NCBI RefSeq assembly: GCF_900104665.1
Contig: NZ_LT629967.1
Span: 152,242 to 216,241 of the forward strand
Direction of reading: 5' to 3'
DNA: 64,000 nucleotides
From: Traorella massiliensis
GTDB lineage: Bacteria; Bacillota_I; Bacilli_A; Erysipelotrichales; Erysipelotrichaceae
Shown here: positions 1-64,000 of the stretch, piece after piece
How the letters are laid out: each line of letters opens with the position of its first letter
Position numbering within the stretch: position 1 is the stretch's first letter
The notes under the pieces: generated by a model
What the model saw: only the letters and a program-made list of their open reading frames with translations
What the model was told of the DNA's origin: nothing
The model's database searches: none
Made by a program: the position numbers and the translations under genes

Positions 1-1544
1 AGTCGATATCTTATATGATATTTCTCATCCGCTAATTTAGTTACTCCCAGCCGTTCATAATCTTTCAATACTTTCGGTACTGTGTACTCTTTTCTATTCG
101 TTTTATACAATTCCTTTAATGACTGATAAATCTCATTCCTGATAATCAATGCTATGAATGATACGAACACTTTGCTTTCAAGTTTCTCTTCCGAATGTAC
201 TCTGAATACATCATTCCCTAAATATGTCTTTTCCATCCTGAATATCTTTTCCACCGCATCCCTATCCCGATATGTTTCCAGCGCTTCTTCTGCACTCATC
301 TTTTTTGACGTCACTATCGCAAAATATCCCGCTTTATTTATCAGCTTCATGATTTCGTTATCTTTTCTTTGATAATTCATGAAGTATCCATTCTCATCAA
401 ATCCCAATCGATAATATTTCTCATAGCTTTTCACATCTTCTGCTTTCTTTATCTTTTTCTCTTTCTTCTTCTCTAACTCCTCATCCATCTTATTGAATCT
501 GTTATTGATCGTAATCTTTTCTTTTTCCGCTTCTATTCCATTATAATATACATGCACATATTCTTTTTTTCCTGTATTGAATAAATCCTTCTCTACTGTC
601 ATCCCGTACAGTTCGTATCCCTGCATATAATTTGAATATCCGTTCTTTAATACTGCTCCTGCTTCTTCTGCCGCTTCCTGTATGAACTTTGCATTCCCCT
701 TCGTCATCAGTATATAGTCATAATTATGCTTTTCGAAATACCTTATATTCCGTAATGAAAAATATCCCCTGTCCAGTATGAATCCTATTTCCCTGCATCC
801 GTACTGCCGGGCTCTCTCCACCATCTTTTCACATTCCGTATTGTCGATGATGCTTCCCGGAAACAATTCATAGAATAAAGGCACCTGATCCGTCTGATTA
901 TATCCTATTGATAAATTCACTTGCGGTAATTCATCACGATCCTTCGCATGTCCGTATTCTGCCAATTCAAGATTTCCTGCAGCACTGTTCATATTCGTCG
1001 AATCATAAGCTATATAGATTTGCTTCTCAACATGCATATGTACCCACGATCTGATGAACAAATCGATATCCTTTACTTTTATTTTTTTAAACAGTCTTCC
1101 TATCGCATTATCATCGAAGTTCTCTGCACTGAACAATGTGTGATTATATCCATAGTCTTCAAAATACTGCATTACGTTATTTTCGCTCATCATCATATAT
1201 GTCGCTATATCCAGGATCTTGTCCGAATCATCTTTGAAAATCGTCTCCAGCAGTTCTTTTAATCCATTCCCAGCACTTATCTTGTCCGCCACAAAATGAG
1301 GTCCCGCAATAACGAAGTCTGCTTTATCTCCGGGTTCATTCTGTTCATATGGAAATATTTCAAAATAGTTCCTGTTTGGAATCAGCTTTCCTTCTTCGTT
1401 AAGTTTTCCAATAGCTACTCTTACTGGTCTGGTTTGTTTTAATTCTGGCGAATATTTAACCCTTTGTGTCAAGTACACATAACTGCCACTTCTGCCTTTT
1501 ATGATGACTGTTCTTTCAGGTAAATCCACAGGATTTTGATGCAT
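1..1544 (-). mobile_element. IS4/IS1634-like transposase, 3' end outside window
   Basis: The reverse strand is open from an ATG at 1544 (ribosome site AAAGGA just upstream) to the window edge, so about 514 codons are visible and the C-terminus is missing. It is a DDE transposase that would cut and paste its own element. Visible hallmarks are YDSTN (first Asp, near residue 180), LDRGYFS (second Asp) and the IS4 signature Y-(2)-R-(3)-E-(6)-K, seen exactly as YRDRDAVEKIFRMEK near residue 425. Codons checked at both ends are in one frame, so no break is apparent. The size and layout suit the IS1634 group. The left terminal repeat is not in the window, so the element's full limits cannot be given. 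Confidence 0.88.
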
Positions 1545-1559
1545 AAAATCATCCTTTCT

Positions 1560-1645
1560 ATAGATGTATATTTATACATCTATTATATCATACTCTTTCC
1601 GAACAGAAAAGCTCAAATACGCTTATTTTATCACCTATTTGAGCT
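1560..1645. repeat. Inverted repeats at the transposase-side end of the IS
   Basis: Two inverted repeats lie just upstream of the transposase start. The first has arms TAGATGTATA/TATACATCTA around a TT centre (1561-1582). The second has arms GCTCAAATA (1611-1619) and TATTTGAGC (1636-1644). The 11-mer ATAGATGTATA recurs near 1667. One of these probably marks the element end, but the other end is needed to prove it. Confidence 0.5.
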
Positions 1646-1918
1646 ATTTATATTTTTTCTTTTTTATAGATGTATAAAACTAAATTAAGTTAACGTTATA
1701 GTCCATTTCTTCCTATTTAATGGTCTTTAAAATCTTAAAATGCATTGTTGTTGACTTTGCTTCTGGTTAATGGTAAAGTATGCATGTAACAAGCTAATAA
1801 ATATCCATTCACATATGTAAATACGAGTCTGTATGTTTATTCAAAAGGTTAAAAATCGTGTTTCACATATGTTTTTTTATACCTCTAGACTTATTACAGA
1901 AATAGGAGGTACTTAACA
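1645..1918 (+). promoter_or_regulatory. Leader region of the cold-shock gene with a repeated TTCACATATGT
   Basis: No gene is visible in this stretch of about 270 bases. The 11-mer TTCACATATGT occurs twice (1808-1818 and 1862-1872). The cold-shock gene has a strong ribosome site, AGGAGG, just before its ATG. Cold-shock genes often carry long structured 5' leaders, which this may be; no promoter hexamers are convincing. Confidence 0.4.
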
Positions 1919-2119
1919 ATGAGTACAGGAACAGTTAAATGGTTCAATAGTGAAAAAGGATTTGGTTTTATTACGATGGAGGGTGCAAAAGATGTATTCG
2001 TACATTATTCATCTATTCAGAGCGATGGCTTTAAAACGCTTGAAGAAGGCGCAAAAGTGTCCTTTGATGTCGTAAAAGGAAACCAGGGAGATCAGGCAAA
2101 AAACGTCGTTCTTCTCTAA
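1919..2119 (+). CDS. Cold-shock protein (CspA family)
   Basis: A 66-residue single-OB-fold protein of the usual length for the family. It binds single-stranded RNA and DNA and acts as an RNA chaperone in the cytoplasm. Both RNA-binding motifs are present: RNP1 as KGFGFIT (residues 14-20) and RNP2 as VFVHYSSI (residues 27-34), after the usual start [10 protein letters not shown]. The start is fixed by an AGGAGG site. It is a single-gene unit, ended by a hairpin terminator 20 bases downstream. Paralogues cannot be told apart from sequence alone, so no specific symbol is given. Confidence 0.96.
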
Positions 2120-2138
2120 TCCAATAGACATTAGAAAT

Positions 2139-2167
2139 ACCACAGCATAAAGCTGTGGCTTTTTTTA
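2139..2167 (+). terminator. Terminator of the cold-shock gene
   Basis: Stem CCACAGC / GCTGTGG with a five-base loop, followed by a run of seven T. Confidence 0.9.
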
Positions 2168-2651
2168 TATCTTATTTTCTTTTAAAAAACTATCTATCAC
2201 TTCAGCCTTATGTTTTCTTTCCATCAGCTTGTAATATTTTTCCCACAAGTCAACAGATTGTAAAGGAATTTTTGTATCCTGAATCAGTATCGTTTCTACT
2301 ACCTGATTTTCATAAAAAGAACAATCATATTCCTTATCTCCATTTACTATCACAAATCCACCCCATCACATCAACCTCAACACCATCAATGTTAAATTCA
2401 AAAAAATATTTTGTTTTGTATTTTGAATTTATCTTTGAAGATTTAAGACTGCCAAGAGAAAGCAGGATTTCTTTTAAACGAAAAACATCGCTTTCTGTTA
2501 CCATAATATCAATATCATTAAATTCATGAACAATACCCTTTAAATACAATAATAATGAAGCTCCCACTGCCCATGAAATGTGTTCCTTATTTAATAAGTC
2601 TGCTATTTTATAAAGCACATTTAACTTATATTTTATACAATCATCATTCAT
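2165..2651 (-). pseudogene. Nucleotidyltransferase (AbiEii-like fold), frameshifted
   Basis: Two adjacent reverse-strand frames make one protein of about 160 residues. The N-terminal part has the nucleotidyltransferase signature GASLLLYLKG followed by NDIDIMV and then VEVDVMG. The C-terminal part resumes with VNGDKEYDCSF and ends in the helical WEKYYKLMERKHKA segment. Reading is lost at about 2352-2356, where removing one base (the T in GGGTGGATTT) would join VEVDVMGG directly to FVIVNGDKEY. The start is probably the ATG at 2651 or 2657, behind AAGGGA. Such proteins transfer nucleotides to RNA or protein targets and are often toxins or resistance enzymes; this copy looks inactivated. A sequencing error is the main alternative. 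Confidence 0.72.
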
Positions 2652-2708
2652 GACCATTTCCCTTATTTTCAACTCTTAAATATTTTCTATTCGTGATATG
2701 ATGGTTTT

Positions 2709-3935
2709 TTAATTAAAACGAATTGGATAATGATTTGTACATTTCAGGACTTCTTCTTTAATTTTTCTCAATTCTTCTAAATTATTCTTATTTTTAATTG
2801 TACGGCCAATCCAGTGTCCTAATTGTTTAAACTCTTCTTCTTTGAATCCACGAGTAGTCATAGCAGCACTTCCTAAACGAATGCCACTTGTGACAAAAGG
2901 TTTTTGAGTATCAAATGGAATCGTATTCTTGTTACAAGTGATGCATACGCTATCCAATAGTTTTTCAGCTTCCTTGCCTGTAACATTGAAAGAAGACATA
3001 ACATCTACTAAAATCAGATGATTATCTGTACCACCACTTACGATTCTAAAGCCTTCCTCTTTTAATGTTTCGCACAATGCCTGACAGTTACGGATGATCT
3101 GTTTCGCATATTCCTTAAATGATGGCTGAAGGGCCTCTCCAAAACATACTGCCTTACCCGCAATCACATGCATCAATGGTCCACCTTGAATACCAGGAAA
3201 TAGATGTTTATCTAATTCCTTAGCATATTTTTCTTTACATAATACAATTCCACCACGTGGTCCTCTTAATGTTTTATGAGTCGTACTTGTTACAAAATCA
3301 CAATATGGAACAGGGGAAGGATGCAATCCTGCTGCTACCAGTCCTGCAATATGTGCCATATCAACCATTAGATATGCACCAGCTTCATCTGCGATTTCTC
3401 TAAATCTTTTAAAATCAATCGTTCTAGAATAAGCACTCGCACCTGCAACAATTAACTTTGGTTTCTCTTTTTTCGCAATTTCCAGCACTTCATCATAATC
3501 GATCATTTCTGTTTCTTTATTTACACCATAACTCACAAAGCGATATAAGGTACCTGAGAAGTTTAAAGGATGACCATGGGTAAGATGTCCCCCACTTGTT
3601 AGATCCATCCCTAACACCGTATCACCAGGCTCTAATACCGTAAAATAAACTGCCATGTTGGCTTGACTTCCTGAATGTGGCTGCACATTTGCATGTTCAG
3701 CACCAAATAACTCACACAAACGCTGACGTGCAATCTCTTCAACTTCATCCACATGCTGACACCCGCCATAATAGCGTCGATTTGGATATCCTTCTGCATA
3801 CTTATTTGTCAATACACTGCCTACTGCCTCTAATACATCATTTGAAACATAGTTTTCAGAAGCAATACATTCAATATTATGCAATTGTCGCTCTTCCTCT
3901 TTTATGATTGCTTCTCTAATTTGCTTGTCCTTCAC
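2709..3935 (-). CDS. glyA: Serine hydroxymethyltransferase
   Basis: PLP enzyme of about 408 residues that converts serine and tetrahydrofolate to glycine and 5,10-methylene-THF, feeding one-carbon metabolism. The family pattern is complete: IASENYVS near the start, [13 protein letters not shown], the HSGSQAN substrate loop, [12 protein letters not shown] and the PLP lysine in [14 protein letters not shown] place the start at the GTG at 3935, since GGGAGG lies eight bases upstream and the GTGA overlaps the tsaC stop by four bases; the ATG at 3950 lacks such a site. The overlap suggests coupled translation with tsaC, a pairing also seen in other Bacillota. Confidence 0.97.
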
Positions 3936-4549
3936 TTTCTTCCCTCCCATTCTTTTACTATATCTTCTTGATGAATAGGACCTTGACGAACCATTTTCAA
4001 CTGCTCATCTGTCGCATCTATAATCGTTGATGAAACACTTCCTTTACACTCACCTTTAACAATCATATCAATCCGGCCATCAAAATCTTTCTTCACATCA
4101 TCAAAATAAACACCCGTTGGCTGTCCTGACAAATTAGCACTTGTCACCAAAAGCGGCTTACCAATTCGTCGGATCATCTCCAGAATAAATGCATCATCCG
4201 GCATTCTAAGGGCAATCGTATCAAAGCCATTTGTAACCTGATCGCTCACACAAGCTTTTTTCTTTAAAATAATTGTAAATCCTCCTGGCATAAAAGCTTC
4301 AATCAGCCTCTCTACCTTCTCATTTGTAAATGCCACCGTTTCCAGCTGTTCTTTACTTCCAATCATCATGGGAATTGGTTTTTCTTCAGGTCGTCCTTTA
4401 CTGAGCTTCAATCTTTCTAAAGCCTCCAATTCATCATAAATGACACCCAGCCCATAAACGGTATCTGTAGGAAAAGCCACAACGCCACCCATCTTTAGAC
4501 ATTCTATTGCCTGTTCAATTTCTTTTCTTTCTATAATTTTTGTTTTCAT
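3932..4549 (-). CDS. tsaC: Threonylcarbamoyl-AMP synthase (TsaC/YwlC)
   Basis: Makes L-threonylcarbamoyl-AMP from threonine, bicarbonate and ATP, the first step of the t6A37 modification of ANN-reading tRNAs. The 205 residues hold a YrdC domain: [15 protein letters not shown] (residues 20-34), [13 protein letters not shown] (52-64) and the [10 protein letters not shown] loop, with SSTIID near the end. The length is that of the short TsaC form, without the C-terminal Sua5 domain. It heads the tsaC-glyA unit. The upstream ribosome site is weak. A role in N6-threonylcarbamoyladenosine synthesis is secure by family. Confidence 0.94.
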
Positions 4550-4610
4550 GTTTCTAGTTTATCACAAATAAAAAGAAGATTCATTGTTAATGTTATTTTT
4601 CATTATTATT

Positions 4611-4646
4611 TGAAAAAACCAAGATACTGTCAAAATACCTTGGTTT
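4611..4646 (-). terminator. Terminator after the murA unit
   Basis: On the reverse strand AACCAAG pairs with CTTGGTT (arms 4640-4646 and 4617-4623), followed by six T. Confidence 0.75.
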
Positions 4647-4651
4647 TTATC

Positions 4652-4855
4652 TTATTCATCCTTTTCAAATATAAGTGATATCGTTTCAATCTCACCTGTA
4701 CCTCTGATATTGAGGGGAAGAAAACCTTTATATGACCATCCTTTTTCAATCTTCTCTTGAATGATTTCTTCAGCACGTGTAAATGAATATCTTCCACCCT
4801 TCATTCCATAGCCATTCATCTCAGCACTAATTCTTGCAAACATCACCTGTTTCAC
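4652..4855 (-). CDS. Small protein translated from the murA stop (DUF4177-like)
   Basis: A cytoplasmic protein of about 67 residues with no signal peptide or membrane segment. Its tail, from [12 protein letters not shown] through [12 protein letters not shown], looks like the two-strand pattern of small DUF4177-type proteins, but this is a weak resemblance. I choose the GTG at 4855: GGAGAG lies seven bases upstream and GTGA overlaps the murA stop by four bases, the same arrangement as tsaC/glyA. An in-frame ATG at 4870 would overlap murA further. Co-translation with murA is evident; the function is unknown. A terminator follows directly. Confidence 0.6.
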
Positions 4856-6114
4856 ACTTCTTCTCTCCATATATTAGCACCTAATGCTTTTAATTTACCA
4901 TCTAAATTTTCATAGCCACGATCGATATGATATACACTATGAATTTCTGTCGTTCCTTGAGCAATTAATCCGGCAATAACCAGACACGCTCCACACCTTA
5001 AATCTGTAGCTTCTACGAGTGCACCATATAGCGGGGTAGGTCCATTAATAAATGATGATGGATTTCGAACATCGATATCTGCCCCCATCTTATTTAACTC
5101 GTGACAATGTTTAAAGCGTTCAGGATAAATCGTTTCAGTAATGACACTTTGTCCATTTGCCTGTGTTAATAAGGCTGTCAAAGGCTGTTGGATATCTGTC
5201 GCAAATCCAGGATAAGGTAATGTCTTTACATCTACTGGCTGTAAAGTATTGGCAGATTCACGAATCGTAACTGAATCAACATTGACATCCATATCAATAC
5301 CAATTTCTTTGAGCTTGCTTAATAAAGCTTCTAAGTGCGTTGGAATGATATTTTCAATGGTCATTTCCTTTGCTGCCGCTGCAGCCAAAACAATATACGT
5401 AGCCGCTTCAATACGATCAGGAATGATTTCATGGAAGCATCCTCCTAGTTCCTCCACACCATCGATCGTAATTACATTCGTACCCATTCCACGAATCTTA
5501 GCGCCCATTCTATTCAATAGTGTTGCAACATCAATGATCTCCGGCTCCTTTGCGGCATTTTCAATCGTTGTTCTTCCTTTAGCATATACAGCTGCCATCA
5601 TAATATTGATCGTAGCCCCAACACTGGAAATATCTAAAAAGATTTTTGTTCCGATAAGTTCTTTTGCTTCAATGCGCATGATGCCATGATGATTTTCTAC
5701 AGTAGCTCCTAAAGCCTCAAAACCCTTAAGGTGCTGATCGATTGGTCGAGGTCCTAAATAACATCCTCCTGGCATTTTCATTTCTGCTTTTTTATATTTA
5801 CCTAACAGTGCACCCATAAAATAATAACTAGCCCTTAACTTACCTACTGTTTCAGATACCATTGGTTTATTATGCATGCGGGTAGGATCAATGATAAGAT
5901 GATCATGTGCTTTAAAAACAACATCAACACCTAAATCTTTTAAAAGTATTGCTAGTGACTGAACATCACTAATAGATGGCACACCTACAATTGTAACTGG
6001 ACCACTTGATAATATTGCTGCAGGAATTAATGCTACTGTCGCATTTTTTGAGCCGCTAATACGAACCGTTCCTGATAATTTTTTACCGCCTTCAATTTTA
6101 ATAACTTCTTCCAT
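4852..6114 (-). CDS. murA: UDP-N-acetylglucosamine 1-carboxyvinyltransferase
   Basis: Transfers enolpyruvate from PEP to UDP-GlcNAc, the first committed step of peptidoglycan synthesis, in the cytoplasm. The 420 residues match the usual length. Visible are the start [17 protein letters not shown] with its substrate-binding KN pair, the catalytic loop [15 protein letters not shown] carrying the reactive cysteine near residue 116 (the residue attacked by fosfomycin, so sensitivity is expected from sequence), and [16 protein letters not shown] at the C-terminus. Bacillota often have two murA copies; which paralogue this is cannot be decided here. It is followed by an overlapping small gene. Confidence 0.96.
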
Positions 6115-6326
6115 TTTGCCTCCTCCATTCTCCCATCTTCAGATATCTTCTTCTTGACATCCTCATTATATATTATTTATCTTTGTATATCTAGTGATTA
6201 TGTTTATAATATTTTTTTATAAACAATGTAAATTTTGGCTTTTATAATATTGCTTTGCTCTAATATGATATTTCTATTATAATATATATATCCTTTTATC
6301 AATGACTAATTTAATTTCTTTAAATC

Positions 6327-6353
6327 ATAAATTTTTCTTCATGAAAAATTTAT
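6327..6353. promoter_or_regulatory. Inverted repeat upstream of the DUF1846 gene
   Basis: Perfect 11-base arms ATAAATTTTTC / GAAAAATTTAT around a five-base centre lie about 50 bases before the start codon, just upstream of a TAGAAT -10-like hexamer at 6377. This fits an operator; the regulator is unknown. The rest of the gap 6115-6402 is AT-rich with nothing else recognised. Confidence 0.45.
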
Positions 6354-6402
6354 CTCCAATTCATGTAAATTTATGGTAGAATAGAAAAGTTGAGGTGAAA
6401 TT

Positions 6403-7887
6403 ATGAAAAAAATCGGTTTTGATAATCAAAAATATTTAGAGATGCAAAGTGCTCATATCAAGGAAAGAATTTCATTGTTTGATAATAAATTATATCTTGA
6501 ATTTGGCGGCAAGCTATTCGATGATCATCATGCATCACGAGTACTTCCGGGATTTCAGCCCGATAGTAAATTAAAAATGTTATTAACACTTAAAGATCAG
6601 GTTGAGGTTTTAATTGTTATCAATGCTGCAGATATTGAAAAAAATAAAGTAAGAAGTGACTTGGGGATCACTTATGATGATGAAACGCTTCGTTTGATCG
6701 ATGCCTTTAATGGAGTAGGTCTTTATGTGGGATGTGTCATTATCTCACAATATCAAAATCAGCCGAGCGTTGATGCTTTTATTGCCTATTTAAATCAATT
6801 GGGCATTAAGACAGCAAAGCATTACCCAATCAGCGGATATCCAAATAATGTGAAACTTATCGTTAGTGAAGATGGTTTTGGAAAAAACGACTATGTGGAA
6901 ACAACACATCCTTTGGTCGTTGTAACAGCTCCAGGCCCTGGAAGCGGCAAAATGGCGACTTGCCTTTCACAGCTATATCATGAAAATAAGCGAGGAGTTA
7001 AAGCCGGATATGCGAAATATGAAACATTTCCGATCTGGAATCTGCCATTAAAGCATCCTGTAAATCTTGCCTATGAAGCAGCCACTGCTGATTTGAATGA
7101 TATTAATATGATTGATCCCTTCCATTTAGAAGCTTATGGTAAAACAACGGTCAATTATAACCGTGATGTTGAAATCTTTCCGGTATTAAATACGATTCTT
7201 GAAAAAATCATGGGTGAATCTCCTTATAAATCACCTACTGATATGGGTGTCAACATGGCTGGTAACTGCATTATCGATGATGATGCCTGTATCCAAGCTT
7301 CTAAAGAGGAAATCATTCGTCGTTATTATAGTGCTTTAGTAGATCATAAGATGGGACTGACTGGTGAAGATACCATTTCTAAAATCGAATTGGTTATGTC
7401 ACAGGCCGAGACATCTATTGAAGATCGCAAGTGTGTGCAAGCCTGTTTAGATCGTTTTCACGAGACTGGAGAGCCTGCCTGCAGCATCGAACTTAATGAT
7501 GGACAGATCATCACAGGTAAGACCACTTCGCTGTTAGGAGCCGCTAGTGCTTGTGTCTTAAATGCTTTAAAAGTACTTGGAAAAATCGATCACGATATTT
7601 TCTTGATTTCACCAAGCATCATTGAACCTATACAGAAATTAAAAACAGAAAATCTTGGAAATAACAATCCTCGTTTACATGTTGATGAAATTCTGATTGC
7701 CCTAGCTATTTCCGCAACGACCAATCCATTAAGTCATACCGCTTTGAAACAGCTTCCTAAATTAAGAGATGCTCAAGCTCATTCAAGCGTTATTCTTAGC
7801 GATGTTGATTTAAACATTTTTAGAAAGCTTGGTATTCATCTGACATGTGAACCGGTATATCAGACTAAAAAACTCTATCATAAATAA
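6403..7887 (+). CDS. DUF1846 family protein
   Basis: A 494-residue cytoplasmic protein of the conserved DUF1846 (UPF0371) family, full length for that family. It has the typical opening KKIGFDNQKYLEMQSAHI, the GGKLFDDHHASRVLPGF segment, a phosphate-binding-like loop APGPGSGKMATCLSQLYHE (near 180-198) that resembles a P-loop, and the YNRDVEIFP and SPTDMGVNMAG blocks. Biochemical function is not established as far as I know; structures of relatives suggest a nucleotide- or metal-binding enzyme. It starts behind GAGGTG and ends in its own terminator, so it is monocistronic. An 11-base-arm palindrome precedes it. Confidence 0.9.
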   Translation: MKKIGFDNQKYLEMQSAHIKERISLFDNKLYLEFGGKLFDDHHASRVLPGFQPDSKLKMLLTLKDQVEVLIVINAADIEKNKVRSDLGITYDDETLRLIDAFNGVGLYVGCVIISQYQNQPSVDAFIAYLNQLGIKTAKHYPISGYPNNVKLIVSEDGFGKNDYVETTHPLVVVTAPGPGSGKMATCLSQLYHENKRGVKAGYAKYETFPIWNLPLKHPVNLAYEAATADLNDINMIDPFHLEAYGKTTVNYNRDVEIFPVLNTILEKIMGESPYKSPTDMGVNMAGNCIIDDDACIQASKEEIIRRYYSALVDHKMGLTGEDTISKIELVMSQAETSIEDRKCVQACLDRFHETGEPACSIELNDGQIITGKTTSLLGAASACVLNALKVLGKIDHDIFLISPSIIEPIQKLKTENLGNNNPRLHVDEILIALAISATTNPLSHTALKQLPKLRDAQAHSSVILSDVDLNIFRKLGIHLTCEPVYQTKKLYHK

Positions 7888-7890
7888 AAT

Positions 7891-7918
7891 GAAACCTGAA
7901 AAAGGTTTCTTTTCTTTT
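7891..7918 (+). terminator. Terminator of the DUF1846 gene
   Basis: GAAACC / GGTTTC stem with a seven-base loop, then TTTTCTTTT. Confidence 0.82.
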
Positions 7919-7959
7919 AAGGTTTTGGTAAAATAAGAAAAATAAAGAGGTGATTATAT

Positions 7960-8451
7960 ATGGAAGAGCGCATCCTATTATCTTTGCTTGAAAAAAATGC
8001 CCGCCGGGAAGTAAGAGATTTGGCGGATATCCTTCAGGAAAGCGAAGAAAACATCATGGAAACGATGACTCAGCTAGAAAAGGAAAAGGTAATCAACGGT
8101 TATCATACCGTTATCAATTGGGAGCGAGCAAATGTGGACCGTGTCAGTGCTTTGATAGAGGTTAGCTGTCAGCCTGAAAGAGATTATGGGTATGATCGTA
8201 TAGCCAGCATGATTTATTCTTACAGTGAAGTTGAAACGATGTATTTGATGAGTGGCAAAAGTGAATTCATTGTTATGGTAGAAGGCAAAACAATGCAAGA
8301 AATCTCTAATTTTGTTGGAGCTAAGCTTGCTGTCGTTGAAGGAGTTACGGGTACCAATACTAATTTTGTATTGAAAAAGTATAAGACTGCGGGCATTATT
8401 CTCTCGGATAATGAAGATGATGAAGATGACCGTATGGTCGTAATGCCATAA
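7960..8451 (+). CDS. Lrp/AsnC-family transcription regulator
   Basis: A 163-residue feast/famine regulator. Residues 1-60 form a winged helix (LLSLLEKNARREVRDLADIL, then the recognition segment) and residues 65-150 a RAM ligand domain (ALIEVSCQPERDYGYDRIA, VEGKTMQEISNFV). The tail is unusually acidic (DNEDDEDD). Relatives bind an amino acid as effector and control transport or transamination genes. The stop shares a base with the next start (TAATG), so it is co-translated with the aminotransferase that follows; regulation of that gene and of its own operon is a reasonable inference. Confidence 0.92.
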   Translation: MEERILLSLLEKNARREVRDLADILQESEENIMETMTQLEKEKVINGYHTVINWERANVDRVSALIEVSCQPERDYGYDRIASMIYSYSEVETMYLMSGKSEFIVMVEGKTMQEISNFVGAKLAVVEGVTGTNTNFVLKKYKTAGIILSDNEDDEDDRMVVMP

Positions 8452-9614
8452 TGTACGAAGAATTATTAAACAAGCAGGTAAGAGAATTAAAGCCAAGTGG
8501 TATCCGTAAATTTTTTGATCTTGCTAATACAAAAAAAGGTGTTATCTCTTTAGGTGTAGGAGAACCTGATTTTGCTACACCTTGGAATATCTGTGAAGCT
8601 GCAATTTATTCAATCAAATCAAAAAAAACTCATTATACGGCAAATGCCGGCCTTTTAGAACTACGTAAAGAAATCAGCAAATACTTAAAAAGACGTTATG
8701 AACTTAATTACGATCCTAATAAGAATGTTCTCGTTACTGTAGGAGGCAGTGAAGCCATTGACTTATCACTAAGGGCCATCATTGAAAAAGGAGATGAAGT
8801 TATTTTACTTCAGCCTTGTTATGTAGCTTATGAGCCAGCAGTCATATTAGCTGGCGGTATTCCTAAATTTATCGAACTGAAAAGTGAAAATGAATTTAAG
8901 CTGACAAAAGAAGAGCTTTTAGCGGCAATCACCCCCAAAACAAAGGCTATCATATTAAACTTCCCATCTAATCCTACAGGCGGGGTTATGACCAGAAAAG
9001 ACTATGAACCTTTGATTCCTGTTTTGAAAGAGCATAATATCATTGTTATTTCAGATGAAATATATGCAGAATTAAGTTATGAAGAAAAACATTGTTCTCC
9101 TGCAAATTTCGAAGAAATCAAAGATTTAGTTATATTAATATCTGGCTTTTCAAAAGCTTTTGCAATGACAGGCTGGCGTCTTGGCTATTTATGTACAAAT
9201 GAAACTTTCTTACGTGAAATTTTAAAGATTCATCAATATATTATCATGTGTGCACCTACAGCTGCTCAATACGGTGCCATCGAAGGACTAAAAAACAGTC
9301 AAAAATATGTAGATGAAATGATAGAACAGTATAAACTAAGAAGAAATTATATTGTAAATGGTTTTAATCGCATTGGCTTGCCTACCCATTTGCCTCATGG
9401 TGCTTTTTATATTTTCCCATGTATTAAAAAAACCGGTCTGACTTCTCTTGAGTTTTGCGAGAAACTTTTAGAAGAACAGAATGTCGCCTGTGTTCCGGGA
9501 AGCGCTTTTGGTGAAGCGGGTGAAGGATTTATTCGTGTTTCTTATGCCTACAGTATAGAGGAAATTAAAGTTGCAATTGAAAAAATCGGATATTTTATGG
9601 AGCAATATTTATGA
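8451..9614 (+). CDS. Class I/II pyridoxal-phosphate aminotransferase
   Basis: A 387-residue fold-type I aminotransferase of the PatA/AspC-like branch. PLP contacts are visible: GVGEPDFATPW near the start, the NFPSNPTGGVM loop carrying the conserved Asn, SDEIYAELSY with the Asp that holds the pyridine nitrogen, the Schiff-base lysine in SGFSKAFAMTGWRLGY and the C-terminal arginine in GEGFIRVSYA. It likely transfers amino groups between an amino acid and a 2-oxo acid; the substrate cannot be read from sequence. Tightly coupled to the Lrp gene upstream and, by an ATGA overlap, to the PEBP gene downstream. Confidence 0.94.
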   Translation: MYEELLNKQVRELKPSGIRKFFDLANTKKGVISLGVGEPDFATPWNICEAAIYSIKSKKTHYTANAGLLELRKEISKYLKRRYELNYDPNKNVLVTVGGSEAIDLSLRAIIEKGDEVILLQPCYVAYEPAVILAGGIPKFIELKSENEFKLTKEELLAAITPKTKAIILNFPSNPTGGVMTRKDYEPLIPVLKEHNIIVISDEIYAELSYEEKHCSPANFEEIKDLVILISGFSKAFAMTGWRLGYLCTNETFLREILKIHQYIIMCAPTAAQYGAIEGLKNSQKYVDEMIEQYKLRRNYIVNGFNRIGLPTHLPHGAFYIFPCIKKTGLTSLEFCEKLLEEQNVACVPGSAFGEAGEGFIRVSYAYSIEEIKVAIEKIGYFMEQYL

Positions 9615-10063
9615 AAATAACAAGTATTGGTTTAAAAAATGGTATCTTTGATGATAAATATGGTAAAAGAGGAGCTGAAATTTCCATCCCATTTAAAATC
9701 GAGGACGCTCCTGAAAATACAAAATGCTATGCCTTTCTATTTGAAGACAAAGATGCGATTCCTGTATGTGGATTTAGTTTTATTCATTGGGTAGGATGGA
9801 ATCTGACAAGAGATGAAGTACAAGATGGAGAAAGTGAAAGTGCCGATGATTTTATTTCGGGCTATCATTCTCTTGCAAAAGAAACGGACAAACATTATGT
9901 CGGTATGGCTCCTCCTGATAAAGATCATACCTATGAACTTCATGTTTATGCATTGGATCGTATGATTGATTTAGATGAACAACATTATTTCAACGATCTT
10001 TATTGGAAAATGGAAGGACATATTCTTGAAGAAGCTATTTTGAAAGGAATTTATAAATCATAA
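9611..10063 (+). CDS. YbhB/YbcL-type PEBP family protein
   Basis: A 150-residue phosphatidylethanolamine-binding-protein homologue (Raf-kinase-inhibitor-like bacterial branch). It shows FKIEDAPENTKCYAFLFED, then FIHWVGWNLTRD, which corresponds to the conserved ligand-pocket block, and the GMAPPDKDHTYELHVYALD segment matching the usual PP-x-GxHxYxF block. No signal peptide, so cytoplasmic. The ligand and role are not established for most bacterial members. Its ATG overlaps the aminotransferase stop (ATGA), making it the third gene of the Lrp-aminotransferase operon, closed by a bidirectional terminator. Confidence 0.88.
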   Translation: MKITSIGLKNGIFDDKYGKRGAEISIPFKIEDAPENTKCYAFLFEDKDAIPVCGFSFIHWVGWNLTRDEVQDGESESADDFISGYHSLAKETDKHYVGMAPPDKDHTYELHVYALDRMIDLDEQHYFNDLYWKMEGHILEEAILKGIYKS

Positions 10064-10095
10064 AAGCCTCGCTTAGTTTGCGAGGCTTTCTTCTT
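10063..10095. terminator. Bidirectional terminator between convergent genes
   Basis: AAAGCCTCG / CGAGGCTTT arms (10063-10071, 10081-10089) with T-rich flanks on both strands. It serves the PEBP operon and the MATE gene, whose stop codon lies inside it. Confidence 0.85.
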
Positions 10096-11443
10096 TGATT
10101 TTATGTGAAACTTTTCTAAATACAAATATAAAGGTAATGACATGAGCAAACGCTGTAATGATCCAGCTTACAGGATAAGAAATATATACCATTTCAATCG
10201 TATGATAAACATTAAATATTGTTGCCAGCCATAAAATACGCAGACCGCAAGCACCTACAAGCGATACGATCATTGGAAAAATTGAATATCCCAAACCTCT
10301 TAAAGTTCCTACCATGACATCCATCATACCACATAAGAAATAAGTCTTAGATACATAACCAAGGCGAACGATCCCTGCTGCAATAACTGCCGGATCATCT
10401 GAATAAATAGATAATAAAATATCGCCAAAATACCAGGCACCAATTCCTAACACAAGTCCTGTAACAATAACTAAGAACTGACAAGAAAGAAGTGTTTGCT
10501 TGATACGATCCATTCTTTTAGCTCCCATATTTTGACTAGTAAATGTCAAGCACGACTGATAAAAAGCATTCATGCCCGTATAAACAAAACCTTCAATATT
10601 CTGTGCCGCACCATTGCCTGCCATGATCGTTGAACCGAATGAATTTACAGAAGCTTGAATCACAACATTTGATAATGAGAATACACATCCTTGAATACCT
10701 GCCGGAAGTCCAATTTTCAAGATATCAAAAAACTTATTCAAATCAATCCGCATTTCTTTAGGACGAAGCTGCATACCACCTTTTTCATGAGTTAAACAGA
10801 TAAATATAAGCGCTGCAGAAATAATTTGTGAAACAACTGTTGCAATCCCTACACCAGCAACCCCTAAATGAAAAACTATAACTAACAGCAGATTTAAAAC
10901 CACATTAACCGCTCCTGCTAATGCCAAATAATATAAAGGGCGTTTGGTATCTCCCTTTGCACGTAAAATGCTTGCACCATAATTATAAATCAATGAAGCT
11001 GTTATTCCTAAAAAATAAATTCGCAAATAAAGTACCGAAAGATCAATAACATTACTCGGAGTATCCATCCATTCCAGCATTGGTCTTGCGGCTGCTATCC
11101 CAAATATCGTCAGAATAATACCACCGATGATACTTAGCATCATTGCTGTATGTACCGTCTTACTGATTTCTTCCTGCTCATCAGCACCAATATGCCGAGC
11201 AACAACAACATTGGCTCCAATAGAAAGGCCAATAAAAATATTCACGATCAAATTAATCAAAGCTCCTGTTGAACTAACAGCTGCCAAAGATTCATGACCA
11301 TCAAATTTCCCCACTACAATAATATCCGCTGCATTAAACAAAAGCTGCAATACCCCGCTAGCAATTAGCGGTAATGAAAACAATAAAATCTTTGGCAAAA
11401 GTTTTCCTTCTGTCATATCAATGCGATAATGATCGCCTGCCAT
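10073..11443 (-). CDS. MATE family efflux transporter
   Basis: A 456-residue membrane protein with about twelve hydrophobic segments in two related halves. The start MAGDHYRIDMTEGKLLPKILLFSLPLIASGVLQ split across the first helix is typical of the DinF/NorM-like branch abundant in gut Bacillota, and FNAADIIVVGKFDGHESLAAV is the usual first-loop block. Such pumps expel drugs or metabolites using Na+ or H+ gradients; the substrate cannot be told. A strong GGGGTGG site precedes the ATG. Single gene between two terminators. Confidence 0.94.
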   Translation of the reverse strand: MAGDHYRIDMTEGKLLPKILLFSLPLIASGVLQLLFNAADIIVVGKFDGHESLAAVSSTGALINLIVNIFIGLSIGANVVVARHIGADEQEEISKTVHTAMMLSIIGGIILTIFGIAAARPMLEWMDTPSNVIDLSVLYLRIYFLGITASLIYNYGASILRAKGDTKRPLYYLALAGAVNVVLNLLLVIVFHLGVAGVGIATVVSQIISAALIFICLTHEKGGMQLRPKEMRIDLNKFFDILKIGLPAGIQGCVFSLSNVVIQASVNSFGSTIMAGNGAAQNIEGFVYTGMNAFYQSCLTFTSQNMGAKRMDRIKQTLLSCQFLVIVTGLVLGIGAWYFGDILLSIYSDDPAVIAAGIVRLGYVSKTYFLCGMMDVMVGTLRGLGYSIFPMIVSLVGACGLRILWLATIFNVYHTIEMVYISYPVSWIITAFAHVITFIFVFRKVSHKIKEESLAN

Positions 11444-11509
11444 TTTACCACCCCTTTACATATGTGTGAATTATTTTACGCTCTTTCTCTATGGAATTCA
11501 ACCATCTAA

Positions 11510-11536
11510 AATAAGAAAAGCCAAATTTTATTTGGC
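11510..11536 (-). terminator. Terminator of the dbpA-like gene
   Basis: GCCAAAT / ATTTGGC arms around three bases, followed on the reverse strand by TTTTCTTATTTT. The stop codon lies in the stem. Confidence 0.8.
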
Positions 11537-12931
11537 CTTTTCAACAATGATCATTTTATTCTTAATTTTACGCTTTTTTAAATCTTCTAATACCATTTCT
11601 CCCTTACCGTTTAATATATCTACATAGCTTTGGTGCTCTAATATTTCAATAACTCCAATATCTTCAAATGTCACATTTTTATTTTCAAGAATAGCTCCTA
11701 CAATATCCCCTGGACGTATCTTTTTATTTTTACCGCCTTTAAGATAAAGCTTCATGATCTGTTCACTTAATTTTTCATCTTTCAGATGAACACGCTCACT
11801 TGTTGCCAATTCCTTACTCATTACAGATTTCTTCGCATATGTTTCAATAAAATGAGTATCCAGTTCTTCTTCCATTCGTTCTATGTATTTCATCTGTGTA
11901 TCCAAAACAAGCGTGTAGGATTCCCCTCTACGATCCACACGGCCGCTTCTTCCAATCCGATGAATCAGATTCTCTGCGGTTGTTGGACAATCATAGTTAT
12001 AGACATGAGAGATTTTTTCAATGTCGATACCTCTTGCCGCAACATCACTGGCAATCAGAAAACGAAACATACCTTTTTTAAAATCCTGCATATTTAACAG
12101 CCGCTCATCCTGGTCTAAACCTCCGTGAATCATACAGCAGGAATATCCCTCATCATAAAAAGCATCAAATACTGTTTCTACATTTTCTCTAAAATTACAG
12201 AAAATGATTGCCTGTGAAGGCTTATGTTCATTCATAAGATGAAAAAGTGTTTCCATCTTATTTTCCTTAGTCACTTTAACATAATAAAGTGAAATATTCG
12301 TATTATATTCCTTTGCCTCTTTGATTTGGATCTCAACTGGATCATGAAGATATTTGCCGGCAATCTGTTTTACATCATCATTCATCGTAGCACTGAATAA
12401 TGCCATATTACATAAAGGTAAAGTCTGCAATATTTTCTCAAGGTCATCTAAAAAGCCAAGTTTAAAACATTCATCCGCTTCATCAATAATACAAGTATGA
12501 ACCATTGAAAGATCAAGCGTCCCTCTTTCAATATGATCAAGAATACGTCCGATCGTACCACAAACTACATGTACCTTCTGTTTCAATGCAGTTATCTGTC
12601 CTTTGATTGGTTGTTGTCCAAATATCGGCAATGCATTGATTCTCTTATATGAACCAATTGCTTTAAATTCACCTGCCACCTGTTTCGCCAACTCTCTTGT
12701 TGGTGTCAAGACTAATACCTGAGGCTGATTCAACATCCAGTCGATCTTCTCAATTTCCGGAATAGCATAACTCGCTGTTTTCCCGCTTCCTGTTTTTGAT
12801 CGGACAATTACATCTTTTTTATCTAAAAGAATCGGGATTACTTTCTCTTGTACAGGTAAAACTTCTTTATATTCTAATATATCTAAAGCCTTTAATATCT
12901 CAGCACTTAAGCCTAATTCATTAAATTTCAT
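11528..12931 (-). CDS. dbpA: DEAD-box RNA helicase, DbpA/YxiN type
   Basis: About 467 residues. The helicase core shows the Q-motif segment FNELGLSAEI, Walker A SKTGSGKTASY (near 48-58), PTRELAKQ, the DEAD variant DEADE, SAT, and HRIGRSGRVDRRG. The last 75 residues (IRPGDIVGAILENKNV through DILNGKGEMVLEDL) form the RNA-binding domain of DbpA/YxiN, which recognises hairpin 92 of 23S rRNA, so a role in late 50S ribosome assembly is likely. I use the ATG at 12931 (MKFNEL), nine bases after AAAGGG, over the GTG nine bases earlier. Confidence 0.92.
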   Translation of the reverse strand: MKFNELGLSAEILKALDILEYKEVLPVQEKVIPILLDKKDVIVRSKTGSGKTASYAIPEIEKIDWMLNQPQVLVLTPTRELAKQVAGEFKAIGSYKRINALPIFGQQPIKGQITALKQKVHVVCGTIGRILDHIERGTLDLSMVHTCIIDEADECFKLGFLDDLEKILQTLPLCNMALFSATMNDDVKQIAGKYLHDPVEIQIKEAKEYNTNISLYYVKVTKENKMETLFHLMNEHKPSQAIIFCNFRENVETVFDAFYDEGYSCCMIHGGLDQDERLLNMQDFKKGMFRFLIASDVAARGIDIEKISHVYNYDCPTTAENLIHRIGRSGRVDRRGESYTLVLDTQMKYIERMEEELDTHFIETYAKKSVMSKELATSERVHLKDEKLSEQIMKLYLKGGKNKKIRPGDIVGAILENKNVTFEDIGVIEILEHQSYVDILNGKGEMVLEDLKKRKIKNKMIIVEKAK

Positions 12932-13015
12932 ATTTATCACCCTTTCTATTTTACCACATTAGCAAATCATTTTGAAAACATGTGCAAATATTGTATAATA
13001 GAAATAGGTGATTTT

Positions 13016-13381
13016 ATGTACTTTATCAATTACAGCAAATGTTCAACATGTCAAAAAGCAAAGAAACATCTTGAAAGAATGGGTGTTGATTTTATTGACC
13101 GTCCCATTAAAGAAGGTGTGACCAAAGAGGAATTACAGATATGGATTCCTTTATCAAACAAACCCATTCAGAAGTTTTTCAATGCAAGCGGGCAGCTTTA
13201 TCGAAATGGCAATTATAAGGAAAGACTTCCTCAAATGAGTGATAATGAAAAAATGGAAGCTCTTGCCAGTGATGGCATGTTAGTGAAACGGCCTTTACTA
13301 GTAGGTGATAATTTTGTACTTGTAGGGTATAATGAAAAGGAATATGATGAGATAGGTGAGAAATATGGAAAAAAGCAGTGA
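13016..13381 (+). CDS. Spx/ArsC-family thioredoxin-fold protein
   Basis: About 121 residues with the ArsC/Spx fold. The redox pair is intact as CSTCQKA near residue 8, and RPIKEGVTKEELQIW, RPLLVGDN and VGYNEKEYDE are typical of the YffB/YusI-like reductase branch rather than the RNA-polymerase-binding Spx itself, which is longer. Function may be glutathione-independent thiol or arsenate reduction; this is not certain. Start ATG at 13016 behind AGGTG; the longer open frame from 12980 has no ribosome site. Overlaps the next gene by 17 bases. Confidence 0.85.
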   Translation: MYFINYSKCSTCQKAKKHLERMGVDFIDRPIKEGVTKEELQIWIPLSNKPIQKFFNASGQLYRNGNYKERLPQMSDNEKMEALASDGMLVKRPLLVGDNFVLVGYNEKEYDEIGEKYGKKQ

Positions 13382-13742
13382 AAGCTTAGAAATGTATCTT
13401 GAAACAATGTATTTATTAGAACTAACTGTCGGTAAGATACGCTGTGTGGATATTGCCAAACAAATGCATGTATCTAAACCAAGCGTCAATAAAGCTGTAA
13501 ATGTATTGAAGGAACAAGGCTATCTGACTCAGGAAACGTATGGCAATGTACATTTGACAGAATCTGGTCGTAATAAAGCAATGAAAATTTATGAAAGACA
13601 TACGATCCTTTCATGCTATCTAGAAGAAGTCTTAAACATTTCACATGATACTGCTGAAAATGATGCCTGCAAAATGGAACATATCCTAAGTGAAGAAACA
13701 TTCAATAAAATTAAAGAAATTGTGAAAAACTCTCAGCAATAA
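13365..13742 (+). CDS. DtxR/MntR-type metal-dependent regulator
   Basis: About 125 residues. Residues 1-65 form a winged helix (SLEMYLETMYLL, VDIAKQMHVSKPSVNKAVNVLKEQGYLTQE), and 66-125 the start of a metal-binding and dimerisation domain (GRNKAMKIYERHTILSCYLEEVL, then ENDACKMEHILSEETF, with the Cys, Glu and His expected in the metal site). The C-terminal SH3-like domain is absent, as in MntR. The likely role is repression of metal or redox genes. Start ATG at 13365 behind AGGTGAG. Co-transcribed with the thioredoxin-fold gene and followed by a terminator. Confidence 0.86.
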   Translation: MEKSSESLEMYLETMYLLELTVGKIRCVDIAKQMHVSKPSVNKAVNVLKEQGYLTQETYGNVHLTESGRNKAMKIYERHTILSCYLEEVLNISHDTAENDACKMEHILSEETFNKIKEIVKNSQQ

Positions 13743-13760
13743 GCGATTAATAAAAGTAAT

Positions 13761-13801
13761 AAAAGAGGAAAATGCTTGTAATGCATCATTTCCTCTTTTT
13801 A
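13761..13801 (+). terminator. Terminator of the DtxR-like unit
   Basis: AAGAGGAAAATGC pairs with GCATCATTTCCTCTT (one bulge), then five T. The remaining gap to 14013 holds no recognisable gene or signal. Confidence 0.85.
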
Positions 13802-14013
13802 GTATCTAAATTTCTTTTTTATTTTATCTCAAATTCTCTTCTTGCACTGGTTTTGTAAAGCAAGTTTTCATAATAAAAAATCTTAATAGGTTTATGTGCT
13901 TAAGTATACTTTACACCTCTATCACTTAAGTGCATTTTAAATCTTTTAATCAGATTGTCTATCCGCAATATAAAGATTGATCCTCACATTTAAGAAGATA
14001 TACATAGTAACCA

Positions 14014-15339
14014 TTATGATTTTGAATATTCATCTTCTTTTTTCCATTGCATAATATCTTGTTTATATAAATCTAACATATTTTCCTGATAACCAGATAA
14101 TCCTTTACTCTTTATTAAATTACCTATATCTTTTGTCTGCGAATTTGTTAGGTTTTCAAGAATAGAGATCCTTTTTTGATCTATCTTCTTTGATGGATGT
14201 GAATAATAATAATCTTCACAAGAATAATGCCATAAATGAATTCTATCAGAATATCTTGTTTTTAATTTATCAGCGATCAGTAATCCTTCAGGATCAAAAT
14301 CACCACAATAAAGCATTTCTATTCCAGCCTCATAAATTTTATCTAATAATAGATATCCACAGTAATTTAAATTCCCATATGTACAGACAAATCCTAATTG
14401 ATCGATAATGTTCACTTTTGAAACATGTACAAGTTCTTGAAAAACTGATGGATTTTCAATAACAAGCACCCTTTTGCAACATTTACGATCAATCGAATCA
14501 ATACTGTTAAGATTTAAAGCATTTACATTCCATATTTCAAAGCGATCATAAAACCCTTGCCATCCCGAATGAATCTTTTTATCGTTATCATACGCTAAAA
14601 GATGAGCAATCATACAAAAATTATTTATGTTTTCCTGAAGAAGGCCTACCTTATAAAAAGTTAAGTTCTTATCCAATAAAGATTTCTGCATATACGAATC
14701 AGAAGTAAAATAACAAGCACCATGATACAAAAGAGTATTCATAAAGCGATGATTGTCAAAAGAGTGAGGATCTCTTGTAATTTTTGCGGCAAATACCGAC
14801 ATCTTCATATTTTGATGACTCCACATAGGAAAATTGTTCATTGCATCCATGACCTGTTCACATTCAGCAATAAATTTCTCTGGTTCTTGATGAATCTTTT
14901 TGACCATTTGGATGTATATTGAATCTTTTGAATTCAAACAATATTCAAGCCATTCACCAGCTTTTGTATTTTTATATTTTTCAGATAAATTTATAAATAT
15001 CTGATGTATTTTTTCTTCTTCTATTTGCCTGATCTTTTTATTTGATAATAAATCATCCTGAAAATACATTTGTAGCACAATATTGAAATCCGCTCCCTCA
15101 AATCGAGAGTTTTCAATGGCTTTTATAACCTGATTGAATCGTATTTTAATCATTGTTTGTTTATGAAAATTCATTCCTAAAAAATTGGCAATACATTCTC
15201 GATTATCATCATTGAGCTCAAGTAGTATCTGTCCGCCTGCATGTCCATATTTTTTTACTTTTTTCTTCCACTCTTGCATAAATGTATCAAAGTGATCAGA
15301 CTTCAAATATATACACAACTCTTCATCAGGTGATCTCAT
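14014..15339 (-). CDS. jetD: Wadjet nuclease subunit JetD
   Basis: A 441-residue protein and the nuclease of a Wadjet system, which recognises closed circular plasmids by loop extrusion and cuts them. Residues about 290-400 form a Toprim-type domain of the DUF2399 kind: VLVIENPSVF (catalytic Glu), GFVCTYGN, and YCGDFDPEGLLIADKL with the acidic DxD pair that would bind metal. The N-terminal 280 residues are helical and presumably form the arm that contacts JetC. The ATG overlaps the jetC stop (ATGA). Last gene of the operon; no clear terminator follows. All key acidic residues are intact. Confidence 0.92.
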   Translation of the reverse strand: MRSPDEELCIYLKSDHFDTFMQEWKKKVKKYGHAGGQILLELNDDNRECIANFLGMNFHKQTMIKIRFNQVIKAIENSRFEGADFNIVLQMYFQDDLLSNKKIRQIEEEKIHQIFINLSEKYKNTKAGEWLEYCLNSKDSIYIQMVKKIHQEPEKFIAECEQVMDAMNNFPMWSHQNMKMSVFAAKITRDPHSFDNHRFMNTLLYHGACYFTSDSYMQKSLLDKNLTFYKVGLLQENINNFCMIAHLLAYDNDKKIHSGWQGFYDRFEIWNVNALNLNSIDSIDRKCCKRVLVIENPSVFQELVHVSKVNIIDQLGFVCTYGNLNYCGYLLLDKIYEAGIEMLYCGDFDPEGLLIADKLKTRYSDRIHLWHYSCEDYYYSHPSKKIDQKRISILENLTNSQTKDIGNLIKSKGLSGYQENMLDLYKQDIMQWKKEDEYSKS

Positions 15340-18300
15340 ATATTCACCAGCCTTTTCTTATAGCCATTCCATTCATAGGTAATTACACTGACATATTTGG
15401 CGTTTTCTGGTCTAAATAATTCATGAATCGCCAGTCCTTTAACATTTGGATAATCACCCCATAAAACCTGTGAATTCATAATATAATCAAATTTAAACTT
15501 TGCAATTAAATCAAACATATTACTAATGTTTTTATCATCCATCCCTGCAAAGGCTTCATCGAGTGCAATCAATACTGGAGCATCCTCTCTGGCATTTTCA
15601 AATTTGGCCGCAACTGCTGAAAATAGAGGCACATACATGGACATTGCTTTTTCTCCTCCAGAGAAAGAATAAAAGGCATTATTAGTCATTTCCTTTTTTC
15701 TCTCACCTTTTTTTTCATAAAGGATTCTAAAATCAAACCAATTTCTATAATCTAATACTTTTTTCATAACTGTATGTAAAGATTCATTTGAATCCTCTTG
15801 CTGAGACAATTTCCGTGCTGTCGAAATCTTACTTCTAAAATGTGTGGAAAGAGCCTTATAATCACTATCTTTAAGTATATGAACATCTTTTGATAACAAA
15901 GCAACCAGCTTTTCAGAATTCAATTCATCCTCATTTTCTGCCTTATGGCTTTTCCATTGCAGACCCAATTTAAGCCCACTGCTCGTATTCATCTCACTCA
16001 TATAACGATTCATATTTTTTACCCATGCCTCGCTTTTTTGAATATGATGTTTAATCTTCTTTGAAATTGTATTGATCAAAACATCTTCAATAAGATGGCG
16101 ATCACTCTCGGCTAATAAATTATTCTGTATCTGAATATTATCATTCAATTTTTCTACCAGTTCAGAAAACGAAATTTTTGTTCCATGATAACGAGCATGA
16201 ATATCAAGACGCTTTGCCTCTTCATCTTCTTCAAATAAATTAATGATTCCTAAATTGTATTCCTGCAAATTGCCTCGATTCGTGTAAAAAACATTCTGAA
16301 GATCAATTGAAAGATCCTTTTTCTTAATTGAAGCATTCTTTTCATTTAAATATTTATGTGCTTCGCTGATCTGTTCAAACGATATATCAGTTAACACATA
16401 ACCCAGACTTGCTTCTTGTTTATATCTTTGATAAGCTTTTTGTTCAATCATTTCTTTTTCTGATCGAATGATATATAGTTTTGATAAATTTTCTTTATCA
16501 TTTTGCAGTTTTTCTGACATTTTCCCCAGCATCTGGTTTTCATTAGCTTTAAGTTCTTCTATTTCTTTTAATCTCATTTCAATTTCATCTAAACGTTTTA
16601 TAGTTTCTTCGAACCCGCTGTCTTTTAATTGCTTTTTAAGAACATCTAAAAGCTGACAATTCTTTTGAATTGAAAATTTAAGAGCAGAAATCTCGCCTTG
16701 AATCGCTAATAAATCATTCTCAGCCGACTCACATTGGCTGCAATAAGAAACATATAATTCATACTGATGAATATAATGAAGATGTCGTGTTATAAATTCC
16801 TGAAGGAGCATTTCATATTCTTTAAAGTCCTTTTTTCTCGCTTCAAAAACATCTTGCAGTGCATTTATACCAAGATGATCCGCTAATTCACTGATATGAT
16901 GCTGAATCATAATGATTTCATTTTGACATTTATTAATATCATCCTCAAATTTCTGAATACTTCTTACTATCGTTTCTATTTCCTTTTCATTATTTGTTAT
17001 CTTTTGTTTTATTGAATCTAGCTCATCTTTAGGGGGATAAGAATGATATTCTTTTTCCAAAATATCAAGACTGATATCAGCTTCATCTATTTTATGTAAA
17101 ACATCTTTCTGTCTTGATAATAAATCATTGATAAGGCATTCATAAGCATTTATTTTTTCCTGCCGATATTTTTCACGAGTGTTCTTTCCTATAAAACAAG
17201 ACAAATATGATTCAGAAATTGTTCCTGTAATATCCCCACTTTGATAAGTGAAATGATTAAATTTAGTATTACTGATATCAACTCCAATAGCAGAAAAAAA
17301 CTCATTAAGATCCTTATCTGCATCATGAATCCAATAAGGTTTAAGAGCAGATAAGTTTTTAGTAGTGAAAAGATATGTATCCGCCATTCCCTTACGATGT
17401 GTCAGTACTTCAAAACGATATTTTTCTTCTACTACAAGAGCATTTAAAAGGTGAGAACGCATAAAAACTTCTTCTATCTGATTTTTAGTATTCTCTGAAA
17501 TTTCATCGCCAAATTCTAACAATGTATATAAAGGCTGATATGAAATTCTTCTATCCTGTAGAAATTGTCTGTTTTCTTTCATTGCTTCATCAATTTCTGG
17601 AACAGGATCTTCCATATTCCTCCATTTTTCAAATTCACACTGAGCTTCATTTAGTTCTTTTTCAAGCTGCTGATTCATACTTTGATATTTATATTTATCT
17701 TCAATTAGATTTTTATATACTTGATTGTAAGAATCAGTTATTAACTTCTCAATATATAGATAAGAATCTTCGATATCGTATCTTCTTAAGGCATCATTGA
17801 TATTCATCATCTTATCTTTGCTCATGATCAGTACTTGATTTTGTTCGTACCATTTATGAAAGGCTTCCTGTTGATCATCAATTTTTTCATTTAAAAGCTG
17901 CACCAGTTTTTCATATTCTCTTTCAGCCTTTTCCTGATTTTGTAGTTGTTCTTCTTTTTGATCAATCAGTGCATCTTTTAATTCATTTGACTTATTTTTC
18001 TCTTTAAATAACTCTATTCCTTCTTCAAGATCTCTGATTTCCTGTTGAATACAGGATCTGGTATAAGTATAATCATATTCTTTTTCTGGATGTAACATGA
18101 CTTCTTGTTTTAAAGCAATATGTTCCGTAAACTGTATATTATCATTGATCTTTTCAAGATCATGATAATACTCTTCCAATTGAAGATAATGATCATTTTT
18201 TTGACCATCGGCTTTCTCCATATTTTCTTTAGCACGATTACATATGTCCCGTTTCTGGTCCTTTTGTTCTTCTTTCTTTTCCTTATTGTGTTCATCATCA

Positions 18301-19322
18301 GATATTTCTCTTTTTAAATCATTAATCCTATTTAAATGACCATCAAAATTTTTCTGATTTAAAACATTTCTTTCTTCTTTTAAGATCCTATCTTCATTCA
18401 TCAGCAGTTCTAGTTTTTCTTTTCCATTTTTTTGCTTTATTTCTGTATCACTGATTTCTTTATTTGCCCTTTTGATTTCTGTTTCATTTTTTTCATATTC
18501 ATCTTTGGCTTTCATATAAGCATTCAGTTTTTTTTCTAACTGAAGAGAATTGTATTGATCATAGATCTGAACAATAGATTTCGCAGAATCATAGCTTTGT
18601 CTTAACAAAAACAGCTGCTCTTCTATCTCATCCATACTTGAAATCGCTTCGCTCATCGGACGTAAATCATCCTCACTTAATGGCTGTAAGGAATTACTTA
18701 AAATGTCATGGATCATTGTCGGCTTTAATGAATTAGAAAGTTTAGGAGAGCGCACCTGCATTAGAAGATTGATGGCCTCTTTATATTCATCACGACTTGG
18801 AAAACCAAATAATGACTTATTTACACGTTCCATGTATTCTCTTTGAGAATCAATATACTGATCACCTATTCTATTTTTCAAAGCCGTTTTTGTAATGGCC
18901 AAATGGTTTTCCATTAAAAACAGATCTTTATTAATACGTCGATTATCTTCAATTACAAAATACCATGCATCTAATTGTTTATTTCTTCTTGCATGTAGAC
19001 CCATACCAATTGTTTTATACATTTCTACATCTTCTTTTTTAAATTCCAGATAGAGATATCCTATACGATCATCTCTATCACTGTCCTCTTCTAAAAGATA
19101 ATTTTCTATTCTTCTTGATTTAGTACCAAAAGAATCCAAGCGTTCACTACTTTTATTTCCGTCTAAAAGCAAAGGAATAAAACTTTGCATAGTGACTGAT
19201 TTTCCGCTTCCATTACTTCCCCTTAAAAGCATATGGCCATCTTTAAAGTAAAACTCCTCATTGACATAATACCAAAAATCAACCAGTCCTAAGCGATTCA
19301 TATGCCACTGTGCTTTTTTCAT
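15336..19322 (-). CDS. jetC: Wadjet SMC-like ATPase JetC
   Basis: A 1328-residue SMC/MukB-like motor. Walker A is GSNGSGKS at residues 35-42, the ABC signature is YSFSGGEKAMSM near 1218, and Walker B is VLIALDEAFAGMDD near 1248. Between them are long heptad-rich coiled-coil stretches (for example about 250-560 and 730-900) interrupted by a globular hinge-like block near 620-700. With JetA (kleisin-like) and JetB (KITE-like) it forms the DNA-extruding complex that senses plasmid circularity. It overlaps jetB and jetD by four bases each. No defect is visible, unlike jetA. Confidence 0.95.
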   Translation of the reverse strand: MKKAQWHMNRLGLVDFWYYVNEEFYFKDGHMLLRGSNGSGKSVTMQSFIPLLLDGNKSSERLDSFGTKSRRIENYLLEEDSDRDDRIGYLYLEFKKEDVEMYKTIGMGLHARRNKQLDAWYFVIEDNRRINKDLFLMENHLAITKTALKNRIGDQYIDSQREYMERVNKSLFGFPSRDEYKEAINLLMQVRSPKLSNSLKPTMIHDILSNSLQPLSEDDLRPMSEAISSMDEIEEQLFLLRQSYDSAKSIVQIYDQYNSLQLEKKLNAYMKAKDEYEKNETEIKRANKEISDTEIKQKNGKEKLELLMNEDRILKEERNVLNQKNFDGHLNRINDLKREISDDEHNKEKKEEQKDQKRDICNRAKENMEKADGQKNDHYLQLEEYYHDLEKINDNIQFTEHIALKQEVMLHPEKEYDYTYTRSCIQQEIRDLEEGIELFKEKNKSNELKDALIDQKEEQLQNQEKAEREYEKLVQLLNEKIDDQQEAFHKWYEQNQVLIMSKDKMMNINDALRRYDIEDSYLYIEKLITDSYNQVYKNLIEDKYKYQSMNQQLEKELNEAQCEFEKWRNMEDPVPEIDEAMKENRQFLQDRRISYQPLYTLLEFGDEISENTKNQIEEVFMRSHLLNALVVEEKYRFEVLTHRKGMADTYLFTTKNLSALKPYWIHDADKDLNEFFSAIGVDISNTKFNHFTYQSGDITGTISESYLSCFIGKNTREKYRQEKINAYECLINDLLSRQKDVLHKIDEADISLDILEKEYHSYPPKDELDSIKQKITNNEKEIETIVRSIQKFEDDINKCQNEIIMIQHHISELADHLGINALQDVFEARKKDFKEYEMLLQEFITRHLHYIHQYELYVSYCSQCESAENDLLAIQGEISALKFSIQKNCQLLDVLKKQLKDSGFEETIKRLDEIEMRLKEIEELKANENQMLGKMSEKLQNDKENLSKLYIIRSEKEMIEQKAYQRYKQEASLGYVLTDISFEQISEAHKYLNEKNASIKKKDLSIDLQNVFYTNRGNLQEYNLGIINLFEEDEEAKRLDIHARYHGTKISFSELVEKLNDNIQIQNNLLAESDRHLIEDVLINTISKKIKHHIQKSEAWVKNMNRYMSEMNTSSGLKLGLQWKSHKAENEDELNSEKLVALLSKDVHILKDSDYKALSTHFRSKISTARKLSQQEDSNESLHTVMKKVLDYRNWFDFRILYEKKGERKKEMTNNAFYSFSGGEKAMSMYVPLFSAVAAKFENAREDAPVLIALDEAFAGMDDKNISNMFDLIAKFKFDYIMNSQVLWGDYPNVKGLAIHELFRPENAKYVSVITYEWNGYKKRLVNI

Positions 19323-20440
19323 ATCTCGCCCTCTCTTTCCATCATACCACCTGTTATTTTCCCAACAATCGGATAGATTAATACCTGATCGCTTTCTTCA
19401 ATAAAACCATACCGGATCATTTCTTTCATTACGTTCACTGCCAACTGTTTTTTCCCTTGTTCCCGATATTTTTTAGGAAGTTTTTCAAAATATGGCTGAA
19501 TAGCATTTTCACATAGTCGTAAAAAACTATCTTTTTCCATATATATTTTCTCATCAGATAGAGGTTTTAATTTATAAGCAGCTACTTTGCGAACAATCTT
19601 TTCATTTACAAACAATATCAAATCAGAAATGGTATTATTAGCAGGAAAACTTTTTCCCATTGAACTCTCTTCATCAACGCTGATATAGGCACTTGTTTTA
19701 TGTACATGTAAAGTAGAATTAAAGTAAATTTCAAAATCATGACTGATTTGATTACGATAATTACGAATATACAGAAAATCTTCATTTTCATCATCGTTGC
19801 GATAGACTCCAGGTGATAAAAGAAGCTTTCTATAAATTCTTTGTCTTCGAACGACTCCTCTATCTTCGTCTACATTGATCCACTCACTATTTTCGAAATC
19901 TTCTGGTTTTTCATACTCCATGACATCACGAACAAAGTTACGAATAAAATAACGTGACGTTCCTGTATTTTCATATAGAACTTCTGTTGAGATATCTTGT
20001 GTAAAACGTTCTTCGTCCCCTTCTGTCTGAATCAGCATTCCTTGAGAAACACAGTATTTTATAACCTTTACAATTTGTCTTCTTGCGGTAAAATTTGTCC
20101 AGTCAAAAGATTCTTCACTGAATTGCGCATGAACATATTCTGTCAAAGATGACAACACAAATTGCTCTTCTTTTTCCTTTTCCTCTAAAAACATCAGTAC
20201 ATAACACAACATTTGATATTCACGCACACTTTGAAATTCCTGAATTCCCATCCATGCTTCCGCTTTTCCTGGTATCTTTTCAAGTTTTATCATCTGGGGA
20301 TTAATGACGATGATATAACCCAGTTTCTCCTGCATGAATTTCTTTATTTCCTTTAGATTATCTTTGATCATGTAAAATAAGGCCGAATCGTCTTTTTTTA
20401 AAATCCATCTGCGACTCATTAATTCCTCAATTGCCTTCAT
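19319..20440 (-). CDS. jetB: Wadjet subunit JetB
   Basis: About 373 residues. The family role is the winged-helix KITE-like subunit bridging JetA and the JetC heads. The opening RRWILKKDDSALFYMIKD and LGYIIVINPQMIKLEKIPGK fit the JetB of the type III group (DUF6063-like) better than the DUF4194 JetB of type I; this rests on memory of the families. I set the start at the ATG at 20440, seven bases after GGAGG, so it overlaps the jetA stop by 14 bases. The open frame reaches back to 20500, but that part lies within jetA and lacks a ribosome site. Confidence 0.88.
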   Translation of the reverse strand: MKAIEELMSRRWILKKDDSALFYMIKDNLKEIKKFMQEKLGYIIVINPQMIKLEKIPGKAEAWMGIQEFQSVREYQMLCYVLMFLEEKEKEEQFVLSSLTEYVHAQFSEESFDWTNFTARRQIVKVIKYCVSQGMLIQTEGDEERFTQDISTEVLYENTGTSRYFIRNFVRDVMEYEKPEDFENSEWINVDEDRGVVRRQRIYRKLLLSPGVYRNDDENEDFLYIRNYRNQISHDFEIYFNSTLHVHKTSAYISVDEESSMGKSFPANNTISDLILFVNEKIVRKVAAYKLKPLSDEKIYMEKDSFLRLCENAIQPYFEKLPKKYREQGKKQLAVNVMKEMIRYGFIEESDQVLIYPIVGKITGGMMEREGEI

Positions 20441-21920
20441 AAAATTCCTCCATTCTGAAGTGAATACGAAAAGACGGCATATAAAAATCTCCATCTTCAC
20501 ATTTTACTTCGCACATTTTCAGATGGCTGTCATCAATCCAATAATCAGCTCCCCATTCACATTTGCCTGCATGATTTAAATCAGCCAATCCTCTGCTTAA
20601 AAGATTTAAAAGCAATTTACGGGTATATCCATCAATCATCGGCAATTCTGAAAAATCAATCGTATTTTCTTTCATCAGTTCCATGATAATATTTTGATCA
20701 TTTTTGATTCTATCGAGATGCTGCTGACGCTGTATTTCTTTTTCTAATGTATAATCCTGTGCTGGAAGACGTTTGCTTCTATTTTTTATGATTCTTATCC
20801 TTGGCTCCAAATCATAGTAAGTAGGATCTTCATCATAGACACCACTATCAATACTATCCGTTTCTCTCACATTTAGATTTTTCAAATGCAAACAGGTATC
20901 TACTCCAAAAACCATGGAGCTCATTTTATGCGCTTCATTGATATTTTGACACATGCCGAATATATGAGCGATATGACGATATTCTTCTTTCCGATTCGCA
21001 CCTATATTATACAATTCACCGATTTGCTGGGCATATCTTGTAATTTTGCGAATGATATCACTTGTAATATCACTCATTCTTTCTACTTCACTAACACTAT
21101 TTTCACCAACAAACCAGTTATGAATACTTTGCCATCTTCCCTTTATATTTTCATAAATTTCTTCTTTTTCAATCTTTCTCTCAATTCTAGGAATTGATAT
21201 TTCATATTCACAAACTTTATCAAATATCGTCATGATAGAAGTTTCATCGACTTCTTTGATGTATTCTTCTAAAACAAGAGCCTGTTCCTGTAATCCTTTC
21301 ACAAAGTTCCGAAGATATTAAATAATTTGATCTTTAAATATTAAAAACTCATTGGTTTTCATCATTTCTTCAGCACGAGCACTACTCAATGTTCGAATAT
21401 AATCCTGATAATTACGATTTAATCGAATAAAGTCATTATTTAAATCGTTCCACCAAATACTTACTTCAGAGATATCTTTTTGAGAAATCTCTTTTATTTC
21501 ACAAATCCGTTTATGAATCCTTTCAAGTAAAGAAGGCTCTAATGAAGCTCCTTCTACTTCTAAATTTTCAAGACGAATCATCATTCGTTCTATTTCAATG
21601 GTATAGTCGCTAAGCTGATAGCGGTATTTACGATTTTTAAATTCTTCAATCGTCAGCACCTTCGTTGTATCTTGCATAGCCTCAAGATTTTTCCATTCCG
21701 TCAATTGACTTAGATCCGACTGACACAATTCAAGCGTATAATCTGGAAATAATCCTGTCTGTATCATCATTTCATAAACATCTTCTTTATGCATCCAGTA
21801 ATGAATTTTTTCATACTCTTCATAAAAATATCGAATAATTACACGATATCTTTCAACATTTTCAGCACGTAAATAATTGATTTCAGATAATGGTTTTAAT
21901 AATTTCTCATTTATTTTCAT
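20427..21920 (-). pseudogene. jetA: Wadjet subunit JetA interrupted by one in-frame TAA
   Basis: The frame from the ATG at 21920 (ribosome site GAGGAAG) runs 200 codons to TAA at 21320-21318 and then continues without shift to a stop at 20427, 497 codons in all, the expected JetA size. Around the stop the reading is FLIFKDQII-stop-YLRNFVKGLQ, which flows as one helix, so a single base change (for example CAA to TAA) explains it. JetA is the kleisin-like linker of the SMC complex. A GTG at 21302 could restart translation but has no ribosome site. The operon is probably inactive unless the stop is suppressed, restarted, or a sequencing error. Confidence 0.88.
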
Positions 21921-21978
21921 GACTTACTTCCTCATTGCTAGTATATCATTTTATGTAATGATTCGATAGTAAATATTT

Positions 21979-22275
21979 TTAAAAACTTATTTCATCATCA
22001 ATCTGAGCAATTACATCATTTTTCACAATAAAGCAAACAGTAATTTTCTGTCTTCCCTCAAATGTATCATAAATACGTCCTGCACTTCGAGTCCCTTTAG
22101 CTACTGAATAAACACTATTCGCAACATAGCCTACAGTAGCTCCTGCCTCCGTTACGACCTTGATGGCTTCTTCATCATAGTCATTATTCACATCTTTTTC
22201 TAACCATAAATTCTGTCCCACCTTAAAAATCTCAGTTCCAAAATAATGACTTGTACCTACAATGGTAATAAACAT
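21979..22275 (-). CDS. Stand-alone HIRAN-domain protein
   Basis: A 98-residue protein made of one HIRAN domain: the core FITIVGTSHYFGTEIFKVGQ, KDVNNDYDEEAIKVVTE, GATVGYVANSVYSVAKGT and a final strand pair. In larger proteins HIRAN binds DNA 3' ends or damaged forks, as in HLTF; stand-alone bacterial copies have no fixed role. It lies 58 bases upstream of jetA on the same strand with no terminator between, so it is the first gene of the Wadjet operon. I use the ATG at 22275, behind GGGAGG; the frame opens at 22296. Its part in Wadjet activity is inference. Confidence 0.83.
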   Translation of the reverse strand: MFITIVGTSHYFGTEIFKVGQNLWLEKDVNNDYDEEAIKVVTEAGATVGYVANSVYSVAKGTRSAGRIYDTFEGRQKITVCFIVKNDVIAQIDDEISF

Positions 22276-22365
22276 ATATATCCCTCCCACCATCATTATA
22301 ACAAACTCCCTGTTAACTTATTTTAACACTCACAAAAATATGTTAGAATAAAACCAGGTGATAAT
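22276..22365. promoter_or_regulatory. Divergent promoter region with candidate operator
   Basis: Ninety bases separate the WYL regulator and the HIRAN-Wadjet operon. A reverse-strand TATAAT lies at 22300-22295, close to the HIRAN start. The inverted repeat GTTAA-(6)-TTAAC at 22312-22327 covers where its -35 region would be. A TAGAAT at about 22343 serves as a likely -10 for the regulator. This is the arrangement of a locally autoregulated divergent operon. Confidence 0.6.
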
Positions 22366-23331
22366 ATGAAACAGATAACATTAGCGATTTATGAAATCAT
22401 GTGTCATGAATCAGATGAAGAGCATCCTATTTCAAGACATAAAATATTAGAGCTTCTTGAAAAGCGTTATGATCTAGAAATTACCCGTCAAACCTTGAAA
22501 AAGCATTTTGACCTGTTAGCAGAGCATGGAATTGAAGTTGAATATGATAGCATTAAAAAAGCATATTATCTAAATTCACGTGAATTTGAAAAATCAGAGA
22601 TTCATCTATTATGTAATGCTGTCTATTCTTCACATTTTATTCCCGAATCAGATTCAAAAAAATTAATCAAAAAATTATTGGATACACAAAGCAAATATGT
22701 TTCACAAAGTTTTAATAATAATGTCTATGTAAAGAATGAGCGTAAATCTTTAAATAAACAATTCTTTTATAATGTCGAAACCCTTCTTGAAGCCATCCAA
22801 AACAAAAAAGCTGTTTCTTTTCTATATATGAAATATAATCATCAGAAACAGCTAGTACCTAGAAGAAAAGAAAGATATTTGATTCATCCCTATCATATTA
22901 TTTATGCGAATGAAAATTTTTATCTGATCTGTCGTAATGATCATTATGATAATTTATCGCATTATCGAATCGATCGTATGCAAGATATACAAATAACTGA
23001 TATAGTTTTAAAGAAACTTGGTAAGGATTTTGATCCTTATGAATACGCCAAAACAAAGATTTTTATGTATGGCGGGGATGAAGAAATGATTTCGCTTCTT
23101 TGTGATGATGTCATATTCGATGATATCATCGATCGTTTTGGAAGAGATGTCATGATTCAAAAAGCTGGCCATGATCACTTTCAGGTTTATCTGAAAAGTT
23201 CAAGACAAGGCATTCTTTATTTTGCTTTACAATATGCTGCTCACTGTCAGATCATGACACCCGCTTCTTTAAGAAATGAAATGATCCAAATATTACAAAA
23301 CACTTTAGAGAAATATCAATCTAAACGATAA
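22366..23331 (+). CDS. WYL-domain transcription regulator
   Basis: A 321-residue regulator. Residues 1-75 are a winged helix (HPISRHKILELLEKRYDLEITRQTLKKH is the helix-turn-helix, split over the recognition helix), 140-235 a WYL domain (AVSFLYMKYNHQKQL, then RKERYLIHPYHIIYANENFYLIC and LSHYRIDRMQDI), and the rest a WCX extension. WYL regulators bind nucleic-acid ligands and commonly control phage- and plasmid-defence loci. It is transcribed away from the HIRAN-Wadjet operon and is its likely controller. Its 3' end overlaps the convergent gene by 11 bases. Confidence 0.93.
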   Translation: MKQITLAIYEIMCHESDEEHPISRHKILELLEKRYDLEITRQTLKKHFDLLAEHGIEVEYDSIKKAYYLNSREFEKSEIHLLCNAVYSSHFIPESDSKKLIKKLLDTQSKYVSQSFNNNVYVKNERKSLNKQFFYNVETLLEAIQNKKAVSFLYMKYNHQKQLVPRRKERYLIHPYHIIYANENFYLICRNDHYDNLSHYRIDRMQDIQITDIVLKKLGKDFDPYEYAKTKIFMYGGDEEMISLLCDDVIFDDIIDRFGRDVMIQKAGHDHFQVYLKSSRQGILYFALQYAAHCQIMTPASLRNEMIQILQNTLEKYQSKR

Positions 23332-23998
23332 ACTTTTCGATATATTCAATATATCCATCATTTCCCCATTCTTTTGTCCAAAATTCAACACTGCTATATA
23401 CTTTATTTAAACATTGAATATACGTTTCAATTTCAACATCGGGATATTGATCATAAAAAGACTGACCTAATGATTTACTTAAGTAAATCATGATTTCATC
23501 TACACAATCTTCAAAATTAAATGACTGCTGATGAAGATAAGCATACTGTCGAACAATTTCAATTTCCAGCATTTTTAATATCTCTCTTCCAGATAGCTTA
23601 AAAATAGAATTGAATTGATAAAGGACCATATCAATCACATATAATTGATCCAGATACTCATCAATTTGATCATCTTGAAAAATTCCAACTTCTTTTTTTG
23701 CACGAATACGTTTCTTTGTAAGCTGATAATCGGAAATTCTTTCTCCTTTTTTAGGAATTTCTTTTGATAATAATCCCATCATTTCATTCCAATGTGTTTC
23801 ATCAAAAGGCTGCTGATCAGCAAGTATAGATCCTATTTGAACACCTACCGCATAGGTAAGCAGCTGAATCGCTTGTTCTTCTTCAAATCCATTTTCCAAT
23901 AATTGATGATAGGTATCATATGTGCTTTGAGGATCTTTCATATCTAATTGATTCCTGACTACGTTTTCATATTGTTCACATATAAATTGTTTACTCAT
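23321..23998 (-). CDS. Conserved cytoplasmic protein of unknown function
   Basis: A 225-residue mostly helical protein without signal peptide or membrane segments. The segment ENGFEEEQAIQLL followed by VQIGSILADQQPFDETHW recalls the short DUF1841-type motif found in small Bacillota proteins, but I cannot assign it. It ends inside the 3' end of the WYL gene and lies nine bases downstream of the metallophosphoesterase, so the two share a transcript. Start ATG at 23998 behind AGGAGG. No function is proposed. Confidence 0.72.
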   Translation of the reverse strand: MSKQFICEQYENVVRNQLDMKDPQSTYDTYHQLLENGFEEEQAIQLLTYAVGVQIGSILADQQPFDETHWNEMMGLLSKEIPKKGERISDYQLTKKRIRAKKEVGIFQDDQIDEYLDQLYVIDMVLYQFNSIFKLSGREILKMLEIEIVRQYAYLHQQSFNFEDCVDEIMIYLSKSLGQSFYDQYPDVEIETYIQCLNKVYSSVEFWTKEWGNDGYIEYIEKFIV

Positions 23999-24007
23999 AA
24001 TAGCCTC

Positions 24008-24751
24008 CTATAATATTCGAATGATCTGTTCATATAATAAAATATCTTGATTTGTAATTTTTTTGTTATCATGGTAATGTCCAAAAAACCAGACTTGATA
24101 TTCAACCATATTCTTTATTTCTTCTAAATAATCTGTCAGCATATCTCTTTGATACATACCAAAAGATAAAATAGCTTGAATGCTGCTGGAAGCACAATGG
24201 GTAACGATATAATCAACCTTATGATTTACCTTTTTAAGATTGCTTCTGCCTTCTTCCATTTCATCTTCACTTGGTAATTCTTCTTTCCACCAGGATACAT
24301 GATTGATTCTAAATGGACGTGGCTGTCTACGAGCTTTTTCTAACTGTTCAAAGAAATCAGGATCATGAGGTTCTAAGATCCCGCCACTAATATCATGAGA
24401 AGAGGCACCGCCAAAAGTAAAGAATGTCTTTCCTTGAATCTCAAATATTTGCCCTCTTTGTAAATGAATAACGGATGGACGAATAAAATGCACTTTCCCG
24501 CCATGCCACATTTCTGTTTTATAAGTATTCAAAAGATCATAATTTTCATGATTTCCATCTACCCATAAAGTAGTATATGGTCGGCTTTCCAGCCAGTCTA
24601 AACGTTCATCCTGCTCCTTAGATTCATTCCATAAACCAAAATCTCCACAAATAATGACATAGTCATCCTTGGTCATTTCGTTACATTCAAAAAAGATATC
24701 ACTCTTGAATCTTTCATAATCTCCATGGCAATCACCTGTAATATAAATCAT
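24008..24751 (-). CDS. Calcineurin-like metallophosphoesterase
   Basis: A 247-residue enzyme with the five metallophosphoesterase blocks: ITGDCHGD (Asp, His), IICGDFG (Asp), WVDGNHEN (Asn, His), VTHCASS and FFGHYHDN, giving a two-metal centre that hydrolyses phosphodiesters or phosphomonoesters. This short form is common in gut Bacillota; the natural substrate is unknown, with nucleotides or nucleic-acid ends possible. It is 11 bases downstream of the HigA-like antitoxin gene and just ahead of the unknown 225-residue gene, so it belongs to a run of closely spaced reverse-strand genes. Start behind AGGAGG. Confidence 0.9.
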   Translation of the reverse strand: MIYITGDCHGDYERFKSDIFFECNEMTKDDYVIICGDFGLWNESKEQDERLDWLESRPYTTLWVDGNHENYDLLNTYKTEMWHGGKVHFIRPSVIHLQRGQIFEIQGKTFFTFGGASSHDISGGILEPHDPDFFEQLEKARRQPRPFRINHVSWWKEELPSEDEMEEGRSNLKKVNHKVDYIVTHCASSSIQAILSFGMYQRDMLTDYLEEIKNMVEYQVWFFGHYHDNKKITNQDILLYEQIIRIL

Positions 24752-24762
24752 GATTTCCTCCT

Positions 24763-25788
24763 TTATTTTAAAAGCCGATTATATTGCTGATAAAGAGGGG
24801 ATGAATATTTTAAAAGATGGTCATGAGCAAGCCTATATACAATGAATGATTTTGGATATTTAATTTCATCATCTATCTTATATTCTTTTTTAACTACGAA
24901 ATCATGATAGTATTTATTTTCTACCATCCACTGAAATGCCTGTTCATCCGCTTTTATTTCAATATCTCTCTCATCTTCAAATGAAATCAGGCTCATTGAT
25001 CTTGCTTTATTAAAATCACTTTTACAATGAGCTAATTCATGTAACAATGCAAAGTAAATGTCTGCAATTCTTTTATGCTTATAGGTAATATAAATGGCTG
25101 GCATATTACGATGTACTTTAAAAGCACCTCTGATTTTAGAACCTGGAAGGTCTTCCTGAATCACCAATGCAATTCCATTTTCATTAAATACTTTTACTAA
25201 TTCCTGTTCATCGAATATATTCTGATTTGCTTTTTCATGAATATATCGTACAAGATATAAAATATTATCTTTTGTGTAATCCTTAACATCCTGTGTCAAT
25301 GTTTCACGATAACATTTTTCAAGCCAGAGTAAAAGTAATTCCTTTCGATCATTTTTACTTTTATAGAATAAATGGGATTCTAGATCATTGAGTTGTTCTG
25401 GACTGCTTACACGTAAATATTTAAGTATATCTTTAATAATTTCAATGGGTTCATAGATATCTGTAAAACGTATCCATGTTTTTTTTATAAGAGTTTTATA
25501 ATCAAATTTATTTAAATATTCTTTTTCACTCAAATGTTCTTTTTTTAAATAATGATCGATCTCATTTTCAATATGAAAATTGGATTCCATTCTATAGATA
25601 TAGTCAATAGGAATACCTGTAACAAAAGAAATCGAATCAATGATTTGAGCACTTAATTCACTTTTTTTAGATAAAATATCTATCAAATGTTTAGGTGTAA
25701 TATTGATTCTGCTCGCAAATTCTTTATTTGAAATATGATTCACTTCCAAATATTCTTTTAAATAATCTGCAAAACGTATTCTTCCCAT
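24763..25788 (-). CDS. HigA-like antitoxin with ImmA/IrrE protease domain
   Basis: A 341-residue fusion. Residues 5-65 are an XRE-type helix-turn-helix (KEFASRINITPKHLIDILSKKSELS) and about 180-300 an ImmA/IrrE metallopeptidase domain with the zinc motif HELAH near 247 and the downstream acidic segment EIKADEQAFQWM. The first domain would bind the operon promoter and the toxin. The second may cleave a partner protein in response to a signal, by analogy with ImmA. It follows the toxin gene by four bases. Full length for this antitoxin subfamily; zinc ligands intact. Confidence 0.87.
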   Translation of the reverse strand: MGRIRFADYLKEYLEVNHISNKEFASRINITPKHLIDILSKKSELSAQIIDSISFVTGIPIDYIYRMESNFHIENEIDHYLKKEHLSEKEYLNKFDYKTLIKKTWIRFTDIYEPIEIIKDILKYLRVSSPEQLNDLESHLFYKSKNDRKELLLLWLEKCYRETLTQDVKDYTKDNILYLVRYIHEKANQNIFDEQELVKVFNENGIALVIQEDLPGSKIRGAFKVHRNMPAIYITYKHKRIADIYFALLHELAHCKSDFNKARSMSLISFEDERDIEIKADEQAFQWMVENKYYHDFVVKKEYKIDDEIKYPKSFIVYRLAHDHLLKYSSPLYQQYNRLLK

Positions 25789-25792
25789 ATGC

Positions 25793-26116
25793 TCACCCCT
25801 TTCTTATTTTCTTAAAATCTTCATAATGATTCATTGAAATATATTCCAAGACAGCAACATTTTCTTTATCTCTTATGGACAAAATCAAACGAATAACGCC
25901 TCTATTTCTATTTAAATTAAAACTATAATATCCATTCAATTCATATTTCAATGCTTCAAAACCATACATATTTGAAATAGGATTCTTTTTCATTTCATGA
26001 AAAGATGAACATTGTCGAATATGATTTTTTATCATGTCTAATGTTTTTAATTCCTTGTAATGTTTTTGAATGCGCTTTTCACTCTTTTTATACAAATTTC
26101 CATATTCAATATACAT
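25793..26116 (-). CDS. HigB/RelE-family toxin
   Basis: About 107 residues with the RelE/HigB fold: helical N-terminus, MYGFEALKYELNGYYSFNLNRNRGVIRLI (the central strands with the Arg and Tyr positions used in mRNA cleavage, shown split here as SFNLNRNRG and VIRLILSIRDK) and the end YISMNHYEDF. Such toxins cut mRNA on the ribosome. It sits directly before the HigA-like gene, the reversed order typical of higBA. The start is uncertain: ATG at 26116 has a weak AAGAGA site, while the GTG at 26131 has none and abuts the palindrome. A long palindrome precedes it. Confidence 0.82.
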   Translation of the reverse strand: MYIEYGNLYKKSEKRIQKHYKELKTLDMIKNHIRQCSSFHEMKKNPISNMYGFEALKYELNGYYSFNLNRNRGVIRLILSIRDKENVAVLEYISMNHYEDFKKIRKG

Positions 26117-26139
26117 CTTTCTCTTAATCACTTAACTGC

Positions 26140-26169
26140 ATATATATTAACATATTGGTTAATATATAT
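26140..26169. promoter_or_regulatory. Perfect palindrome upstream of higBA (operator)
   Basis: Arms ATATATATTAAC and GTTAATATATAT, 12 bases each and perfect, around ATATTG. It lies immediately upstream of the toxin gene, where an XRE antitoxin dimer would bind for autoregulation. Confidence 0.75.
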
Positions 26170-26275
26170 CAATATAAACACTGTAGTAAATGATACCTCC
26201 TACTATTTTATATGCATCAAATTTTAATAATTCCCATTTTTTTAATATTTTAGTTAAACTTATAAATGTCAACCT

Positions 26276-26315
26276 AAAAATGTACATTTTTAAGAAATAA
26301 GAATGTACATTTTTC
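26276..26315. repeat. Two ATGTACAT palindromes
   Basis: AAAAATGTACATTTTT (26276-26291) is a perfect 16-base palindrome, and GAATGTACATTTTTC (26301-26315) repeats its core after ten bases. They lie between the dGTPase terminator and the toxin promoter. No transcript clearly uses them; the rest of 26170-26369 shows nothing recognisable. Confidence 0.55.
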
Positions 26316-26369
26316 TAATTTTCCTGTTCATCGTCTTTCTATTAATCAAAAAAAGAAATTTCCTAATAT

Positions 26370-26402
26370 ATAAAAGGAGTGACTTTTTCGAATCACTCCT
26401 TC
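26370..26402 (-). terminator. Terminator of the dGTPase gene
   Basis: AGGAGTGATTCG / CTCACTCCT-type stem: arms AGGAGTGA and TCACTCCT flank a ten-base loop, with TTTTAT following on the reverse strand. Confidence 0.82.
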
Positions 26403-27820
26403 TACATTCCTTTTAATTCTCGATATAATAATCGTGCATATCCATCTGTCATACCAGCAACATAATCCGCAGCTAACAGAAGTTTATCATAAATCTTTTC
26501 ATGATCACTTTTGTTTTGTACAGCATCATGATAGTTTTCTAAATAATTTAATGAAAGCAAAGCAAGATATTTCTTTTGAATTTCGTTTGGTTCATAATAA
26601 GCAGAATCATAATGTAAAGTAGCATTCGTAAACTGGTCTAAAAAGAAGGTCAGTATTTCATTACCCATGATTTCTACACGTAAAATTGATTTATCACAGT
26701 AAACTTTACGATAAGCAAATTTTTTTAATTCCTGTATGATCTTGCTTTCTGAACTGCACATGATAAGTTCCTTATCAAATGTTCCATTCATGATTTCATC
26801 ATAGTGGTTAATAAATGCATCTTTCACAGCAGTCACACAATACAATTGTTTGCTTGTCAGCCATTGAAAGATAGCTTGACGGTAGGGATCATGATCGACA
26901 CCATCATAAACCTTTTCTTTCTTAGCACTTTCCAGCTTCATTTCTAGCTGTTTCCTGCCATTTTCATCACCACTTCTATCAATCACGCTCATTAATTCAT
27001 CATAGGTATACATTCCCTTTTTATAGCCATCCTCTAGATCCGCAAAAGTATAGGCAAGATCATCTGCGGCCTCTAAGATAAAGGTCAATGGATTACGACA
27101 GCCAAAAGTACCTGTGTTAGCTTTAATGGTATTGAAAATATCTTTTTCACTCTCATAATAACCTATTTTCTTCGCAATTAATCTGCGATCTTTCTTTTCT
27201 TTTTCTTCTTCTTTTACTTTTTCTAAAGAATCTACCGGGTATTTAATGATCGTATCTAAAACACCACTTGTCAAATGCATCCCATATTTACCATTTAATC
27301 GATGAAGCTTGGTAATGATACGTAAAGCCTGAGCATTACCTTCATAATTATAGAAATCGAGTTTTTGTTGTTCACTAAGAAGCTCACTTAATTTTATACC
27401 ATGATATTCTATCACCGGAAGATTCTTTTTGAACCATTCACGAATCGAGGATTCTCCAAAGTGTCCAAAAGGAGGATTGCCAATATCATGAAGCAAAGAA
27501 GCACAATTAAGTGTTTCTACAACATTATGGACATTGATTTCTTCTTCCTCTAATTTTTTATCTTGAATCTCACTGCATATCTGCTTTCCAATCAGTTTCG
27601 CAAGAGAAGCAACTTCTAGAGAATGTGTTAATCTAGTACGCACAAAATCACTGCTATCCAAAGGAAAGACTTGTGTCTTATCCTGAAGTCTTCTGAAAGA
27701 TGCACTCGTAATGATACGATTATAGTCGCTTTCTACTTCACTTCTTAAATTTGTCAGCTTTTTACTTTTAGATTCCGGTATTCTTTTTTCACTTGTGATA
27801 TCGTTCCAATTCAATCTCAT
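26402..27820 (-). CDS. dgt: dGTP triphosphohydrolase family (HD domain)
   Basis: A 472-residue HD-domain enzyme of the dNTP triphosphohydrolase family, which splits dNTPs to nucleoside and triphosphate, thus lowering or balancing the dNTP pool; some members help resist phages. Visible are RRLQDKTQVFPL, RTRLTHSLEVASLAK (first His), LLHDIGNPPFGHFGE (the HD pair), and AADDLAYTFADLEDG (distal Asp). It is close in length to the longer form. Monocistronic: own terminator downstream. Substrate choice among dNTPs cannot be seen. The neighbouring defence genes make a defence link possible but unproven. Confidence 0.93.
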   Translation of the reverse strand: MRLNWNDITSEKRIPESKSKKLTNLRSEVESDYNRIITSASFRRLQDKTQVFPLDSSDFVRTRLTHSLEVASLAKLIGKQICSEIQDKKLEEEEINVHNVVETLNCASLLHDIGNPPFGHFGESSIREWFKKNLPVIEYHGIKLSELLSEQQKLDFYNYEGNAQALRIITKLHRLNGKYGMHLTSGVLDTIIKYPVDSLEKVKEEEKEKKDRRLIAKKIGYYESEKDIFNTIKANTGTFGCRNPLTFILEAADDLAYTFADLEDGYKKGMYTYDELMSVIDRSGDENGRKQLEMKLESAKKEKVYDGVDHDPYRQAIFQWLTSKQLYCVTAVKDAFINHYDEIMNGTFDKELIMCSSESKIIQELKKFAYRKVYCDKSILRVEIMGNEILTFFLDQFTNATLHYDSAYYEPNEIQKKYLALLSLNYLENYHDAVQNKSDHEKIYDKLLLAADYVAGMTDGYARLLYRELKGM

Positions 27821-27880
27821 GATACATCTCCTTCGATCTTCTTTATTGTATCACATTTTTTATTTTAATATATAAATTAG

Positions 27881-28855
27881 CTATTGCACATAACAAAACT
27901 GTTGATCATGAATCAAAGGATATCGAGTAATAGATGTATCTTCCAAATCTTCTTGAAATAATGAAATAGCACTTATCTGATTATTCTCATAGGTCTTATA
28001 GTAATAAATTCCTTTAGACAAATTGATGCAACATGAATAAACAGTAATATCATGATGCCCTTGAGGGGTAATGACACTACCTTTGACCATGGCCACACCA
28101 TCTAAGATATGAAAAAACTGAGATATATTGGCATTTTCATTTTTCTCTGATACTGCATTATTCAAAAGAAAGGCTGCTTTCACAAAACGTGAGGCACTTG
28201 AAAAATCACCCGGCAATCCAATCGCTCCCATCCCTTGAGCATAAGGATTTAGATCTAGCTGTTTACTAAATTCATTCTGTGAATTTTTTGGTGATAAATG
28301 CTGATAATTATTTATATTCCATCGATGATATTCATAAGGCGGATTATTTGTCAATACTCCTATCTTATCTTCATAGATGTATAACCCATCTTCCATAGAT
28401 TCAACGATAATACTTTCTTTATCATCGCTAATCATCCAATGTAACGGAGCCAATGGCATCTTTTCACTAAATGAGATATTTACTAGATTAATCTTTGATA
28501 AGTATTTTCTTGCCTCCTGTACATTAGCACACTGCCCCAATATCCAAGGAATCAATTCAAAAGGAGCAATATTATCCTTATCTTCTACCGCCATATGATA
28601 AACTGCATTACCTGGAAAATTCAAGCCAGCCATGGCTAGTCCTTTCTCATTGGCAGCTTCATAATATAAAGGAATATCATCTACAACTGTTGCCATTCCA
28701 ATACAAGCATAATGATTTTTAAGTACTTCTTTCATTCTAAAATGAAAAGGCATCTTTCTAGGAGTGATGACCACTTCCTCATTATAGGAGTATTCCAAAT
28801 CCAAGTTTCTTCCAAAATAACTATCACCATTTCTATAAATGATACTTGTACACAT
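27881..28855 (-). CDS. bsh: Choloylglycine hydrolase (bile salt hydrolase / penicillin V acylase)
   Basis: A 324-residue Ntn-hydrolase that deconjugates glycine- or taurine-bound bile acids. I use the ATG at 28855 so that Cys2 becomes the N-terminal nucleophile after Met removal; the open frame begins two codons earlier. Active-site residues are all visible: Cys2, Arg16 and Asp19 in GRNLD, Asn79 in LNFPGNA, Asn in LTNNPPYEYH and the later Arg in SSASRFVKA. The LNFPGN loop favours a bile salt hydrolase over a penicillin acylase. No signal peptide, so cytoplasmic. It points to a gut habitat. Single gene, 49 bases downstream of the next unit. Confidence 0.93.
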   Translation of the reverse strand: MCTSIIYRNGDSYFGRNLDLEYSYNEEVVITPRKMPFHFRMKEVLKNHYACIGMATVVDDIPLYYEAANEKGLAMAGLNFPGNAVYHMAVEDKDNIAPFELIPWILGQCANVQEARKYLSKINLVNISFSEKMPLAPLHWMISDDKESIIVESMEDGLYIYEDKIGVLTNNPPYEYHRWNINNYQHLSPKNSQNEFSKQLDLNPYAQGMGAIGLPGDFSSASRFVKAAFLLNNAVSEKNENANISQFFHILDGVAMVKGSVITPQGHHDITVYSCCINLSKGIYYYKTYENNQISAISLFQEDLEDTSITRYPLIHDQQFCYVQ

Positions 28856-28904
28856 AACCATCTTCCTTTCTTAATTAGTATGAGTTCTCGCTCTTTTTAT
28901 ACTC

Positions 28905-29624
28905 TTATATTTGATGTATACGATTTATATTTTCCCCTTTTTTATATTTTTCATAAAGAAGATAAATATCATAAACATTCAGTTTTTGATTGCGATGCTT
29001 CCTTAACCACTTTTTCAATTCATCATGATCATACATCATCGTAAAACCGCTTTGGAAGTAAATTCCTTCAAACTCAATGATCCGCCATAAATAATATTTA
29101 TCAATTAATTTTGAAAAGCTTAAGCCTTCATCAATCATTTCAAACTCTTTTCCATCTATTAAATCTTTAACCCTGACTTTTCCTTCTTTGCAATCTTTAT
29201 CTAAAATTTTAAAGATGCTTATATAACTTTCTTGCATTGCTTTGACAAAGGCCTTATTTCGTTCACTGCGTACTTTATGATGATCGAGATAATAGGTGCT
29301 CATATCATAAACCAACTCATTTGGATAGAGTATCATATCAATAAAATAACGATTATCTAAATCATCATATAGATTTAACCTTTCTAATTTATAAAAAAGT
29401 GAGCGTTGTTCCTTATTCAGCTTCTCAATCATCTCTTCTTGTAATTCAGGATGATCCTGATAGAAATCAATCATTTTTTGTCCTAATGCCTGGTGTAATT
29501 TACGTATATTCCTATATTGTTTGATATGAGGCAACTTACCTAAATGATATTGGTGCTGATGAAGCATAAGTTGTTCCAAGCCTTTATATATCTTTATCAA
29601 ATTGTTTAACTCTTTATCTTCCAT
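28905..29624 (-). CDS. Unknown helical protein linked to the TOTE helicase
   Basis: About 239 residues, charged and almost wholly helical (KGLEQLMLHQHQYHLGKL, QKMIDFYQDHPELQEEMI), with no known motif, signal peptide or membrane segment. The ATG at 29624, seven bases after GGAGA, overlaps the 3' end of the primase-helicase gene by 11 bases. This makes it the third gene of that unit, downstream of the helicase and the 534-residue protein. It might be an accessory or substrate-recognition subunit, but nothing in the sequence says so. Confidence 0.7.
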   Translation of the reverse strand: MEDKELNNLIKIYKGLEQLMLHQHQYHLGKLPHIKQYRNIRKLHQALGQKMIDFYQDHPELQEEMIEKLNKEQRSLFYKLERLNLYDDLDNRYFIDMILYPNELVYDMSTYYLDHHKVRSERNKAFVKAMQESYISIFKILDKDCKEGKVRVKDLIDGKEFEMIDEGLSFSKLIDKYYLWRIIEFEGIYFQSGFTMMYDHDELKKWLRKHRNQKLNVYDIYLLYEKYKKGENINRIHQI

Positions 29625-32376
29625 AATAGGTCTCCTTATTTCTCTGTGATTCTTCACTTATCATACTAAGTACTTCTTCCGCAAACATTTCATCCATAAA
29701 TCGTGTACTGTAACCTTGAGAACTATTTCTCCCAAAGAAATCGAAATTGCTGTACCATACAATTTTTCGGTCAATTACGATAAAATGTTTATGATGCTTA
29801 CAGTTGATCATCTTACCACCTAATCCTTCCAAATGATTTATGATCTCTTCATTATGATTTTGAATATCTACCATGAAATATATTTTAATGTTTTGATGTA
29901 CTTTTTCCTGAAGCAACAGAAAATATTTTTTTATCTTTGATACTTCATATTTCACATTCATGATAACGATTTCTTTTTTAGCGTTTTCTATATCACTTAT
30001 AAATGATTGCTCATAATCATTACAGTCATAAACCATTTGTGACATTTCAATTGTCTCATCATCGTCTTCTTGCAAATAGTAACCTTCTCTTTGGTACTGT
30101 TTCAATCTTTTCTGAAACATAGCTTCCATCATAGGTATATTAACATCGACATAATCGTATACTTTTACAATATCTTTTCCTTCATAATTTCGATGTATAC
30201 GCCCTGTATACTGGATGATTCTATTTTCAGCGGACACAGGCATCACAAGAAATAAAGTTTTTAAGGAAGCCATATCGAATCCTTCTCCCAGCAATTTGCT
30301 TGTTGCGATTAAAATATAATTTTCATTATTTGATAAGTTACGAACCTTTTTTATGATTTCAGCTCTTTCTTTATCTTTTATAGCACCACTAAGAGCATAA
30401 ACATGTTCACCTAAATAACGCATCATTTCATATAAAATTGATACATGCTCAACTCTTTCCGTAAGAAGGATGATCTTGCCGTTTTCTTTATATTCCTTTG
30501 CAACATCTTTTAAAATCAAATAGTTTCTAGCTTGGTTCCTCATTAATTCATCTAAAATACCGTTGTATTCTAAATCATGATCTAAAATACGCATTGTTGT
30601 CATTCTAGGTATGAGTATCTGTTTAAAGGTATAGTTTGCCTGAATCTCATAAGAATTTGTAATATAACGTAAAGGGCCACAGAACATATAAACAACTTTT
30701 TCTAAACCATCTGTCCTTTCTGGAGTAGCAGAAAAACTATATACATATTTGGCACTTAAATTACGCAAGACACTTATAAAAGTATTGCTGGCTGCATGAT
30801 GACATTCATCAATAATGACAAGACCATAATTCGATAATATTTCTTTACTATTTTCAATTTTAGCAAGAGAAGCAACGGTTGCAATATCTATATTTCCATT
30901 TAGTCTTTTCTTTGTTCCATTATATACACAGATGAAACGATCTTTTTTCAATTTTGTTTTAGGATATGTTAGAAATTCATCAATACGTTCTACCCATTGA
31001 TTTTGTAATTCTTTCGTAGGAACAATCACCAAAGTATTCAATTTGATTTGACTCATGATGTAAATAGCCATTACTGTCTTTCCAAATCCGGTAACAGCTT
31101 TCATCACGCCCATTTCATATTTCATCAATTTATTGACTGGTTCAATTTGATTTTTACGCAGAGTTTTTTTAAAGGCAATCTCTATCGATTTACCACATGA
31201 GGTCTGATCATCAACATTTATAATAGCTTCAGGAAACACTTCATGTATCTTTTGTTTGATGCCTCTTGGTAAATACAAATTTTGATCATCTTCCTCAAAA
31301 TAGCATAATACTCTGGGTGTTGATCCTCTGTATATTGGTTTTTTCATATTTTGTAATGATCTATACTCAGGATTATACATAGAAGCAAGGCGTTTCAGTA
31401 CATTAAGCGTATATGTATTCAATGTTTTCTTTTCTATGCACAACATTGTATTTTCAATCATATCAATTCGTTTTGTATAGGCTGTTTCTAAATTAAAGTT
31501 AAAGCCAATTTGCATCTTATCAAAAAAATAATCTTCTTTAGACTGATTACTTAATATGGTATCAACAAGTGTTTCATTCACTTTAGAAATTGTCATTAAA
31601 TATTCAATAGGCTGTTCAATCACTTGTTGATATTCATTAATAAAGGCACTATTTCCTTTTATATAAGCACCATATCTTAAAGGTAATGCAATTAGATTTC
31701 CAAAACTTCCTTGAGGCATTCTATCCTGATTAGGAAACATACGATCGAAAGAATCAAATTTTAATTGTTTATTTACTTCCATTGCCTCCTGTATAAAAAG
31801 CATCATTAAATTTCTTGCTTTCATTGCACTTATTGCTTCTTCAAAAAAGATCCATAAGTGACCTCCTAACCCTGAAGCCGAACGTTCCATTAAAGGATGA
31901 ATACCATATTTCATAGCTATCTTGTATACACTATGCATATCCTCAAACCAGTCATTTTCATCAAAGTCAAGTGCTATCAGATAGCATGAATTATCTAAAT
32001 TTAAGGGATATAGTCCAATACCCATATTATTTTCTTTACCATTAAAATGATTTTTAACGATGTCTCTTGTTAATTTTTTAAAATGAGCAACATTACAGTT
32101 AGCACAGTCGGCCTTTCCTTTAACTTTTGCACATCCTTTACCAAATTCATTTGTACACGCTGGACACCAGCCATATATCTGTTTTTTTGTGCGATAATAT
32201 CTTTTCGCATAAATATCATTTCTACCTTTAAAGTAGTCCATAAAAATGTCTATTTTCTCTGAAGCAGTTAACGTACGTCTCTTATCAATAAATACATACC
32301 CTCTTTTTTTCAGTTCTTGTTTGAGATATTCATTTTCTTTTTCTAGTTCTTTAATTCGTTGATTTACATTCATCAT
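29614..32376 (-). CDS. TOTE-type primase-helicase with C-terminal PLD-like domain
   Basis: A 920-residue composite. Residues 50-250 match the archaeo-eukaryotic primase domain of TOTE conflict systems, with a zinc cluster CPAC...CAK...CANC near 70-93, LIALDFDEND near 137 (catalytic acidic pair) and SGLGGHLWIFFE. Residues 410-740 are a superfamily 2 helicase: Walker A GFGKTVMAIY, DECHH, SATPERTDG, QYTGRIHR. Near 861 HKHFIVIDRKIVWYSN recalls the phospholipase-D motif HxKx4D, but with His in place of Lys, so nuclease activity is doubtful. Start at the ATG at 32376 behind GGAG, which lies in a hairpin. Likely a defence or mobile-DNA-control enzyme. Confidence 0.87.
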   Translation of the reverse strand: MMNVNQRIKELEKENEYLKQELKKRGYVFIDKRRTLTASEKIDIFMDYFKGRNDIYAKRYYRTKKQIYGWCPACTNEFGKGCAKVKGKADCANCNVAHFKKLTRDIVKNHFNGKENNMGIGLYPLNLDNSCYLIALDFDENDWFEDMHSVYKIAMKYGIHPLMERSASGLGGHLWIFFEEAISAMKARNLMMLFIQEAMEVNKQLKFDSFDRMFPNQDRMPQGSFGNLIALPLRYGAYIKGNSAFINEYQQVIEQPIEYLMTISKVNETLVDTILSNQSKEDYFFDKMQIGFNFNLETAYTKRIDMIENTMLCIEKKTLNTYTLNVLKRLASMYNPEYRSLQNMKKPIYRGSTPRVLCYFEEDDQNLYLPRGIKQKIHEVFPEAIINVDDQTSCGKSIEIAFKKTLRKNQIEPVNKLMKYEMGVMKAVTGFGKTVMAIYIMSQIKLNTLVIVPTKELQNQWVERIDEFLTYPKTKLKKDRFICVYNGTKKRLNGNIDIATVASLAKIENSKEILSNYGLVIIDECHHAASNTFISVLRNLSAKYVYSFSATPERTDGLEKVVYMFCGPLRYITNSYEIQANYTFKQILIPRMTTMRILDHDLEYNGILDELMRNQARNYLILKDVAKEYKENGKIILLTERVEHVSILYEMMRYLGEHVYALSGAIKDKERAEIIKKVRNLSNNENYILIATSKLLGEGFDMASLKTLFLVMPVSAENRIIQYTGRIHRNYEGKDIVKVYDYVDVNIPMMEAMFQKRLKQYQREGYYLQEDDDETIEMSQMVYDCNDYEQSFISDIENAKKEIVIMNVKYEVSKIKKYFLLLQEKVHQNIKIYFMVDIQNHNEEIINHLEGLGGKMINCKHHKHFIVIDRKIVWYSNFDFFGRNSSQGYSTRFMDEMFAEEVLSMISEESQRNKETYYGR

Positions 32377-32381
32377 AAAAA

Positions 32382-32424
32382 ATCTCCAAACATATCTACT
32401 ATCATAGTATCTTTTTTTGGAGAT
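32382..32424 (-). promoter_or_regulatory. Hairpin covering the ribosome site of the primase-helicase gene
   Basis: On the reverse strand ATCTCCAAA pairs with TTTGGAGAT (perfect nine-base arms, 32416-32424 and 32382-32390). Inside, after a symmetric six-base internal loop, TACTAT/ATAGTA forms an inner stem. The GGAG ribosome site lies in the 3' arm and six T follow before the ATG, so it could block translation or act as a weak terminator. Confidence 0.72.
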
Positions 32425-32445
32425 ATTTACAATCATCTTTTAAAA

Positions 32446-34050
32446 TTATATTTTATAAGAATTTAATTCACTAATAAAAGCTCTTCTTCTTGAATACTGT
32501 TCTTTATATTGATGAATGAGATAATCATCACTTGCCGTATCACCCTGTTCATATAAAATATGAGATAACACGATTATTAAAACAGCCGGTTTATAATAAC
32601 TGTTACGGTAATTTCCAGTTAAAATACTTTCACATCTTCTCTCGATCTCTTCAAAAATCCACATCATAAGTTCTTTTCTTTTTTCATCATCGATTTGAAT
32701 ATGTTCTTTCATCTTTGGAAATGCTTCTTCAAACATTTGATCATTTCCACAATTGAGTCGTCCTTTTATTTCATTCATTAAGGTTTGCTCTGCTTTTGTT
32801 TTATGTGATGAGTGTTTTTTCAAAAGCAGAAGCAGTAACGGTAGTATGATCCCTTTAAGATTATTTCGCCAGCCGAGATAATAATGATCTTCTTTACATT
32901 TTTCAAGTGCAGGATCTATCTCTTTTAACATGAACATATAAAGAAGCTGATCATCTTTACTAAGATTGTTATTTGTTTTTATTTCAGATAAGGCAGTTTC
33001 AAGGATAGAAGTATCGGAAGATTGATATAATTGCATTAAACGATACCCTGTTGGCTCTGAAATAAATGCCTTTAAAGAAAAGTATTTCATATCTTTATCA
33101 TCGTGAAGAATGGCTGCTGCCTGATAGGCAGTATCACAAATAATGCTACGTATCTTTTCCTTTTTTTCTATTTGTTTGATAGCTTTTTTTGCGGCTTCTA
33201 TACATTGTAGATATTCTTTATTCGAATATTTTCTATTGCAATATTCCTGATAAAGATAACCTGACAAATCTTTTGATTTTTGAGCTGTTTCTAAAAGATA
33301 ATCTTCATCTTTTAGATATATACAGGCATCAATGAGCAATTCTGCTGCTCTTTTTTCTGTCTTGTTTAGAAGAAAGTTATACCAGTTCTGTATAAATTCA
33401 TTTTCATTATCTATTTTCTCAGGCCCATAACATATCACATCATTTATCTTAATATCATCAAAATCCGGCTGTAAGAAACAATGATATATTTTTGTAAATA
33501 GGTCTTGGCCATGATTTGATTGAATTAAAAGATAAAGATAAGTTAGCTTAAATATTCTCATATCTATTTTAATTAAATCTTCTTTATCTAAATCAACTAT
33601 TGTTAATGCATCATCATAACCAAATTCATCATGATAAACACGGAAATGATGATTCAGTATGCATTCAAACAATCGAAATGCATGCTCATATTTTTTACAC
33701 ATCATCATTGAAAAACCAAGATCAAATATATTATCAATCATATTCCCTATTTTAAAAGGATCTTTATAGATAACTTCATAATCACTCTCCCATCCTCCTT
33801 CAGGATAATATTCATATTCTTCTGCTTCAAAATATATTTCTTCATCATCAATTTTTCTACACCACTCCATGATTTCATCATAATTTAGACTACTTTTTAT
33901 TTCTTTGCCTGCCAGACTAGAAATAAAGGCTTTTCTATTTTGAAGTTTACCAATCCTTGCCTGTGCATAGATCCATTCTTTTAACTGTTGTTCATTCATT
34001 TGATTGAGAATATTTTCTACTTGTGTTAGATATTCTTTTGTTTCCATCAT
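32446..34050 (-). CDS. Unknown 534-residue helical repeat protein
   Basis: A large cytoplasmic protein with no recognised catalytic motif. Its spacing of aromatic and small residues in helical pairs (for example residues 245-330, around SKDLSGYLYQEYCNRKYS and KEYLQCIEAAKKAI) suggests TPR-like helical repeats, as seen at the C-terminus of SWIM zinc-finger proteins. An acidic aromatic patch (EEIYFEAEEYEYYPEGG) lies near 70-86. It begins behind AAAGGAG and is the first gene of a three-gene unit with the TOTE-type helicase, separated from it by 69 bases containing the hairpin. A scaffold role is guesswork. Confidence 0.72.
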   Translation of the reverse strand: MMETKEYLTQVENILNQMNEQQLKEWIYAQARIGKLQNRKAFISSLAGKEIKSSLNYDEIMEWCRKIDDEEIYFEAEEYEYYPEGGWESDYEVIYKDPFKIGNMIDNIFDLGFSMMMCKKYEHAFRLFECILNHHFRVYHDEFGYDDALTIVDLDKEDLIKIDMRIFKLTYLYLLIQSNHGQDLFTKIYHCFLQPDFDDIKINDVICYGPEKIDNENEFIQNWYNFLLNKTEKRAAELLIDACIYLKDEDYLLETAQKSKDLSGYLYQEYCNRKYSNKEYLQCIEAAKKAIKQIEKKEKIRSIICDTAYQAAAILHDDKDMKYFSLKAFISEPTGYRLMQLYQSSDTSILETALSEIKTNNNLSKDDQLLYMFMLKEIDPALEKCKEDHYYLGWRNNLKGIILPLLLLLLKKHSSHKTKAEQTLMNEIKGRLNCGNDQMFEEAFPKMKEHIQIDDEKRKELMMWIFEEIERRCESILTGNYRNSYYKPAVLIIVLSHILYEQGDTASDDYLIHQYKEQYSRRRAFISELNSYKI

Positions 34051-34101
34051 AATCTCCTTTATTTACAATCATAGTTTATAATAAAATATAACATTATTTA
34101 T

Positions 34102-34113
34102 GTTTAATTAAAC
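34102..34113. promoter_or_regulatory. Palindrome in the divergent intergenic region
   Basis: GTTTAATTAAAC is a perfect 12-base palindrome midway between the 534-residue gene and the peptidase gene. It could be an operator; AT-richness weakens the case. Confidence 0.3.
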
Positions 34114-34142
34114 GATATTTCTATGTAATTTTTTTCATTTTA

Positions 34143-34171
34143 TTGTAAATTACTTTCATTCCAGATATAAT
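34143..34171 (+). promoter_or_regulatory. Sigma-A-type promoter of the peptidase gene
   Basis: TTGTAA and TATAAT are separated by exactly 17 bases, with the start codon 23 bases after the -10 and a GAGGTGA ribosome site. Confidence 0.8.
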
Positions 34172-34194
34172 ATTATCATTAGTGAGGTGATCTT

Positions 34195-36171
34195 ATGTTT
34201 TATGAAAATGTAACATTCATTAAAAACAATGTTAGTCAGAAAAGGCTCTATCAGGGAGTAAAAGAAATTTCTTCTTATCATCGTATCCAGGCTTCCACAG
34301 GTTTTAGAAAAGCGGCCTACCATGCTTTAGAAATGCTTCAAAATAGAGGTATTGAAAGCCGCATTTTAGAATTTGATGCCAGAGCAGATCAATGGTATCT
34401 GGAACAAAAAATGTTTCAGGAATGGGATTGTAAAGAGGCTTATTTGGATTTATTAGGTGAACATATCAAACGTTTCTGTGATTTTAGTGAGGAAAAATGT
34501 TCTATCATTCAAAAAAGCTACCCTTGCGATTATCGTCAACAGCCATTAGATGTCGTATTAGTTGAGAAAAATGACGATGAATATTTGGCTTCATTAGATT
34601 TAAAAGGAAAGATCATTTTTATTCATGAGATGCCGGCTCCTTATGTAGAAAGTGCCATTAAGAAATATGGTGCTGTTGGAATCATTACTGATTTTATGCG
34701 TGAGGTCGAAGGTGTCCGCCACCGCTATGAAGCTTTTGATACATTTAATTATACTTCTTTCTGGTGGAATCATCGAGAAGATGAACCACATACCTTTGGT
34801 TTTGTCTTATCACCACGTTTAGGTGATGAGTTAAGAGCTTTATGTTTAAAAATGAAAGAAGAGCATCATCTTGATCCTTCTAAACCTTTATATCCACAGG
34901 TGACCTGTTACATCGATTCGTCCTTATATGATGGCAAAGTAGAAGTCGTAGAAGCTTTTTTACCTGGCGAAAGTAACGATGAAATTTTAATGACGGCTCA
35001 TCTGTGTCATCCAAATACCAGTGTGAATGATAATGCTTCTGGGGTTAGTGGCGGTATAGAAGTGATGACCGTATTGAAGAAGTTATTAGATGAGAAGAAA
35101 CTATCGCCATTAAAAAGAGGAATTCGATTGATCCTGGTTCCTGAATTTACGGGTACTCATTGTTATCTATCGACCATCCATGATTATTCAAAGATCAAAG
35201 CCGGTATCAATTTAGATATGATCGGTGGACGGCAAAATGGCAGTTATGGTCCGATTACGATTACACGTACCCCCTATGCAAATCATAGTTTAGTCAACGC
35301 TCTTTCTGATTTAATCTTAGAAGAAGTGAAGAAGCAAGTACCTGACTTAGCTGAGGGTGAATACACAAGCCTCGTAAATAGCCGTATAGCTTCTTATTCT
35401 GGTGGCAGTGATCACACGATCTTATGTGATCCAACCATTGATGCACCTTGTGTTATGGTTGGTCAATGGCCTGATAAATATTATCATACAAGCAGTGATA
35501 CGTTAGAATGTATCGATCCTCTCGTTTTAGCGTTTTCTACAAGTTTTGCTGCCAGTTATGTTTATACATTAGCTACTTTAAATGAAGCAGATGCTGCTTT
35601 GACGCTTCATCGTCATGAGGTCATGATGATGGATGATCTTTCAAAAATATTGAATCAGGCATATGTAAATCATGAAAAGGCATCCGATACCTATTTAAAA
35701 CTTACTTATATTGCGGAAAGCTATCAAAAATCATCTTTTGATGTTTGCCGATTCAATTTAAATAAAGAGATAGCCCTGAAAGAAGAAACTTACTTATCTC
35801 AATTGGCAAAACCTGTCTTAGAACGTTTTGTTTGTGAACATCCTGACGCCATAAAGACTCGTCTTTATGATAAGCAGTTAAATCGTAAAGTTCAACGTTT
35901 ATTCATAGGTCCAATTCGTGATTTGGAGGACTATATTGCGAAAGATAAAAAATATGAGCCTATTTTAAAAACCTTCAAAGAGGCTCATAAAGATATTTCT
36001 TTCATGAGTGCTCACAATCTTGAATCGCTCATTCCTTATTTTATGGATGGTAAAACTAGTTTGAAAACTGCCAGTGATGCGATTTACGTTCAAACAGGAA
36101 TACGTAATGATCCATATATCCTTGATTTTGTGTCATTGTTAATCGATCTTGATTTAGCAAAAGAAGTTTAG
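34195..36171 (+). CDS. M28-type aminopeptidase with DUF4910 domain
   Basis: A 658-residue protein with a zinc peptidase core of the DUF4910/M28 group. Candidate metal ligands appear in order: TAHLCHPNTSVNDNASG (His and Asp, near 264-280), PEFTGTHCYLS (Glu), NLDMIGG (Asp) and KYYHTSSDT (His near 430). Residues 100-220 form a PA-like domain inserted between the N-terminus and the catalytic part. The C-terminal 180 residues are helical and unassigned. It likely releases amino acids from peptides in the cytoplasm, as no signal peptide is seen. A good promoter and a terminator bound it as a single gene. Confidence 0.9.
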   Translation: MFYENVTFIKNNVSQKRLYQGVKEISSYHRIQASTGFRKAAYHALEMLQNRGIESRILEFDARADQWYLEQKMFQEWDCKEAYLDLLGEHIKRFCDFSEEKCSIIQKSYPCDYRQQPLDVVLVEKNDDEYLASLDLKGKIIFIHEMPAPYVESAIKKYGAVGIITDFMREVEGVRHRYEAFDTFNYTSFWWNHREDEPHTFGFVLSPRLGDELRALCLKMKEEHHLDPSKPLYPQVTCYIDSSLYDGKVEVVEAFLPGESNDEILMTAHLCHPNTSVNDNASGVSGGIEVMTVLKKLLDEKKLSPLKRGIRLILVPEFTGTHCYLSTIHDYSKIKAGINLDMIGGRQNGSYGPITITRTPYANHSLVNALSDLILEEVKKQVPDLAEGEYTSLVNSRIASYSGGSDHTILCDPTIDAPCVMVGQWPDKYYHTSSDTLECIDPLVLAFSTSFAASYVYTLATLNEADAALTLHRHEVMMMDDLSKILNQAYVNHEKASDTYLKLTYIAESYQKSSFDVCRFNLNKEIALKEETYLSQLAKPVLERFVCEHPDAIKTRLYDKQLNRKVQRLFIGPIRDLEDYIAKDKKYEPILKTFKEAHKDISFMSAHNLESLIPYFMDGKTSLKTASDAIYVQTGIRNDPYILDFVSLLIDLDLAKEV

Positions 36172-36181
36172 ATATATACTA

Positions 36182-36211
36182 GCTCGGAACCATTCAAGTT
36201 TCGAGTTTTTA
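36182..36211 (+). terminator. Terminator of the peptidase gene
   Basis: CTCGGAAC / GTTTCGAG arms with one G-T pair and a seven-base loop, then TTTTTATT. Confidence 0.75.
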
Positions 36212-36339
36212 TTAGTTTTTTCAAACAAATGAAACTATTATATAATTTTCATAAACTATAACTTATAAAAATTTTTAATATGATTGAATATAAAGTATAA
36301 CTGTGATAAAATCATAATAAGTTAAAGGGTGTGATGATA

Positions 36340-37554
36340 ATGATTAAAAGAGAATCATATATGAGTCGGATTCGTCCTTTTATTGGCAGCGACTTAATTA
36401 AGGTTTTTACCGGTATTCGCCGTAGCGGGAAATCTGTTATGCTTCATTTGATCAAAGAAGAACTTATTTCATCCGGAGTAGATTCTCATCAATTTATATC
36501 TATTAATTTTGAAAATATGAGTTTTCATCATCTATGTAATGCCAATGCCCTTCATGATCATATTATTCATCAATCCTCTGAAATAAATGGTAAAGTTTAT
36601 TTGTTTCTTGATGAAATACAAGAAGTTTTAGATTGGGAAAAATGTATTAATTCTCTAAGAGTAGAAATAGATTGTGATATTTATATTACAGGTTCGAACG
36701 CTAAATTACTTTCTGGTGAACTGGCCACTTATTTGGCAGGAAGATATGTTGAGTTTATTATTTATCCTTTTTCCTTTCAAGAATTTATTGACTTATATCG
36801 GAGTGTTTATCCTCAAACGGATACACGTAAATGTTTTAATCAATATCTCATCATCGGTGGAATGCCTTATCTTGCAAATCTAAGTTTTAATAAGGAGGCC
36901 TGTCAACAATACTTAACAGATTTATTTAATTCTGTTGAATTAAAAGATATCATCAAACGTAATAATATCCGTGATACAGATATGTTAGAAAGACTTATTG
37001 CTTTTATCACATCACATATTGGTTCTACTTTTTCTTCTACTTCTATTTCTAAATATTTAAAAAGTGAAGGAAGAAATGTTTCAACAGAAACCATTCTTAA
37101 TTATATCAAAGCTTGTACAGATGCATTTTTATTTTATCAAGTAAAGAGGCAGGATCTTCAAGGAAAAAAGATTCTTACAGTAAATGAAAAATATTATATT
37201 GCTGATCATGGCATTCGAGAAGCGGTATATGGATCAAATATGAAAGATATTCAATTAGTATTAGAAAATATTGTTTATATAGAGTTATTACGTAGAGGCT
37301 ACAAAGTGACTGTTGGGAAAATAGCTGATAAAGAAATTGATTTTGTTTGTGAAAAACAAGGAAAAAAACTATATTTGCAAGTAGCATATCTTTTAGCTAA
37401 TGAGGAAACGATTCATAGAGAATTTGATATTTATTATTCGATTCGTGATAATTATCCAAAATATGTCATTTCTCTAGATGAATATGACATGAGTCAAAAC
37501 GGTATTAAACATCGAAATATTCGTGATTTTTTATTGGCTGATGAATGGGATTAG
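36340..37554 (+). CDS. AAA ATPase with DUF4143 domain
   Basis: About 404 residues. The N-terminal AAA_14 ATPase has Walker A TGIRRSGKSVML (near 25-36), Walker B LFLDEIQEV and sensor ITGSNAKLL; residues 200-404 hold the DUF4143 nuclease-like fold (IELLRRGYKVTVGK, KEIDFVCEKQGKKLYLQVAY, an Asp...Glu-x-Lys-like pattern). The family is abundant in gut bacteria and its role is unknown. Start chosen at 36340 (MIKRESY), the usual family opening, though ATG 36334 and GTG 36331 are in frame. Only 15 bases precede the helicase gene, so both share a transcript. A decayed relative lies at 58302-59581. Confidence 0.89.
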   Translation: MIKRESYMSRIRPFIGSDLIKVFTGIRRSGKSVMLHLIKEELISSGVDSHQFISINFENMSFHHLCNANALHDHIIHQSSEINGKVYLFLDEIQEVLDWEKCINSLRVEIDCDIYITGSNAKLLSGELATYLAGRYVEFIIYPFSFQEFIDLYRSVYPQTDTRKCFNQYLIIGGMPYLANLSFNKEACQQYLTDLFNSVELKDIIKRNNIRDTDMLERLIAFITSHIGSTFSSTSISKYLKSEGRNVSTETILNYIKACTDAFLFYQVKRQDLQGKKILTVNEKYYIADHGIREAVYGSNMKDIQLVLENIVYIELLRRGYKVTVGKIADKEIDFVCEKQGKKLYLQVAYLLANEETIHREFDIYYSIRDNYPKYVISLDEYDMSQNGIKHRNIRDFLLADEWD

Positions 37555-37569
37555 CAAGAGGGTTTGATT

Positions 37570-40500
37570 ATGGAAACAAACGAAAGACAGACAACTAAAA
37601 ATAACATTACTGAGATACCACAGCTTTTAGACTTAAAGCATTTTATGGATCATTTGCTTTCTAAAAACCAATATATAGCAAAAAGCTGTTTTAAAGAAAA
37701 ATTAGAAGCCAACGATCAGGTCATTCAATTTTTTCTTGTATTAAAGAATAGTGATATGTTAGATATTTTCTGTCAGAAAAATGATCTTGATTTTAAAGAA
37801 ATTGAAACAGCTTTAGATGAATACCAAAACTATGAATCACTGATTGATGAGCATAATGAGAATTTCATTCAAAAAACAATGAAAGATGAAAAAGAATATC
37901 TTGATCGTATTCTTCTCGAATCGGATCCAAAAATTGTATTGGATGAAGATCAGCGACGTGTCGTACTAACAGATGAGGATTATTGTCTAGTAATTGCAGG
38001 AGCAGGAGCCGGTAAAACAACAACTGTTGCTGCTAAGGTAAGATATCTTGTAGAGAAAAGGGGTATTGATCCCTCTGAAATACTTGTTGTCTCTTTTACA
38101 AATAAAGCCGTTCAGGAATTAGCAGATAAAATTAATAAAGATCTCGCTATCGACTGTCCAATTTCAACCTTCCATTCAGCTGGAAATGCCATCTTAAGAA
38201 AACATACACCTGAAAAATTAAATATCGTAGATTCTTCAAAGCTTTATTTCATTCTTCAGGATTATTTTAAAGATGCTATCCTTACTAATGAAACACTTGT
38301 TAATCATCTCATATTGTTCTTTTCATCTTATTTTGATGCACCAATGGATGAGAATGATCTAAGTAATTTTTTCAATAAGATCGCAAAATCAAATTTTTCT
38401 ACGATGCGCAGTGATTTAAATGAATATAAAAAACAGGTCATGGATATTCGTTCAAAGAAAATGGTAACGATTCAAAATGAAATCTTGCGTTCTCACCAGG
38501 AAGTTGAAATTGCCAATTTCTTATATTTAAATCATATTGATTATGAATATGAACCTATTTATAAATATGATATCCCACATGCCAGAAAACCTTATACACC
38601 TGACTTTAAGATATGGCAAGGTAATAAATATGCTTATCTTGAACATTTTGGTGTTTCTGAAAACGGTAAAAACAATCGTTTTAGTGATGATGAATTAAAA
38701 GCCTATAAAAAAGCCATCAATGATAAAATTATACTTCATAAAAGACATAAGACCCCTTTAATTTACACATTCTCCGAATATAATGATCATCAGCCATTAC
38801 TTAAACACTTACAGGATGAATTAGAAAAACAGGGATTTGAACTGCGTCCTCGTTCGAACAAAGAAGTGATGGAAAAACTCATATCTTCTGAAGAGAATCG
38901 ATATATTCGCCGATTACTTACTCTAATTTGTAGATTTATCACGAATTTTAAAACAAATGGGTATAATGAAGATGATTTTAATCGTATGTTTCATTCTACA
39001 CTGAATGTACGTACACGACTCTTTTTAAATATTACACATGACTGTTACTTAGAATATGAACGGCAGCTTAAAGAAAGTCATGCTGTTGATTTCCAAGATA
39101 TGATCAATGATTCTGCGAAACTTTTACGACAGGTCAAAGAAATGAAACAGAAACTTGATTACAAATATATCATTGTTGATGAATATCAGGATATTTCTCG
39201 ACAGCGTTTTGATCTAGTAAAAGCTTTATCTGAAGTCTGTGATGCGAAAATCATGGCTGTAGGGGATGATTGGCAGTCAATCTATGCTTTTAGCGGTTCT
39301 GATATTACGCTATTTACCCAATTTGCGGAAAAAATGGGATATGCGAAATTATTGAAGATCGTAAAAACCTATCGTAATTCACAGGAAGTGATTGATATTG
39401 CAGGTAACTTCATCCAGAAAAATACTTCTCAAATTTCTAAAACCTTGATATCACCTAAAAATATTACGGATCCTGTTATCATTTATACCTATGATGCTAC
39501 CCCTAAAAAAGCTCATGGTGATAATCGTAGTGGTGTTAATTATGCGATTGCTCATGCTGTGGAAACAGCTCTTGAACAGATTCAGATTTATAATGAGCAA
39601 GAAGAAAAGGAGGAAGATTCTTCCATTCTTCTCATAGGACGTTTTGGTTTTGATGCCGATCGTTTAGAAAAGTCCGGATTATTTGAATTTACACAATATA
39701 AAAGTCAGCTGAAAAGCGTAAGATTCCCTAAAATGAACATTACTTTCTTAACGGCTCATGCATCAAAGGGACTAGGATATGACAATGTAATTGTCGTTAA
39801 TGGAAAGAATGAAACCTATGGCTTTCCATCAAAAATTGAAGATGATCCGGTTTTATCCTTTGTTATCAAAGGAGATCGTTCTATTGATTATGCTGAGGAA
39901 AGACGTTTATTTTATGTCGCCATGACACGTACTAAGAATCGAGTATATTTTATAGCTCCTGAACAAAACCCTTCAGAATTTTTACTTGAGATCAAACGTG
40001 AATATAAAAATGTATCTCTTCGTGGCAACTGGAATGAAGACTATCAGCCAAATAACACCGCTAAAAAAGTATGTCCTATCTGTGGCTATCCTCTGCAATA
40101 TCGTTATAAAAATTCTTATGGTCTAAGATTGTATATCTGTACCAATGAACCGGAAATTTGTGGATTTATGACCAATGAGTATAAAGCCGGTAAACTTTCA
40201 ATCTTAAAATGTGACTGGTGTCATGATGGCTATCTTGTGGTAAAGCCAGCAAAAGATGGCAATTATTTCTTAGGATGCACCAACTATAAATCCGATGGCA
40301 GCGGATGTAAACGAGTTATTTGGAAAGAACAGTATTACAGCATGATGAATTTTTCTTCAGATTCTACCTCATCTAAGTCAGTTACTGAAGAAAAGAAAGA
40401 GCCTATAAAAATCATTTCTCAAGAAAATATATCTAAGAAAAAAGAATCTGTAACAGAAATAAAAAAAGCGGATATCCAGTCTGTATTATATCAAGGAAAT

Positions 40501-40842
40501 GATTTAAATGAGATTGTCTATACTATTTTACAAGCCTTATCAAATATCAGCATTCATCACTATTATGGCATTAATGTTCTTGCGGATGTACTTCGAGGTG
40601 CTAACAGCAAGAAAGTTAAAAATGCGAAGCTAAATGAAATCAATGAATATGGCAAGCTTAAGACAATCGAAAGAGAAGATGTGATCACGATCATAGAATG
40701 GCTCATCGATCGTCATTATATCCTTAAAACAAAGCATTCACTCTATCCTGTATTACATCCCACCTATGAAGGAATGCATTATGATGAAACACTTACTGCT
40801 CGTAAGCTTCAGGGATTATTAAAGATTTTGGAAAATAGATAA
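37570..40842 (+). CDS. Composite UvrD-type helicase with PD-(D/E)XK, zinc-ribbon and RQC domains
   Basis: A 1090-residue superfamily 1A helicase. Walker A is AGAGAGKTTT near 142-150, Walker B VDEYQDIS near 533, GDDWQSIYAF and YVAMTRTKNRV complete the core. Between the first two motifs, near 325-385, ARKPYTPDFKIWQGNKYAYLEHFG gives a PD-(D/E)XK-like Asp...Glu pattern. Two four-cysteine ribbons follow (CPICGYP near 836, CDWCHDG near 880), like topoisomerase zinc fingers. Residues 990-1075 (YGINVLADVLRGANSKKV) resemble the RQC domain of RecQ. A role in DNA repair or foreign-DNA processing is likely. ATG 37570 follows AGAGGG; the TTG two codons earlier is not needed. Confidence 0.88.
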   Translation: METNERQTTKNNITEIPQLLDLKHFMDHLLSKNQYIAKSCFKEKLEANDQVIQFFLVLKNSDMLDIFCQKNDLDFKEIETALDEYQNYESLIDEHNENFIQKTMKDEKEYLDRILLESDPKIVLDEDQRRVVLTDEDYCLVIAGAGAGKTTTVAAKVRYLVEKRGIDPSEILVVSFTNKAVQELADKINKDLAIDCPISTFHSAGNAILRKHTPEKLNIVDSSKLYFILQDYFKDAILTNETLVNHLILFFSSYFDAPMDENDLSNFFNKIAKSNFSTMRSDLNEYKKQVMDIRSKKMVTIQNEILRSHQEVEIANFLYLNHIDYEYEPIYKYDIPHARKPYTPDFKIWQGNKYAYLEHFGVSENGKNNRFSDDELKAYKKAINDKIILHKRHKTPLIYTFSEYNDHQPLLKHLQDELEKQGFELRPRSNKEVMEKLISSEENRYIRRLLTLICRFITNFKTNGYNEDDFNRMFHSTLNVRTRLFLNITHDCYLEYERQLKESHAVDFQDMINDSAKLLRQVKEMKQKLDYKYIIVDEYQDISRQRFDLVKALSEVCDAKIMAVGDDWQSIYAFSGSDITLFTQFAEKMGYAKLLKIVKTYRNSQEVIDIAGNFIQKNTSQISKTLISPKNITDPVIIYTYDATPKKAHGDNRSGVNYAIAHAVETALEQIQIYNEQEEKEEDSSILLIGRFGFDADRLEKSGLFEFTQYKSQLKSVRFPKMNITFLTAHASKGLGYDNVIVVNGKNETYGFPSKIEDDPVLSFVIKGDRSIDYAEERRLFYVAMTRTKNRVYFIAPEQNPSEFLLEIKREYKNVSLRGNWNEDYQPNNTAKKVCPICGYPLQYRYKNSYGLRLYICTNEPEICGFMTNEYKAGKLSILKCDWCHDGYLVVKPAKDGNYFLGCTNYKSDGSGCKRVIWKEQYYSMMNFSSDSTSSKSVTEEKKEPIKIISQENISKKKESVTEIKKADIQSVLYQGNDLNEIVYTILQALSNISIHHYYGINVLADVLRGANSKKVKNAKLNEINEYGKLKTIEREDVITIIEWLIDRHYILKTKHSLYPVLHPTYEGMHYDETLTARKLQGLLKILENR

Positions 40843-40851
40843 GAAGCGATA

Positions 40852-40893
40852 AAAAAAACTCTATTAAGAAAGGTCCCTTAATAGAGTTTTTCT
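40852..40893. terminator. Bidirectional terminator
   Basis: AAAAACTCTATTAAG / CTTAATAGAGTTTTT arms with a short loop, between the convergent helicase and aldolase genes. Confidence 0.88.
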
Positions 40894-40896
40894 ATA

Positions 40897-41562
40897 CTAT
40901 TTATTATATTTGTTTGCTATCCTTACATATTCTTTAATTTTATTTCCAATCAATTCATAGTTTTTACTCTCTAGGATTTCACGTGAATTAATACTACTGC
41001 TAACTCCCGCACCAACAAATCCTGCACTTAAGCACTCTTCATAAAAAGCAGGAGTCATTTTTCCAACAGCAAAATATTGAATAAATCCTAGAGGTTTCAT
41101 CAATGCTTTACCATAATCAAGACCTAATTCACCCGTTGGAAATAGCTTTACGATATGTGCATGATTTCGATAGGCTTCATAAGCTTCTGTTGCACTCATG
41201 ACACCAGGCATATAAAACACATCATGTTCATGAGCATATTTCAAGACCTCTAAACTTAAAATAGGGGAAACGATAAAATCACTTCGTGCTGATATAGCTT
41301 TTTTTGCTTCTTCAATCGTTAAAACGGTACCACAACCAACATAGATATCTTGACCTACGGCTTCTTTCACACTTTGAATCACTTCGAAGGTTTTATCTTC
41401 ATATTCCTGATGATTATAGGTGATTTCTATAAACTTAGCACCATTTTCAACGCAAGCTTTTGATGCCTCTACGATTGTTTGAACTTCAATCTCATTCACT
41501 CGAAAAATACACATCAGTTTTGATAAAAGTAAATCTTGTTCAACTTTTTCAATGTTTGTCAT
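40897..41562 (-). CDS. eda: KDPG/KHG-type aldolase
   Basis: A 221-residue class I aldolase of the Eda family that splits 2-keto-3-deoxy-6-phosphogluconate or a related 2-keto acid into pyruvate and an aldehyde. Seen are the Glu in KFIEITYNHQEYEDK, GCGTVLTIEEAKKA, the Schiff-base region DFIVSPILSLEVL (where the usual catalytic Lys segment FxVSP lies), and VKLFPTGELGLDYGKA with the catalytic lysine in VKLFP. As the last gene of the PTS operon, with four-base overlap to the IIC gene, it probably degrades a phosphorylated keto-sugar derived from the imported substrate. Confidence 0.9.
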   Translation of the reverse strand: MTNIEKVEQDLLLSKLMCIFRVNEIEVQTIVEASKACVENGAKFIEITYNHQEYEDKTFEVIQSVKEAVGQDIYVGCGTVLTIEEAKKAISARSDFIVSPILSLEVLKYAHEHDVFYMPGVMSATEAYEAYRNHAHIVKLFPTGELGLDYGKALMKPLGFIQYFAVGKMTPAFYEECLSAGFVGAGVSSSINSREILESKNYELIGNKIKEYVRIANKYNK

Positions 41563-42614
41563 TCGATATTTACCTCGAAATCATCATCACTATCTTCAAA
41601 AGGATTTCCTTCTTTGGCTTCTTTCTTAGTAAAATGAAGAACGACCATTGTTACGATAACACCTACACCAATAGCTAAAAATGCTCCTGGCCATACATTT
41701 TCCATAACTGGAAACGCGAAGAAACCACCCATCATTACCGATGATCCGACATCAAAATACATGGCGATAGCTCCTGTTACAGCACTACCCACAATTGTTG
41801 CTGGCATAACATGTAATGGATCACGAATTAGAAATGGCAACCCCCCTTCTCCTACTTGAGCAGAACCAAGGATGATGGCTGAAACTGCTTGTTCTCTTTC
41901 TTCTTCAGTGTATTTCTTCTTTTCGATCAAAGCATGGATTCCTAAAGCAATAGGGGCTACACAGCCAATACATACTTTAGCACCTTCTGGACCAATGATA
42001 CCATCAGCAACAAGTCCATTTGCTACTGTCGTTCCTGCTTTTGTTACCGGGCCTCCTAAGTCAACCCCCATCAGCACACCTAAAACAATACCAAACAATA
42101 CTTTTGATCCTGATGTCATAGAAGTAAAGAGATCAATTAAAACTTGTTGTAATCCACCTAGAATCGGACCTAACACATAATTCATCAGCAATACTGAGAA
42201 TAATCCTCCAAAAATCGGAAGTATTAATAATGGCAGTAAAGATTTCAAACTTGCAGGAAGCGGTAATTTTTCCTTTACAAACTGAATAAAGTAACCCACT
42301 AAAAGACCACCGATGATACCACCAATAAAGCCAATATTCTTATTCACGGATAATAATCCTACAACAAATCCTGGAGCAATTCCCGGCCGGTCACAAATAG
42401 AATAAGCTGTATAAGCGGCTAATGTAGGAACAACCATTGACATGGCCAATGATCCGCCATTATATAACATATAAGCAAATGTCTCGGTATTACTTGTTAC
42501 AGTTGCACCACCAAGCATTGTACCAAAAGATTGCAAAATACCACCCAGACAGATAACCGGAATCATATAACCAACACCGGTTAATATGTGTTTATAAACA
42601 TCTTTCAATTTCAT
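41559..42614 (-). CDS. PTS fructose-family permease, EIIC
   Basis: A 351-residue integral membrane protein with about nine hydrophobic segments, the sugar channel of a fructose-type phosphotransferase system. Family blocks include ILTGVGYMIPVICLGGILQ divided across the first helix, SICDRPGIAPGFVVGLLS, GVDLGGPVTKAG and SAQVGEGGLPFLIRDPLHV, where the Glu and His loop contacts sugar. Substrate identity cannot be read from it. It stands between the IIB gene (one base apart) and the aldolase gene, with which it overlaps (ATGA). The acidic C-terminal tail is unremarkable. Confidence 0.94.
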   Translation of the reverse strand: MKLKDVYKHILTGVGYMIPVICLGGILQSFGTMLGGATVTSNTETFAYMLYNGGSLAMSMVVPTLAAYTAYSICDRPGIAPGFVVGLLSVNKNIGFIGGIIGGLLVGYFIQFVKEKLPLPASLKSLLPLLILPIFGGLFSVLLMNYVLGPILGGLQQVLIDLFTSMTSGSKVLFGIVLGVLMGVDLGGPVTKAGTTVANGLVADGIIGPEGAKVCIGCVAPIALGIHALIEKKKYTEEEREQAVSAIILGSAQVGEGGLPFLIRDPLHVMPATIVGSAVTGAIAMYFDVGSSVMMGGFFAFPVMENVWPGAFLAIGVGVIVTMVVLHFTKKEAKEGNPFEDSDDDFEVNIE

Positions 42615-42615
42615 A

Positions 42616-42930
42616 CTATTTCTCCTTTAATTTAGCTTCAATTTTCTCTAAAAGTTTTTCAGGCTGCTTAATAGCAACTTCTGACTTGACTCTAACAATC
42701 GGTTTATCTTTAAATCTTTCCTCATTTGTTACAGCAACATCAGCAGCAAAGATGACAATATCCGCTTCTTTGATTTCATCTTCTGTCAAGATGCTTTCAC
42801 AACCGATTGTTCCTTGTGTTTCCACGCTGATTTGATGCCCTCTTTTTTCAGCAGCTTGTACTAAACGATCTTTGGCAATATATGTATGTGCCACCCCTAC
42901 TGTACAAGCCGTCACAGCAACAATCTTCAT
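42616..42930 (-). CDS. PTS fructose-family EIIB
   Basis: A 104-residue cytoplasmic subunit that carries phosphate on the cysteine of VTACTVGVAHTYIA (Cys9) and passes it to the incoming sugar. The phosphate loop, CTVGVAHT, is the normal form of this family, and DIVIFAADVAVTNEERFKDK completes the fold. It overlaps the IIA gene by four bases and is one base from the IIC gene, so the three are made together as separate polypeptides rather than the fused form common in other fructose systems. Confidence 0.93.
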   Translation of the reverse strand: MKIVAVTACTVGVAHTYIAKDRLVQAAEKRGHQISVETQGTIGCESILTEDEIKEADIVIFAADVAVTNEERFKDKPIVRVKSEVAIKQPEKLLEKIEAKLKEK

Positions 42931-43391
42931 GACTGGCTACCTCCTTTCTTTAATAGATTCAACAGTTCATCTGCTGTTTCTACATACTCTAATTTTGAAA
43001 TCACGTTTTGATCCATCAAAGATCTCGCTAATTCAGAAAGCATTTTTATATGTACATCATCCTTTGTATTATTAGGAATAGCTAACAGAAATATATATTT
43101 AATTTTCTTTCCATCAATAGATTCCCATTCAATCTCTTTTTTTGTTCTTACAAAGGCAACACTTGGTTGATTCACCGCATCACTTACTCCATGGGGAATC
43201 GCAACCCCATCAATGAGTCCTGTAACAGACAAAGCCTCGCGATCATATACCTTTTCCTGAAAAGCATTTTTATCTGATATCATCCCATTTTGATAAAGGG
43301 AAGAACACAAATAATCAAAAACTTCTTTTTTACTTGTTAGATCTTTATCTAAATGGATACTATTCTCATTAAGTACTTCTTCTATTTTCAT
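42927..43391 (-). CDS. PTS fructose/mannitol-family EIIA
   Basis: A 154-residue subunit that takes phosphate from HPr on the histidine of GVAIPHGVSD (near residue 67) and hands it to the IIB cysteine. Family blocks NENSIHLDKDLTSKKEVFDYL, split over the first helix, and IFLLAIPNN are visible. It lies 13 bases downstream of the regulator gene and overlaps the IIB start. The regulator carries its own related domain, so this protein probably signals sugar availability to it. Confidence 0.92.
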   Translation of the reverse strand: MKIEEVLNENSIHLDKDLTSKKEVFDYLCSSLYQNGMISDKNAFQEKVYDREALSVTGLIDGVAIPHGVSDAVNQPSVAFVRTKKEIEWESIDGKKIKYIFLLAIPNNTKDDVHIKMLSELARSLMDQNVISKLEYVETADELLNLLKKGGSQS

Positions 43392-43404
43392 AGCTACAAA
43401 TCTC

Positions 43405-45306
43405 CTATATATCCAATATCTCTTCTATCTCTTTTTTTGTTTTTGCCTGCAATATTTGATCATGTATTTCTTGTTGATAAAGTAATTGGTATAATTGTCG
43501 CAATTTTAAATTTACGGTTTTGACATCTTCTCTGCTAACAGCTAAGAAAATCAATAAATCTACTTCATCTTGTCCCCATAAAATATCTTGATTAAGAGTG
43601 ACAACACATAAAGCCGACTTTTTTATGCTTTCCAAATAACCATGAGGTATCGCAATCTTACAACCAATCGCCGTTGAACATTTTTCCTCTCGCTCTATGA
43701 CATCCTCTCCATAATTGGATTCCACATATCCTTTAGACGATAATATTTCAGAAACATAATGAATGACATCACTTGCTTTATTTAAATCACAATGAAGAAT
43801 TGTTTCCAAATGAATCTTTTTAAAGAGTTTGATTTTGTCTAATGAATAACGATCAATGAAACTTTGTATCTTCTTATAATCTTGCTGATAAAGCAAAGGA
43901 TTTACAATAATACGATTTATATTGGTTTCTACAGGAAATGTCGAAATACAAAGATCGATTTTATCAGACTTATATTTATCAATACAATTTTCTGCAATTA
44001 CATCAATAATTTTTATCTCATTAAACGCCTTTTGAATTTTAGAGGCTAATAGCTGTGATATGCCAACTCCTTGTGAACATACAATAATGGTTCTTATTAA
44101 TGTTTTTTCCTGTTCGATCATAGCTTCTATATGTATAGCAAGATATGCCAATTCATCTTCTTGAAGCATTTGACCAAAATATTTTTTAAATAAGCTGTTA
44201 CACATCCATGAAATACCATAAGCATCTGGATATTCTTGTTTAATCTGATTCAATAATGGATTTTTTAAGGTTACTGAATTTGCAATTCTATTGGTTAATG
44301 GAATTAAATGAACTACTAAATTATCCACAATACTTTCATCATCAATCTGAATATTTCGTGTATCTTCAACAATTTGAACAATTTCTTTCGCAAGTAATTG
44401 ACATGTATTACGAATATTTTTATCTTCATAAATTTCTTGTCCGCTTAATACATCATTTGAAGTAATCAAATATTGATAAATTAAATGTCTTTCACTTTTT
44501 GAAAAATGAGTACCATAAGTCTTTTCTAACTTATTACACAAATGTATAATCTGTTGATAAATCGATTCAAAGCTGATCACTAACTGATCATCATTTTTCA
44601 ATATATTTCCCTGTCTTATTCGAATAATTGAAATCGCTATATGAAGTAATAATGTATTAAACGAATTATCACTTAAACTTAAACCCATTCTTCTTAATGT
44701 GTTTCTTAAATAACGATGGATAGGCTCAATATCTAATTGACATATTGAAATAATTCTTTCCTGAATGGTTTTATATGATGATTTAAAACCATAGGGATCT
44801 AAGATATCTGCTTGAATTGCAAGTATTTTTGACAAGAAATTCCTTAACTCTTTTTCTTCTCCTACTAATTGAACTCCTTTACCTTTATGAAACTCTAAAA
44901 CGACTTTTTCATTTTTCAATAACTTATTCAATCGATCTAAATCATTTCGAATAGCTGACTGGCTTAAGTAAAATTGTTCTGCCAATTCACTTACTTTTAT
45001 ATAACTTCCTTTATGTGTTAATAAATAATATGCGATATAGTAACATCTATCTAAGTGACTCTGTTTATTCGTATTTATCTTATCCAATACCTCATGTATA
45101 TTTTCATCGCTTCCCTCTATTTTTACCCCACTTCCTCGTACACTTGTTATCTTTACATCATAAATTTTTAAAAATTTATTTAAATTTTTCATTTCATCTC
45201 GAATCGTTGATACAGACACTTGATGATGATCTGCTAATTCTTTTTTAGAAATAAGATGTCGATGTGTAATTAAATAATTGAGGATATCTTTTTCTCTTTG
45301 TTTCAT
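43405..45306 (-). CDS. PRD-containing transcription activator (MtlR/LicR type)
   Basis: A 633-residue multi-domain regulator: two helix-turn-helix segments (HRHLISKKELADHHQVSVSTIRDEM in parts, residues 15-35, and YLSQSAIRNDLDRLN near 115), two PRD domains (about 175-380, with conserved histidines in LLLHIAISI, VVHLIP and LAIHIEAMI), an EIIB-like domain (TIIVCSQGVGISQLLASKI near 395) and a C-terminal EIIA-like domain (IGCKIAIPHGYL). Phosphorylation by HPr and by the PTS subunits sets its activity. It binds DNA, unlike BglG, and most likely activates this operon. It overlaps the small membrane gene by four bases. Confidence 0.92.
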   Translation of the reverse strand: MKQREKDILNYLITHRHLISKKELADHHQVSVSTIRDEMKNLNKFLKIYDVKITSVRGSGVKIEGSDENIHEVLDKINTNKQSHLDRCYYIAYYLLTHKGSYIKVSELAEQFYLSQSAIRNDLDRLNKLLKNEKVVLEFHKGKGVQLVGEEKELRNFLSKILAIQADILDPYGFKSSYKTIQERIISICQLDIEPIHRYLRNTLRRMGLSLSDNSFNTLLLHIAISIIRIRQGNILKNDDQLVISFESIYQQIIHLCNKLEKTYGTHFSKSERHLIYQYLITSNDVLSGQEIYEDKNIRNTCQLLAKEIVQIVEDTRNIQIDDESIVDNLVVHLIPLTNRIANSVTLKNPLLNQIKQEYPDAYGISWMCNSLFKKYFGQMLQEDELAYLAIHIEAMIEQEKTLIRTIIVCSQGVGISQLLASKIQKAFNEIKIIDVIAENCIDKYKSDKIDLCISTFPVETNINRIIVNPLLYQQDYKKIQSFIDRYSLDKIKLFKKIHLETILHCDLNKASDVIHYVSEILSSKGYVESNYGEDVIEREEKCSTAIGCKIAIPHGYLESIKKSALCVVTLNQDILWGQDEVDLLIFLAVSREDVKTVNLKLRQLYQLLYQQEIHDQILQAKTKKEIEEILDI

Positions 45307-45608
45307 AAGCTCTGCTCCTCCACGATGAAGTGACGTGCATTTGAAAAAGAATATTTTGATCCTTCGATACGATATTGATATCGATGATATTTTCTTAAAA
45401 TCTGATGAAATTTAAGAATTTTCAGAATAGATATTACAAGAAACACGAAGAAGACGATTAATGCGAACATTACCTTATTAAATACGCATAATAAAAGTGA
45501 TAAAATTGCAAATAGACCAATAAAATAATTCATATATGTGTTTTCATATATTATGAGTCTTTTTCTCTCATCACTTTTAATTGTGAATAACTTAATATAA
45601 TCTTTCAT
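45303..45608 (-). CDS. Small two-helix membrane protein of the PTS operon
   Basis: About 101 residues with two adjacent membrane helices (YFIGLFAILSLLLCVF and LIVFFVFLVISIL) after a charged N-terminus KLFTIKSDERKRLI, and a basic C-terminal tail. I use the ATG at 45608, behind GGAGG; the open frame extends to 45716 without a ribosome site. It is the first gene of the unit and overlaps the PRD regulator by four bases. I do not recognise the family; a link to membrane placement of the regulator is only a guess. Confidence 0.7.
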   Translation of the reverse strand: MKDYIKLFTIKSDERKRLIIYENTYMNYFIGLFAILSLLLCVFNKVMFALIVFFVFLVISILKILKFHQILRKYHRYQYRIEGSKYSFSNARHFIVEEQSL

Positions 45609-45694
45609 ACTTCCTCCAATTTCATTATATTTGAATAATGATTTTTGTATTTTTTTATTTCTGTCAATTAATGACATATTTTTAAATAAAAGAA

Positions 45695-45721
45695 AATAAG
45701 TGTTTGTGTGTAACACTTATT
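45695..45721. terminator. Inverted repeat downstream of vsr
   Basis: AATAAGTGTT / AACACTTATT arms, perfect over ten bases with a seven-base loop, followed on the reverse strand by TTCTTTTATTT. It may end the vsr transcript or act as an operator for the PTS operon. The rest of 45722-45897 shows nothing recognisable. Confidence 0.5.
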
Positions 45722-45897
45722 TATTCCGGTATATGATAAATTTGATTCTTTAAACTTTGATCATTAACTAAATACTTATTATTTTCTGTTACCTCTACGC
45801 AAACTAAATTCCCTGCCTGTTTATATAGTGCTTATACATCCATCTTTAATTCGAATTAATCATTCTCCTGAGTTTTTATTCGAACAATAAGTCACTT

Positions 45898-46344
45898 CTA
45901 ATCCAAAATATCATGTTTGATAAACAATTCATATTCTTTGATTTCACTAATCAAATTCTCCATCCTAAGCTCAAAACATTCTTTTATTTCACATTCCCAT
46001 ACAATAATAACATGATATTCCATTTGTTCCAATAACTGAATGTTTCTAATATCCCGTTTTACATTTTTATCAATTTTATCTTTCCAGTATTTTGTATTGC
46101 TTTTGGGTATTGTGGCTAATTTGCATCCGTGATGATGATGCCAAAAACATCCATTCACAAAAATAACTGTTCTATACTTTGAAATGAGAATATCTGGCCT
46201 GCCTGGTAAATCGGAAACATTTTTTCTATATCTAAAGCCATGATGATAAAGATATTTCCTAACCTTAATTTCTAAAGATGTATCTTTTCCATGTATTTTA
46301 GACATATTTTCTGATCTTTTCTGCTTTGTTAATTTATCAGTCAT
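45898..46344 (-). CDS. vsr: Very short patch repair endonuclease (Vsr)
   Basis: About 148 residues of the Vsr family, which nicks next to T:G mismatches arising from deamination of 5-methylcytosine. The opening MTDKLTKQKRSENMSKI, HGKDTSLEIKVRKYL, the catalytic Asp in PGRPDILI and the zinc/His cluster FVNGCFWHHHHGC are all present. I favour the ATG at 46344 as the usual family opening; an ATG four codons earlier is in frame. No cytosine methyltransferase is in the window, so this copy stands alone or pairs with a distant one. Confidence 0.94.
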   Translation of the reverse strand: MTDKLTKQKRSENMSKIHGKDTSLEIKVRKYLYHHGFRYRKNVSDLPGRPDILISKYRTVIFVNGCFWHHHHGCKLATIPKSNTKYWKDKIDKNVKRDIRNIQLLEQMEYHVIIVWECEIKECFELRMENLISEIKEYELFIKHDILD

Positions 46345-46593
46345 TTCCTTCACCATATAATAATTAATTTTAACGCATATTTTCTTTTATATCAAATTAT
46401 GTATCTAAAATAAAATGGAAATAATCATATGTCGCAGATTCTCTTACTTCTCATTTCTTGCTTACACATACTTTTACAATATTATGTGTGTTATATATTC
46501 TCAAATTTCCAAGTATATTTTTCCTGTATGATTCTCTTAAATGTCAACAATATAGCTATAAATATTTTATCATCCTTTCCCTTGTTATCCAAT

Positions 46594-46694
46594 ACTTTTA
46601 AGTATATTTAAAACTTTTTGAAAAAATAAGGAAGTTTTAAATGTATTTAAAAGTATTCATGATCTGAGACAAACTTTTAAATATACTTAAAACT
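46594..46694. repeat. Three 22-bp quasi-palindromes at 39-40 bp spacing
   Basis: Sites at 46594-46615, 46633-46654 and 46673-46694 share the form ACTTTTAA-RTATAY-TTAAAACT-like halves; the middle copy is in the opposite orientation. Each is itself nearly palindromic. Centres are 39 and 40 bases apart, close to four helical turns. They lie between the HAD stop and vsr. A short hydrophobic frame at 46429-46611 is not credible as a gene; otherwise 46357-46724 has no gene. Confidence 0.8.
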
Positions 46695-46724
46695 TTATAA
46701 AAAGAAGTATACATCCGTACACTC

Positions 46725-47372
46725 CTAAATTACATCAATCACTTTACTTAAATCATTTAAAATACAATATACCTTATCTTTAATTTCATCTGTTGGCTGC
46801 ATCAAATCAGGAATCATAACTGTCATTGCCCCTGAAGCAATCCCCGCTTTTACGCCATTGATTGAATCTTCAAGTATTATGCAATTTTTAATATCGACAC
46901 CTAATTGATTTGCTGCCAATAAAAAGATTTCTGGATCAGGCTTCGAATGTTGCACCATTGAACCATCAACGATCACATCAAAGAAATCAAAAATGTTCTC
47001 TTCTAAATAAGGAATATACTGCATGAATCGATTTCTTTCTGTTGAGGTCGCCAAAGCACAGTGAATACCTTTTTGCCTTGCATATCGTAATAATTCAAGA
47101 GCCCCTTTCTTAATCGGTATGCCCTCATTTTTAGCCATTTCCATAAAATATTCTCTACGCCATTTTAACACCGTTTGATAATCAAAATTCTTGCCAAAAT
47201 ATTTCTCATATATTTTTAAACTGGCCTGGATATTGATTCCTCTCATTTCTTTTTTAAAAGATTCATTAAAATCATAATGAAAATGCTCTTTTGCCTTATC
47301 CCATATCTTATCCTGCATTCTTTCTGTATCTAAAAGTAAACCATCCATATCAAACAACAATGCTTCTATCAT
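46725..47372 (-). CDS. HAD-superfamily hydrolase, beta-phosphoglucomutase-like
   Basis: A 215-residue phosphatase or phosphomutase. HAD motifs: FDMDGLLLDTE (residues 7-17, Asp nucleophile and general acid), ALATSTERNR (motif II, Ser/Thr), the Lys in HSKPDPEIFL (motif III) and ILEDSINGVKAG (motif IV acidic pair). The cap domain is the four-helix type of the PGMB branch. The substrate is probably a sugar phosphate. It is the last gene of an operon that begins with the SIS protein, 22 bases after the 77-residue gene, which fits joint action on a phosphorylated sugar. Confidence 0.92.
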   Translation of the reverse strand: MIEALLFDMDGLLLDTERMQDKIWDKAKEHFHYDFNESFKKEMRGINIQASLKIYEKYFGKNFDYQTVLKWRREYFMEMAKNEGIPIKKGALELLRYARQKGIHCALATSTERNRFMQYIPYLEENIFDFFDVIVDGSMVQHSKPDPEIFLLAANQLGVDIKNCIILEDSINGVKAGIASGAMTVMIPDLMQPTDEIKDKVYCILNDLSKVIDVI

Positions 47373-47394
47373 AAGACCACCCTCTTTGCTTTAC

Positions 47395-47628
47395 CTAAAA
47401 CGGCAAATCATCTTCATCTATACCTATATCATTTTGATCATTACTCATATCATAATATAACATAACTTTCTCATCAAAAGGCAAATCAGGATCAATCCCA
47501 GCTTCCTCCCAGCTTACCCCATAAGGAAAACCGCCTTCCGTATGACCAGCAATATAGGCAAATACATCGTCACATTCTTCATACACATCTTCTATTATGT
47601 TCTGTTTCTTCCTTTTCTTTCCCATCAT
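47395..47628 (-). CDS. Small acidic conserved protein
   Basis: A 77-residue acidic protein. The core FAYIAGHTEGGFPYGVSWEEAG is a motif I have seen in short hypothetical proteins of Bacillota (shown here as FAYIAGHTEGG and FPYGVSWEE), with a basic start KKRKKQ and a DED-rich end. No function is known to me. It overlaps the preceding 341-residue gene by four bases and lies 22 bases before the HAD gene. The open start and overlap support it as real. Confidence 0.62.
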   Translation of the reverse strand: MMGKKRKKQNIIEDVYEECDDVFAYIAGHTEGGFPYGVSWEEAGIDPDLPFDEKVMLYYDMSNDQNDIGIDEDDLPF

Positions 47629-48650
47629 AATTCCTCTATATGGATACCATTAAAATCAAACCCATTTTTTATACACCAGCCAATTTCACATAGTTTGATC
47701 ATTCTATCCTGATATTGATAATAGTCATCTAATATACCAAATTTTCTAAACAATTCTTTACACCTTCTAAATGATCCTTTTTGATGAAACGCATGATAAA
47801 GCAATTCAAATGTATCTTCATCAACATTTACATGTTTTATAAATCGTTCAAGAATATCTCTATGATCGATATCATGATCACTAATTCCGATTACATTCTC
47901 CTCACATTCCAAATCATCTAAATCTATATCTTCAATATCAGCAAATATAAACTCTTTTTCTTTTGTATCATAAAGAATATTGCTCCATGGCCTTACTTCA
48001 TTAAAAGCTGCGTTAAGTCCTGTCAGATCTATCGTTTCTAATGATTTTTCTCTGAAAACAAGCGGCATTTCCACATCAGAAAAAACTGCTTTTAACTTTA
48101 TATATAGTTTCTCATCTTCATCATTTTTTAATTTACAAAGCTTCACATACATAAAATAATGATGAATCATATTTTCAAAATCAAAAACCGTATCATTCAA
48201 TCTTTGAATAGAAAAACATTCACAGGTATGTATTAAATCTAAGATACAGTCTTTACAACAATGATAAGTTAAATAATAATCGACATATAAATTTAAATAA
48301 TTATAGGTTCTATTATGATAAGCATCACGAATGATTTCAAAATGTTTAAAAGGAATATCCATGCTACTCATTACTTTTTCAAATATTGTTTCTAAAATAT
48401 CTCTTTTATGCATCGAATCATTTAATGTCAGATAAGGAATGTCCAGATCTTGTTTCACAAGCTTATTGATGATATTCATATATCTAGGTGTTGCACATAA
48501 TGTCTGATAACAGTCTTCCCAATCCTTAAAGACCTGTGCATTTATCAATAATTCTAAAGCCTTTTTTGAATCCATATTATCTAAAAATTCACGAATTTTC
48601 TTTACATTTTCAAAAAATATCTTTTCTTCTCTCTTATTCTTCATTGTCAC
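47625..48650 (-). CDS. Unknown 341-residue protein
   Basis: A helical cytoplasmic protein rich in charged residues, with a cysteine group in YHCCKDCILDLIHTCECF near residues 127-144 that could bind metal, though the spacing matches no family I know. Its last 80 residues (RFIKHVNVDEDTFELLYHAF onward) look like a separate small helical domain. It overlaps the pRiA4b-type gene by 17 bases upstream and the small acidic gene by four bases downstream, so all three are translated together. No function is proposed. Confidence 0.68.
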   Translation of the reverse strand: MTMKNKREEKIFFENVKKIREFLDNMDSKKALELLINAQVFKDWEDCYQTLCATPRYMNIINKLVKQDLDIPYLTLNDSMHKRDILETIFEKVMSSMDIPFKHFEIIRDAYHNRTYNYLNLYVDYYLTYHCCKDCILDLIHTCECFSIQRLNDTVFDFENMIHHYFMYVKLCKLKNDEDEKLYIKLKAVFSDVEMPLVFREKSLETIDLTGLNAAFNEVRPWSNILYDTKEKEFIFADIEDIDLDDLECEENVIGISDHDIDHRDILERFIKHVNVDEDTFELLYHAFHQKGSFRRCKELFRKFGILDDYYQYQDRMIKLCEIGWCIKNGFDFNGIHIEEL

Positions 48651-49461
48651 AATTTCTTTTACATTCTGTAAAATATTCTCTTATATAAGCATTAATTTCT
48701 TCAGAATCAAACTCTTCCTGATCAAAATCAACCATGTCTTTCACAGGAATCATCTCTCCTTCATAATTTTCTACCAATGTATTGGGATCATCATAATATA
48801 ACTGCAATTCACCATAATTGTCTTCCCAAATACCATATCCTTCACCATCTTTCACATACGGATAAGGATATAAAGAGGCATCCTCTTCTTTTCCTAAATA
48901 TTTTACTGTAAATTCATACCCTTCACCAAAATCATACTCAAAAAGAATCTTACTATTTTTTCTTAAATGTAGCTCATTTAAGTGCCATTCTCTGGCATCC
49001 CGATCATCATTTTCAAAAATACTCTCTGAAAAGGTTCCATAAACTTTTCTGCCTATCGTAAATTGCATCAAATGATAGAAATCACCATGAAAAGCTAATA
49101 CGATACTAATACCTAAATCAGATAAAGAAGCCATAGAAGGTATCGAAATTAACCGATTTAATTTCTTCTCATAACCTTTTAATTCAACCTTAAAAAGATA
49201 TTTTTCACTAAGTCTCATAACTGAATGATAGTTTTCATACAAATAATTTGTAAACAATTTATCTACTTCTTTTTCATCAGCCTGATGTATCAAATAACTG
49301 TTCGTAATTTCAATAACAGAATTTCTAAGTGTAAAATCAATTGCAATTTCATCAGGTAACTGCTTTACCATTTTAATTATTTCCTTTAATTCTTTTGAAC
49401 CTGACTGTTCACTTTCATTAATAATATTTTCAAAATATGTATCAATTATTTTTTCTATCAT
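48634..49461 (-). CDS. Plasmid pRiA4b ORF-3-like domain protein
   Basis: A 275-residue protein. Residues 115-235 match the pRiA4b ORF-3/IS1096 passenger-like family: YHLMQFTIGRKVYGTF, HLNELHLRKNSKILFEYDFGEGYEFTVKYLG in parts (LHLRKNSKILFEYDFGEG is the core strand pair), then GEGYGIWEDNYGEL. The family is widespread on plasmids and chromosomes and has no firm biochemical role. The N-terminal 110 residues are helical. It lies 12 bases after the SIS gene in a five-gene unit. Confidence 0.8.
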   Translation of the reverse strand: MIEKIIDTYFENIINESEQSGSKELKEIIKMVKQLPDEIAIDFTLRNSVIEITNSYLIHQADEKEVDKLFTNYLYENYHSVMRLSEKYLFKVELKGYEKKLNRLISIPSMASLSDLGISIVLAFHGDFYHLMQFTIGRKVYGTFSESIFENDDRDAREWHLNELHLRKNSKILFEYDFGEGYEFTVKYLGKEEDASLYPYPYVKDGEGYGIWEDNYGELQLYYDDPNTLVENYEGEMIPVKDMVDFDQEEFDSEEINAYIREYFTECKRNCDNEE

Positions 49462-49473
49462 AAATTTTCTCCT

Positions 49474-50202
49474 TTATTTTTTATAAATTCTTGTATATTT
49501 CTCAAAATATTCATGATTTAGATTTTCACTACCTTCACAATTCAAACTGACAAAAACTGGTGGTGTTATACCTTTTTTGAGGATATAAGCTGCACACTGC
49601 GTAGAAATCGCCTGTACAATGAAGGCATTTGCCATTGATGACGTTGGACACATTGCACTATCTAACCCTTCCAAATGAATTGCACTATCCCCTAAAACTC
49701 CACAGTTATCAATCACGATATCTGCGATATCAAGCAAATGTTTCCCAGAAGAATGTCTGGAAGCTGTCGCATTGGAATGTTGAACACTTGTAATGGCTAT
49801 CACTTTAGCTCCTCTATCTTTTGCTTCTAATGCCAATTCGATAGGATAAGCATTCCGTCCTGAATTAGAGGCTATCAGTACGACATCATTTTCACTGATT
49901 TTATACAGATCCACCAATATCTTGGCATATCCGCTAAGTCTTTCAAGATAGGAGCTTTTGGTAGGATGCTCATTCAATGTCAGCTCTGTTGTTAGAATAG
50001 GAACAACAAAAGCTAATCCGCCTGCCCTTGCATAAAACTCTTCCGCAACTGTATGTGAATGACCACTTCCACTAACATAAAATGTATGATCATTTATAAA
50101 AGCTTCAGCAATCATTTTCGCTGCTTCATCTATTTGCTTTACTTGTGTTTTTTGAATTTTCTTTAATACTTCAAAGCCACACTCAAACACCCTATCGATC
50201 AT
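49474..50202 (-). CDS. SIS-domain sugar isomerase-like protein
   Basis: A 242-residue SIS protein of the UPF0309 type. Phosphosugar-binding blocks: YVSGSGHSHTVAEEFYARAGG (residues 38-58), LIASNSGRNAYPIELALEAK (near 110, the Ser-rich loop) and AITSVQHSN. Relatives bind phosphorylated amino sugars; the reaction (isomerase, etherase or regulator) cannot be decided from sequence. First gene of the unit ending with a HAD phosphatase, suggesting use of one phosphosugar. An inverted repeat stands in its promoter region, and the IS110-family element begins just beyond it. Confidence 0.88.
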   Translation of the reverse strand: MIDRVFECGFEVLKKIQKTQVKQIDEAAKMIAEAFINDHTFYVSGSGHSHTVAEEFYARAGGLAFVVPILTTELTLNEHPTKSSYLERLSGYAKILVDLYKISENDVVLIASNSGRNAYPIELALEAKDRGAKVIAITSVQHSNATASRHSSGKHLLDIADIVIDNCGVLGDSAIHLEGLDSAMCPTSSMANAFIVQAISTQCAAYILKKGITPPVFVSLNCEGSENLNHEYFEKYTRIYKK

Positions 50203-50223
50203 GGTGATTCCCTGGTATATTAT

Positions 50224-50247
50224 AAATGACTCATTTAATAGTCATTT
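50224..50247. promoter_or_regulatory. Operator-like inverted repeat at the SIS promoter
   Basis: Perfect eight-base arms AAATGACT / AGTCATTT around eight bases. A reverse-strand TATAAT partly overlaps the left arm at about 50220-50225, as expected of a repressor site. Confidence 0.55.
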
Positions 50248-50274
50248 ACAGTATACTTTTCCTTTCTATCAACC

Positions 50275-50503
50275 CTTTAAACCGTGGTTGATTACGGTTT
50301 TGTTAATCTGTAAAATTGAATAATGTGAATGTGGATTTGTATTATTCCTTGTGGCTTGACTACTTTAAGGAGGTTCTTACCACACCTTATTCCTAAATAA
50401 TGATGAGTTAGATGAGTCTTTGAATTCGTATTTTGAACCAGGTTTTGTGGTTTAAGTGTTGTGGATACCATTTTCACGTATTTTAAAGAAAGGATTTTAT
50501 ATC
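50275..50503 (+). ncRNA. Putative IS110 bridge RNA region
   Basis: The 300-base leader of the IS110-family transposase has no ORF but several local stems: CCGT/ACGG (50282-50297), TGTGG/CCACA (50350-50384, large loop) and AACCA/TGGTT (50436-50452). IS110 elements encode a bridge RNA at this place whose two loops pair with target and donor DNA. The exact ends and guide loops cannot be fixed by eye. Confidence 0.58.
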
Positions 50504-51688
50504 ATGAAATTAGTTGGAATCGACATTGGAAAGAATAAACACTTCTTTTGTATCATGGATAAAGATACCGGAGAACTTATCGTTCACCCTGCTTCTTTCT
50601 CTAATGATAAACATGGCTTTGATCTGCTTATTCAAAATCTTAAACCTTACTCTAAAAAATCTATCTTAATTGGTATGGAAGATACCGGACACTATCATTT
50701 TGCTTTGTTGAGATTTCTTCTGGATAGAAACTTCTCCGTTGCTCTTATCAATCCTACAACCACTGATTTTTCCCGTAAAATGCAAGGTGGTATTACCAAA
50801 AATGATAAGCTCGACACTTTGACTATTTGTGATGTCCTGGATACTCCAGAACGTAAAAAGCAGTATCGTATCACGAAAGTTAACAGCTTCGATCTTTATG
50901 AACAGAAACAGTTAACCAGACATCATCATAATCTGAAGGAAGAGCTCAATGTCTACTCAAACCGCCTGCAAAGGTGTATTGATATTGTATTCCCTGAATT
51001 CAACAGTCTGTTTGATTCCAAATATAGCCGTGTATATATGGCGGTGCTTAAAACTTTTGGCAGTGCTGAAGCTATCGCTAATGCTGATATAAGAAGGATT
51101 CGTCGATGCTTTGAATACAAAGGCAGAGGAAGACGTATTTCTTTAACCCCTGAAATGCTTAAGGATCGTGCAAAATCCTCTGTTGGAATTCCTTCATCAG
51201 CAGACGTTATTCAGATCAGACATCTGGTCGATCAAATAGAATTGATCCATGAGCAAATTACTGAAATAGATAAAAAAATAGAAGAGTTCTCGCTCAAGAC
51301 AAACTCTCCTATCCTCTCCATACCAGGAATTTCTCATTTCTCTGGTACTTCTATTTTAGCGGAATTAGGAGATATAAGCAACTATTCTAATGCAAGAAAA
51401 ATCATAAAGGCTGCAGGGGTGGCCCCTTACCATTACGAATCAAGTCAGTTTGCTGCACAGCATACAGCTATTGCCAAGAAAGGATCAAAGTATCTTCGAA
51501 AGACCTTGTATCAGATCATACTGACAGTTATTCGATGCAATCCTGTATTCAAGGAATACTATCAGCTTAAGATCTCTCAAGGCAAGGGACATCGCTGTGC
51601 TCAAGGACACTGTGTAAGAAAGCTGCTTAGAGTTATCTATCATTTAGTCACTACGAATCAGCCATTTAATCCTGATTTGTTAAGATAA
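50504..51688 (+). mobile_element. IS110-family transposase (RuvC-like recombinase)
   Basis: A 394-residue recombinase in intact frame. The N-terminal RuvC-like DEDD domain shows GIDIGKNKHFFCI (first Asp), IGMEDTGHYH (Glu) and NDKLDTLTICDVL (closing Asp pair). The C-terminal Tnp domain has SIPGISHFSGTSILAELGD and the nucleophile-region block AGVAPYHYESSQFAAQH followed by KKGSKYLRKTL. I use the ATG at 50504 behind AAAGGA; the frame opens at 50456 inside the noncoding leader. It performs RNA-guided strand exchange as established for IS110. No terminal repeats are obvious, as usual for this group. Confidence 0.93.
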
Positions 51689-52111
51689 ATAATTAACTTC
51701 AAACAAATTTTAGAAATTCCCTTCATCAAGGTTGTTTTCATCATGCCCAAAAAGTACAAATCACTATTCACTTTTCAAAGAACAGCTCCAGCTAACATAC
51801 AAAACTAGAAATTTTATATTTTCAAACTTTTTCATCTAATTCTCTTGATTTTTATATAGTTAGCTCCTTAAACTTTTATTTGTTTGTATTCTAGCATACA
51901 CATGCAAAACGAAATAACTTCTCAAAATATATTATAATTCAGCATCAAATACTACGATTATAGAAAACATAAGCAGACATTATCCTTTATTACATTTATG
52001 AAATGATAAGTATTTCCCTTTCTTCATCTATCGGTGATGACCCTTTACTCAAACTTGTCATTACTGCAAGTTTAAAATCAGAGCAATCTCTTTATTAAAC
52101 AGTTAAAGAAT
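51689..52111. other. Non-coding stretch between two insertion elements
   Basis: No gene. On the reverse strand near 51784-51765 it contains GTTCTTTGAAAAGTGAATA, very like the boxA-containing spacer found before rRNA genes in Bacillota, but no rRNA follows. The right end of the IS110 element should lie in the first part. The rest is AT-rich with no signal seen. Confidence 0.5.
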
Positions 52112-52260
52112 GTCCTGAACCCTAAAATTTGGACTAAAAAATTAAATTGTCATAGATAAGGTTTGATACCTGTATTGTAGGGGTGATAAACCTTTTCTTT
52201 TTGTATTGATTCTTTCTTCATTGTAATAATGAATGTATTCTTCCATAGTTATTCCCTCCA
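52112..52260 (-). mobile_element. IS3-family (IS150-like) transposase remnant
   Basis: The reverse strand from about 52246 to the stop at 52142 encodes EEYIHYYNEERINTKRKGLS and then PLQYRYQTLS, the C-terminal end of IS150-type transposases. Just beyond the stop, TGTCCTGAACCC and TTTGGACT (52112-52135) match the terminal inverted repeat of that group. Upstream in frame the match stops and a TAA appears, so only about 35 codons plus one element end survive. Confidence 0.85.
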
Positions 52261-52398
52261 TCAATTATTAAAATTATATCATAAAAGAATGAACTTGCTT
52301 TCATCAACATTTAATAATTTTTACAAAAACTTTATTGAATGATTTACTGTTTTTCATAGCCGCTTTAGTGTAAAATATATGCAATGGCAGGTAATATT

Positions 52399-55038
52399 AT
52401 GGAAACAAAAAAATATGTTGATGATAGTATCGTAATTGTTGCACAAGGTGCACTGCGTCAAACACAGAAAGAAATTCTAAAACAACAGGTCAAAGGGGTT
52501 GAGATAACTACGCTTGGCCGTTTTATTCAGTCTTTAGATAAGACAAATACCGTTGAATGGACATTATGCTATGAATGTTATCAACGTTTTAAAGGCATCG
52601 AAAATCAGCTTCATTATTTTAAAAACAGTCTTTTGTCATCTTCTTTTATCGATGAATGTCTAAACTTTCTTGATCTGCTTCATTTCTATGAAATAAAACC
52701 TGATGAACTGCCTTGTATCAAAGAAAGTGATCAGGAACTTAAGATCATATTAGAAAGTATTTATGATTTGAAAACACGTTCTATTTGTTATAAGGAGAAT
52801 CTTTCATCCATAGGTGATCTTTCCCATGTTTACATTCATATCGTTCATCCAACACTCATGGAAGAAAAATATATTCAGCTCTTAGTAGAACATCAGGCTC
52901 ATTTATTATCGCCTTATCTCAATAAACCTGCTTATGAATACTATCATGCGAATAATCCAAGATGCGAAATTGAAAGCATTGCCCAAAAAATCATCGATGA
53001 GAAAATGGATATCAATGATGTCATGATTGCTTTATGTGATCCAAAAAGCAGTACTGTATTAGCTTCTGTATTTGACCGATATCAGATTCCTTATCATCTA
53101 TCTTTATCAAAGTCTTCTTCTTATGCTTTTCAAGCTGCAAGTTTATTAGAATTTGCCTTAAATCCAACACCTGAAACTTTTTATGAATGTCTGACACAGA
53201 ACTGTTTTGGGGATATGAGCAATCTTATCAAAGCACAAAAAATATATCCTTATGCCTATGATCAGCCATATCCTGATTTACAAAATCAAACTTTTCATAG
53301 TGATTTATTCAGTGAATATGAAATCAAGGATTTTATTTCAATTATTCATAAAGCCAATATTCAAAAACAAAAAATAATACCTTATTGTCAATCACTTATG
53401 TCTTCTGACATTCAAAATATCTTATATGGTGTAGATGAAATATTGAGACATTTTCATAAACCTGACCCTGCTTTTCATTCAGCTATGAGAAAGATACAAA
53501 ATCTTTTCACAGATAGCCTTCCTTATTTAAAAGAAAAAGAAGATATACGTTTATTGATTGATGAAATTCGAAAAATCAAGATTGCTGAAAATGATCAACG
53601 TATGAATAGCGTCACAGTCATTCCTTATTCACAGATCAATGAATGTCTGCCTATTACCTTTGTCATTTCCGCAACCCAAAGTCACTTTTCAGACTTTACT
53701 CCTATGAGTGGAATTTTTGGAGAAAACTATGTAGCTAATATTGAAAAATTTCCTTCTTTGATGACTCGTTATCAGCATGATCATCAAAAAATGTTGGATA
53801 GGATTCAAAATGGTCAGCGTATCATTATCTCCTATCCGCTAAGTAATTATCTAGGTAAAAACTATGAATCAAGCTTAGATATCGAAACCCTTCTTCAAAA
53901 GGAATCTATCCCTTATCCACTTGATCAGGCAAATGATATTCAAGAAACGATTCTTCCTTTAAGTGAAGATACAGCTAGACATATTTACGTTAAAAACCAT
54001 GAAATGAAAGGTTCCATTTCTTCTCTTGAAAAATATGTAGGCTGTCCTTATGCTTATTTTTTAAGATATGGATGTCATATCAAAGAACCTCTTGAAGTAG
54101 GATTTAATGTGCAGAAAATTGGTACCTTGAATCATGCTGTCTTAGAAACTCTGGTGAATCGTCATCAGAAAGATTATGCCAAAGCTTCTTTGGATGAAAT
54201 CACACAAATCATTGATTTATATATGCATGATATGAAAATCGTATTTCCACATATTAACTTTGATCTGATTCGTGAACGATTGATTGAAAACATGAAAATG
54301 AACCTATTTATTCTTGAAGAAATGGAAGATCATTCTTCAATGAAACCTCAATATTGTGAATATAAATGGGAGCGCATCCTGCCTATCAATGAAACAGTTG
54401 ATCTTCACCTTGTTGGTTATGTAGATCGCATCGATACATCTGAAACTGCCTTTAGAGTTCTAGATTATAAGAGTTCTCAGAAAAAACTTCAGAAAGATCT
54501 TGTTTTTTCAGGTCAGCAGCTACAGCTTTGTACTTATTTGATGCAAATGAGTGATGAATTAAAATTGCGTCCTTTAGGAGGTTTTTACTATTCTTTTCAA
54601 AATGGAAAGCTTGAGCTTCCATATCAAAAGCTAGCACGCCGTTCCAAGCTCATTGAAACGATTTCCACAGAAGCCATACAAAAAGAAATGATTCGTTCAA
54701 ATCGATTACAAGGGTGGATCTTTGATGAAAATGTAGAAATCATGGATGATGATGCCACTCATGTCACGGGTCTAAAAAATACGAAAAGCAAAGGCATCTA
54801 TGCCTCAAATGTATTCAAGATTGATGAAATCAGCGACTGTATCCAAGAGATGATGAAAATGATTGCTTTAAATATCTTAAGTGGAGATATACGTCTAGAA
54901 CCGAATGAAGCTGCATGTCTTTTCTGCAAGTATCGGCCTATCTGTCGATTCAATGGCAGCTATACAGAGAAAAAACAATTGGTGGAACTGCCACCATGTA
55001 TGAGAAAGGAGGAAGATCATGGGCAAACAGTGGAATGA
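52399..55038 (+). CDS. addB: AddB-like subunit of the helicase-nuclease AddAB
   Basis: About 879 residues. It pairs with AddA in recombinational repair of double-strand breaks. The C-terminal nuclease shows LHLVGYVDRID followed by FRVLDYKSSQ (Asp and Asp-x-Lys), and an iron-sulfur cluster is indicated by EKYVGCPYAYFLRYGC and CLFCKYRPIC (four cysteines). The N-terminus lacks the Walker A loop usual in AddB and the protein is shorter than the roughly 1150-residue Bacillus form; it resembles the short AddB of this bacterial group. I use the ATG at 52399 behind AGGT; an ATG five codons earlier is possible. Overlaps addA by 20 bases. Confidence 0.88.
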   Translation: METKKYVDDSIVIVAQGALRQTQKEILKQQVKGVEITTLGRFIQSLDKTNTVEWTLCYECYQRFKGIENQLHYFKNSLLSSSFIDECLNFLDLLHFYEIKPDELPCIKESDQELKIILESIYDLKTRSICYKENLSSIGDLSHVYIHIVHPTLMEEKYIQLLVEHQAHLLSPYLNKPAYEYYHANNPRCEIESIAQKIIDEKMDINDVMIALCDPKSSTVLASVFDRYQIPYHLSLSKSSSYAFQAASLLEFALNPTPETFYECLTQNCFGDMSNLIKAQKIYPYAYDQPYPDLQNQTFHSDLFSEYEIKDFISIIHKANIQKQKIIPYCQSLMSSDIQNILYGVDEILRHFHKPDPAFHSAMRKIQNLFTDSLPYLKEKEDIRLLIDEIRKIKIAENDQRMNSVTVIPYSQINECLPITFVISATQSHFSDFTPMSGIFGENYVANIEKFPSLMTRYQHDHQKMLDRIQNGQRIIISYPLSNYLGKNYESSLDIETLLQKESIPYPLDQANDIQETILPLSEDTARHIYVKNHEMKGSISSLEKYVGCPYAYFLRYGCHIKEPLEVGFNVQKIGTLNHAVLETLVNRHQKDYAKASLDEITQIIDLYMHDMKIVFPHINFDLIRERLIENMKMNLFILEEMEDHSSMKPQYCEYKWERILPINETVDLHLVGYVDRIDTSETAFRVLDYKSSQKKLQKDLVFSGQQLQLCTYLMQMSDELKLRPLGGFYYSFQNGKLELPYQKLARRSKLIETISTEAIQKEMIRSNRLQGWIFDENVEIMDDDATHVTGLKNTKSKGIYASNVFKIDEISDCIQEMMKMIALNILSGDIRLEPNEAACLFCKYRPICRFNGSYTEKKQLVELPPCMRKEEDHGQTVE

Positions 55039-58000
55039 AGCGCAAAAAGAAGCGATCACAACTCGACATTCTAACATTCTTGTCAGTGCAAGTGCCGGTA
55101 GTGGTAAAACAGGTGTCTTAGTTCAGCGTTTAGTTGAATTAGTCACTTTAGATCATATTGAAATCGATGAAATACTTGCGATGACTTTCTCTGAAGATGC
55201 AGCAAGTGAAATGAAAAAGCGATTATCCAAAGAAATCAATCAGTTAGTATTAAATGAAAAAGATGAAAATAATCAAAAATATCTTTTTTCTCAGCTTTCT
55301 AAACTATCAAATGCTCATATTTCAACGATTCACTCGTTTTGTTACTCCATTATCAAAGATTATTATTATCTATTAGGTCTTTCAGCTAAAAGAATTTCAA
55401 ACCTATGTGTTGAAAGTACCCAAAAGATCTATCAGAATCAAGCTTTAGAAGAAGTTATGGCCATCAAGCAGCAAGAAAAAAATAATTCGTTTTATCGGCT
55501 CTGTGCCATGCTTTCTTCACGCCCTGAAAATCTTCAGCCTGTAAAAGATATCATTTTAAAAACAGCTTCTATGGCCGATTCTCAAAGTGATCCTGAAATG
55601 TGGCTCAATGAAGCATTAGAGGGCTATGCTTCAGATACTTTTGAAAAAGAAACCAAAGTCCAGCAAGCTTTTTTAGATTACTGGAAAGGAGTTCTTCAGA
55701 CTTATAAACAGGCCTTTGAAATAATTCGCCAGCAGTTTGAAGAACACTATCCTGATGAAGAAAAGAAAATAGCTGCATTCTATAAAAAATATGAACGGAT
55801 CCGTGATGTTCATCAGATATCAGATTTTGATGAATTTTCTACACAGATTCTTGGCTGTGCCCGTCTTGCTTTACCGACTTCTCCAGATTCACAGAATATC
55901 TTTTATAAAGAAGCTCGTGAAACGATCATGGCTATCGAAGATGAAGTATTGGCTGTTCCTCCAACAGATGTTATGAAAAAAATGACGAGTGAAGTCATTG
56001 ATGTCATTTCTGAACTGATTGATTGTGTGCGTCTGTATTTTAAATATTATGAAGCGATTAAAATTGAGAAAGAAGTCATTGATTTTTCGGATATGGAGCA
56101 TATGGCTCTTAAACTTTTAAAAGAATTTCCAAATGTTGCAGAGCATTACCGTTCACTATTTAAAGAAATCATGGTAGATGAATTTCAAGATAGCAATGAT
56201 GTTCAAGATGAACTGGTTCGTTTGATCTGCCGTAAAGATAATGTTTTCCGTGTAGGTGATGTCAAACAGTCCATTTATGGCTTTCGACATGCCCTGCCAC
56301 AGATCATGCAATCTTATAAAGAAAAAGAAGATGCCTATAATAAAGTTATTCGCTTTAATAAGAATTATCGATCCGATGCAACGATTGTTGAATTTAATAA
56401 CGTCCTATACGAAATTCTTATGAATATTGAAGGATTCGATTCTTTACCGTTTAAAAGTGAAGATTTAAGTGAGATTGGGCTTGATTCACAAAAAGAAAAT
56501 AATCAGCCAATCATTTTCCATGCCCTTGATCCAAATTTAAAAACTTATGAAGATGAAAGAATCAATAAAGATATTTATAAAGCTGAATATATTGCTCATG
56601 AAATTTTAAGGCAGAGCAAAGATCATGAATTTAAAGATTTTGCGGTACTCGTACGTAGCAACGCTAAAATGGAAGTCTTAAAGAAGGTTTTTGAAAAGTA
56701 TCATATTCCTTACTATATGAATCAGAAAAGCGGGTTTTATGAATCTCGAAGCATACAGCTTCTTCTTTCCATGCTCTCTGCTCTTTGTGATCCGGAGAAT
56801 GACTTTCATTTTGCAGCTATCCTCACAAGTATCTTTTTCCAATTTGATAGTGATTCCCTGGCAAAACTATCTCAAAAGAAAAATAAATCTTATTATCAAT
56901 GTATAAAAGAACAAATGCCTCAGTTATTAGATGAATTTGAACGTATTCGAAATTCTTCTCTTACGATCCACGAAATGATCCAGGAATGTTTCAAATGGAA
57001 TCAGTTTTATGATACCTGCTCTTTTCAAGATCAAACTAACTGTGATTATTTCTATGAACTAGCCTGTGATTATGAACAAAATACTAGCTGTGAATGTATC
57101 AACTTTTTGACTTATATAGATTCATTAAAAGATCAACAGACAGCTCAAACCAGCACGATCGGAAAAAACGATAATGTCGTTCGTTTCATGAGCATTCATA
57201 ACTCTAAGGGACTTGAATTTCCAATCATCTACTTATGGGCAACAAGTAATATGAAAAAAATGGAATTAAGTGATATGGTACTCTGCGACAATGAATTAGG
57301 TATCGGTATCAACATCATGCAATTTCCTTATCGTAATATTTTTAAATCTTATCAGCGTATTGCAATCGAGCATAAGAAAAATCGTGATGAAATTGAAGAA
57401 GAATTACGTATTCTTTATGTTGCGACTACTCGTGCAAAAAAACAGCTGCATATCGTAGATTTCCTTGATCCAAAGCTAGATATCAATCATGGCATCACTT
57501 ATTCTAAAATCAATGCCCGTAAAGGTACGACCAGCTGGATACTTCAGTCTATGAATCATTTACATCAGGATCATCTTTTTAAGATTCATTATGTGGATCA
57601 TCTATGGGAGACAAAACCTTTAGAAAAAACAAGAAAAGAAGCAAAAACACTTCCTATATATAAAGATGAACAAGTCATTGAACTTCTTTCACCCAGTGAA
57701 ACAGAGAGTCTTGATTTTGAAGTTCGTCCTTTAAATTTCAATAAAAAAGATGCTGCCAAACGTGGTACAACTTATCATGCCTATTTGGAACATCTGCCGA
57801 ATAAACAATGGAATAAAGCAATGATTCGTGAAATATCTTCTCAATATCATCTTGAGATTGATGAAAAGATATTTTCAGATTTAATGAAATTAAATCAAAA
57901 TGACATTTTACGATCACTTCAAAATACTAAAATATATCATGAATATCCATTCCTCGTACAAGATGGAAATACTGTATTACATGGATATATGGACTTTTTA

Positions 58001-58201
58001 TCTATTGGTGATAAGATTACGCTCATTGATTTTAAAACTGATGAGGTGAGGGAGGAAAAAGTATTGATCGAACGCTATACTTCTCAGCTTATGGCTTATA
58101 AAAATGCTTGCCAGATTCTTTTTAAAGATAAAAAGATCCAAGCCTATATATATTCTTTTTCATTGGCCAAGATGATTGAAATATCAAATCGCCCTTTATG
58201 A
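55019..58201 (+). CDS. addA: AddA helicase-nuclease
   Basis: A 1060-residue UvrD-type helicase with nuclease. Walker A SASAGSGKTGVL (residues 22-33), TIHSFC, DFSDMEH, Walker B MVDEFQDSND, GDVKQSIYGFR, SIHNSKGLEFP and YVATTRAKKQL mark the helicase. The C-terminal nuclease shows LHGYMDFLSIGDKITLIDFKTD (in parts GYMDFL and LIDFKTD: Asp and Asp-x-Lys). With AddB it unwinds and trims broken DNA ends and loads RecA. Start ATG behind AAAGGAGG; the 20-base overlap with addB implies coupled translation. All motifs are intact and the length is near that of other short AddA proteins. Confidence 0.95.
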   Translation: MGKQWNEAQKEAITTRHSNILVSASAGSGKTGVLVQRLVELVTLDHIEIDEILAMTFSEDAASEMKKRLSKEINQLVLNEKDENNQKYLFSQLSKLSNAHISTIHSFCYSIIKDYYYLLGLSAKRISNLCVESTQKIYQNQALEEVMAIKQQEKNNSFYRLCAMLSSRPENLQPVKDIILKTASMADSQSDPEMWLNEALEGYASDTFEKETKVQQAFLDYWKGVLQTYKQAFEIIRQQFEEHYPDEEKKIAAFYKKYERIRDVHQISDFDEFSTQILGCARLALPTSPDSQNIFYKEARETIMAIEDEVLAVPPTDVMKKMTSEVIDVISELIDCVRLYFKYYEAIKIEKEVIDFSDMEHMALKLLKEFPNVAEHYRSLFKEIMVDEFQDSNDVQDELVRLICRKDNVFRVGDVKQSIYGFRHALPQIMQSYKEKEDAYNKVIRFNKNYRSDATIVEFNNVLYEILMNIEGFDSLPFKSEDLSEIGLDSQKENNQPIIFHALDPNLKTYEDERINKDIYKAEYIAHEILRQSKDHEFKDFAVLVRSNAKMEVLKKVFEKYHIPYYMNQKSGFYESRSIQLLLSMLSALCDPENDFHFAAILTSIFFQFDSDSLAKLSQKKNKSYYQCIKEQMPQLLDEFERIRNSSLTIHEMIQECFKWNQFYDTCSFQDQTNCDYFYELACDYEQNTSCECINFLTYIDSLKDQQTAQTSTIGKNDNVVRFMSIHNSKGLEFPIIYLWATSNMKKMELSDMVLCDNELGIGINIMQFPYRNIFKSYQRIAIEHKKNRDEIEEELRILYVATTRAKKQLHIVDFLDPKLDINHGITYSKINARKGTTSWILQSMNHLHQDHLFKIHYVDHLWETKPLEKTRKEAKTLPIYKDEQVIELLSPSETESLDFEVRPLNFNKKDAAKRGTTYHAYLEHLPNKQWNKAMIREISSQYHLEIDEKIFSDLMKLNQNDILRSLQNTKIYHEYPFLVQDGNTVLHGYMDFLSIGDKITLIDFKTDEVREEKVLIERYTSQLMAYKNACQILFKDKKIQAYIYSFSLAKMIEISNRPL

Positions 58202-58301
58202 GGTGATTTCCATCACAAAACAGTTCAATAAAATCCCACAAATTGGTCTAGTAAAATTACACAAAATAGTATGATAACAATAGAAAGATGGTGAGATTAT
58301 T

Positions 58302-59581
58302 GTGGAATATAAAAATAGGATCGTAGATGCATAGTTAGATCTTAAATTAGAAAGTTTTGGTGCTGCTTTAATTGTTGGCTAAAGGGCTGTGGGAAAACTA
58401 CTACAGCTAAGCAGAAAGCAAAAAGCATCGTTGAATTTCAAGATGAAGATGTTCGCGATAACTTACTAGCAGTCGCAAACAACCAACCATCTAGGCTACT
58501 TATAGGTGAAACTCCAAGATTATTCGATGAATGGCAAGATGCACCTAAAATTTGGGGGGGCTATTAGAAAGTCCATTGATGATCGTCAAGAAAATGGCTT
58601 ATACATATTAACAGGTTCAACATCACAAAATGTGAACACACCTCATATGGGAACCCAAAGAATTTCTACCTTAAAAATGTATCCTATGAGTTTGTATGAA
58701 AGTCTAGAATCAAATGGAAGCGTATCTTTGATTGATCTATTTAATCATCCTGACCAATTTGATGGATGCCAGTCCTATATAGACCTAGACGATATAATTT
58801 TCGCAATTTGCAGGGGAGGATGGCCAAGAGCTATTAACAATAAAACGAAACAATCTCAACTAGAAATTGCCAAGGATTTATTCAAACAGACATATACAGT
58901 AGATATTTCTAACATTGCTGATGTCAAACGAAATCCTATGTGGTCAGAAACAATATTAAGATCATATGCTAGAAATATATGTACATTAGCAAAAAAAAGT
59001 ACAATACTAGCAGATGTTGAAGCAACTTGTTCAATCTCAAAATCAACTTTTTTTGATTATGAGAGTGCTTTAGAAAAACTTTATATTATTGAAAATATTC
59101 ATCCATGGTGTCCCTCAATCCGATCAAAATCTGCTATTCGTGCTACAATAAAATTAATTTTATTGATCCATCAATTGCTGTAGCAGCATTAGGTCTTAGT
59201 CCTGAATATTTTAATTTAGATTTTAAGACACTGGGTTTTCTATTTGAGTCATTATGTATCAGAGATTTAATTATTTATTCTTCTAAATGTAATGGCAAAG
59301 TCTCCTATTATCATGACCGATATGGACTAGAAGCTGATGCAGTACTACATTTAGAAGATGGAAGGTATGCATTGATAGAAATCAAATTAGGAGCGAATGA
59401 AATTGATGACGGTGCACGTCATCTTTGTGAAATCGAGAAACTAATAAATGACCATAATAAAATAGAAAGGCAAGTACCTATTCGTTTACCAGATTTAAAA
59501 ATTGTACTTACTGGAACAGAATATGGGTATCGTAGAGATGATGGAGTCTTAGTAATTCCAATCGGATGTTTAAAAGATTAA
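58302..59581 (+). pseudogene. Decayed ATP-binding DUF4143 protein
   Basis: Combining frames gives a protein of about 420 residues of the AAA_14/DUF4143 family: VEYKNRIVDA, then KGCGKTTTAKQKAKSIVEFQ (Walker A), RLFDEWQDAPKIWG (Walker B), ILTGSTSQNV, and the tail DRYGLEADAVLHLEDGRYAL and VIPIGCLKD. It is broken by TAG soon after the start (58329), a one-base deletion before the Walker A loop (58378-58383), one extra G in a run of seven G at 58554-58560, and a one-base deletion near 59145-59152. Four independent defects mean it is dead. A different, intact family member lies at 36340. Confidence 0.93.
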
Positions 59582-59595
59582 TCGGATGTTTAAAA
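59561..59595 (+). repeat. Imperfect tandem duplication at the pseudogene end
   Basis: The 15-mer ATCGGATGTTTAAAA occurs twice, 20 bases apart (59561-59575 and 59581-59595), over the stop codon. Confidence 0.7.
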
Positions 59596-59622
59596 AAGGT
59601 GAAATCGAGTTTCACCTTTTTA
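59593..59622. terminator. Bidirectional terminator
   Basis: AAAAAGGTGAAA / TTTCACCTTTTT perfect arms with a five-base loop; T-runs on both strands. It can serve the pseudogene and the reverse-strand aminotransferase. Confidence 0.87.
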
Positions 59623-59684
59623 TAACTTATATTATTCTAAATACATACTATATTCAATAGATTCTCGATCAAGTTTTTTTATTA

Positions 59685-60809
59685 CTAGATATCATCAAAT
59701 TGTCTTAACCATTTTGAAAAGGTTTTTAATCCTTTTTGAAAGATTATTGGATCGATACCTCCGCCAAGACGAAGATGATATTCACAATCAAAGCAGCTTC
59801 CAGGAACAAAGAAGATTCCTTCTTCTTTCTGGACACGCAAAGATAACTCTTCACTTGGTATTTTCATATCATAGCGAATCAACTGCGTCGTTCCTGAGGT
59901 AAACGTATTTGTAATATGTTTTTCTTCTTTGATCCATTCTTTGAGAAAAGCTCTGTTTTTCATACAAATATCATAATTTCTAGACAGTACCTTTTCTTTT
60001 TGTTTCAAAACCTCAACTGCTAAAAGATCATTCATTTTAGGAATTGAAATGATATGATAATCACGGCGGTTAATGATCCTATCGATAAAATCTTTAGGAC
60101 CTATGATCCATCCTAATCTTAGAGCCGGTAATCCATAAGCCTTACTTAAACCAGAAGTAATGATCGCTTTATCATATAAACCATAAAAACTTCCCTGATA
60201 ACAAAAATCATCAACACAAAGCCCTCGATAAACTTCATCTACAAATAAATATAAATCATATTTTTCAGCTAATTCAACTAATTGTACGGCCTGTTCACCA
60301 CTTAACATCGTTCCTGTCGGATTATTAGGCAAAGTTACACAGATCGCTTTTGTTTTTTCTGTGATGACTCTTTCTAATTCATCAAAATCCATCTGCCATC
60401 CTTTATCTTCATACAGCTTTAATTCAATGATGTTAGCCCCTAAACTTTCTGCAAGTGAAGATATCTGTTGATATCCAGGTGTAAATGTGATGATTTCATC
60501 ATTAGGTTCAATCAGTTCCATGATGGCCATTTCATTGGCATTGATAGCTCCTTGAGCAATAGCAATATTACATGGTTCCACAGTATCATATAACTGACAG
60601 ATCTGCTTTTTCAATTCATCACTGCCATTAATATCTCCATAGTCAAGTTTCATATCCAAAAAAGTATCTAAATACTTTTCTTTAATATTCAAAAGATCTA
60701 ATAATTCACCCATTTTTAAAGGTGATACACAAGATTCTGTCAGATTATAGAGGCCCTCATTTTCATGCTCATTCATCCATATTTCTACTTTAAATGGGCG
60801 AATTTTCAT
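59685..60809 (-). CDS. Fold-type I PLP aminotransferase of the ABC operon
   Basis: A 374-residue PLP enzyme. Visible are the AQGAINANEMAIMELI block, LPNNPTGTML with the PLP-contact Asn, VDEVYRGL (Asp) and the Schiff-base lysine in SGLSKAYGLPALRLGW; the start [16 protein letters not shown] is typical of a branch common in clostridia. The substrate is not known. Its ATG shares a base with the ABC ATPase stop (TAATG), so it is the last gene of the T-box-controlled operon and probably acts on the imported amino acid; arginine or a relative is suggested by the leader. Confidence 0.92.
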   Translation of the reverse strand: MKIRPFKVEIWMNEHENEGLYNLTESCVSPLKMGELLDLLNIKEKYLDTFLDMKLDYGDINGSDELKKQICQLYDTVEPCNIAIAQGAINANEMAIMELIEPNDEIITFTPGYQQISSLAESLGANIIELKLYEDKGWQMDFDELERVITEKTKAICVTLPNNPTGTMLSGEQAVQLVELAEKYDLYLFVDEVYRGLCVDDFCYQGSFYGLYDKAIITSGLSKAYGLPALRLGWIIGPKDFIDRIINRRDYHIISIPKMNDLLAVEVLKQKEKVLSRNYDICMKNRAFLKEWIKEEKHITNTFTSGTTQLIRYDMKIPSEELSLRVQKEEGIFFVPGSCFDCEYHLRLGGGIDPIIFQKGLKTFSKWLRQFDDI

Positions 60810-61537
60810 TAGTAAAGTACCTTTCTTAAGAAATCCTGAGCACGTTTCGTCTGTGGCTGTGAAAAGAACAAGTCTGGGGTATTTTCCTCAATGATCTTAC
60901 CATCTTCTAAAAAAACAATACGATTTGCAATTTCCTTCGCAAAACCCATTTCATGTGTAACTACCACCATCGTCATCCCCTCACCAGCCAGCTGTTTCAT
61001 GACCTCTAAGACTTCCATGACCATTTCCGGATCAAGAGCACTTGTAGGTTCATCAAAAAGCATGATTTGAGGATTCATCATCAATGAACGGGCAATCGCT
61101 GCACGCTGCTTCTGTCCTCCGGATAATTTTTTTGGATATGCATCTTCTTTATCTGCTAAGCCAACACGCTGTAAAAGCTCTTTTGCTTTTGCGATAGCTT
61201 CTTCTTTGCTCATATGCAATGTCTTCATAGGAGCAAGAATCATATTATCCATCACATTCATATGTGGAAAAAGATTAAAGTGCTGGAAAACAAATCCTGT
61301 TTTGGAGCGAGCCTCTTTAGCCTGCATTTCATCTCTATAATCAACAAGCTTTCCTTCTATATAAATATTGCCTGACTCAGGAATTTCTAATCCGTTGATA
61401 CACCGGCATAACGTACTTTTTCCTGATCCGCTAGGTCCAATCAGACAAACGATTTCTCCCTTGCGAATTTGAAAGGATACATCATCTAATGCCTTTACAT
61501 TTTGAAATGTTTTTGAAATGTGTTCTGTCTTAATCAC
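60809..61537 (-). CDS. Polar amino acid ABC transporter, ATP-binding protein
   Basis: About 242 residues of the GlnQ/ArtP type. Walker [14 protein letters not shown]-loop [10 protein letters not shown], signature [15 protein letters not shown], Walker [15 protein letters not shown] and the switch His in VVTHEMGF are all intact. It energises the permease that precedes it. I choose the GTG at 61537, where GTG overlaps the permease stop within GTGATTAA, behind AAAGGAG; the longer frame to 61570 lies inside the permease. Specificity is set by the binding protein. Confidence 0.95.
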
Positions 61538-62231
61538 TTTCTGCCAGTCTCCTTTCAACTTTTTTCGCAATTGATGAAATCACAAATGTCATAACTAAAT
61601 AGAAAACACCCGCCATCATTAAAGGAAAAAGATAATTATAGTAATTAGCTCCCATGATCTGTGCACTGTAAAGCAGCTCTACTGCTCCGATCGTAGAAAG
61701 CAAAGAAGAATCTTTGATCAGGGTGATATACTCAGAAACCATCGGAGGTACTACTTGTTTAAAAGCCTGCGGTAAAATAACATAGCGCATCATATCCCAA
61801 TGTGAGAGGTTTAATGACATGGACGCTTCCCACTGTCCTGCATCAATTCCAATAATTCCTGAACGTATCAATTCTGTTGAATAAGCTCCTGAATTAATAC
61901 CAATCGCAATCGTACCTACAACAAATTTATTGACACGAAAAGCGTTTCCTGTAATCAAAGTAATAAGTGTTGGCATGATCAGATAGAAAAATAAAATCTG
62001 AAGCAGCATTGGTGTTCCTCTTATCAGTTCTACATAGCAGTTTCCTAAAAAGCGAAGAAATTTATTCTTATTCAATTTAAGGGAAGCCCCAATAATTCCT
62101 AAGACGATTCCCATCAACCATGCAATTGAAGCTACGATCAATGAATAAACTGCCCCAATCAACAGTGTCTTATAATTTTCGGGATTACTGGCAATTTCCA
62201 GACACTTTCCAAAGTATTCCTGTATATCCAT
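61530..62231 (-). CDS. Polar amino acid ABC transporter, permease
   Basis: A 233-residue inner-membrane protein of the HisM/GlnP group with five to six helices. The start region [17 protein letters not shown] is the first helix, [18 protein letters not shown] the usual family block, and the coupling loop reads [22 protein letters not shown] (EAA loop ending in VILPQA). It forms a homodimeric pore since only one permease gene is present. It follows the binding-protein gene by 26 bases and overlaps the ATPase gene. Confidence 0.94.
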
Positions 62232-62257
62232 ATTTTTTCCTCTCTTATCTTATTTGC

Positions 62258-63010
62258 TTACATCCCCCATTTTGTTTTTAATTCTTCATATGCATCACTG
62301 TCTTTAAATTGTGCAATCGCATCATTTAAAGCTTCCATCAATAGTTCATTGCTTGTTGAACAAATGATACCATTTTCTTCATCAATCAATGGCTCTTCCA
62401 GAACAACCAATGATGAATCACTCGCTTCATAATTCTGAGCTACCAAAATATCAATGACAACTGCATCCATCTGGCCTGCCTTTAATGCTTCAACTAAAAT
62501 ATTCGCATCCTGATTCAATTCTACTGTCGCTCCTTCAATTTCTGCGGCTGCATCTGCCCCTGTTGTTCCTAACTGAGCTCCTACCACTTTGCCATTTAAA
62601 TCTGCCGCTGATTCAATACCTGAATCATTTTTTGTTAAAATGACCTGAGCAGATTCTAAATAAGGATCTGAAAACAATACCTGTCTTTCTGGATCATAGG
62701 TAAAACCAGAAACACCCACATCTACCTGACCCAGATTCACTGCATCAACAATCGTAGAAAAAGTCATCTGTTCGAATTCAACTTCAACACCTAAATATTT
62801 TTCTAATTCTGCCATCATATCAACATCAAAGCCAACCATTTCTCCGTTTTCCAAACTTTCATAAGGCGGATAATCCGGTGAGATACCTACAATAAGTTTA
62901 TTTTCTTCAATCAGCTGATCTTCCCAAGTAGTTTCTTCTTGTGTATTTGAACACGCACTACATCCTAATACCATTGCTGCTACAGCAGCTATTTTAAACA
63001 TTTTTTTCAT
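62258..63010 (-). CDS. Amino acid ABC transporter substrate-binding lipoprotein
   Basis: A 250-residue lipoprotein: signal peptide KKMFKIAAVAAMVLGC with the likely lipidated Cys17, then the type II binding fold GISPDYPPYESLENGEMVGFD in parts (PPYESL, VGFDVDMM), VGVSGFTYDPERQ (ligand Arg) and GAQLGTTGAD. The PPYES and VGFDVD blocks resemble basic amino acid binders (Lys/Arg/ornithine), but glutamine binders are close. It is anchored outside the membrane and feeds the permease. Its ATG overlaps the stop of an upstream leader ORF (ATGA) and it has its own AGAGGT site. Confidence 0.92.
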   Translation of the reverse strand: MKKMFKIAAVAAMVLGCSACSNTQEETTWEDQLIEENKLIVGISPDYPPYESLENGEMVGFDVDMMAELEKYLGVEVEFEQMTFSTIVDAVNLGQVDVGVSGFTYDPERQVLFSDPYLESAQVILTKNDSGIESAADLNGKVVGAQLGTTGADAAAEIEGATVELNQDANILVEALKAGQMDAVVIDILVAQNYEASDSSLVVLEEPLIDEENGIICSTSNELLMEALNDAIAQFKDSDAYEELKTKWGM

Positions 63011-63090
63011 TTTTCTTTACCTCTTTCTTTCCTTTCATAAAATAATATATTTTCTACAGTCAACAAAAAATATCGTCGTCGTTTCCTCAT
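63007..63090 (-). CDS. Arginine-rich leader peptide
   Basis: A 27-codon ORF behind a perfect GGAGG six bases before its ATG. It begins MRKRRRYFLL, with AGG AAA CGA CGA CGA as codons 2-6, and has six arginine codons in all. It lies between the T-box terminator and the transporter genes, and its TGA overlaps the binding-protein ATG (ATGA). The position, ribosome site and codon run fit a regulatory leader peptide whose translation rate reports charged arginine tRNA. No homology claim is made. Confidence 0.72.
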   Translation of the reverse strand: MRKRRRYFLLTVENILFYERKERGKEK

Positions 63091-63100
63091 AATTACCTCC

Positions 63101-63324
63101 TAAAATAAAAAAGCGTCTTCATTATGAAGACGCTTATAGCGCGGTGCCACCTCATTTGCCGACAAATTGGTCGACCTCTCAACTCTTAATGCGAGTACAC
63201 AGTTGCCTTACTTTCATACAGCAACATCTCCAAAGCTCGTTTCATTTCCTTCCAGTATCAGTTTTCACCAGCCACTGACTCTCTATAACTTTCCAAAAAC
63301 TACTACTCTTTTTCATCGATGTTG
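63101..63324 (-). promoter_or_regulatory. T-box riboswitch controlling the amino acid ABC operon
   Basis: The conserved T-box GAGGTGGCACCGCG lies at 63153-63140, followed by a terminator stem AAGCGTCTTC/GAAGACGCTT (63111-63135) and a run of T. Stem I closes with CAACATC (63324-63318) and GATGTTG (63228-63222), contains an AGTA on its 5' side and GAA on its 3' side. The specifier, just after GAA at 63243-63241, reads ACGAG: CGA (Arg) if one base separates it from GAA, ACG (Thr) if none. Uncharged tRNA binding would allow read-through into the transporter genes. Confidence 0.93.
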
Positions 63325-63329
63325 ACAAC

Positions 63330-63358
63330 ATATTAATCGAATAAAAACCAATTGTCAA
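63330..63358 (-). promoter_or_regulatory. Sigma-A promoter of the T-box operon
   Basis: TTGACA (63358-63353) and TAATAT (63335-63330) with exactly 17 bases between, placing the transcript start at about 63323, at the base of T-box stem I. Confidence 0.9.
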
Positions 63359-63421
63359 GAAAAAAATAATTTTTTTACACATTTTTGTAAATTTATGTCA
63401 TTTTGTTTCATTTTATTTCAT

Positions 63422-63444
63422 AATAAAAGCACTCTTTCAAGTGC
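63422..63444 (-). terminator. Terminator after the DUF1622 gene
   Basis: AGCACT / AGTGCT stem with a six-base loop, then TTTTATTA on the reverse strand, directly after the stop codon. Confidence 0.8.
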
Positions 63445-63842
63445 TAATATTCAATATCGGTTATATCTTGATTATGTTCTTTTTCATTTTTTACTTCATA
63501 ATGAATCAAAACTGAAAGAAGAGCTCTAAGAACGATAATCGCCCCTAAAATCATGATTTCATCAATTGTACGAATCGTCACAGTTTTTAAAATTTCCGCT
63601 CCCATCTTAAACTCCAAACCTAATGCCAATGAGTTTCCTAGAGAAAGTTTGATAGGATAATGCACATGTTTCAAAATACTTCGTCCATACATATAAAATG
63701 ATTTTATCGAACCTACGATGATGACTATAATCCCCATCAATTCAATGATTCCTGTAATTTCAGGCACGATAATCTGTACGATGTGCTCAAAGAAAGCAAC
63801 ACTTTCCTGACTCGTTTCAGCTAATAATAGCAAGCTTATCAT
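63444..63842 (-). CDS. DUF1622 membrane protein
   Basis: A 132-residue protein with three hydrophobic segments (IIELMGIIVIIVGSI, IKLSLGNSLALGLEF and IMILGAIIVLRALLSVL) and the family block LSLGNSLALGLEFKMGAEILKT, split here over the second segment. Members are small integral membrane proteins without an established function. Its start overlaps the prs stop by four bases (ATGA), so it is co-translated with prs. A terminator follows. Confidence 0.9.
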   Translation of the reverse strand: MISLLLLAETSQESVAFFEHIVQIIVPEITGIIELMGIIVIIVGSIKSFYMYGRSILKHVHYPIKLSLGNSLALGLEFKMGAEILKTVTIRTIDEIMILGAIIVLRALLSVLIHYEVKNEKEHNQDITDIEY

Positions 63843-64000
63843 GATTTACTGTTATAGGATTGAAGAACTTCACTTACTGAACGGTTCTCCTCCATTCCCT
63901 TAATAATCAAACCTAAAAGTTTACCAACTGATAAAACTGTCATTTTTTCTAACTGAGCTTTCTTTGCTGCCTGAGGAATCGTATTTGTACAAACAAATTC
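63839..64000 (-). CDS. prs: Ribose-phosphate pyrophosphokinase, C-terminal part
   Basis: The last 53 codons of a gene that continues beyond the right edge. The reading EFVCTNTIPQAAKKAQLEKM and TVLSVGKLLGLIIKGMEENR, then SVSEVL, is the C-terminal end of PRPP synthetase (compare TNTIP...LSVA.LL...I...E..SVS). The enzyme makes PRPP from ribose-5-phosphate and ATP for nucleotide, His and Trp synthesis. Catalytic parts lie outside the window. Confidence 0.85.
   Translation of the reverse strand, partial: EFVCTNTIPQAAKKAQLEKMTVLSVGKLLGLIIKGMEENRSVSEVLQSYNSKS

Follow-up and report, generated by a model that had tools for sequence, protein, structure and literature searches.

Does a stop codon in jetA mean that a gut bacterium has lately lost its Wadjet system, can the gene still be read, or is the stop itself a mistake in the record? 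The question arises in an Erysipelotrichales gut bacterium, where the stretch of DNA analyzed here (64,000 nucleotides, hereafter the window) carries a type II Wadjet operon, jetABCD, on the minus strand at 14014-21920 (Table 1). We regard a recent nonsense mutation in jetA as the likely answer.

A Wadjet operon with one interruption

The order jetA-jetB-jetC-jetD is identified in sequence by PADLOC matches to JetA2, JetB2, JetC2, and JetD2, and the operon is the only Wadjet copy in the genome (assembly of 2.6 Mb, 9 contigs, 99% complete). Between 21920 and 20427 on the minus strand, jetA consists of 200 sense codons, TAA, 296 sense codons, and TGA. A sequence-only reading of this DNA had reported a single in-frame TAA at 21320-21318, with a GTG five codons later (21302), and translation confirms both. 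The C-terminal piece matches PADLOC JetA2 at positions 208-494 of 496 (E=4.5e-90), and both pieces cover consecutive parts of Pfam DUF2397; because the JetA2 and DUF2397 matches are consecutive, we are dealing with one gene rather than two chance open reading frames (ORFs).

The same reading held jetB, jetC, and jetD to be motif-complete, and all three give full-length profile matches with no internal stops. JetB matches PDLC00542 (E=1.9e-134, model positions 8-377 of 388). The 1328-aa JetC ORF contains Walker A (GSNGSGKS), signature (FSGGEKAM), and Walker B (LIALDEAF) motifs, and JetD has its Toprim-type nuclease domain (DUF3323 and DUF2399; motifs VIENPS and GDFDPEG). The first 14 bases of jetB overlap the end of jetA, and jetB is served by a strong Shine-Dalgarno sequence of its own (at -11.8 kcal/mol); expression of jetBCD is therefore probably still possible despite the stop. 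We class the locus as a type II Wadjet by descent and not as a working one; the continuous JetA kleisin (DUF2397) of such systems is broken here by the TAA at codon 201. It is important to remember that gene-presence scans could count this locus as a complete Wadjet, since both JetA halves match the model strongly.

The gene set is the same as in the type II Wadjet of Neobacillus vireti (JetABC, PDB 9qe0/9qe1). Window JetA matches the 9qe0 JetA in sequence and fold (E=1.4e-72, residues 7-488), and window JetC matches its counterpart over the full length (E=4e-181), whereas window jetA is interrupted by the TAA at codon 201. The nearest relative, from Erysipelotrichales bacterium C59_1 (L010), has an identical jetABCD order and protein identities of 67% (JetA), 56% (JetB), 49% (JetC), and 44% (JetD). 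It differs in that its jetA is uninterrupted, with CAA at the site, and in that WYL and HIRAN homologues were not detected at its locus.

A divergent WYL-domain regulator adjoins jetABCD in three genomes (window 21979-23331, L015 6608-8030, and L025 7829-8809), with a small HIRAN-domain ORF between it and the operon in the window and L015. These genes are a candidate regulatory module for Wadjet, which was not detected in the remaining fetched Wadjet loci. Also beside the Wadjet region, at 24763-26131 on the minus strand, lies a two-gene pair made up of a helix-turn-helix/peptidase-like ORF resembling PADLOC PD-Lambda-2_B (E=8.5e-18) and a 112-aa ORF upstream of it; the pair may form a second module of the defence or toxin-antitoxin type.

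Table 1. Features of the Wadjet locus, in window coordinates
Feature	Position	Strand	Basis
jetA, interrupted (kleisin, DUF2397)	20427..21920	-	PADLOC and Pfam profiles, 9qe0 match
In-frame TAA, codon 201 of the 497-codon jetA	21318..21320	-	Sense codon in 34/34 relatives covering the site
N-terminal JetA fragment, 200 aa	21321..21920	-	PADLOC JetA2 positions 1-201, E=4e-91
C-terminal JetA fragment, 291 aa if started at GTG 21302	20427..21302	-	PADLOC JetA2 208-494
jetB, intact (KITE, DUF2398)	19319..20440	-	Profile matches, no stops
jetC, intact (SMC/MukB-like ATPase)	15336..19322	-	Full-length profile match, no stops
jetD, intact (DUF3323 and DUF2399 Toprim nuclease)	14014..15339	-	Full-length profile match, no stops
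HIRAN-domain ORF directly upstream of jetA, possible operon member	21979..22296	-	Profile match
Divergent WYL-domain regulator, candidate	22366..23331	+	Profile match

Codon 201 in relatives and the age of the change

A scan of bacterial genomes returned 35 jetA relatives, 34 of which cover codon 201, and it is a sense codon in every one of them. The possibility raised at the outset that close relatives share the stop is therefore not borne out, and the orthologue alignment proposed with it gives varied sense residues: position 201 is free to vary among Q, M, S, N, E, K, D, I, and L, although it follows a conserved stretch and directly precedes an invariant YL. In L010 the residue is Q, encoded by CAA, and CAA to TAA is one transition. 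As far as the sets searched reach, the stop is confined to this genome and, although the stretch around it is conserved, its own position is tolerant. No related jetA was found in viral contigs, plasmids, or phages, and the exact site sequence, with either base, had no match in the viral contigs.

How long has the stop been there? Synonymous sites are saturated against L010, which makes dN/dS uninformative, and the protein was compared instead. Of the columns that almost all the other sequences conserve, 32 lie before the stop and 13 after it, and window JetA departs at none of them. Departures from the majority residue found only in the window or only in L010 stand at 6:6 before the stop and again at 6:6 after it, and mean outgroup identity after the stop is 0.393 for window JetA versus 0.398 for L010. 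Given equal departures in both halves and no invariant residue lost, little time would have passed since the stop arose. On this protein comparison the post-stop half is undrifted, which would mean that the change is recent, that it is an error, or that this part is still translated; a long-standing pseudogene is rejected, there being no decay after the stop. Elsewhere in the window, an AAA_14/DUF4143 ATPase gene (58230-59581, plus strand) has decayed into pieces that occupy two or more frames and carries several stops and frame breaks; unlike jetA, it looks like an older pseudogene.

Base rates come from 315 species genomes of the order Erysipelotrichales, 24 of which carry JetB of a Wadjet operon. 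Damage to jetA or jetC was found in 3 of these 24 operons, and the window operon is the only one of the three with a single clean lesion. Apart from the window, with its one TAA, jetA is interrupted in G058 alone (L031/L066), where a frame break in jetA accompanies a TAG in jetC; jetC is in pieces in G058 and G040 (G040:C68), and jetB is broken in none of the 24. A further locus, G045:C2, keeps a shredded jetA remnant and nothing more. The damage in G058, G040, and G045 may partly reflect faults of draft assembly. Neither JetA nor JetB is present in the four congeners, which makes the operon accessory within the genus.

Weighing the explanations

Could full-length JetA still be made? The sequence-only reading had offered ochre suppression and split subunits as alternatives. 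In the former, a tRNA would decode TAA to give the complete protein; the frame is indeed open beyond the stop, and the site accepts the many residues listed above. However, a search of the genome for tRNA genes found 45, each with an ordinary anticodon, and none of them can decode TAA. We reject suppression on this tRNA set and consider it scarcely credible, although it would regain standing if the search had overlooked a suppressor.

The second alternative, a split JetA that still functions, would have two polypeptides arise, either by a restart at GTG 21302 or by leaky termination, and then assemble. Only five codons separate the stop from the GTG, the C half is fully conserved, and the downstream jetB is intact. 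Against this, no relative is broken at that site (which also leads us to reject a conserved split gene), and the Shine-Dalgarno sequence of the GTG is weak (-3.5 kcal/mol, compared with -5.6 for jetA and -11.8 for jetB). In addition, SMC complexes as a rule have a covalent kleisin joining the two SMC heads. An AlphaFold2 model of read-through JetA (mean pLDDT 77, pTM 0.40), in which the domains are credible but their arrangement is not, places residue 201 within a predicted helix (191-222) and a predicted helix-and-strand C-terminal domain (391-489) wholly past the stop. The weak Shine-Dalgarno sequence and the stop inside a predicted helix make natural splitting unlikely; a break inside a helix of the kleisin that links two SMC heads would most simply mean loss of function. 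We therefore judge a split, working JetA to be very unlikely, and the broader claim that JetA exists as two non-covalent polypeptides through stop and restart, such that more than one chain can make up a Wadjet kleisin, to be more improbable still.

The main rival is a base-call or assembly error, in which case jetA would really be uninterrupted and the system functional. The one base is the sole departure, constraint is unrelaxed throughout jetA, and jetBCD are intact; that decay is absent apart from this base also counts against a recent nonsense mutation. On the other side, the lesion is a base substitution, which relative to L010 is a transition, and not a homopolymer indel, the assembly has few contigs and high completeness, and the gene at 58.2-59.6 kb, with its several lesions, indicates that decayed genes occur in this genome. 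We consider an error unlikely, and favor a type II Wadjet operon with a recent nonsense mutation in jetA. Of the original proposal that one recent base change switched the system off, the recent single change is well supported, given the intact orthologues, the CAA of the nearest relative, and the lack of post-stop decay; the off state and the openness to plasmids are inferred from the literature.

Consequences for plasmid defence

Under the nonsense reading, translation would stop at residue 200, and the truncated JetA would retain the N-terminal winged-helix (dimerisation) part but lose both what remains of the middle domain and the winged-helix domain at the C terminus. By analogy with MukF and kleisins, the lost C-terminal domain would cap the JetC head. 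The SMC ring would then be unable to close and loop extrusion would fail; JetD would not be activated, and small circular plasmids would be left uncut.

In Bacillus subtilis, suppression of plasmid transformation requires all four Jet proteins (PMC10586767), so this strain's system is probably inactive. Similarly, deletion of jetABCD in Clostridium cellulovorans increased conjugation about 10^5-fold (PMC12287153). That deletion and the Mycobacterium smegmatis EptABCD null are likewise disabled Wadjet systems (PMC10586767, PMC12287153), and those alleles were experimentally tested, whereas the natural nonsense allele in the window is known from sequence alone. By analogy, Wadjet protection has probably been lost; the broken JetA predicts loss of small circular plasmid restriction, and we would expect the strain to be open to plasmids. 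Counting against lost protection, a Rep_3 plasmid replication gene was not found in the readable contigs of the genome, which leave aside four of 1.5-2.3 kb, and a Rep_1 profile search gave no match, but its controls gave none either.

A nonsense jetA was not reported in the listed titles and abstracts on Wadjet with pseudogenes or premature stops. The locus does not reveal a new mechanism, and the explanation is mostly an ordinary one, a broken copy of a known defence system. If it is correct, this operon would capture an anti-plasmid system shortly after its loss in a gut commensal, and would provide a naturally occurring null with which to ask whether small plasmids enter once Wadjet is lost.

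Follow-up and report, generated by a model that had tools for sequence, protein, structure and literature searches.

The stand-alone HIRAN gene that precedes a Wadjet operon in Traorella massiliensis is one half of a recurring two-gene unit of Firmicutes, and its conserved partner is a WYL-domain regulator, not Wadjet. We give about an even chance to the reading that the two genes form a module in which a DriD-like activator responds to DNA damage and targets HIRAN, HIRAN not being a subunit of Wadjet. HIRAN proteins, WYL regulators of the DriD/PafBC type, and Wadjet are all known kinds; the literature searched yielded no HIRAN-WYL pair whose promoter signature is conserved and resembles that of DriD, and there several "hiran" matches appear to be the author name Hirano. 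The unit may give bacterial stand-alone HIRAN proteins a role. Its promoter signature can be searched for in any genome, which makes the question of how Wadjet is switched on directly testable.

The window is the whole stretch of 64,000 nucleotides that was analyzed (contig NZ_LT629967.1, positions 152,242 to 216,241). Its relevant features are as follows.

14014..15339, minus strand: jetD (DUF3323/DUF2399)
15336..19322, minus strand: jetC (TIGR02680, type II)
19319..20446, minus strand: jetB (DUF2398)
20430..21920, minus strand: jetA (DUF2397), interrupted; ATG at 21920, in-frame TAA at 21318-21320
21921..21978, minus strand: 58-nt gap between HIRAN and jetA, which lie on the same strand; extended -10-like TGATATACT seen by eye
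21979..22275, minus strand: stand-alone HIRAN protein, 98 aa; ATG at 22275; PF08797, 36.8 bits
22295..22300, minus strand: HIRAN -10 element, TATAAT
22312..22327: dyad GTTAA-N6-TTAAC (5-6-5), the predicted WYL operator; its right half ends 11 nt before the HIRAN -10
22339..22344, plus strand: candidate -10 for WYL, TATGTT, spaced from the dyad as a mirror image of the HIRAN -10
22366..23331, plus strand: WYL-domain transcription factor, 321 aa, DriD/PafBC-like; PF13280, 48 bits

This anatomy agrees with the initial annotation, which had described a 98-residue HIRAN gene that precedes jetA by 58 nt in the same orientation, a WYL gene diverging from it across a shared 90-nt region, and a GTTAA-N6-TTAAC repeat in that region. 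The two genes were confirmed by their coordinates and Pfam matches, and the repeat lies over the HIRAN -35. The full open frame of HIRAN spans 21979-22296 on the minus strand, and its PF08797 score stands well above the gathering score of 24.7. The start at 22275 is the likely one since the other candidates, 22296 and 22293, overlap or abut the TATAAT element.

Relatives of the HIRAN protein were examined in 79 loci, out of the best 80 of 535 confirmed in a collection of 84,980 species. A WYL gene of the same family lies within 300 nt of HIRAN in 15 of the 62 loci that are non-redundant, divergently in 8, with WYL reading toward HIRAN in 4 and HIRAN toward WYL in 3. This adjacency is kept while the orientation changes, which argues for a functional pair. 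WYL genes are concentrated near HIRAN, with 19 in the 175 kb within 1.5 kb of it and 3 in the 735 kb farther out. Counting against the pair, 41 of the 62 loci have no family WYL gene in the examined flank. A survey of 244 genomes approached the question from the regulator: HIRAN lies within 500 nt for at least 36 of the 69 listed WYL matches of at least 360 bits, and at least 34 of these are divergent. The plasmid search gave a single HIRAN gene; its plasmid is from Butyrivibrio, and WYL and mcrC genes lie close to it.

The settings of the pair vary. In Solobacterium it sits in a ribosomal-gene neighborhood, by trmD, rimM, and rpsP (named by eye), and in Holdemania it lies within conserved synteny. 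In one Holdemania locus (L091), HIRAN is immediately followed by a gene for 374 aa that has no Pfam match (10281-11405); a relative of this gene is found between the operator and HIRAN in L089 and G175. In Paenibacillus and Cohnella, HIRAN-WYL heads a nuclease-helicase-HsdM-HsdS operon, with the nuclease at +2 in 7 loci, and this is possibly an undescribed defense operon. In L112, L130, L141, L148, L152, L153, and L154 from these two genera, the pair is followed by a 990-aa Cas4/AddB-like nuclease and a UvrD-like helicase; type I methyltransferase and HsdS-like genes are present in most of the Paenibacillus and Cohnella loci. One paper mentions a protein whose gene is accompanied by a HIRAN gene or else by a WYL gene (PMC9503650).

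The pair also carries a characteristic promoter. In the divergent regions of the relatives, a TG[TC]AC half-site ends 11 nt before the -10, behind a T-tract, and the opposing half starts with G. Since this operator was first spotted by eye, the fair test is the set of loci not used to see it. The pattern G-N10-TG[TC]AC-N11-TANNNT occurs in 9 of 72 non-redundant HIRAN upstream regions, compared with a mean of 0.06 in 200 dinucleotide shuffles; the 56 unseen loci hold 4 matches (shuffle mean 0.03, largest shuffle value 1). When the spacer between TG[TC]AC and TANNNT was varied from 5 to 19, matches peaked at 11, with 9, and numbered 0 to 2 elsewhere. The full pattern has 23 matches in 1.23 Mb (79 loci), and most of those with a T-tract are directly upstream of HIRAN. 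Across the 244 genomes, 18 of 58 matches to the strict T-tract operator, from 15 genomes, are on the HIRAN strand and no more than 200 nt upstream of the gene, where about 0.001 would be expected; 5 of the 18 repeat loci already sampled (G077, G191, G196, G140, and G160), and 13 do not. A reversed control pattern, more frequent than the strict one in family f2 (28 matches vs 6), is barely exceeded over the 244 genomes with 46 matches, so operator matches away from HIRAN are individually weak evidence.

The window dyad differs in its letters from this operator (TTAAC for TG[TC]AC) but shares its 5-6-5 layout and its distance to the -10, with 11 nt before TATAAT. Its arms are 6 long when the next base on each side is counted. 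Taken alone it is not beyond chance, as the same 101 bases contain 8 inverted pairs, and it gains weight only because its position relative to the HIRAN -10 is common to the relatives. With N11-TANNNT attached, the dyad has a sole perfect match on both strands of its own genome, which is this site, and the strict T-tract operator is absent from that genome. GTTAA-N6-TTAAC itself occurs at one other site there, within a gene judged by eye to be groEL-like, and near matches with one mismatch gave no convincing second target. Across the family, the -35 of HIRAN promoters is a T-tract or AT-rich and poor, and the operator straddles it. The pseudo-palindrome overlaps this poor -35 and keeps a constant spacing to the -10. 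In the window, the -10 of the HIRAN promoter is an extended one (TGTTATAAT).

The regulator has a wHTH plus WYL architecture, with DriD and PafC as its closest solved relatives. In the PDB set, its sequence profile matched PafC best (E 1.7e-4) and DriD at 3e-4 to 1.5e-3; CapW and BrxR are not listed at E<=0.01. With the structure model (pLDDT 82.7, pTM 0.48), Foldseek placed DriD first (E 9e-13), followed by PafBC, CapW, and BrxR. VIA-align gave Z 13.0 for DriD (rmsd 16.0, 168 aligned), 12.5 for PafBC (rmsd 16.4, 278 aligned), 11.0 for CapW (rmsd 8.9, 164 aligned), and 10.8 for BrxR (rmsd 7.5, 157 aligned). The large rmsd values for DriD and PafBC point to different domain arrangements, and in these model comparisons DriD appears to rank above CapW and BrxR by a modest margin of about 2 Z units.

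DriD of Caulobacter crescentus is a WYL activator of an SOS-independent damage response. It is turned on by ssDNA and binds a pseudo-palindrome that has a poor -35 at its center and a constant spacing to the -10; it activates the operon divergent to driD but not driD itself (PMC12340889). The locus here has in common with it a WYL gene divergent from its target and a pseudo-palindrome placed in the same way. The two regulators share about 16% identity, the DriD half-sites (ATACGAC N7 GTCGTAT) differ from those here, ssDNA binding and activation are putative here, and HIRAN was not found among the DriD targets in the accessible text of PMC12340889. PafBC of mycobacteria is likewise a WYL activator turned on by ssDNA. 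This activation acts through conserved arginines and the WYL tyrosine, and mutating these motifs in PafB abolishes ssDNA binding (PMC11804915). In the relatives of the window regulator, Y186 and R201 are kept in 30 of 30 rows, and R204 is R or K in 29 of 30; on our own reading of the motifs, the three residues would correspond to those of PafB. Unlike the regulator here, PafBC is a heterodimer of Actinobacteria with a non-palindromic motif and a large repair regulon.

BrxR and CapW, which are defense-linked wHTH-WYL regulators and come lower in the fold ranking, are repressors. It is unlikely, though by no means negligible, that the WYL protein is of this type and sits on the dyad to block HIRAN and the jet genes until a nucleic-acid ligand releases it during invasion. 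The dyad covers the -35, a classic position for a repressor, the extended -10 of the window promoter could make an activator dispensable, CapW and BrxR are also among the matches of the WYL model, and a structure of CapW with ssDNA exists (9c5g). BrxR homologues also co-localize with defense systems, Wadjet included (PMC9122601); beyond this co-localization, WYL control of Wadjet was not found in the literature searched. A repressor is disfavored by both the profile search and Foldseek, which put the PafC/PafBC and DriD relatives ahead, and by the poor -35 of the family, which is as in DriD-activated promoters (PMC12340889). A two-gene, ssDNA-responsive control module upstream of diverse immune operons is known in CapK/CapS (PMC13373217), which consists of a kinase and a STAS-type repressor, unlike HIRAN and WYL.

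The other member of the pair has a HIRAN fold as well as a profile score above the gathering cut-off. Its model (pLDDT 92) gave 13 PDB matches at E<=0.001, all of them the HLTF HIRAN domain or lp_0118. N31, which aligns with the pocket asparagine of HLTF, and D34 are present in 60 of 60 rows; the position of Y33 is Y, F, or H in 59 of 60, with H or F in 28. The protein thus has the fold in common with the HLTF domain and lp_0118, and the pocket asparagine and aspartate in common with HLTF, whose D94 we take to be a 3'-end pocket residue. In HLTF, N91 and Y93 belong to the 3'-end pocket, and the pocket asparagine has been mutated (PMC4666394). The HLTF domain is part of a fork-remodelling helicase, whereas HIRAN here stands alone. 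Bacterial HIRAN domains in conflict-related loci are also found in the HIRAN-HipA modules HipL and HipN, in which HIRAN is fused to or encoded with HipA-type kinases, unlike the stand-alone protein of this locus.

The promoter layout, the closest relatives of the WYL protein, its kept tyrosine and arginines, and the fold and pocket of HIRAN together argue for a DriD-like, ssDNA-responsive activator with an end-binding target. In the proposed sequence of events, damage or invasion would make single-stranded DNA, which would bind the WYL domains. The WYL protein would then settle on the dyad, which spans the weak -35 of the divergent promoter, and would switch on HIRAN, which would bind single-stranded 3' DNA ends. 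The Wadjet operon 58 nt downstream would be co-induced by read-through. Of this, the pairing across lineages, the common promoter architecture, the fold and pocket residues of HIRAN, and the closest solved relatives of WYL are observed; we infer activation rather than repression, ssDNA as the signal, end binding by HIRAN, and read-through into the jet genes. With a regulator that resembles an ssDNA sensor and a product that resembles an ssDNA-end binder, induction of Wadjet becomes directly testable.

The initial annotation had suggested that HIRAN could be an accessory of Wadjet, either in sensing DNA ends or after cutting by JetD, and had made recurrence of its linkage to jet genes a test of this. 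The order survey of 244 genomes includes 24, counting this one, with a strong TIGR02680 JetC; among the 50 matches listed, the other 26 are weak. Of the 23 other genomes with type II jetC, 1 has HIRAN upstream of jetA in the same orientation (G052, locus L033), so the linkage does recur, though only once. G052 belongs to another family, and there a PIN-domain gene stands between HIRAN and jetA, with a WYL gene divergent beyond. For 5 of the 23 (L035, L036, L042, L049, and L052), less than 1 kb of DNA lies upstream of jetA. By coordinates, HIRAN is within 20 kb of jetC in 4 of the 9 genomes carrying both. In G061 a PIN-HIRAN|WYL cassette lies on the far side of jetD, past a large helicase-like gene, and in G015 the HIRAN-WYL pair is about 15 kb from Wadjet. 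Seen from HIRAN, jet genes occur in the examined flank of 1 of the 79 close relatives (L125), about 5 kb away, and are absent from the other 78. The predicted WYL site suits the HIRAN promoter in relatives with no neighboring Wadjet. A phylum-wide survey (8 and 17 of 392 genomes) added no pairing of jetC with HIRAN to those already known from the order, and the literature searched contains no HIRAN-Wadjet link. DNA-end binding is known for HIRAN domains (PMC8262856), and the gene that immediately precedes jetA here, and PIN-jetA in G052, is HIRAN. On these counts, with WYL recurring widely as the partner and jetA interrupted here, HIRAN as a helper or part of Wadjet is a very improbable reading. 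The tempting idea of a HIRAN subunit of Wadjet, rejected as the main reading on the recurrence counts, is thereby corrected.

The Wadjet system of the window resembles type II in that jetB, jetC, and jetD match the PADLOC models JetB2, JetC2, and JetD2 over nearly their full length. JetA is not intact, which the initial annotation had missed. Codon 201 of jetA is the in-frame TAA, a position with a sense residue in 23 of 23 other JetA rows of the alignment, and the rest of the frame is open, with a GTG start at 21302. The stop is a point nonsense mutation or an assembly error. Wadjet may be inactive in this genome, and help from HIRAN to JetABCD is doubtful in this strain because jetA is interrupted.

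The same interruption would fit pure juxtaposition, in which HIRAN|WYL is independent, the jet operon has its own promoter, and no functional link exists at this locus. We consider this improbable but worth weighing. It accords with the rarity of jet genes near HIRAN relatives and with the often non-defense surroundings of the pair, as in Solobacterium and Holdemania. The gap between HIRAN and jetA speaks both ways. No terminator-like site was found between 21921 and 21978, which makes read-through from HIRAN into jetA plausible on a shared strand with a 58-nt gap. A two-hexamer promoter-like site was also absent from the gap, and a promoter scan gave no more matches than shuffles; the extended -10-like TGATATACT makes an internal jet promoter possible. 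Against juxtaposition stand the HIRAN-PIN-jetA order of G052, the 4 of 9 genomes with HIRAN and jetC close together, and two further loci. In G175, the longest jetA ORF is preceded at 144 nt by a strict operator, with 0.0003 expected by chance, and this genome also carries a HIRAN operon headed by a divergent family WYL gene. In G086, a family WYL gene and jetA diverge directly, and the region that separates them has a GTGCA-N6-TGTAC dyad and no TANNNT at the family distance.

Judging by these arrangements, this control seems to have extended to Wadjet repeatedly; the window, G052, G086, and G175 make up 4 of 24 genomes. Building on the DriD-like module, we tentatively suggest, as the less probable outcome, that Firmicutes of this order and their relatives have an SOS-independent response to damage or invasion. 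In it, a DriD-like WYL protein would sense ssDNA and induce a HIRAN end-binder, and immune operons would have been captured repeatedly, Wadjet in these four genomes and possibly a Cas3-like gene in G155 and rtcB in G176. The switching-on of Wadjet and similar immune operons was not found described in the literature searched.

In G155 (L187 1-1475) a strict operator precedes a Cas3-like (HD-DEAD) gene by 26 nt, and in G176 (L221 2397-3620) one lies just ahead of an RtcB gene; as targets, these two are of lower certainty. In the window, a 225-aa gene at 23321-23998 has no Pfam match, and its relatives lie upstream of jetA in L043 (7228-7953, E 5e-14) and L039 (11278-11514, E 0.008). Further conflict genes occupy 24763-32436: an antitoxin-like gene matching PD-Lambda-2_B, which adjoins a small HigB-like gene (by eye), a dGTPase, and a TOTE-type primase-helicase (PF22548). 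A 33-nt sequence at 50217-50249, upstream of an IS110-family transposase (50456-51688), is present in at least 8 places in the genome.

Follow-up and report, generated by a model that had tools for sequence, protein, structure and literature searches.

Arginine T-boxes followed by a translated arginine-codon leader at transporter and argG operons of Erysipelotrichales

Why would a gene that already lies behind an arginine T-box be preceded by a second element rich in arginine codons? A locus of Traorella massiliensis raises this question. It lies in the window analysed here, a stretch of 64,000 nucleotides. On the minus strand, a promoter, a T-box, a terminator, the Shine-Dalgarno (SD) sequence AGGAGG, a 27-codon open reading frame (ORF) and a gene for a binding protein follow one another in this order. 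The initial annotation had described a T-box with a CGA specifier, a perfect SD sequence, a 27-codon ORF with CGA CGA CGA, and an ATGA overlap with the gene. All of these elements are present on the minus strand, and the leader ORF is a real feature of the locus.

The predicted promoter (63330-63358, minus strand) consists of TTGACA at 63358-63353, a 17-nt spacer and TAATAT at 63335-63330. It scored 10/12 in a consensus scan, as a match to the consensus only, and the location of this sigma-70-like element fits the 5' end of the T-box. A gene for a DUF1622 membrane protein (63444-63842) lies 5' of the promoter on the same strand. The T-box (63123-63325, minus strand) matches the covariance model RF00230 over its full length (1-219); it scores 132.1 bits where the gathering cut-off is 93, with an E value of 4e-29. 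The specifier codon CGA (63237-63239, minus strand) occupies positions 91-93 of the Rfam alignment, one base 5' of the CUUU/AAAG base stem. The T-box core GGUGGCACCGCG (63140-63151, minus strand) carries the UGGC that is complementary to the GCCA end of tRNA-Arg. An intrinsic terminator with its U tract (63102-63135, minus strand) is built from an 11-pair stem (63135-63111) and a run of T.

The arginine specifier, likewise proposed at the outset, is supported by the Rfam alignment. In the same register, and with the base of stem I paired by eye, the T-boxes that precede trpS and cysS in this genome correctly display UGG and UGC. In a rough pattern count, nearly all related T-boxes before transporter genes and before argG (argininosuccinate synthase) also carry a CGN specifier, which is CGA, CGC or CGU. 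All three codons are decoded by tRNA-Arg(ICG), CGA through a weak inosine-adenine pair. The genome encodes this tRNA as tRNA-Arg(ACG), and its G-CCA end complements the UGGC of the T-box. A second T-box of the genome (L034, C7:654194-654406, minus strand) reads GAA-A-CGC-A and is probably also specific for arginine. It precedes a 226-residue protein of beta-lactamase-like appearance and has no leader ORF.

Behind the terminator, AGGAGG (63096-63101, minus strand), read from the sequence, precedes an ORF (63007-63090, minus strand) that starts with the ATG at 63090. The 27 codons encode MRKRRRYFLLTVENILFYERKERGKEK, opening with MRKRRRYFLL. Codons 4-6 are CGA CGA CGA (63073-63081, minus strand), the proposed stall site, and lie 71 nt from the start of the binding-protein gene. 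The run is kept in the closest relative (L002) and appears as CGA CGA in L003. The SD sequence of the binding-protein gene, AGAGGT (63019-63024, minus strand), is contained in the end of the leader ORF, and the leader stop overlaps the gene's ATG at 63010 as ATGA.

The downstream genes form an apparent operon on the minus strand. The first (62258-63010) encodes an ABC substrate-binding lipoprotein of the SBP_bac_3 family (Pfam PF00497, 1.7e-33). Its best NCBIfam match, below the cut-off, is the lysine/arginine/ornithine-binding subfamily, and ArtJ is among its PDB relatives. It is followed by an amino-acid ABC permease (61530-62231; PF00528 and TIGR01726, above cut-off) and an ABC ATPase of the GlnQ/ArtP type (60809-61570), for which the true start may lie downstream of the listed TTG. 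The final gene (59685-60809) encodes an enzyme of the PLP aminotransferase fold (NCBIfam PRK07324, 5e-112, and GntC, 2e-74, both below cut-off). The nearest named families, GntC and VioD, again below the cut-off, are cyclases of arginine derivatives, and the enzyme may act on imported arginine. No match to argG was found in the T. massiliensis genome, and arginine import is therefore probably essential for this bacterium.

Orthologues of the binding protein were gathered across the order Erysipelotrichales, and many of them lie behind an arginine T-box. When T-boxes were searched for tandem CGN codons downstream, the layout also came to light before argG, and a separate survey of argG recovered leaders in the same two families of the order. 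The gap was measured from the U-run of the terminator to the gene; long-gap loci have at least 70 nt and short-gap loci fewer than 38 nt. Among the 63 arginine T-box loci with a long gap, transporter and argG loci taken together, 60 contain a short ORF with early CGN codons, 30 before binding-protein genes and 30 before argG. An SD-preceded ORF with tandem CGN-CGN in its first 12 codons is found at 50 of the 63, compared with a mean of 0.25 and a maximum of 1 in 100 shuffles of the spacers; the loci share ancestry and the counts are not independent trials, yet two families and two unrelated genes are represented. Ten further loci have a single CGN, separated arginine codons or a weak SD sequence (L010, L018, L029, L051, L074, L081, L116, L138, L294 and L296), and the leader is absent from three (L066, L073 and L279). 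Tandem Trp, His, Leu, Lys or AGR codons are near chance at the long-gap loci. When the start codon was picked blind to arginine, tandem CGN fell in frame at 58 loci and out of frame at 2 (58:0:2); at the latter two, a different start codon is the correct one. Since the bias is one of frame, selection acts at the level of translation. The arginine codons of the leader ORF are thus shown, by comparison of sequences, to be under selection, and the initial proposal of two successive devices addressed to arginyl-tRNA gains a genuine leader ORF as its second element. Each strand of the 2.6 Mb genome contains 93 copies of the sequence CGNCGNCG.

The leaders differ widely outside their first codons. 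Those of transporter operons include MRKRRRRLVQ (L002), MTTDRRC (L003), MESDRRY (L030, Holdemanella), MSKEDRRRC (L115, Faecalicoccus) and, each complete up to its stop codon, MRMSLRR (L017, Massilimicrobiota) and MKQLSSHKFQKRR (L004, Dielma). Those of argG include MQEERRRRC, MFENVRRC and, likewise complete to the stop, MKVRRRELSFDS (Sharpea) and MRRLGRYDS (Longibaculum). Only the SD sequence, the start codon and the early arginine codons are kept across the set while the remainder diverges, and an SD-like element lies at the same place in most relatives. With L002, whose binding protein is 93% identical, the DNA agrees through AGGAGG and ATG AGR AAA CGA CGA CGA and then drifts; in its C-terminal part, the leader of L001 has diverged freely from that of L002. 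The leaders strongly prefer CGA, which accounts for 100 of the 164 arginine codons counted in leader starts, versus 97 of 748 in the long ORFs of the window. The initial annotation had proposed to test whether specifier and leader codons co-vary. No codon-by-codon relation is seen, as the leaders use CGA or CGG irrespective of whether the specifier is CGA, CGC or CGU. Leaders of the Coprobacillaceae type before transporter genes (L010, L017, L029, L074, L081, L109 and L138) end on arginine, as Leu-Arg(-Arg)-stop. They use TTA CGG or TTG CGG, and their stop codon precedes the gene by 55-70 nt. Leaders of the other family are instead of the DRR or VRR type.

The position of the leader stop is not conserved. 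It lies anywhere between -138 and +128, counted from the gene start, and some leaders have none and are fused in frame to the gene. In about 60% of the leaders the stop falls within 38 nt of the gene or past its start, and in the other 40% or so it is farther upstream. The ATGA overlap and the coupled translation that the initial annotation regarded as the key feature do not hold up in this comparison; even in L002 the frame at the gene start differs and the overlap is lost. At six loci (L050, L086, L189, L196, L224 and L251), leader and binding protein share one open frame with no stop codon between them, and such loci could yield a lipoprotein with an arginine-rich N-terminal extension. The distance that is kept is that from the arginine codons to the gene, with the first CGN codon at least 52 nt 5' of the gene in 60 of 60 leaders.

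Among the T-boxes checked, the leader is restricted to arginine T-boxes with a long gap. The other 15 T-boxes of the T. massiliensis genome lead straight into their genes with no such leader. In two relatives, 4 of 30 T-boxes are specific for arginine, before the transporter and argG, and these have a gap of more than 100 nt and a leader; the remaining 26 lack a leader, and their gaps measure 12 to 60 nt. In total, 41 non-arginine or other T-boxes were checked and none is followed by such an ORF. The alignment of orthologous leaders proposed initially thus bears out the ORF with its early arginine codons where the gap is long enough, and not at the 51 orthologous arginine T-box loci with a short gap, where the leader ORF is lacking. 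Given these 51 loci and L034, the leader is dispensable as judged from its distribution. Beyond the order, one pattern search covered about 340 genomes of the class and another a similar number; the matches, of which a part was inspected, were mostly synthetase genes read out of frame, and those that were read were synthetase frames. A BLAST search of the leader against plasmids gave no match. All confirmed leaders belong to two families of Erysipelotrichales, and the trait looks lineage-specific in this sample and variable inside the lineage.

These features probably constitute an arginine-specific two-stage tRNA gauge, in which antitermination at the T-box is followed by a leader peptide that senses the same tRNA-Arg(ICG). 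Transcription antitermination by a tRNA is the standard behaviour of the T-box family. By this family knowledge, uncharged tRNA-Arg(ICG) would bind to the CGA specifier and the T-box, termination would be avoided, and the transporter operon would be transcribed. A ribosome would then load at the AGGAGG of the read-through transcript and reach CGA CGA CGA among its first codons, where decoding would depend on the charged share of the tRNA that pairs with the specifier as well. If charged tRNA is scarce, the ribosome would pause 71 nt 5' of the binding-protein start and leave the gene's SD sequence free. If it is plentiful, the ribosome would cross AGAGGT, end at ATGA, and compete with or replace fresh initiation, a course that would fit the interference model of the at operon of Bacillus subtilis. 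By analogy with that operon, the second stage would add induction under arginine starvation. We infer that the tRNA is sensed by pausing, and it is above all the direction and the physical route of the downstream effect that are put forward here conditionally.

Several observations bear on how the second stage might work. The footprint of a stalled ribosome extends about 12-15 nt beyond the A site; with at least 52 nt between the first CGN codon and the gene, such a ribosome cannot reach the gene's ribosome site. Arginine occurs at codons 2-3 in some argG leaders (L265, L268 and L269), and so early a position points to sensing of charged tRNA at the level of the codon and argues against a nascent-chain arrest peptide. 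An arrest peptide responding to free arginine was accordingly judged unlikely, as the residues flanking the arginines are not conserved either. Because the stop varies from far upstream to beyond the gene start or is lost, no single geometry of steric relief fits all leaders, and completed translation could interfere in most of them, though not in every one. Our preferred reading is that the second stage would strengthen induction under starvation because the gene start stays clear; protection of the mRNA by the stalled ribosome is the main rival.

The surveyed loci also admit a broader reading that we hold tentatively. It takes the two operons as parts of an order-wide arginine regulon, in which each long-gap T-box is joined to a translated arginine leader, and in which the stall would neither uncover nor block an SD sequence but would act otherwise, for instance by shielding the mRNA after processing or by governing the traffic of ribosomes. 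If this were true, the second tRNA-reading layer would be different in kind from that of the at operon. An effect on mRNA stability as such seems unlikely, and it agrees with part of the pattern. A ribosome paused just behind the T-box terminator would shield the transcript from 5'-to-3' decay after processing, and starvation would lengthen the life of the operon mRNA. Stalled ribosomes are known to shield transcripts from decay at ermC-type leaders. The SD sequence, start codon and early stall codons are kept directly past the terminator while the stop position and the downstream structure vary, in line with this reading, and the gene start appears to be accessible without any switch.

Classical translation attenuation, in which a pause at the arginine codons would refold the leader RNA and uncover a sequestered SD sequence of the gene, is improbable. 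A strong hairpin with the arginine codons in its loop is present in several leaders of Erysipelotrichaceae (L030, L102, L105, L115, L121 and L163), as such a mechanism would lead one to expect. However, the hairpin pairs the leader's own start, not that of the gene, with sequence past the arginine codons, and the pairing exceeds that of shuffled sequences in 10 of 30 transporter leaders but only 4 of 30 argG leaders. The predicted energy for opening the gene start in T. massiliensis is 2.27 kcal/mol in the free RNA versus 2.43 kcal/mol with a stalled ribosome masked. Predicted folds show no switch that sequesters the SD sequence, with the gene start accessible in both states, and the sequestration model was rejected since the stalled ribosome is without effect on the computed opening energies. 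No terminator was found downstream of the leader codons on the minus strand from 63090 to 63010.

A conserved hairpin as a general part of the leader was rejected as well; it is real in some transporter leaders of Erysipelotrichaceae and would be at most a local elaboration. Three of these leaders (L115, L121 and L163) contain three segments that allow two exclusive pairings: GATGCG at the leader start, GATGCGA just after CGA CGA CGA, and a distal TCGCATC. The predicted pairings suggest a local attenuator-like switch.

Repression under severe starvation, through positive coupling of leader and gene or through a stall that lowers expression as in Staphylococcus aureus rbfL, is very improbable. 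The ATGA overlap at the T. massiliensis locus could support termination-reinitiation, and rbfL is a proven arginine-sensing leader with rare arginine codons (PMC13009471). The overlap is not conserved, however, and occlusion as in rbfL needs a stall beside the gene's ribosome-binding site, which is far from the codons here; such a logic would also run counter to the T-box and deprive the cell of uptake. It is scarcely credible that the ORF is a chance or vestigial one, or the CGA run an RNA motif with no link to translation. Many loci lack the leader, and its C-terminal part is free to diverge, but its excess over shuffled spacers, frame bias, SD-like sites, restriction to arginine T-boxes and recurrence before argG all speak against this reading.

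The two-stage gauge that we favour most closely resembles the B. subtilis at operon (rtpA), in which, according to PMC11255114 and PMC4027176, a tRNA-Trp T-box is combined with a leader peptide on which ribosomes stall in a tRNA-dependent manner (Chen and Yanofsky 2003, 2004). This precedent overturns the initial view that no charged-tRNA leader peptide had been described behind a T-box. In both systems (rtpA/yczA in B. subtilis), the T-box is followed by a short translated ORF with tandem cognate codons before the first gene, and both layers address the same tRNA. The stall site, 71 nt away here and at least 52 nt in all 60 leaders, leaves the gene's ribosome site free, in keeping with an at-type arrangement. 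The systems differ in the amino acid, arginine instead of tryptophan, and in their target, as an arginine-type ABC transporter and argG are controlled directly in place of an anti-TRAP regulator. Moreover, the leader stop is not fixed beside the gene's SD sequence, and the arrangement is spread over two families of Erysipelotrichales. To our knowledge, the layout of a T-box with a cognate leader peptide was previously known only for tryptophan in B. subtilis. A search of the open-access literature, with subscription papers outside its scope, found no arginine T-box combined with a leader peptide, and the arginine version, its two operons and its order-wide spread appear to be undescribed.

Other leader peptides share single features with the present ones. 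In S. aureus rbfL, arginine-responsive pausing of ribosomes at the ribosome-binding site represses a biofilm regulator gene (PMC13009471). Like the leaders described here, rbfL is a short leader peptide with slow arginine codons before a gene; unlike them, it has no T-box, uses AGA/AGG read by tRNA-Arg(UCU), places the pause on the ribosome-binding site and serves a biofilm regulator. Early runs of codons for the regulating amino acid are also typical of the trp, his and leu attenuators of enterobacteria and of the Leu-rich attenuator peptide of S. aureus (PMC5794164). All of these act through a transcription terminator that comes after the leader, whereas here it lies upstream, in the T-box. 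The stall-dependent SD release of ermC-type attenuators finds no counterpart, the gene start being predicted accessible in both states.

Sensing of one tRNA in two layers had rested on a single studied case, the at operon. The layout now recurs for another amino acid. It precedes two unrelated operons of arginine supply, and its hosts are common gut bacteria of many genera. Its natural variants, with a leader, without one, fused in frame, overlapping the gene or ending at a distance, make the contribution of a second gauge to a T-box directly testable. Compared with ordinary T-box operons, these loci have the same specifier, core and terminator, and they add a translated leader of cognate codons before the gene. 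A T-box, a gap of at least 70 nt, an SD sequence and early cognate codons together provide a comparative signature for finding others.
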